Made by a program: the position numbers and the translations under genes. Below are positions 1-19,788 of a DNA stretch of 19,788 nt, piece by piece. This stretch comes from Pseudomonadota bacterium (GTDB taxonomy: Bacteria; Pseudomonadota; Gammaproteobacteria; Steroidobacterales; Steroidobacteraceae): positions 1 to 19,788 of the forward strand of contig JAJZFQ010000283.1 in the NCBI GenBank assembly GCA_021805275.1. Reading direction: 5' to 3'. Position 1 is the first letter of the stretch. Each line of letters opens with the position of its first letter. The notes under the pieces are model-generated. The model saw nothing but the letters and a program-made list of their open reading frames with translations. It was not told where the DNA came from and made no database searches.

Positions 1-94
1 ACTCCTCTGACGGTGGGGATGTGGGCGTGCCTGCCCCGATCGTTCGTCCTGAAACTGGAACGTACAAGAGGTGCCGTGCGTTCGCGGCTGCGCT

Positions 95-1009
95 TCAGCC
101 TGTGGCGTACTCACAGCTCGCCGCGGCGGCCGCAGGCACCGTGGTGACCCAGCCCGGCTTCTCCGGGTGGGTGATCCCGTAGGCCTGCCCCGGAACGCGG
201 GCACCGCCCTTGCGATGCGTCAGCGACAGGTCGGTCAGACGCACCCCGAGCAACTCGGCGCGGCTCGGGTCCGGATCGGCCGGCAGCCCCGGCGGGACGT
301 ACAGGGTGCTCAGCGCATTGATGTCCTGGCGCGCCAGATCCCGCAGCGCGAAGACGTGCAGGACCGGCGCGATGTTCTCGTACGCGGAGGCCTGGTAGAG
401 CACCGCCTGGTGATCGCTCGGGTAGCTGCGCAGCAGGATGTCGGTGAGCGCACCGAGGTTGCTGCGCGAGGGGTGCGCCTCGGGCGTGAGCAGGCCGACC
501 ACCCCGATCTGCCACAGTACGAGCGGGATGCGCGCATCGATCGCCGGTTTCAACAGCACGAAGCCGGTGGCCTCGTAGGTCTGCAGACCGGGCAGCGCCG
601 GATCGATGCCCAAATCGGCCACCATCATGTCCTCGGCCGAGATCCCCGGCAGCATCTTCGCCTCGTGACCTTCGCGGCGCGCCTGCACGATCGCCTCATG
701 CGAGGGGTACACGAACACGCCGGGGTGGCCGTAGAACGCGGCGCACACCGACTGCCCCTGGCGCACCGGGGCGAGCAACGTCTCGACCATGTCCTGATAG
801 GCCCACAGCCGCGGTTTGCCGGTGCCGTGCTCGTAGTGGCGTTTGAGACATTCGGCCGACGCATTGAGCTGTTTGACGTAGCCCTCGGTATGCGGGTCGG
901 TGAGCAGATAGAAGACTTTGTCGGCCGTGAACAGGCAGTGCTCCGCTTCGCGCGTGAGCTGACTGATTGCGGTCATTCCGGTGCCGACCACGGTCAATTT
1001 TCCATTCAT
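95..1009 (-). CDS. Borosin-type alpha-N-methyltransferase (tetrapyrrole methylase fold)
   Basis: The protein has 304 residues. It is a SAM-dependent methylase of the TP_methylase superfamily: a GTG nucleotide-binding turn at residues 9-11, YGHPGVFVYPSHEA at 93-106 and PGISAEDMMVADLGIDP at 121-137. These motifs match, from memory, the SonM-like enzymes of bacterial split borosin systems (YGHPGVF..., EPGISAE...ADLGIDPG). Those enzymes methylate backbone amides of a separate precursor peptide in the cytoplasm. The ATG at 1009 is chosen because AGAAGAGG lies 5-6 nt upstream; an in-frame TTG at 1039 is less likely. After the roughly 255-residue catalytic domain comes a 45-residue tail ending in an Ala-rich stretch and CEYATG. 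No borosin-binding-domain precursor is visible on either side within the window. The gene diverges from the histidine kinase. Family assignment is confident; a peptide substrate is inference, and a different small-molecule substrate is possible. Confidence 0.8.
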   Translation of the reverse strand: MNGKLTVVGTGMTAISQLTREAEHCLFTADKVFYLLTDPHTEGYVKQLNASAECLKRHYEHGTGKPRLWAYQDMVETLLAPVRQGQSVCAAFYGHPGVFVYPSHEAIVQARREGHEAKMLPGISAEDMMVADLGIDPALPGLQTYEATGFVLLKPAIDARIPLVLWQIGVVGLLTPEAHPSRSNLGALTDILLRSYPSDHQAVLYQASAYENIAPVLHVFALRDLARQDINALSTLYVPPGLPADPDPSRAELLGVRLTDLSLTHRKGGARVPGQAYGITHPEKPGWVTTVPAAAAASCEYATG

Positions 1010-1356
1010 GGCAGCCTCTTCTGTCGTTGTGTGGGACAAAAAGCGGGCGGGCGTTCCAGGCCGGACGGCGCAGGCGTGCGCGGCGTGCGAGCGAAGCCGT
1101 TGTCGTGGCAGTGTTTCGCGAGCCGGTCCGGACCGCCGAGGCCGCCCGCGCGCCGGGCGCAGCGAGAGTCGCGGTCGCGTCCTGCGCGGGCGGTTCTGCT
1201 TTTTCCGGGGCCATAGAGATATGAGACACTTTGGCTCAGCCTTCGGGAATAGGCGCTACAACGAGTTCGTCCCTGCCATCGACGATTTCGTCCCAGCGCT
1301 CCCGAGGCGGTCTCGGTGACGGCGGAGCTCCGGACGCGCTGCGTGAGGGAGGGCCG
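1010..1356. other. 347-bp divergent intergenic region (methyltransferase / two-component operon)
   Basis: This is the longest gene-free stretch. It contains the AlgR/LytTR-like direct repeats at 1261-1294, a perfect 12-bp palindrome CGGTCCGGACCG at 1124-1135, and the Shine-Dalgarno sequences of both flanking genes. Frames that stay open here are GC-driven shadows that run on into the neighbouring genes; none resembles a borosin precursor. No convincing sigma-70 promoter for the methyltransferase was found. A weak candidate for the kinase operon is TTGGCT at 1231-1236 with TACAAC at 1256-1261, spaced 19 bp. Confidence 0.6.
1261..1294 (+). promoter_or_regulatory. Tandem AlgR/LytTR-like operator, two direct repeats 21 bp apart
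   Basis: ACGAGTTCGTCCC at 1261-1273 and ACGATTTCGTCCC at 1282-1294 match at 12 of 13 positions with a start-to-start distance of exactly 21 bp. LytTR regulators typically bind two direct repeats of about 9 bp two helical turns apart, and the known AlgR box is CCGTTCGTC-like. The repeats lie 63-96 bp upstream of the histidine kinase start, in front of the operon that encodes a LytTR regulator. They could mediate autoregulation and might also act on the divergent methyltransferase. Binding is inferred, not shown. Confidence 0.6.
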
Positions 1357-2505
1357 ATGCAAATCAGGGGCAAGTGCCGCGGGACGCGTGACGGGACGGG
1401 TCGCATCCGCGTGCCGCTGGTGTTCGTGAGCGTGTTCTGGGTGTACGTCACGGGCGTCGACCTCCTGCAGACCACGAGCACTCAGGCCGCGCTCTCGGCG
1501 ATGCGTGTCAAAACCGTATTCGCCCCCTGGGGCGCGCAGCTGATCGAGCATCTGGTGCTCTACCCGGTCCTGCTCGGCTGCCTGTGGGGCTCGCAGCGCC
1601 TCGGCTGGCGGCCGTCCGCACGGCGGGTGCCGGTGCAGCTCGCGCTCGGTCTGGGATTCTCGGCACTGGCCGCCCCGAGCCTGCTGCTCGGGGAGCTCTG
1701 TGCCGGTGATGTCGCCGCCGCTCCGCACGTGGCCGTCGCGTCGCTCTGGCGCGCTGCAGAACTGGAGGGGAGCCTGTGGCTCTCGAGCGTCACACGCTTC
1801 CTGCTCGCCTATGCGTTTGCGCTCGCACTCCTCTGGGCGTGCCGGATGGGCCGTGCGCTGCGCGAAGGCGAGACCCAGGCCGCATCGCTGCGCCGGGCGC
1901 TCTCGGCGGCGCGCCTGGCGACGCTGCGCACGCAACTCTCCCCGCATTCGCTGTTGAATCTGCTGCACACCCTGCAGGGTCAGATCGGCTGGGATCCGCC
2001 GGCCGCCCGCGAACTGGTGGCGAAGTTGGGCGAGGTGCTGCGCGAGCTGCTCTGCGCGAGTGAACGGGAGTTCTGGCCGCTCGAGGCGGAGATTCGCTTC
2101 GCGCAGCAGTACCTGGCATTGCAGCAGCATCGCTTCGCCGAGCGGCTGCGCCTGAATGTGCCGGCTGCGGCCGGGCTGCCGGGCGTGTGGGTGCCGAGTC
2201 TGATTCTACAGCCGCTCGTCGAGAACGCGGTCGTGCACGGTCTGCGTGGTCACCACGGGGCAGTGTCGATCCGGGTCGAGGTCGCGGCGGCTGGGAATGA
2301 ACTCACGTTGCGGGTGGTCAACACCGTCGCGCGGCGCGATGCCGACCGTGCCGAGGGGATCGGTCTGAGGAATGTGCGTCATCGGCTCGCGCTGCATTTT
2401 GGGGAGCGGGCGACGCTGCGCGCAGCGGCGCAGCAGCAGGGCGAGTGGACGGTGGAGATTCATCTGCCGCTGCTCGGGGTCGATTGCGGCGCACCGAGCC
2501 TGTAG
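1357..2505 (+). CDS. LytS/AlgZ-type sensor histidine kinase (His_kinase family)
   Basis: The 382-residue membrane sensor kinase has about four hydrophobic segments in its first 165 residues (VPLVFVSVFWVYV, LIEHLVLYPVLLGCL, VQLALGLGFSALAAPSLLL, FLLAYAFALALLW). There is no large periplasmic sensor domain. The phosphoacceptor region is LRTQLSPHSLLNLLHTL with His197, as in the His_kinase (PF06580) family. An HATPase_c domain follows: N-box PLVENAVVHG with Asn290, then G-box GIGLRNVRHRL from Gly334. The start at 1357 is chosen for GAGGGAGGG just upstream; a longer in-frame reading from 1231 would run through the putative operator. The gene ends 13 nt before the response regulator, so the two are cotranscribed. 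The architecture resembles AlgZ/FimS; the signal sensed is unknown. Confidence 0.88.
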   Translation: MQIRGKCRGTRDGTGRIRVPLVFVSVFWVYVTGVDLLQTTSTQAALSAMRVKTVFAPWGAQLIEHLVLYPVLLGCLWGSQRLGWRPSARRVPVQLALGLGFSALAAPSLLLGELCAGDVAAAPHVAVASLWRAAELEGSLWLSSVTRFLLAYAFALALLWACRMGRALREGETQAASLRRALSAARLATLRTQLSPHSLLNLLHTLQGQIGWDPPAARELVAKLGEVLRELLCASEREFWPLEAEIRFAQQYLALQQHRFAERLRLNVPAAAGLPGVWVPSLILQPLVENAVVHGLRGHHGAVSIRVEVAAAGNELTLRVVNTVARRDADRAEGIGLRNVRHRLALHFGERATLRAAAQQQGEWTVEIHLPLLGVDCGAPSL

Positions 2506-2518
2506 GGAGGGGAGATCG

Positions 2519-3301
2519 ATGCTGACGGCGATGATCGTGGATGACGAGGCCTCCGGCCGCCGGCTGCTGCGCGAGTACTGTGCGGCCGAGCCGGATCTAG
2601 AGATCCTCGGGGAGTACGCTGACGGGCACGCGGCGCTGCAGGCCGTGCAGATCACGCGTCCCGATGCGATCTTCCTCGACATCGAGATGGATGCGCTCGA
2701 CGGCGTGACGCTGGCGCGTGCACTCGAGATGCCCCGAGCGCCGGTGGTGGTCTTCGTCACGGCGCATGTGCGCTACGCCGCGGAGGCGTTCGAACTCAGC
2801 GCGGCGGATTACCTGCTGAAGCCATTTGATGCGGCGCGCTTTCACGACACCGTCGAGCGGGTCCGGTGGCGCCTGAGGGCCGAGCGCAGTGCCGCACGTC
2901 AGGAGTCGCTGGAGGCGGCGCTCGAGCACCTGCAGCGGGCCCGCGCGGCACGCGTTGCCCGGCGGCCGCGCCTGGTCGTGGGGACGGGAAGTGACCGGCA
3001 AGTGCTCGACGCCGAAGAGATCGAGGCGGCCTGTGCCGAGCGCAACTACGTCAAACTGAACGTGGGGTCCGAGGCACATATTCTGCGCACGACACTGCGC
3101 GCGGCACAGCAAGCACTGTGCAGCCAACCGTTGCTGCGGGTCAGCCGCTCCTGTCTGGTCAATTTCAACCACGTGCGCCGGATCAGTCGCACGCGTCGCG
3201 GCGACTACATCCTGGTGCTCAGCGGCGGCGTGACGGTGACGAGCGCGGAAGGTTACCGGGAGACGGTGCGCCGGCATCTCGAGCGGTATACGCTCGGCTG
3301 A
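2519..3301 (+). CDS. LytTR-family response regulator (AlgR-like)
   Basis: The 260-residue cytoplasmic transcription regulator has an N-terminal receiver domain (residues 1-118) with acidic pocket Asp8/Asp9, phosphoacceptor Asp54 in FLDIEM, Thr81 and Lys101 in LLKPFD. A linker rich in Ala, Arg and Glu follows. The LytTR DNA-binding domain spans about 150-255, with AERNYVKLNV, LLRVSRSCLVNFNHV and GDYILVLSGG. A strong Shine-Dalgarno GGGAGGGGAG lies just upstream. It is the partner of the kinase 13 nt upstream. The two direct repeats ahead of the operon fit a LytTR target and suggest autoregulation. Its last codons (CTC GGC TGA) form one arm of an inverted repeat shared with the convergent tspO end. 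Confidence 0.9.
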   Translation: MLTAMIVDDEASGRRLLREYCAAEPDLEILGEYADGHAALQAVQITRPDAIFLDIEMDALDGVTLARALEMPRAPVVVFVTAHVRYAAEAFELSAADYLLKPFDAARFHDTVERVRWRLRAERSAARQESLEAALEHLQRARAARVARRPRLVVGTGSDRQVLDAEEIEAACAERNYVKLNVGSEAHILRTTLRAAQQALCSQPLLRVSRSCLVNFNHVRRISRTRRGDYILVLSGGVTVTSAEGYRETVRRHLERYTLG

Positions 3302-3333
3302 CACGCCGCGTGCGTCGTCGCGTCAGCCGAGCG
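3291..3333. terminator. Shared bidirectional hairpin containing both stop codons
   Basis: CGCTCGGCTGA at 3291-3301 and TCAGCCGAGCG at 3323-3333 are perfect 11-bp inverted repeats around a 21-nt GC-rich loop. Each arm encodes Leu-Gly-stop, one for the response regulator on the plus strand and one for TspO on the minus strand. The convergent genes are only 21 nt apart. No U-tract follows on either strand, so intrinsic termination is not certain; the stem could also block read-through or protect both 3' ends. Confidence 0.5.
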
Positions 3334-3847
3334 CGGCGGGATTGGCGCGCCAGACCGCCCAGGAGAGTGCGCAGGCAAACAGCACCCAGGCGAGGTAGGG
3401 CAGCAGCAGCGCACCGGCGGTGCGGCTGACGCGCCAGAACGCGTTCGCCGTGATCCCGATCAGTCCCGCGAGCAGGACGATCCAGACGAAGGACGCCGCG
3501 CCGAGGTGCAACCGGAAGAACAGCCATGACCAGGCCGCGTTGACGACGAGCTGGGCGAAGAAGAGCAGCAGCGGGCGGGATGTCGCGGGCCGAACGCACC
3601 AGACTCGCCACAGCGCGAGGCCCATCATTCCATACAGGACGGTCCAGACCGGACCGAACAGCCATCCCGGCGGCGCCCAAGCCGGGCGCACAAGATGCGC
3701 GTAGAACCCTGCGGCATCGATCGAGGCGACGGCCCCGACGGCCGCAGCCCCGTAGGCGAGTACGAGTGAGATCACGAGCCGCTGCAGGGAGTGCCGGCGG
3801 GCTGGGCGGGCGGCGAGGTCGGAGGAGGTCGGACGCATCATCGGCAT
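3323..3847 (-). CDS. tspO: TspO/MBR-family tryptophan-rich sensory membrane protein
   Basis: This is a small integral membrane protein of 171-174 residues depending on which of three clustered ATGs (3847, 3841, 3838) is used. It has five hydrophobic helices and the hallmark TspO motifs: RPAWAPPGWLFGPVWTVLYG in the first loop and helix 2, LFFAQLVVNAAWSWLFF in helix 3, and LPYLAWVLFACALSWAVWRAN in helix 5. The family binds porphyrins and tetrapyrroles, and in bacteria affects light, oxygen or stress responses. It lies 26 nt downstream of the 85-residue ORF and is the last gene of the dab operon strand run. Start 3847 is preferred for a GCAGG sequence a few nt upstream, but the choice is weak. 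A link to the carbon pump is suggested only by position. Confidence 0.85.
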   Translation of the reverse strand: MPMMRPTSSDLAARPARRHSLQRLVISLVLAYGAAAVGAVASIDAAGFYAHLVRPAWAPPGWLFGPVWTVLYGMMGLALWRVWCVRPATSRPLLLFFAQLVVNAAWSWLFFRLHLGAASFVWIVLLAGLIGITANAFWRVSRTAGALLLPYLAWVLFACALSWAVWRANPAALG

Positions 3848-3873
3848 AGCCTGCGGCAGGGCGTGCGGCGCGG

Positions 3874-4131
3874 TCAAGCCACGCCGCAGTTCGCATCGGG
3901 CGTCGCGCCCTCGACGGTGTCGGTCCGTCCGGGGTGGGCTTCGCGGGCAATGTGCGCCTCCGTCCAGGGGCGCAGCAGATGCGCCAGCAGTTCCAGATCG
4001 TTGGCGAGGGCGAGCGGTTCGCGCTCCAGCGCCGAGCGCAGCGTGTCTTTCAGCCACGGACTGAGGGCCGGGTGCCAGAGTGCGTGGTGAATGCGCCGTT
4101 CGGCGCTGATCAGATCGATCTCGGCAGTCAT
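3874..4131 (-). CDS. Conserved-looking small protein of unknown function (85 aa)
   Basis: I do not recognise a family. The first 60 residues look structured and amphipathic: ISAERRIHHALWHPALS, then WLKDTLRSALEREP and LALANDLELLAHLLRPW. They suggest a compact bundle of three or four helices. The tail is polar. There is no signal peptide or membrane segment, so it should be cytoplasmic. The start is supported by GAGGAG about 7 nt upstream. The ATG overlaps the present stop of the shifted cysD-like frame, and would lie 22 nt after the ancestral cysD stop at 4154. tspO follows 26 nt later. It is probably a translated member of the dab operon, perhaps partnering the CysD-like protein; that role is inference. 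Confidence 0.65.
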   Translation of the reverse strand: MTAEIDLISAERRIHHALWHPALSPWLKDTLRSALEREPLALANDLELLAHLLRPWTEAHIAREAHPGRTDTVEGATPDANCGVA

Positions 4132-5096
4132 GGTCTGTTCTCCTCACCGGACATCAGAAATACCCTTCTCGCTTGTGCGGTTCGAGCGAACCACCGGTGT
4201 CGCGATCGGCGAGTCGACCGGTGCGCTCGGACCGGCGAGAGCGTAGGGTCGCGGCGACGACCGCTGCGCGCGTCTCGGCCTCCGACGCCGCCGCCGCGGT
4301 GACCGCCCAGCGTACGAAGGCGCACTTTGCGGATCTCGGGAATCTCGGCGGGTCGCAATGGCATGCGCTGTGGCTCATCGACGACCGTGAATTGTCCGTC
4401 GCGCGTCAGTACGGGACGGGGACGGGCCAGATACAGCGGCGCCAGTTCGATGTCGTGCACCAGGTCATCGGTGAGCCCGTCGAGCTCGGTCCAGTTCGAC
4501 AGCGGAAAGACACACGTGCTCTCGTGCTGGCCGAGACGGAACTTGAACAGGTTCCACAGTTCCGGTCGTTGCCGGCGCGGCTCCCAGGTGTGGTGCGGAC
4601 CGCGCAACGAGACGATGCGCTCCTTGGCGCGCGAACGCTCCTCGTCGCGCCGGGCACCGCCGAGGATGATGTCGTATCGACCGCCATCGAGCGCAGTCTT
4701 CAGCGCCTCAGTGCGCATCACCCTCGTGTCACGATCGCCGTGCTCGAACGGGTTGACGCCGGCGGCGCGGCCCGCTTCGTTGTGATGAACGCGTAAGTCA
4801 AAGCCGTACCGGTGCGCGAAGCGGTCGCGGAACTGCAGCAGTTCGCGGAACTCCCAGGTCGAATCGATGTGCAGCAGCGGCACCGGCGGGCGCGACGGAT
4901 AGAACGCGCGGCAGGCCAGATAGGCGAGCACGGTGGAGTCTTTGCCGGCGGAGAACAGCAGGACGGGGTTGCGCGCCTCGGCGATGGCGTCGCGCAGCAT
5001 GTGGATCGCCTCGGATTCGAGTGCCGTGAGCGAGGCGCACGCGACCTGCGGCGGGGGCTCGCCCGGGCGCTGTGCCGGGGCGGCGGCGCTCGTCAT
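4128..5096 (-). CDS. cysD: CysD-like sulfate adenylyltransferase subunit 2, frameshifted C-terminus
   Basis: As read, the frame gives 322 residues. Residues 25-264 align with CysD, the small subunit of ATP sulfurylase (ATP + sulfate to APS + PPi). Visible motifs are the PP-loop SAGKDSTV (49-56), FPLSNWTELD (197-206), GGARRDEERSRAKERI (146-161) and KVRLRTLG (257-264). After Gly264 the reading is unrelated to CysD. The expected end (W.VT.A..SEAET...SERTGRLADRDTGGS, then KREGYF and a stop at 4154-4156) lies intact in another frame. That is a frameshift near 4305, most simply an 8-nt deletion. The start overlaps the dabA stop as ATGA. No cysN (GTPase subunit) is nearby, which is unusual. It may be a decaying gene, an active N-terminal domain with an altered tail, or a sequencing/assembly error. 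Confidence 0.8.
   Translation of the reverse strand: MTSAAAPAQRPGEPPPQVACASLTALESEAIHMLRDAIAEARNPVLLFSAGKDSTVLAYLACRAFYPSRPPVPLLHIDSTWEFRELLQFRDRFAHRYGFDLRVHHNEAGRAAGVNPFEHGDRDTRVMRTEALKTALDGGRYDIILGGARRDEERSRAKERIVSLRGPHHTWEPRRQRPELWNLFKFRLGQHESTCVFPLSNWTELDGLTDDLVHDIELAPLYLARPRPVLTRDGQFTVVDEPQRMPLRPAEIPEIRKVRLRTLGGHRGGGVGGRDARSGRRRDPTLSPVRAHRSTRRSRHRWFARTAQARRVFLMSGEENRP
4154..4305 (-). pseudogene. Out-of-frame remnant encoding the conserved CysD C-terminus
   Basis: In a frame offset from the main cysD-like frame, the sequence reads W-A-V-T-A-A-A-A-S-E-A-E-T, then SERTGRLADRDTGGSLEPHK and REGYF-stop. This aligns without gaps to the E. coli CysD end recalled as WPCTGAVESNAQT...SERQGRVIDRDQAGS...KKRQGYF. 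The conservation through 50 residues and a proper stop shows that this was coding recently. A 22-nt gap from this stop to the next ATG, with its Shine-Dalgarno in between, also looks like the original gene junction. Confidence 0.75.
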
Positions 5097-7579
5097 GCCG
5101 GCATCTCGGCAGGCTCGCGGACGGCGCCGGGCATGGCGGCGTGCGGTCCGCGGCGCGGATCGAACAGGCGCTCGGGGCTCTGCTCGCGCAGGCGGTAGAG
5201 GTACAGCCATTCGTTTTCGACCAGCTGCCGCAGGTCGGCCTGGCCTCGGACCACCCGTTCGATCCGCTCGCGCGGCGCATCGATGAGCACCGTCAGGCGC
5301 AGCGGCGCGTGCCGCCAGCCGGTACCGTCGTGCACGGACTGGCGGGCCAGTCCGATGCGCAGATCCCCGCTGTGTCCTTCCAGGACCCCGATGCGACCGC
5401 CGAGCACGTTGTGCAGCAGCTTGTCGCCGCTGCCGAAGCGCTGCGGATCGACGGTGGAGCCGTAGTACTGCAGGTTGATCCAGTGTGCCACGACCAGCGG
5501 GCCGGCGAGCAGTTGCTCGAGCAGCGCACCGTCAGGGTCCTCCTCGGCGCGGTACTCATGCAGGAAGGCCCGCCCCTGAAGATCGATGCCACGGGTCCGC
5601 TCGCGCGCGGCAAGGATGAACGCCGCGTTGCCCGCGAGCCCCCATTCGGGGCGCACTTCGGCCCAGTCGCGCGTGCGGCGCTGCAGCCGGCGCAACAGAG
5701 CCGTGTCGCGTCCCGCCAGATGCGCAAGCCCCAGGTCTGCGGCACGCTCGCGGCGTACCTGCGCGCCGGCGCGCCGCAGAGTGTTGTACAGACGCTCAAG
5801 ATCGGCCGCGTGGCCGGCCGGGAGGTGCGGCGGCGCGAACAGCTCGACGGTGTCGGTCACGGTGTCGTGCAGCCCGGCGATCACCACGGTGTGCTCCGGG
5901 AGGGATATGCCGTGCTCGGGGAGTGCACGGCGCACCGCAGGATCGTTCAGCAGGTCAGCCAGTGCGCGTGCGTTGACCTCGCCGCTGTGGCCGCCGCAGG
6001 CACCGCAGGCGAGCGCGGCGGCCTGCGGATTGTTGGTGGTGCGTGCGCTGTGTCCGATCAGCACGAGCAGTCGGGCCGCGGGCCGCTCGATCCCCATGGC
6101 GTGCAGGATCCGCGCCGCAAGCGGCGCCTGTTCGGCGAGTGCCTCAGGGCCACGGCGGATCAGATGCGGACGCAGCGAAGCGTGCTCGGCGCGCTTCAGC
6201 CCGGTGTGCGTTGGGATGTCCGGCGCACGGGCGAACGTGCGGGCGAGCAATTTCGCCAGGTAGGTGAGACCGAAGATCTCCACGGTGCTGAATGCGCCCG
6301 TCGGCAGACGCAAGAACGGTTGCAGGCTCGCGCGACGCTGCAGCGTCCGTTGGCGCCGCTCCGCGAGTCGTTCATCCTCGGCCGCGTTTCCACTCGTATC
6401 GCTTGCCGTGAGCGTCGGGGCGAGCAGTGCGGGCAGCTGGGGCCGCTCGAGCGAGGTCCCGAGCGGGGTGTAGCGCAGGGGCAGACCGAAGAAGCCTGCA
6501 AATCCATACGTGCGTACGTCGCCGTCGGTCTGTTCGACGGCGCGCCGCATACGCTCTGAGCGCACATCGATGCAGAAGACGAGCTGTGCGCTGGGCGCAG
6601 CGGCTTGCGGGACGGGGCGTGCCGCGTGCGCTGCGGCGAGCGCGCCGAAGAGACGCGCCTGATAGGCGATCTCGTGTGCGCGCTGCCAGAGCAGGTCGAT
6701 GGCCAGCGATGCGGGGGGCTCGGCGGCGATCGCGGCGTTCCACTGCGCGCGCCAGTCCCACCACACGGAGCGCTCATCGTCCCGCCCGTCCTGCAGCAGC
6801 GCCTCCCAGCTGAGGCGGATCACGAGCAACTGCGCCAAGTGCTCATCCTCTCCCCCGGCGAGCGCCGCCTCCCAGCGCAAGTAGGCGCACCACGCCGCCC
6901 AGCCGTCGATGCGCCGGGCAATCACTTCGAGCAGCTCGGTCCATTGTCCGTCGCGCACGGCCAGGCGATCGAGCGCCCAGTGGAGCGCCGCGTCGAACTG
7001 CTCGGGCAGCCGCGCGGCGCGCCCGTGCAGCGGCCGGAACCGCTGATCCTCGAGCAGCGCGGAGCGCCAGCCCGCGAACAGCCCGGGCCGGCGCTCAGGC
7101 GTCGCGTCTGCCTGCAGCGGGTCGAAGTAGGCCGCACAGTACTCGCTGATCTGCTGCGTGATGCGCAGGCGCCAGGGGACCGCGCCGCACCGGAGCGGGT
7201 CGGCGTCGAGCCGGTCGCTGAGCAGCGCGAGTCCGTCCGCGGCCGCGGCCGGCTGCTCGAGCGCCCGCACGGCGGCCGCGATACTCGCGACCACGGGCTG
7301 CTCGCGCAGGGCCTGCTCGAGGTGCGTCCGCTCGATCTGTCCGTGCTGCCAGGCGAGCAGGTACTGCGCGCGCGCCCCGGTCAGGGGCGCGCCGCAGAGG
7401 CGCTGCAGCCGCTCGGCCGCCGCGCCGAAGGGCAGCGCCCGATAGCCCCAGTAGGGGCTGACCGCGACCTGCCGATCGAGCGGCCAGGCGGGCGCGATGG
7501 TGCGGCAGGCCGCCTCGAGGGCTGCGCGGTGCAGACTCCGGCGGTGCTGTCGCGCCGGTGGGGTCGCCGCGCCGCTCAT
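5093..7579 (-). CDS. dabA: DabA: DUF2309 zinc subunit of the DAB inorganic-carbon pump
   Basis: The 828-residue protein belongs to the DUF2309 (UPF0753) family. DabA is a peripheral, beta-carbonic-anhydrase-like subunit thought to hydrate CO2 vectorially in the cytoplasm, driven by ion flow through DabB. Predicted zinc and active-site residues are all present: Cys336 and Asp338 in FCIDVRSE, His510 in LIGHSART, and Cys525 in ACGACGGHSGEVNARA. The spacing (C-x-D, then His to Cys of 15) agrees with that recalled for Halothiobacillus DabA. Family features such as FAGFFGLP and the LADLLND segment are also visible. The ATG at 7579 overlaps the dabB stop (ATGA), which fixes the start; the frame is open further upstream but inside dabB. 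The stop overlaps the cysD-like start in the same way. Confidence 0.95.
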   Translation of the reverse strand: MSGAATPPARQHRRSLHRAALEAACRTIAPAWPLDRQVAVSPYWGYRALPFGAAAERLQRLCGAPLTGARAQYLLAWQHGQIERTHLEQALREQPVVASIAAAVRALEQPAAAADGLALLSDRLDADPLRCGAVPWRLRITQQISEYCAAYFDPLQADATPERRPGLFAGWRSALLEDQRFRPLHGRAARLPEQFDAALHWALDRLAVRDGQWTELLEVIARRIDGWAAWCAYLRWEAALAGGEDEHLAQLLVIRLSWEALLQDGRDDERSVWWDWRAQWNAAIAAEPPASLAIDLLWQRAHEIAYQARLFGALAAAHAARPVPQAAAPSAQLVFCIDVRSERMRRAVEQTDGDVRTYGFAGFFGLPLRYTPLGTSLERPQLPALLAPTLTASDTSGNAAEDERLAERRQRTLQRRASLQPFLRLPTGAFSTVEIFGLTYLAKLLARTFARAPDIPTHTGLKRAEHASLRPHLIRRGPEALAEQAPLAARILHAMGIERPAARLLVLIGHSARTTNNPQAAALACGACGGHSGEVNARALADLLNDPAVRRALPEHGISLPEHTVVIAGLHDTVTDTVELFAPPHLPAGHAADLERLYNTLRRAGAQVRRERAADLGLAHLAGRDTALLRRLQRRTRDWAEVRPEWGLAGNAAFILAARERTRGIDLQGRAFLHEYRAEEDPDGALLEQLLAGPLVVAHWINLQYYGSTVDPQRFGSGDKLLHNVLGGRIGVLEGHSGDLRIGLARQSVHDGTGWRHAPLRLTVLIDAPRERIERVVRGQADLRQLVENEWLYLYRLREQSPERLFDPRRGPHAAMPGAVREPAEMPA

Positions 7580-9132
7580 GCGGCGCCCCGTTCGCGCGGT
7601 GCCAGCCACGGACTGAGGTGTCGCCCCGCGCTGCGCACGCCGCACCAGGGCCATCGCGACGTGACGAGCCGCGTGACCGGCTCATCGAGGAAGTACCCGG
7701 CCGCGCTCCACACGTACAGGCGTGAGTGGCGCGTCGCGGAGCCGGCGCGCCCGAGGTGTCCCTGCGCCCAGTACAGCGCGACCAGACAGAGTGCGCCGTA
7801 CAGCGCCAGCAGCGGCGCCGGGCGTGCCTGGGGGACACCGAGGCCACGGTTCATCGTGAGGTGCCAGAGCAGATACAGCTGCACGGCGAGGGCGGCCGCC
7901 AGGAAGTTGCGGGTCCGGGTGGCGAGATTCGGCACACCGTCCCACAGCAGCGTCGCGACACCGAGCGTGCACACCAGCAGAGCAATCCAGGGAACCGTCG
8001 GGGCGTGCAACACGGTGTGCCACAGGCGCGCCGAGACTGCGACCACGCCGGCGGCGACTGCCAGTCCGAGCAGCGGCGCGTAGGGTGCGCGCGACGGGGG
8101 TTCCGGTCGCATGCGCACCTCGGTGCTCTCGCGCACCGCCTCGCCGGAGCAGAGGAACGCGTGCGCCTTGTAGAGCGCATGGCCGAGCAGATGCAGCAGA
8201 GCGAGGCCGTACAGCCCCAGACCGCATTCGGCGGCCATCAGCCCCATCTGCGAGCAGGTCGACCAGGCGAGGCGCGTTTTGCGCGTCGGGCAGGTCATCA
8301 GGGTGAGCCCGGCGAGCGCCGCGGTCGTGCTGCCGACGATCACCAGCAGCCCCTGGGCCGGCAGCGATGCACCGATCAGCGGGGCGAGGCGGATCAGCAC
8401 GTAGCCGCCGAGGTTGACCACGCCCGCGTGCATCAGGGCGGAGACGCTGGTCGGCGCTTCCATGACCTGCACCAGCCAGCCGTGCAGGGGCAGCTGAGCG
8501 GATTTCAACAGCACGGCGGCGGCGAGCAGCAGCGCGGCCCACTGTGCGTCGGCGCCGGCCGCCCCGTGTGCCGCGATCAGCCGCGCCAGGGCGGTCAGTC
8601 CGAGGGTGTGCCAGCGGCGATAGAGCAGCAGCGCGGCGCCGAGCAGGCACCCATCGGCCAGGCGGCTGGCGAGGAACTTCTTGCGCGCGACGATGCGGGC
8701 CGCCGATCGCTCGCGGTAGTGCGTCAGGAGTGGGTGCAGCGCGGCGCTGCTGGCGGCCCAGGCGAGCACCAGCACGGCGAAATTACGCGCCGCCACCACG
8801 GTACTGACACCGGCGAGCGTCAGCAGCAACGCACACACGAAGCGCCGCTCGCCGGCCTCCCCGGCGAGATTGCCGCGCGAGTAGCGCGCGATGACCCAGC
8901 CCAGCAACGTGATCAGCGTCATCACCGCGGCAGCCGGACCGTTGTGCAGGCCGAATGCCAGGCCCGGCAGCAGGCGGCTGATATCCCCGGCGAGCGCTCC
9001 TGCGAGCGCGCCGCCGGAGGCCCACGCGAGCGCTGGCCAGAGCGCGCGGCGGCGCAGCGCGGCGGCGGCGGCGGCGCCGAGCAGGTACAGCAGCGGAACG
9101 AGCCAGGCGGTCCAGTGCGGGGGATGCAGCAT
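7576..9132 (-). CDS. dabB: DabB: NuoL/Mrp-antiporter-like membrane subunit of the DAB pump
   Basis: The 518-residue polytopic membrane protein has roughly 13-15 hydrophobic segments and belongs to the proton-conducting NuoL/MrpA family (Proton_antipo_M). Recognisable pieces are LLKSAQLPLHGWLVQVMEAP, TSVSALMHAGVVNLGGYVLI and LHLLGHALYKAHAFLCSGEA, which carry the channel lysines and histidines typical of the family. In DAB complexes it supplies the ion-motive force coupling for DabA. The start at 9132 is chosen because GGAG lies 5 nt upstream and the hydrophobic segments begin immediately after MLHPPHW. It is the first gene of the operon, divergent from the LysR regulator by 99 bp. Confidence 0.93.
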   Translation of the reverse strand: MLHPPHWTAWLVPLLYLLGAAAAAALRRRALWPALAWASGGALAGALAGDISRLLPGLAFGLHNGPAAAVMTLITLLGWVIARYSRGNLAGEAGERRFVCALLLTLAGVSTVVAARNFAVLVLAWAASSAALHPLLTHYRERSAARIVARKKFLASRLADGCLLGAALLLYRRWHTLGLTALARLIAAHGAAGADAQWAALLLAAAVLLKSAQLPLHGWLVQVMEAPTSVSALMHAGVVNLGGYVLIRLAPLIGASLPAQGLLVIVGSTTAALAGLTLMTCPTRKTRLAWSTCSQMGLMAAECGLGLYGLALLHLLGHALYKAHAFLCSGEAVRESTEVRMRPEPPSRAPYAPLLGLAVAAGVVAVSARLWHTVLHAPTVPWIALLVCTLGVATLLWDGVPNLATRTRNFLAAALAVQLYLLWHLTMNRGLGVPQARPAPLLALYGALCLVALYWAQGHLGRAGSATRHSRLYVWSAAGYFLDEPVTRLVTSRWPWCGVRSAGRHLSPWLAPRERGAA

Positions 9133-9164
9133 GCGTACTCCGGGGGGTTCGGACGACGCGGGGG

Positions 9165-9193
9165 AGTATTCGCAAAGGGAGTGGATCTGTAAA
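9165..9193 (-). promoter_or_regulatory. Predicted sigma-70-type promoter of the dab operon
   Basis: Read on the minus strand, TTTACA (9188-9193) and AATACT (9165-9170) are separated by 17 bp, matching the -35 and -10 consensus at 5/6 and 4/6 positions. The start of transcription would fall near 9158, about 26 nt before the dabB ATG. The region is markedly AT-rich compared with its surroundings. Confidence 0.5.
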
Positions 9194-9194
9194 A

Positions 9195-9200
9195 TAGAAT
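9195..9200 (+). promoter_or_regulatory. Possible -10 element of the divergent lysR promoter
   Basis: TAGAAT (9195-9200) matches TATAAT at five positions, and an overlapping TAAAAT at 9190-9195 does too. No good -35 is visible; TTCGCA at 9169-9174 is spaced 15 or 20 bp. The element overlaps the predicted dab -35, so the two promoters probably exclude or influence each other. Confidence 0.3.
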
Positions 9201-9205
9201 AAAGA

Positions 9206-9218
9206 GAACGAAACGTTC
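9206..9218. promoter_or_regulatory. Palindrome GAACG-AAA-CGTTC, candidate LysR operator
   Basis: Perfect 5-bp inverted arms flank AAA, centred at 9212. This is about -54 relative to the predicted dabB transcription start and 14 nt before the lysR ATG. LysR-type activators commonly bind a palindromic recognition site upstream of the divergent target promoter and repress their own gene from it. Assignment rests on position and symmetry only. Confidence 0.4.
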
Positions 9219-9231
9219 GAGAAAACAGAAC

Positions 9232-10116
9232 ATGCGAAACCTCAACTTCCGTCACCTGCTGTATTTCTGGACCGTCGCGCAGCGCGGGCACCTGACCCAG
9301 GCCGCCGCGCAGCTGCGCGTGTCGCAATCGGCCCTGTCGGCGCAGATCCGTCAGCTCGAGTTGTATCTCGGTCAGCCGTTGTTCGAGCGCTCCGGACGCG
9401 CGTTGCATCTGACGGAGTTTGGCGCCGTGGTGCTCGATTACGCCGACAGCATCTTCGGGCTGGGGCAGGAACTGATGGCGACGGTGCGCGGCGGGCTCGG
9501 ACAGCGCCAGCAGCACCTGCGCGTCGGGGCGGTTGCCACGCTGTCACGCAACTTCACGGAGAATCTGCTGCGGCCGCTGTTCAGCCGCGCGCAAGTGCGC
9601 CTGACGCTGCAGTCCGGCAGTCTTGCCGAGCTGCTCGAGCAGCTGCGCGTGCACACCCTCGATGTGCTGCTCTCCAATCGCCCGGTGGTGGCCGAGCGTG
9701 ATCGGCCGTGGCGCTGCGTGTCGCTCTCGCGCCAGTCGGTGTGTCTGATCGGGCCGCCGCGCTCCGGGCGGCGGCGCTTGCGGCTGCCGGAGGACCTGGT
9801 CGGTATGCCCCTGGTGCTGCCCGGACCGAGCAGTGACGTGCGCACCCAGTTTGATTTGTGGTGCGAGCGCAGGCGCATCAAGGTCGAGGTCGCCGCGGAA
9901 GTCGACGACATGGCGATGCTGCGGCTGTTCGCGCGCGATTCCGGCGCCGTTGCGGTGGTGCCCGAGGTGGTGGTCCAGGACGAATTGCGCGAGGGGCGTC
10001 TGCAGCGCTACGGCGCGATCCCCGGCGTGTTCGAGCATTTTTACGCGATCACCGCGTTCCGGAACAGTCCCTCGCCGCTGGTGCAGCAGCTGCTCGTGCG
10101 CACGCGCGCGAAATAG
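9232..10116 (+). CDS. LysR-type transcriptional regulator, divergent from dabBA
   Basis: The 294-residue protein has an N-terminal winged helix-turn-helix (residues 1-62: FRHLLYFWTVAQRGHLTQAA, then QLRVSQSALSAQIRQLE, LGQPLFERSGRALHLTEFG). It is followed by a LysR substrate-binding domain from about residue 90. The N-terminus resembles the NhaR-like subgroup, which often accompanies antiporter-type membrane genes. The divergent arrangement with a 99-bp intergenic palindrome points to control of dabBA, probably in response to inorganic carbon or a related metabolite; the ligand is unknown. The Shine-Dalgarno is weak (AACAGA), consistent with low expression. Confidence 0.9.
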   Translation: MRNLNFRHLLYFWTVAQRGHLTQAAAQLRVSQSALSAQIRQLELYLGQPLFERSGRALHLTEFGAVVLDYADSIFGLGQELMATVRGGLGQRQQHLRVGAVATLSRNFTENLLRPLFSRAQVRLTLQSGSLAELLEQLRVHTLDVLLSNRPVVAERDRPWRCVSLSRQSVCLIGPPRSGRRRLRLPEDLVGMPLVLPGPSSDVRTQFDLWCERRRIKVEVAAEVDDMAMLRLFARDSGAVAVVPEVVVQDELREGRLQRYGAIPGVFEHFYAITAFRNSPSPLVQQLLVRTRAK

Positions 10117-10212
10117 AGGCTCGGGAGCTCAGCGCGCGGCACGCGTGCCCAGCGGGGCATCTGCTCGCCGGTTCTGCCTGGGCGTGTGCACGCTCCGATC
10201 CTGACCTCGAGA

Positions 10213-10238
10213 TGCACGCCGTATCGGTCCGGCGTGCA
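10213..10238. terminator. Hairpin in the convergent lysR/soeC gap
   Basis: TGCACGCC (10213-10220) and GGCGTGCA (10231-10238) form an 8-bp perfect stem with a 10-nt loop. It lies in the 235-bp region between the convergent ends of lysR and soeC. There is no U-tract on either strand, so it may be only a Rho-independent-like structure. Nothing else was recognised in this gap. Confidence 0.3.
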
Positions 10239-10351
10239 CCATTTGACCGCAGGATGGGGTGTGCCACGCCGATCATCGTGGGCCTCGCTGATCGTGCTCG
10301 CGATCCATGCGACGCGGCGCGTGCAGGAGTGAGGGATCGCGCGCGGTCCGG

Positions 10352-11287
10352 TCAGATGCTGCGGCCGTAATAGAGTGCCGAGACGTGGGTGGCCTGGGCG
10401 AAGAACAACCAGCGTTCGGTGAGCAGGCCGAGTGCGGCGCAGACGACGGCGAGCGCGCTGCTGACGAGCGGCACGCCACCGCTCGCACCCAGCAGGCTCA
10501 GCAGCAGCGGCAGAAGGAAGCCGAGCCCGAGCGCGATGCGCCGCAGGGTCATGCCGTGGCGCCGGGCGATCTGAAAGCCCATCTCGCGCAGCACGAAGTT
10601 CTCCGTGAAATGGGGTGCATCGAGCGGCCGCACGACGGTGCCGTGCGCCATTCCGATCGCACTCGCCAGGGTGGCGAGCGGTGTCTGGCGGTCGATGTGC
10701 CGCCAATAGGCGAGCTTGGCGAGCAATGCCGCGGCGGCCGCGGCGGCCGCGAGCGCCGCCGGCCACCCGCCGGCACCGATCACCACGGTGTGCAGCAGCA
10801 CGAACAGCGTGCCGCCGGAGAACAGCGCAAAGACCAGATAATCGGGCGCCGTGTGCGGGTTGTGCCACTGGCGGATCGGCTTCAGGCTCCCGTAGATCAT
10901 CGCGGTGCAGTAGACGGTACCGAGGCCCGCGAGCGCCGCCGCCGCCCCGAGGAGCCGCGTGAGCGGGGCGGCCGGTGAGTGGTAGGCGCTGGCGGCGAAC
11001 GCGAGCGCCACCGGATAGGTGAGCAGCGCCGCGACGCCCTCGCGCGACAGCCAGGAGGAGCGCCACTGGCTGAAGGCGCGCCAGGCGCGCTCGCGGCGGC
11101 CGAGGTGCAGTGCCGAGGCCGCCAGACCCGCGGTGGCGAGCACGACGACGAGGCCGATGCCGGTGAGGAGCAGGGTGGGGGCGGCGGCCGCGGCGCCCGC
11201 GGCGGCATCCAGGCCGAGCCACGCGAGCAGCCCGTAGGCGAACCCCGTGAGCGTCGTCAGCAGGAGGATCGAGGCGGCCGGCCTCAT
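10352..11287 (-). CDS. soeC: SoeC: DmsC-like membrane anchor of sulfite-oxidising enzyme
   Basis: The 311-residue integral membrane protein has about eight hydrophobic helices and belongs to the DMSO-reductase anchor (DmsC) family. Typical elements are the loop after helix 2 (LGRRERAWRAFSQWRSSWLS), REG for quinone-side contacts, and the C-terminal ERWLFFAQATHVSALYYG. It should hold the SoeAB dimer at the cytoplasmic membrane face and transfer electrons to quinone. Its ATG overlaps the soeB stop (ATGA), so it is translationally coupled. Assignment to Soe rather than another Dms-like complex rests mainly on SoeA and SoeB next door. Confidence 0.87.
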   Translation of the reverse strand: MRPAASILLLTTLTGFAYGLLAWLGLDAAAGAAAAAPTLLLTGIGLVVVLATAGLAASALHLGRRERAWRAFSQWRSSWLSREGVAALLTYPVALAFAASAYHSPAAPLTRLLGAAAALAGLGTVYCTAMIYGSLKPIRQWHNPHTAPDYLVFALFSGGTLFVLLHTVVIGAGGWPAALAAAAAAAALLAKLAYWRHIDRQTPLATLASAIGMAHGTVVRPLDAPHFTENFVLREMGFQIARRHGMTLRRIALGLGFLLPLLLSLLGASGGVPLVSSALAVVCAALGLLTERWLFFAQATHVSALYYGRSI

Positions 11288-12024
11288 CGACTCAGGGCCT
11301 TGTCGAGCAGTCGCAGCAGTGCCGCGCCGACGCCCTGGCTCGGCCGCGCCGGACTCTCCTCAGGTCCGGTCGGGAGCTGCGCCTGGCGGGGGGGCAGGTA
11401 CTTGTTGGTCGGGCGGTAGCCGAGCTCGGCGAGCAGGTCCACACCGCCGCGCTCCTCGACGAGCTTCGCGACCGGACTGTCCGGATCGGCCAGATCCCCG
11501 AAGTGGCGCGCCTTGGCCGGACAGGTCGACACACAGGCCGGTTCGCGCTCCGCTTCCGGGAGCGCCTCGTTGTAGATCCGATCGATGCACAGGGTGCACT
11601 TGCGCATCACGCCGTTGTCCTCATCGAACTCACGCGCCCCGTAGGGGCAAGCCCAGGAGCACAGCTTGCAACCGATGCAGATGTCGGTGTTGATGAGCAC
11701 GATGCCGTCCTCGGCGCGCTTGAACGAAGCGCCCGTGGGACACACCGTGACGCACAGTGGATTTTCGCAGTGCAGGCACGAGCGTGGGAAGTTCACCGTG
11801 CGTGAGCGTTCGGGGCTCTCGGTTTCGTACGAGTGGATGCGGTTGAACCACACCCCGTCCGGGTTCGCCCCGTACTTGTCGTAGTCGGGCAGGATCCCGG
11901 CCTCGCCTCCGGTGTTCCACTCCTTGCAGTTCACCGCGCAGGCATGGCAGCCGACACAGGTGTCGAGGTCGATCACGAGCCCCATCTTGCGCGCCCCCGG
12001 GGCGCGCTCGGGCAGCATCGTCAT
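11284..12024 (-). CDS. soeB: SoeB: four-cluster ferredoxin subunit of sulfite-oxidising enzyme
   Basis: The 246-residue DmsB/NrfC-like electron-transfer subunit has 16 cysteines in four groups: CVGCHACAVNC, CLHCENPLCVTVC, CIGCKLCSWAC, and CTLC with ACVSTC. They should hold four [4Fe-4S] clusters linking the molybdenum site to the membrane anchor. The segments CKEWNTGGEAG, YGANPDGVWFNRIHSYE and ELGYRPTNKYLPPR closely resemble the SoeB type described in Allochromatium. No signal peptide is present, so it is cytoplasmic. Both ends overlap neighbours by ATGA. Confidence 0.9.
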   Translation of the reverse strand: MTMLPERAPGARKMGLVIDLDTCVGCHACAVNCKEWNTGGEAGILPDYDKYGANPDGVWFNRIHSYETESPERSRTVNFPRSCLHCENPLCVTVCPTGASFKRAEDGIVLINTDICIGCKLCSWACPYGAREFDEDNGVMRKCTLCIDRIYNEALPEAEREPACVSTCPAKARHFGDLADPDSPVAKLVEERGGVDLLAELGYRPTNKYLPPRQAQLPTGPEESPARPSQGVGAALLRLLDKALSR

Positions 12025-14807
12025 GTGGGTTTCTCCGAGCGAGGCGTGATGTGCAGCGGATTGGCGTCGGGGCGCGGTGCAGTCTCATCCGGGCTGTCCG
12101 GCGAACAGCGCTCGAGCCGAACCGTGAGGTCGAACCAGGCGGCCTGTCCGGTCACCGGGTCTGAGTTGGACTGCGGCGCATCGGCGCCGTTGCCCGGCAG
12201 GAACTCCGAGATCACGTGATTGAGGAGGAAGCCGCGGGTGAACTCCGGCGCATCGTGCTTCAAGCCCCAGGCGCCGGCGCGCTTGCCGATCGCATTCCAG
12301 GTCCACACCGTGTGGCGGTTCACCCCGCTCATGGTGCGCGCCCGCGCCTTCACCCGTCCGGTGCGCGATTCGACCCAGACCCAGTCCTCGTCCTCGATGC
12401 CGAGCTCGGCGGCGAGCTCGCGGTGCAGATAGAGGCGATTCTCAGGGAGGATCTGGCGCAGCCAGGCGTTCTGCGAGCCCCAGGAGTGATACATGGCCAT
12501 CGGCCGCTGCGTGATGGCGTGCAGCGGGTAGCGCGAGCGCTCGCTCATCGCCTGCTCGAGCGGCAGGTACCAGATCGGCAGCGGATCGCAGTAGCGCGCG
12601 ATGCGCGCCCGCAGCCGCTGCGGCGGCACGCGCGCCCCGTGCCCCTCGGCCGCGAGCCGCAGCCGCTGCAGCGGTTCCAAGTACAGCTGCAGGACGATCG
12701 GCTCGGCGGAGCCGATGAACCCCATCTGCTGCGCACCGGCGAGATAGTCCCGGTTGGCGAACTTGTAGTAAAGCTGTTGCGGCGGCAGGTGCTGTGACCA
12801 GAACCCGCCGTTCTCCACGTAGCGGCGCAGCTGCTCGGGGTTCGGCTCCCCGCGCCCGACGGCGGTGCCGTCGGCACCGCGAAAGCCGGCGAGCGGGCCG
12901 ATGCCGGGGCGACGCTGATGCCGCACGATGTAATCGGCGTACGAGGCGTAGAGCGGACCGCCCCGTGCGGCGGTGAAATCCGCCAGTCCGAGCCGGCCGG
13001 CGAGTTCGATCAACACGTCCTGGAAGGGGCGTACGTCCCGTCCGGGGTCGAGCACCGGCACGCGGATGGCATCGGCCGGTCCGTGCGCCGAGCCGATCGG
13101 CCGATCGAGCAGCGAGATGCAGTCGTAGCGCTCGAGGTAGGTCGTATCGGGCAACACCAGATCGGCGTAGGCGACCGTCTCGGAGGCGAACGCGTCGGCC
13201 ACCACCACGAACGGGATGCGGTACTCCCCGTGCGCATCGGTGGCGCACAACATGCGGGTCGTCTCACCGGGGTTCATGGCCGAGTTCCACGCCATGTTGG
13301 ACATGAAGAGGAACAGCGTGTCGATTTTCTGCGCGCCGGCCTCGAAGGCCCGCGCGATCGCCATGTGCATCAGGCCGTGGATGGCGAGCGGTGCCTCCCA
13401 GGAGAAGGCCCGGTCGAGCCGCAGCGCCTCGCCCTCCTCATCGACCAGCAGATCCTGCGGGCCGAGCGGAAAGCCGAGCGGTGCGGCATCGAGCGGCGTG
13501 CCCGGCGGCCCGACGGTGCGTCCCGGGGGGCCGCCGCCCGGGATGGGCTTCGGGTACGGGGACTTGTAGCGCCACGAGCCGGGCGTGTCGACCGCACCGA
13601 TGAGCATCTGCAACACGTGGATCGCGCGGCAGGAATGGAATCCGTTCGAGTGCGCCGAGATCCCGCGCATGGCGTGCATGGCCACCGGGCGGCCGACCAT
13701 GCGCTCGTGACGGCGGCCGGCGGTGTCGGTCCAGGGCTGCTCGAGCACCACGGGGTGACGGAAGGCGGCCTCTGCGATCTGCGCGGCCAGGCGGCGAATG
13801 ATGGCGGCATCGACGCCGCAGCGCGCCGCGACGGCCTCCGGGGCATAACTCGCCTCGCTGTAGCGCTCGGCGAGCAGTGCGAACGCCGGACGGGCGGCAC
13901 GGCCATCGGGGAGCGTGAAGCGCCCCATGAGCGCCGGATCGATGTTGAGGGACTCGGCCGCAACGAGCGTAGCCGCGGTGCGATCGAAGGCGAGTGGACG
14001 GCCCTCGGCGTCGCGCGCGATCAGGCCGTGCTCGGCACTGCCCGGCGCATCGATGACGAGATGGTGCGCGTTGGTGTAGCGCACCAGGAACTCGGTGTCG
14101 ATCTGTCCGGCCTCGAGCAGGCAGTGGATGAGGGCGAGCACCAGCAGCCCGTCGGTGCCCGGGGTGACGGCGATGAACTCATCGGCGATCGCCGAGTAAC
14201 CGGTGCGCACCGGGTTGAATGAGACGATTTTCGCCCCGCGGGCCTTCAGGCGCGCAAGGCCGAGTTTGATCGGGTTGGAATCATGGTCCTCGGCGACGCC
14301 GAACAACAGAAACAGCCGCGCGTGCTCCCAGTCCGGCTCACCGAACTCCCAGAACGCCCCGCCGAGCGAATACAGCCCCGCGGCGGCCATGTTCACCGAG
14401 CAGAACCCGCCGTGGGCGGCGAAGTTGATGGTGCCGAACATGCGCGCGAAGTGTCCGGTGAGGGACTGGGACTGGTCGCGCCCGGTGAACAGCGCGAGGC
14501 GATTCGGATCGCTCGCGCGGATCGCCGTCAGCCGCTCGGTGAGCAGTCGCAGGGCCTCCTCCCAGGAGATCGCCTCGAACGCGCCCGAGCCGCGCGGACC
14601 GGTGCGCTTCAGCGGGGTACTGAGGCGCGCCGGGGACAGCGCCGTCATGATCCCGGCCGAGCCCTTGGCGCACAGCACCCCCCGATTGATCGGGTGGTCG
14701 CGGTTGCCCTCGATGTAGCGCAGCCGGCCGTCCTCCAGGTGCACCTTGATGCCGCAGCGGCACGCGCACATGTAACAGGTGGTGTGCGCGACCGATTTGA
14801 CGCTCAT
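12021..14807 (-). CDS. soeA: SoeA: molybdopterin catalytic subunit of cytoplasmic sulfite dehydrogenase
   Basis: The 928-residue protein is of the DMSO-reductase superfamily. It is predicted to oxidise sulfite to sulfate in the cytoplasm and feed electrons to quinone. The N-terminal [4Fe-4S] motif is C11-x2-C14-x3-C18 with Cys46. The candidate molybdenum ligand is Cys136 in HGGFCSVNMA. Molybdopterin-binding segments (FGVAEDHDSNPIKL, FNPVRTGYSAIADEF, VVADAFASETVAYADLVLPD) follow. The C-terminal dinucleotide-binding domain includes HAITQRPMAMYHSWGSQNAWLRQI. There is no Tat signal, as expected for SoeA and unlike periplasmic polysulfide or thiosulfate reductases, which are the main alternatives. 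The start has GAGGGG upstream, and the stop overlaps soeB. No dedicated chaperone gene lies in the operon. Confidence 0.88.
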   Translation of the reverse strand: MSVKSVAHTTCYMCACRCGIKVHLEDGRLRYIEGNRDHPINRGVLCAKGSAGIMTALSPARLSTPLKRTGPRGSGAFEAISWEEALRLLTERLTAIRASDPNRLALFTGRDQSQSLTGHFARMFGTINFAAHGGFCSVNMAAAGLYSLGGAFWEFGEPDWEHARLFLLFGVAEDHDSNPIKLGLARLKARGAKIVSFNPVRTGYSAIADEFIAVTPGTDGLLVLALIHCLLEAGQIDTEFLVRYTNAHHLVIDAPGSAEHGLIARDAEGRPLAFDRTAATLVAAESLNIDPALMGRFTLPDGRAARPAFALLAERYSEASYAPEAVAARCGVDAAIIRRLAAQIAEAAFRHPVVLEQPWTDTAGRRHERMVGRPVAMHAMRGISAHSNGFHSCRAIHVLQMLIGAVDTPGSWRYKSPYPKPIPGGGPPGRTVGPPGTPLDAAPLGFPLGPQDLLVDEEGEALRLDRAFSWEAPLAIHGLMHMAIARAFEAGAQKIDTLFLFMSNMAWNSAMNPGETTRMLCATDAHGEYRIPFVVVADAFASETVAYADLVLPDTTYLERYDCISLLDRPIGSAHGPADAIRVPVLDPGRDVRPFQDVLIELAGRLGLADFTAARGGPLYASYADYIVRHQRRPGIGPLAGFRGADGTAVGRGEPNPEQLRRYVENGGFWSQHLPPQQLYYKFANRDYLAGAQQMGFIGSAEPIVLQLYLEPLQRLRLAAEGHGARVPPQRLRARIARYCDPLPIWYLPLEQAMSERSRYPLHAITQRPMAMYHSWGSQNAWLRQILPENRLYLHRELAAELGIEDEDWVWVESRTGRVKARARTMSGVNRHTVWTWNAIGKRAGAWGLKHDAPEFTRGFLLNHVISEFLPGNGADAPQSNSDPVTGQAAWFDLTVRLERCSPDSPDETAPRPDANPLHITPRSEKPT

Positions 14808-14875
14808 GGAGCCCCTCGGCGCCGCACGGTCACCGGGGCGGGCGCGCGGCGCTCAATGGCAGTCGGTGGAGTCAT
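14804..14875 (-). CDS. Possible 23-aa leader ORF coupled to soeA
   Basis: A 24-codon frame starts at ATG 14875 with a good GAGGA 6 nt upstream and ends in an ATGA overlap with soeA. The predicted peptide is Arg/Pro/Ala-rich (ends APVTVRRRGAP) and has no recognisable domain. The same frame is open back to 14998. It may be a translated leader that couples to soeA, or chance in GC-rich DNA. Confidence 0.25.
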   Translation of the reverse strand: MTPPTAIERRAPAPVTVRRRGAP

Positions 14876-14932
14876 GTCGGGTCCTCGCAGCGGGCGATCG
14901 GCGGGCGCCATGATGCCGAGGGCGTTTCCATG

Positions 14933-14980
14933 CCGCAAATGCAGATATTGCAGCTTTGATATAAACTGAATGCATTGCAT
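14933..14980 (-). promoter_or_regulatory. AT-rich island with palindrome upstream of soeABC, probable promoter region
   Basis: This stretch is clearly AT-richer than its surroundings and contains TTTATATCAAA on the minus strand. It also holds an 11-bp perfect palindrome ATGCATTGCAT (14970-14980), and TGCA occurs four times, twice as TGCAGATATTGCA. It lies 125-175 bp upstream of soeA and is the only plausible promoter or operator region for the operon. A convincing -35/-10 pair could not be fixed, so the sigma factor and regulator are open. Confidence 0.4.
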
Positions 14981-15025
14981 GGGTCCTCGCCGCGGCACTC
15001 CTCACCGCATGCTACGCGGGACGCG

Positions 15026-15063
15026 TGCCTCCCGGGGCCCCGCTCGAGGGGCCCCGGGGGGCG
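15026..15063 (-). terminator. Strong GC hairpin after the GH92 gene
   Basis: CCCGGGGCCCC (15031-15041) pairs perfectly with GGGGCCCCGGG (15048-15058) around GCTCGA. The stem extends by four or five further pairs including wobbles. It starts about 5-10 nt after the GH92 stop codon. No run of U follows on the minus strand, so termination may need Rho, or the stem may protect the mRNA end. Confidence 0.55.
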
Positions 15064-15067
15064 GTGA

Positions 15068-18000
15068 CTAGGGGGCCGACGGGCTCGACAGGGCCATCAG
15101 AAACGGTGCCACCGGCACCGAGGCGAGCACGTGGCCCGAGGCCGTCTGGATGAGCGCACAGCGGCCGCTCTGGCTGTCGATCGCGTACGCCTCGCGGCCG
15201 TCGCGGCTGAAGGCGACCCCGATCGGGCCGGGTCCGACGGTGATCGGCGCGCTCACGGCGCCGCTCGCGGGGTGGATGACGCTCAGCGTATCGACCGCCG
15301 TGTTGGCCACATAGAGCAGCTTTCCATTCGGCGAGAGCGCGAGCGCGCGCGGCGAGAGGCCCGTGGCGAACGGCTTGCCCGCCCGTCCCGTGGCGGTCTG
15401 GATCGGCAGCACCTGGTGCGCGAGCGTGTCGGTCACGTACAGGGTGCGCCCGTCGGGACTGACCGCGAGCGCGGTCGGACTGGCGCCGGCGGGGAAGCTG
15501 GCGCGCACCTTGCGCGTGCCCGTATCGATCAGCGTCACGGTGTTCGAGCCCTGATTGCTCACATAGAGCGTGTGTCCGTGCGGCCCGAGCGCAAGTCCCG
15601 CCGGCGCGCTGCCCACTGCGATGGGCTCACCCGCCTGGCGCGTCGCGGTGTCGATCGGCTCGACCGTGTTGCTGCCACCGTTGGCGACCCAGAGCGTGTG
15701 CTCGCCGCGACCGATCGCGAGCGCCGCCGGGCCGGCCCCGACGGTGAGGGTGGCGAGGACGGTGTGCGTGTGTCCGTCGATCATCGAGACGGTGTTCGAG
15801 CTCTGGTTCGCCACGTAGATGCGGGTTCCCGCGGCGTTGGTGACCACCGCATCCGGGTTCTCACCGACGGCGATGCTCGGACCGCTCGCACGGGTGGCCG
15901 GATCGAAGGGCACGACCGTGTTGTCCGCGAAGCTCGCCAGGTACAGCAGCGGCAGCACCTGACCGGCCGGTGCGGTGCGCACGATGAGCGCGGTGGCCGG
16001 CAGACGCGCCCCGTGGGCGACACGGGCGCGCAGTGCAATGCGGTAGTAGCCGGGCCGAGTGCCGGTGTGGGCACTGACGGTGAGGGGCACGGCATGCGTC
16101 TCGCCGGGGCCGATCACGAGGTGGCCGCCAGCCGGGTGCACGCGCAGGCCGGCCGGTGCGATCGCATGCCAGCGCACCGTCGTGGCGGCGGCGTCGCGTG
16201 GGTCGGTGAGCACGAACGAGGCGACCGCCGAGTGCCCCGGCAGCACGAGCGTGCGGCGCTTCAGCGTGTGCCAGCTCGCGGCCGTCGCGGCCGGGAAATG
16301 CGGCGTGCCTGCGGTGTAGGACGGCGGCGCATCCTGCGCGGCCGTCCCCCAGAGCAGGTCGGGGGTTCGTGCGAGCGTGAAGTGCAGCCGCACCGTGCCG
16401 TGCAGCGGCAGGGCGAGCCAGGTGTGCTCGGTGCCGTGCCCGTTGACGGTGAGCGCATGCACGTACGGGCGGTTCGCCGCGGCGCCCGGGGCGCTGATGC
16501 GCACCGTGAGACCGCCCGGAGAGGCGATGACGATGTGCGGGAACAGCGGGCTGCCGACCACCAGCCCGCGTACGGGCGGGTTCTGCGGGTACAGGCCGAT
16601 CGCCGACCAGACGTACCAGGCGCTCATCGTGCCGAGGTCATCGTTGCCGGGGATGCCCGCCGGGGTGTCGTTGTAGAGCGTGTCGATCGCGGTGCGCACG
16701 ATCTCCTGGGTGCGCCAGGGTGCACCGGCGTTCAGGTACACCCACGGCGAGCCGAGGCTCGGTTCATTGCCGAGCCAGGCGTTCGGGGCGGCCTGGCCCG
16801 CATTGAGGTGGGTGAAGAACGCATCGAGCCGCCGGCGCGCCGCGGCACGACCGCCCATCGCATCGATCAGGTCGTGCAGATCCTGCGGCACCATCCAGGT
16901 GTACTGGGCCGCGTTGCCTTCCTGGAAGCCGCGCTGGCCGTTGGAGTTGATCGGCGTCGCGACGAACGCGCCGGTTGCATCGCGCGCGCTGATCAGCCCG
17001 GTCGCAGTGTCGAACACGTTCTGCCAGTTCATCGAGCGGCGCAGGAAGCGCCGGGCGAGGCGCATCGCGCCGTTCTCCCCGGCGAGCCGCGCGATGGCGA
17101 AGTCGTCATCGGCGTACTCGAGCGTCTCGGACGATCCGTTCGGCACCGGCGCCGAGGAGGTGGTGCGGTCATCGGACAGGTAGCCCTGGCGCAGGTATTG
17201 CTTCAGGCCGGGCCGCTCCACGTACCAGCCCTGGCCGGGCGGGGAGTGCGTGTCCGTCGCCCCTTTGACCATCTCGTGCAAGGCTTCGGGGACGTTGAAG
17301 TCGCGCGCCCCGAACGCCCAGCCGCCCGCGAGGATGATGTCGGCCGCATCGCCGCCCATCACGCCCGTGTAACCGTTCTCGAGCGGCCACTTCGCCAGCC
17401 AGCCGCCCTGATGTCCTTCGTCGAGCAGCGACTGCATCATGTCGCTCGCGCGGTGCGGGGCGAGCACTGCGAGCAGCGGCACGTCGGTGCGGTAGATGTC
17501 CCAGCCCGAGTAGTTGGCGTACTCGTCATGATGGGCCGCCAGGCGATGGATCCGGTCATCGAAGCCGCGATACTCGCCGTTCACGTCGCTGTAGAGCGTC
17601 GGGGAGAGCAATGCGTGATACAGCGCGGTATAGAAGGTGGCTTGCTCCGCGCGCGTGCCGCCGCTGATCTGGATGCGCCGCAGCAGGCCGTTCCAGATCG
17701 TCGTGGCGCGCTTGCGGGTCGCTCGCACGTGCCAGCGGTCCGGTGCGGCGCGCAGATTCTCGAGCGCATCGGCGCGGCTGACGTAGGAGATGGCCACTTC
17801 CACCTTGACGGTGCGGTGTTGGGCGGTAGCGAAGCTGACCCAGCCGCCGGTGCCGACGCCGCGCATGCTGCGCGCGCCGGGGTATACGCGGGCGCCCCGC
17901 CAGGCGCCCGAGGCGCTCATCGGGCGGCTGAAGCGCGCCACGAAATAGATCGTGTAGAGATCCGGAGCGCCGCAGAACGCCCCGCCGGTCGCCGAACCGC

Positions 18001-18613
18001 TCACCTGGCGGGGCGAGTCGACGCGAAAGTGCGCGGCAGTGACCCCGGCCTGGTTGGAGGAGACATTGAAGAGGAGATTGCCCGCACGGCCCGCCGGGAA
18101 GCTGAAACGGCCAAGTCCCGTGCGGCGCGTGACGGTGAGCTCGGCGCCGATTCCGGCGCGTGCGAAGCGCAGCGCGTACCAGCCGGGTGAGCCGTGCTCA
18201 TCGGCATGCACCAGCGGCAGCGTGGCGCTCGCCGGCGCGGTGATCGCACCGCTCGTCGGCAGGATGCGGATATCCCCAGCCACCGAGCAGCCCGGGCCGC
18301 TCAAGTGGGTGAGGCTGAAGCCCGTGATCGCGGAGTCCGTATAGTTGTATCCGCCCCCGGCCGGTGCGCTCGGGGTGTCCGGACTCCACTGGATCATGCC
18401 CAAGGGCAGACTCGCCCCCGGGAAGGTGTCGATCGGTCCGCCGACGGCGGTGCCCGAGGTCCCGACGAACACATTCACCCGGGCGGCGGGGTCGCTCACC
18501 GTGGCGACCGCGGGGGCGGCGCTCGCCAGGCCCGCGGTGCCCGCGAGCAGCACCACCGCGGTGAGAAGCGCAGGAGAACTCGAACGCAGAGCAGTCGGCA
18601 GGACGGGTCTCAT
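15068..18613 (-). CDS. Secreted GH92 alpha-mannosidase-like protein with NEW3-type and beta-propeller domains
   Basis: The 1181-residue protein has a signal peptide (MRPVLPTALR then LLTAVVLLAGTAGLASA, cleavage near residue 32). Residues 35-770 are a GH92 exo-alpha-mannosidase module: N-terminal beta-sandwich (VNVFVGTSG, PGASLPLGMIQWSPDT, GGGYNYTDS, ITGFSLTHLSGPGC), then an (alpha/alpha)6 barrel. The family acid site FQEGNAAQYTWMVPQD has Glu565, and the base region GIPGNDDLGTMSAWYVW has Asp658/Asp659. Calcium dependence is known for the family. Residues about 775-888 look like a NEW3-type Ig-like domain. Residues 891-1181 form seven 42-residue YVTN-like repeats. It is far longer than usual GH92 enzymes (about 750 residues). 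The start has AGGGAG upstream. It probably acts outside the cytoplasmic membrane on mannose-containing glycans; exact linkage specificity cannot be read. Confidence 0.92.
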   Translation of the reverse strand: MRPVLPTALRSSSPALLTAVVLLAGTAGLASAAPAVATVSDPAARVNVFVGTSGTAVGGPIDTFPGASLPLGMIQWSPDTPSAPAGGGYNYTDSAITGFSLTHLSGPGCSVAGDIRILPTSGAITAPASATLPLVHADEHGSPGWYALRFARAGIGAELTVTRRTGLGRFSFPAGRAGNLLFNVSSNQAGVTAAHFRVDSPRQVSGSATGGAFCGAPDLYTIYFVARFSRPMSASGAWRGARVYPGARSMRGVGTGGWVSFATAQHRTVKVEVAISYVSRADALENLRAAPDRWHVRATRKRATTIWNGLLRRIQISGGTRAEQATFYTALYHALLSPTLYSDVNGEYRGFDDRIHRLAAHHDEYANYSGWDIYRTDVPLLAVLAPHRASDMMQSLLDEGHQGGWLAKWPLENGYTGVMGGDAADIILAGGWAFGARDFNVPEALHEMVKGATDTHSPPGQGWYVERPGLKQYLRQGYLSDDRTTSSAPVPNGSSETLEYADDDFAIARLAGENGAMRLARRFLRRSMNWQNVFDTATGLISARDATGAFVATPINSNGQRGFQEGNAAQYTWMVPQDLHDLIDAMGGRAAARRRLDAFFTHLNAGQAAPNAWLGNEPSLGSPWVYLNAGAPWRTQEIVRTAIDTLYNDTPAGIPGNDDLGTMSAWYVWSAIGLYPQNPPVRGLVVGSPLFPHIVIASPGGLTVRISAPGAAANRPYVHALTVNGHGTEHTWLALPLHGTVRLHFTLARTPDLLWGTAAQDAPPSYTAGTPHFPAATAASWHTLKRRTLVLPGHSAVASFVLTDPRDAAATTVRWHAIAPAGLRVHPAGGHLVIGPGETHAVPLTVSAHTGTRPGYYRIALRARVAHGARLPATALIVRTAPAGQVLPLLYLASFADNTVVPFDPATRASGPSIAVGENPDAVVTNAAGTRIYVANQSSNTVSMIDGHTHTVLATLTVGAGPAALAIGRGEHTLWVANGGSNTVEPIDTATRQAGEPIAVGSAPAGLALGPHGHTLYVSNQGSNTVTLIDTGTRKVRASFPAGASPTALAVSPDGRTLYVTDTLAHQVLPIQTATGRAGKPFATGLSPRALALSPNGKLLYVANTAVDTLSVIHPASGAVSAPITVGPGPIGVAFSRDGREAYAIDSQSGRCALIQTASGHVLASVPVAPFLMALSSPSAP
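15071..15943 (-). repeat. Seven tandem 126-bp units encoding a YVTN-type beta-propeller
   Basis: Within the GH92 protein, residues 891-1181 divide into six consecutive 42-residue units and a last unit of 39. They begin YLASFADNTV, YVANQSSNTV, WVANGGSNTV, YVSNQGSNTV, YVTDTLAHQV, YVANTAVDTL and YAIDSQSGRC. Each has an aromatic start, an ID- or I-containing second strand, a VG..P turn and LA.SPDG-like fourth strand. Seven blades are enough to close a propeller. Units have diverged, so this is an old expansion rather than a recent duplication. Confidence 0.85.
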
Positions 18614-18715
18614 GGGGGGCTCCCTGGGGTGCTGCGGAGGCGCTAGGGTACCCTCATCAGACCGGGACGCAAGGCACGTCGCCGGTTGGCGCGGGGGCGG
18701 AGCGGGCCGGCGTGT

Positions 18716-18738
18716 ATATTAGAAAAAACTGATATGAT
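18716..18738 (+). promoter_or_regulatory. Extended -10 promoter overlapping an inverted repeat, rhodanese gene
   Basis: TGATATGAT (18730-18738) is a full extended -10 (TGn plus TATGAT) placed about 35 nt before the rhodanese ATG. It overlaps the inverted repeat ATATTAG-AAAAAA-CTGATAT (18716-18735), whose arms match at six of seven positions. Such a symmetric AT-rich site across the core promoter suits a dimeric winged-helix repressor. ArsR-type sulfide or persulfide sensors often control rhodanese genes, but the regulator is not in this window. The site may also affect the divergent GH92 gene. Confidence 0.5.
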
Positions 18739-18771
18739 CGGCGCACCGACCATCGCCGAGGTCTGCCCATC

Positions 18772-19164
18772 ATGATGCACTCTGCGCAGGATCATTCCGC
18801 TCGCCGCGACGGTACGCTGCACGAGCTGATTCCGGTGGAGGTCCACGCCTTGCTGCAGGCGCGCCAGGCCGTGCTGATCGATGTCCGCGAGCCCGGAGAA
18901 TTCGATGCCGAGCGCATTCCCGGCGCGCTGTTGTTTCCGCTCTCCGGGTTCGATCCGCAGTGTCTGCCGCTCGAGAACGGCCGGCGGATCATCTTTCAGT
19001 GCGGGACCGGGCGCCGCTCGGCGCTCGCGGCCCACCAGGTGCTCGCGCTCGGCCATGCCGAGGCGACGCATCTGGCCGGCGGCATCAGCGCGTGGAAGCG
19101 GGCCGGACTTGCGGTCACGCGCTTCGATCCGGCGAGCGGGGAGGTCAGAACCGTGCGCGGCTGA
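18772..19164 (+). CDS. Single-domain rhodanese (sulfurtransferase)
   Basis: The 130-residue cytoplasmic protein has one rhodanese domain: IDVREPGEFDAERIPGA (36-52), FPLSGF, and the active-site loop IIFQCGTGRRSA with Cys77, followed by LAGGISAWKRAGLAV. The six-residue loop CGTGRR fits thiosulfate- or persulfide-type sulfur transfer rather than the longer phosphatase-like loops. There is no signal peptide. A Shine-Dalgarno GAGGT lies 9 nt upstream of ATG 18772; a second ATG follows directly at 18775. It probably handles sulfane sulfur released in sulfur oxidation or protects against persulfides, in line with the sulfite oxidation genes nearby; the sulfur donor is unknown. Confidence 0.9.
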   Translation: MMHSAQDHSARRDGTLHELIPVEVHALLQARQAVLIDVREPGEFDAERIPGALLFPLSGFDPQCLPLENGRRIIFQCGTGRRSALAAHQVLALGHAEATHLAGGISAWKRAGLAVTRFDPASGEVRTVRG

Positions 19165-19281
19165 GGCCTCTGGCGACTCGGGGATCTGCGTGCCCGTCGC
19201 ACCCGAAGCCTGCGCCGCTCGGGCCGCTGACCTTGATGGAGAAGATGTGCCTCGGCCGGGGGACGCCGGGAGGGTGGCGGT

Positions 19282-19788
19282 TCACCGGCCGGGCAGGACG
19301 GCCGGCGGGTGGAACGCGGGGACGTTGCCGACCGCGGTGATTTCGTAGACCTCGCGTGCGTAGCGGCCGCCGAGCGCCACGCCGCTCGCCCCGACGACCA
19401 GTCGCAACAGAGCGCCGCTGCCGTCGGCGACGCATGCGGTGAAGGTTTCTCCGAAGTTCGAGCCGGCCGCGGCCCGCAGCGTCCAGGTGTCGCCGGCCAG
19501 ACCCGCCTGGCGGCAGGGGCCGCCGCGCCGCAGGCGCACGCCGCTGGCGCGGGTCATGGCGTAGAACTGACGGGCAAAGGAGGGCAGGTTGGTCTGTGCA
19601 TACCGGCCCGGTGGATCGGCATGTGCGAACCAGCGCGAGCCGAAATGCACGTAGCTCTGCGCACCGATGTGCAGGACGGTGAAACCGCTGGTGCTCGCCC
19701 AGTTCTCGGGACTGTGCACCTGCGTGCGGATCGTCATGGGGTGAGCGCCGGTGCCGCTGGTGAGGCGCGCGCGATAGTTGGTGAGCGA
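19282..19788 (-). CDS. C-terminal part of an unidentified protein, continues past the window edge
   Basis: The frame is open from the right edge to the stop at 19282, giving 168 residues. An internal ATG at 19737 exists, but the preceding codons (SLTNYRARLTSGTGAHP) read as ordinary protein that runs into the following MTIRTQVHSPENWA. The gene therefore very likely starts outside the window. The sequence is rich in beta-type patterns (FTVLHIGAQSYVHFGSRWFA, GLAGDTWTLRAA, ALLRLVVGASGVALGGRY) and carries two cysteines (RRGGPCRQAG and TACVADGSG) that could form a disulfide in an exported protein. I do not recognise the family. A lipid- or lipoprotein-binding beta fold is conceivable but not supported. 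Confidence 0.6.
   Translation of the reverse strand, partial: SLTNYRARLTSGTGAHPMTIRTQVHSPENWASTSGFTVLHIGAQSYVHFGSRWFAHADPPGRYAQTNLPSFARQFYAMTRASGVRLRRGGPCRQAGLAGDTWTLRAAAGSNFGETFTACVADGSGALLRLVVGASGVALGGRYAREVYEITAVGNVPAFHPPAVLPGR

Follow-up and report, generated by a model that had tools for sequence, protein, structure and literature searches.

We identified a probable split borosin system at the left end of the window, the 19,788-nucleotide stretch of a Steroidobacteraceae contig analysed here. A borosin-class α-N-methyltransferase (positions 95–1009, minus strand) would methylate, in trans, the backbone nitrogens of the hydrophobic C-terminal core (approximately the last 7–10 residues) of a separate 48-residue precursor, which appears to be encoded around 100 bp downstream of the enzyme, just past the window edge. 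The precursor leader of about 40 residues would take over the role of the helical borosin-binding domain (BBD) that is usual in these systems. A divergent kinase of the LytS/AlgZ type and its LytTR regulator would control the enzyme–precursor pair through a box (1259–1296) located between the two gene pairs. Because the same box occurs at lasso-peptide clusters of several related genomes, both ribosomally produced peptides are probably under one regulator. We consider this overall reading likely.

One side of the locus seems ordinary, as a borosin enzyme whose neighbouring precursor lies just out of view. The unusual side is a putative precursor family that is fixed in length, very short and devoid of a detectable binding domain, together with the probable sharing of a regulator by borosin and lasso genes. 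There is demand for borosin enzymes that could serve as backbone N-methylation tools; if our reading is correct, a BBD-less precursor of 48 residues would represent a second way to hold the substrate, one that is small and easy to vary. The conserved neighbouring regulator, which probably also governs the lasso cluster, would offer a testable setting for the role of split borosins, for which the literature passages available to us name no biological function. Our literature searches, assessed on result lists and the opening lines of abstracts, returned no paper that connects quorum sensing with borosins or lasso clusters with LytTR regulators, which does not prove that none exists.

The methyltransferase and its putative 48-residue partner

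The enzyme gene runs from an ATG at 1007–1009 to a TGA at 95–97 and encodes 304 amino acids. The first-pass annotation had called the product borosin-like on the basis of the motifs YGHPGVF and PGISAEDMMVADLGIDP; both are present, and both coincide with the best-conserved stretches in an alignment of 69 relatives. When the sequence was compared with those of the Protein Data Bank (phmmer), the best match was MroMA (2.5e-52), followed by dbOphM, OphMA and SonM (3.2e-43), confirming that assignment. An AlphaFold model built from the 69-sequence alignment (pLDDT 84.9, pTM 0.81) is closest in structure searches to SonM (7ltc; E 1.6e-30, TM-score 0.93 by target length). Residues R67, Y71 and Y93, which correspond by number and spacing to the SonM residues whose mutation is described in passages of PMC8429565 as lowering catalytic efficiency, are invariant among the 69 relatives, and Y59, conserved in at least 90% of them, is the likely counterpart of SonM Y58 by the same reckoning. 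Sequence and model thus agree in making the enzyme borosin-class, and not a cobalamin or siroheme methylase.

Twelve database proteins of 515–531 amino acids (P0014–P0025), some of them named from Gemmatimonadota and Thermoanaerobaculia, each match the methyltransferase twice in tandem. They seem to carry two borosin-type methyltransferase domains per chain and may thus be a covalently linked equivalent of the usual homodimer.

No precursor is recognizable in the window, as had been noted earlier: the 347-bp non-coding stretch at 1010–1356 contains none, and the 94-bp stretch at 1–94 holds only a ribosome-binding site. The first-pass annotation had offered two ways out, a precursor beyond the left edge or an unlinked or unknown substrate. 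The former is what we see in the closest comparison genome, G001, which has 88% of sampled words in common with the window and an enzyme that is 99.7% identical, and the latter is not needed. A small open reading frame (ORF) downstream of the enzyme surfaced when ORFs were compared between borosin loci; in G001 it comprises 48 codons (G001:C24:10876–11022) and reads MTMRTPVSDIEIGSSGRVLYRDGPSHRLLRANETALSPETKVVIVLVL. Transferred from G001 to the genome of the window, the gene would start about seven bases left of the edge, with its ATG at about −6 to −4. As it begins beyond the edge, only its Shine–Dalgarno sequence, AGAGGAGT (1–8, minus strand), a purine-rich ribosome-binding site that stands before the precursor ATG, would fall within the window. 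Between this site and the enzyme stop lies a spacer (9–94); from stop to precursor the distance is 107–145 nt in the seven relatives that we measured.

Nine loci yielded nine such peptides, each of exactly 48 residues and aligning without gaps, and a tenth was found in G007. In a survey of 58 genomes of the genus, the window-type enzyme is present in 10 and a more distant borosin enzyme in 3; the precursor accompanies the window-type enzyme in all ten genomes, always with 48 codons (that of G009 was read from locus L006, whose enzyme shares its contig coordinates). When 200 family genomes were searched, the precursor turned up in seven, all seven of which are also enzyme-positive. The protein database contains 16 relatives, or 18 when a larger alignment is used for the search; all have 48 amino acids and are unnamed or labelled ‘hypothetical protein’. 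Among viral contigs, none of the 33 pattern stretches encodes a relative.

Across 36 pairs of precursor genes, codon changes number 631, 495 and 752 at the first, second and third positions, so that the third changes most. The dN/dS ratio is below 1 in 31 of the pairs and above 1 in five, four of which involve L007, the most divergent peptide. The residues R4, G13, G16, R17, R30, A31 and P38 of the leader are invariant in 20 aligned precursors. At the C terminus the peptides end in a mostly aliphatic run (VVIVLVL, VVVVLVL, IIVVVVI, ISITIVL or ITVVLVA), which looks as expected of a borosin core. In the 10 positive genomes, then, a ribosomal precursor with a putative hydrophobic core stands adjacent to the enzyme. 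Directly after the precursor of L024 (10741–10880, minus strand), and also in L009, there is a roughly 20-bp inverted repeat (CAGGTTGGGGTGCGCGTCCC...) with a very stable predicted fold, which may be a terminator or a REP-like element.

The precursor and the binding domain

The first-pass annotation had expected an ORF of 60–120 codons with a borosin-binding domain, and a search on those terms would miss the gene, because it has 48 codons and no detectable domain. The precursor matches no Pfam family at an E-value of 0.1 and does not align to a profile of canonical-looking precursors, which was built from five sequences only. Its structural model, of low confidence (pLDDT 70.6, pTM 0.43), has three short strands and no helical bundle. 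No LigA/BBD protein encoded elsewhere in G001 exceeds the cut-off (best E 0.63). By these limited tests, the helical binding domain that defines the precursors of type IV split borosins was not found; when two canonical-looking precursors were put through the same Pfam scan, that of L011 matched LigA below the cut-off (4.4e-4) and that of L069 matched nothing.

These canonical-looking precursors come from 16 loci with more distant borosin enzymes, five of which (L011, L012, L013, L020 and L069) have, as judged by eye, a precursor of 74–95 residues; L018 may be a sixth, and a codon-bias filter may hide more. In L069 (G068), the 95-residue example lies downstream of the enzyme (1087–1374, minus strand) and is followed by more ORFs that, by eye, resemble it and might be tandem precursors.

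We therefore read the locus, from its genes, as a probable split borosin whose precursor is unusually small and lacks a detectable binding domain. A published scheme (PMC11395268) includes a ‘Class 4’ in which enzyme and core are separate and no BBD has been identified. The window locus, with its separate enzyme and a core without a BBD in the cluster, has the features of this class, and its architecture was therefore already foreseen.

A LytTR-type box at borosin and lasso-peptide genes

The enzyme gene is separated by a divergent control region (1010–1356) from a histidine kinase of the LytS/AlgZ type (382 amino acids, 1357–2505, plus strand; start placed by eye after GGAGGG, within a longer ORF from 1231) and a LytTR response regulator (260 amino acids, 2519–3301, plus strand; assigned by domain matches). 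The best NCBIfam model for the regulator is BtsR, with a score of 131.9 against a cut-off of 246. The divergent AlgZ/AlgR-like partner that the first-pass annotation had singled out as unusual is thus real; the conserved box between the gene pairs, and its recurrence at lasso clusters, had gone unnoticed.

Further along the window, genes at 5093–9516 (minus strand) encode DabA (PF10070) together with a protein of the Proton_antipo_M family that is probably DabB; adjoined by a LysR gene (9232–10116), they appear to form an inorganic-carbon uptake locus. A gene pair at 11284–14807 (minus strand) encodes a 4Fe–4S dicluster protein and a molybdopterin oxidoreductase, and a protein of 1,181 residues, in which beta-propeller repeats come after a GH92 domain, occupies 15068–18613 (minus strand).

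The box, CAACGAGTTCGTCCCTGCCATCGACGATTTCGTCCCAG (1259–1296, plus strand), is a direct repeat whose period is 21 bp, recognized by conservation and matrix scores. It is nearly unchanged across 10 intergenic regions that otherwise mostly align poorly, with one half-site altered (degenerate) in L007. Scored with a leave-one-out weight matrix, the ten sites reach 30.8–63.9, compared with a maximum of 1.7 among 61 reversed controls. LytTR regulators, according to the available passages of PMC6193735, recognize 9-bp direct repeats that are mostly 12 bp apart and often lie about 10 bp before a −35 element. Direct repeats of about this period (21–22 bp) near a promoter are what we find here, and the neighbouring LytTR regulator probably binds the box.

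The exact box pattern occurs in 13 of the 58 genomes, nine of them borosin-positive and four with background-like matches; the same pattern read backwards gives five matches in three genomes. With three mismatches allowed, in 20 chosen genomes (the 10 positives and 10 of the 45 without any borosin match), the box is found in all 10 borosin-positive genomes, and two of the 10 negatives have one weak match each; the control gives three matches. A repeat search of G001 returned three sites: the enzyme-side box, a near-identical copy on contig C66 and a probable chance match. In this last (C12:40639) the CCC ends are missing, and tblastn shows neither a borosin nor a kinase or lasso gene nearby; we discarded it, as we did the single boxes in G060, G019, G006 and G071, likewise attributed to chance. 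G007 has a third, tandem copy amid unnamed ORFs (C29:89301–89354; L180, L182).

The C66 copy of G001 has a lasso-peptide B gene on one side and, on the other, a divergent ORF that is followed by an ABC exporter. A lasso B gene is present in eight borosin-positive genomes, and five of these (G001, G024, G021, G059 and G007) carry the box at the lasso cluster, with scores of 35.8–53.9. G052, in which the box sits at one contig end and the lasso genes at another, very probably does too (6 of 8); the clusters of G054 and G025 have no box. In borosin-negative genomes, among which G011, G068 and G070 were entered despite their distant borosin enzyme, the box is present at none of 33 lasso loci in 23 genomes (top score −2.4). 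The 8 positive and 33 negative loci scored account for every one of the 46 rows that pass the family cut-off, the count leaving out two rows below it (G015:C111 and G064:C17), and several of the loci end at contig ends. Fisher’s test of 5/8 against 0/23 gives a p value of 3.3e-4 when genomes are treated as independent. As the borosin-positive genomes form one clade, the association does not represent eight independent events, and we do not rely on this value.

Assignment of these clusters as lasso loci is based on three things: NCBIfam lasso_biosyn_B2, which scores over its cut-off; a cyclase of Asn-synthase-like type and an isopeptidase resembling Atxe2, which both fall below theirs; and, in six genomes, ORFs of 29–30 residues that have a strong ribosome-binding site and Gly1 and Glu8 in the putative lasso core. 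Lasso peptides follow a Gly–Glu ring rule. In G001, G024 and G021, the repeat (taken as ACGAACTCG) ends 12 bp before a TTGACA at the lasso promoter. In G059, G007 and G052, the box lies about 260 nt further up from the lasso genes in the other orientation, and its target there could instead be the divergent exporter arm. The G001 locus (L039, 8521–18531, on C66) is two-armed: behind the ABC exporter, another lasso B2 gene is arranged divergently together with an ORF that resembles a cyclase. The locus is flanked by genes for a TonB receptor, an ECF sigma factor and an isopeptidase-like protein. An ORF of 340–385 residues lies between box and exporter (L039, 9946–11067; similar ones in L112, L100 and L059). 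It resembles a REP-associated transposase by eye, and Pfam gives only a weak match to the DnaA C-terminal domain.

Regulator orthologues occur in 36 of the 58 genus genomes, borosin-negative ones included. The 20 regulator loci that we examined come from 20 of these 36 genomes and include a single borosin-positive one, L158. Opposite the kinase, 15 of 17 borosin-negative loci have an urcA-like gene facing it; of the other two loci, one is a contig end and one is divergent. The urcA family was confirmed for two of these genes (1.5e-17 and 2.9e-21), and none of nine borosin-positive loci has one. A kinase tree covering 7 of the 10 positive genomes and 17 negative loci places the borosin-positive kinases in one clade (support 100/99), and they therefore probably have one origin. 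The simplest reading is that borosin genes replaced urcA once, beside an older two-component system, and that within this clade the lasso cluster carries the same box.

Alternative readings and known systems

It is possible, although unlikely, that the box serves only to autoregulate the kinase operon, with neither the borosin genes nor the lasso cluster under common control. The box sits nearer the start of the kinase, at a fixed distance, whereas its distance to the enzyme varies; there is no TTGACA on the enzyme side and no clear promoter was identified there, and the box may therefore serve the kinase operon alone. Diverged boxes that precede the kinase in many genomes without the borosin (scores up to 30.2) point the same way. 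Against this, the near-identical boxes at lasso clusters occur solely in borosin-positive genomes, in three of them 12 bp before TTGACA.

More speculatively, the methylated hydrophobic peptide could be an exported signal for the neighbouring membrane kinase, activating its own genes and the lasso cluster in an Agr-like manner. Such a Gram-negative LytTR circuit, with a backbone-N-methylated borosin peptide from a BBD-less 48-residue precursor as its autoinducer and a lasso cluster switched in trans, strikes us as improbable. It would fit the adjacency of borosin and kinase–regulator genes in every positive locus examined, the recurrence of the box at the lasso cluster and the control of peptide bacteriocins by LytTR regulators elsewhere (passages of PMC6193735). 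The sensor half of the kinase, with a mean identity of only 41% between borosin-positive and borosin-negative groups, is compatible with a changed signal, without proving one. However, this divergence exceeds that within the groups (59% and 50%) only modestly, and identity falls in the kinase half too, from 66% and 70% within groups to 57% between them. Kinase and regulator orthologues also exist without borosin genes, facing urcA instead, so that the pair is not tied to the peptide gene as in an Agr-like circuit (regulator in 36 of 58 genomes, window-type enzyme in 10), and no exporter or protease was found at the borosin genes.

There is a very small chance that, in the manner of fused borosins, the substrate of the enzyme is its own C-terminal tail and the small ORF is something else. 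Beyond residue 256 or so, the tail is conserved among close relatives only, which share the motif AYGITHPEKPGWV there, and it is modelled at low confidence. Its far end, however, varies in both length and sequence, and the 48-codon ORF with its hydrophobic C terminus is present in 10 of 10 genomes. A small-molecule methylase of the cobalamin, siroheme or YabN type can practically be dismissed: the Pfam match is to the whole TP_methylase superfamily and NCBIfam YabN and Cob models score far below cut-off, but the enzyme is nearer to borosin enzymes than to Cob, Cbi or CysG proteins in our comparisons, its borosin match being some 50 orders of magnitude stronger than that to the best cobalamin methylase chain (CbiF, the top tetrapyrrole methylase, at 0.0094 against 2.5e-52 for MroMA), and its predicted fold matches SonM.

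The split borosin that we favour, with its shared regulator, can be set beside several known systems. Like isopeptidase lasso clusters, L039 combines lasso_biosyn_B2, an Asn-synthase-like cyclase, an Atxe2-like hydrolase, a TonB receptor and an ABC exporter; unlike them it carries a LytTR-type box, and its isopeptidase and cyclase models are below cut-offs. AlgZ/AlgR and BtsS/BtsR have the same His_kinase and Response_reg–LytTR domains as the pair described here, which stands beside a locus for a ribosomally produced peptide. In Gram-positive LytTR bacteriocin systems (passages of PMC6193735), 9-bp direct repeats about 12 bp apart likewise precede the −35 element of peptide genes; here, in contrast, the kinase–regulator pair is of the AlgZ/AlgR kind and the predicted products are a borosin and a lasso peptide.

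Among borosins, the fused fungal enzymes OphMA and MroMA give the best match to the enzyme domain, but carry the core in the same chain, whereas here it would be on a separate peptide. The ‘Class 4’ borosins have the same architecture as the window locus, and the Figure 1 legend of PMC11395268 names no comparable precursor family. The closest parallel in organization is SonM/SonA, the type IV system of Shewanella oneidensis as presented in passages of PMC8429565. SonA-type precursors have about 75 residues and a five-helix binding domain (SonA 1–53), whereas window-type precursors have 48 and none was detected; the tail of the window enzyme is longer than that of SonM. The two enzymes nevertheless have in common their fold and the residues R67, Y71 and Y93, and each is encoded separately from an adjacent small precursor with a C-terminal core, putative in the case of the window.
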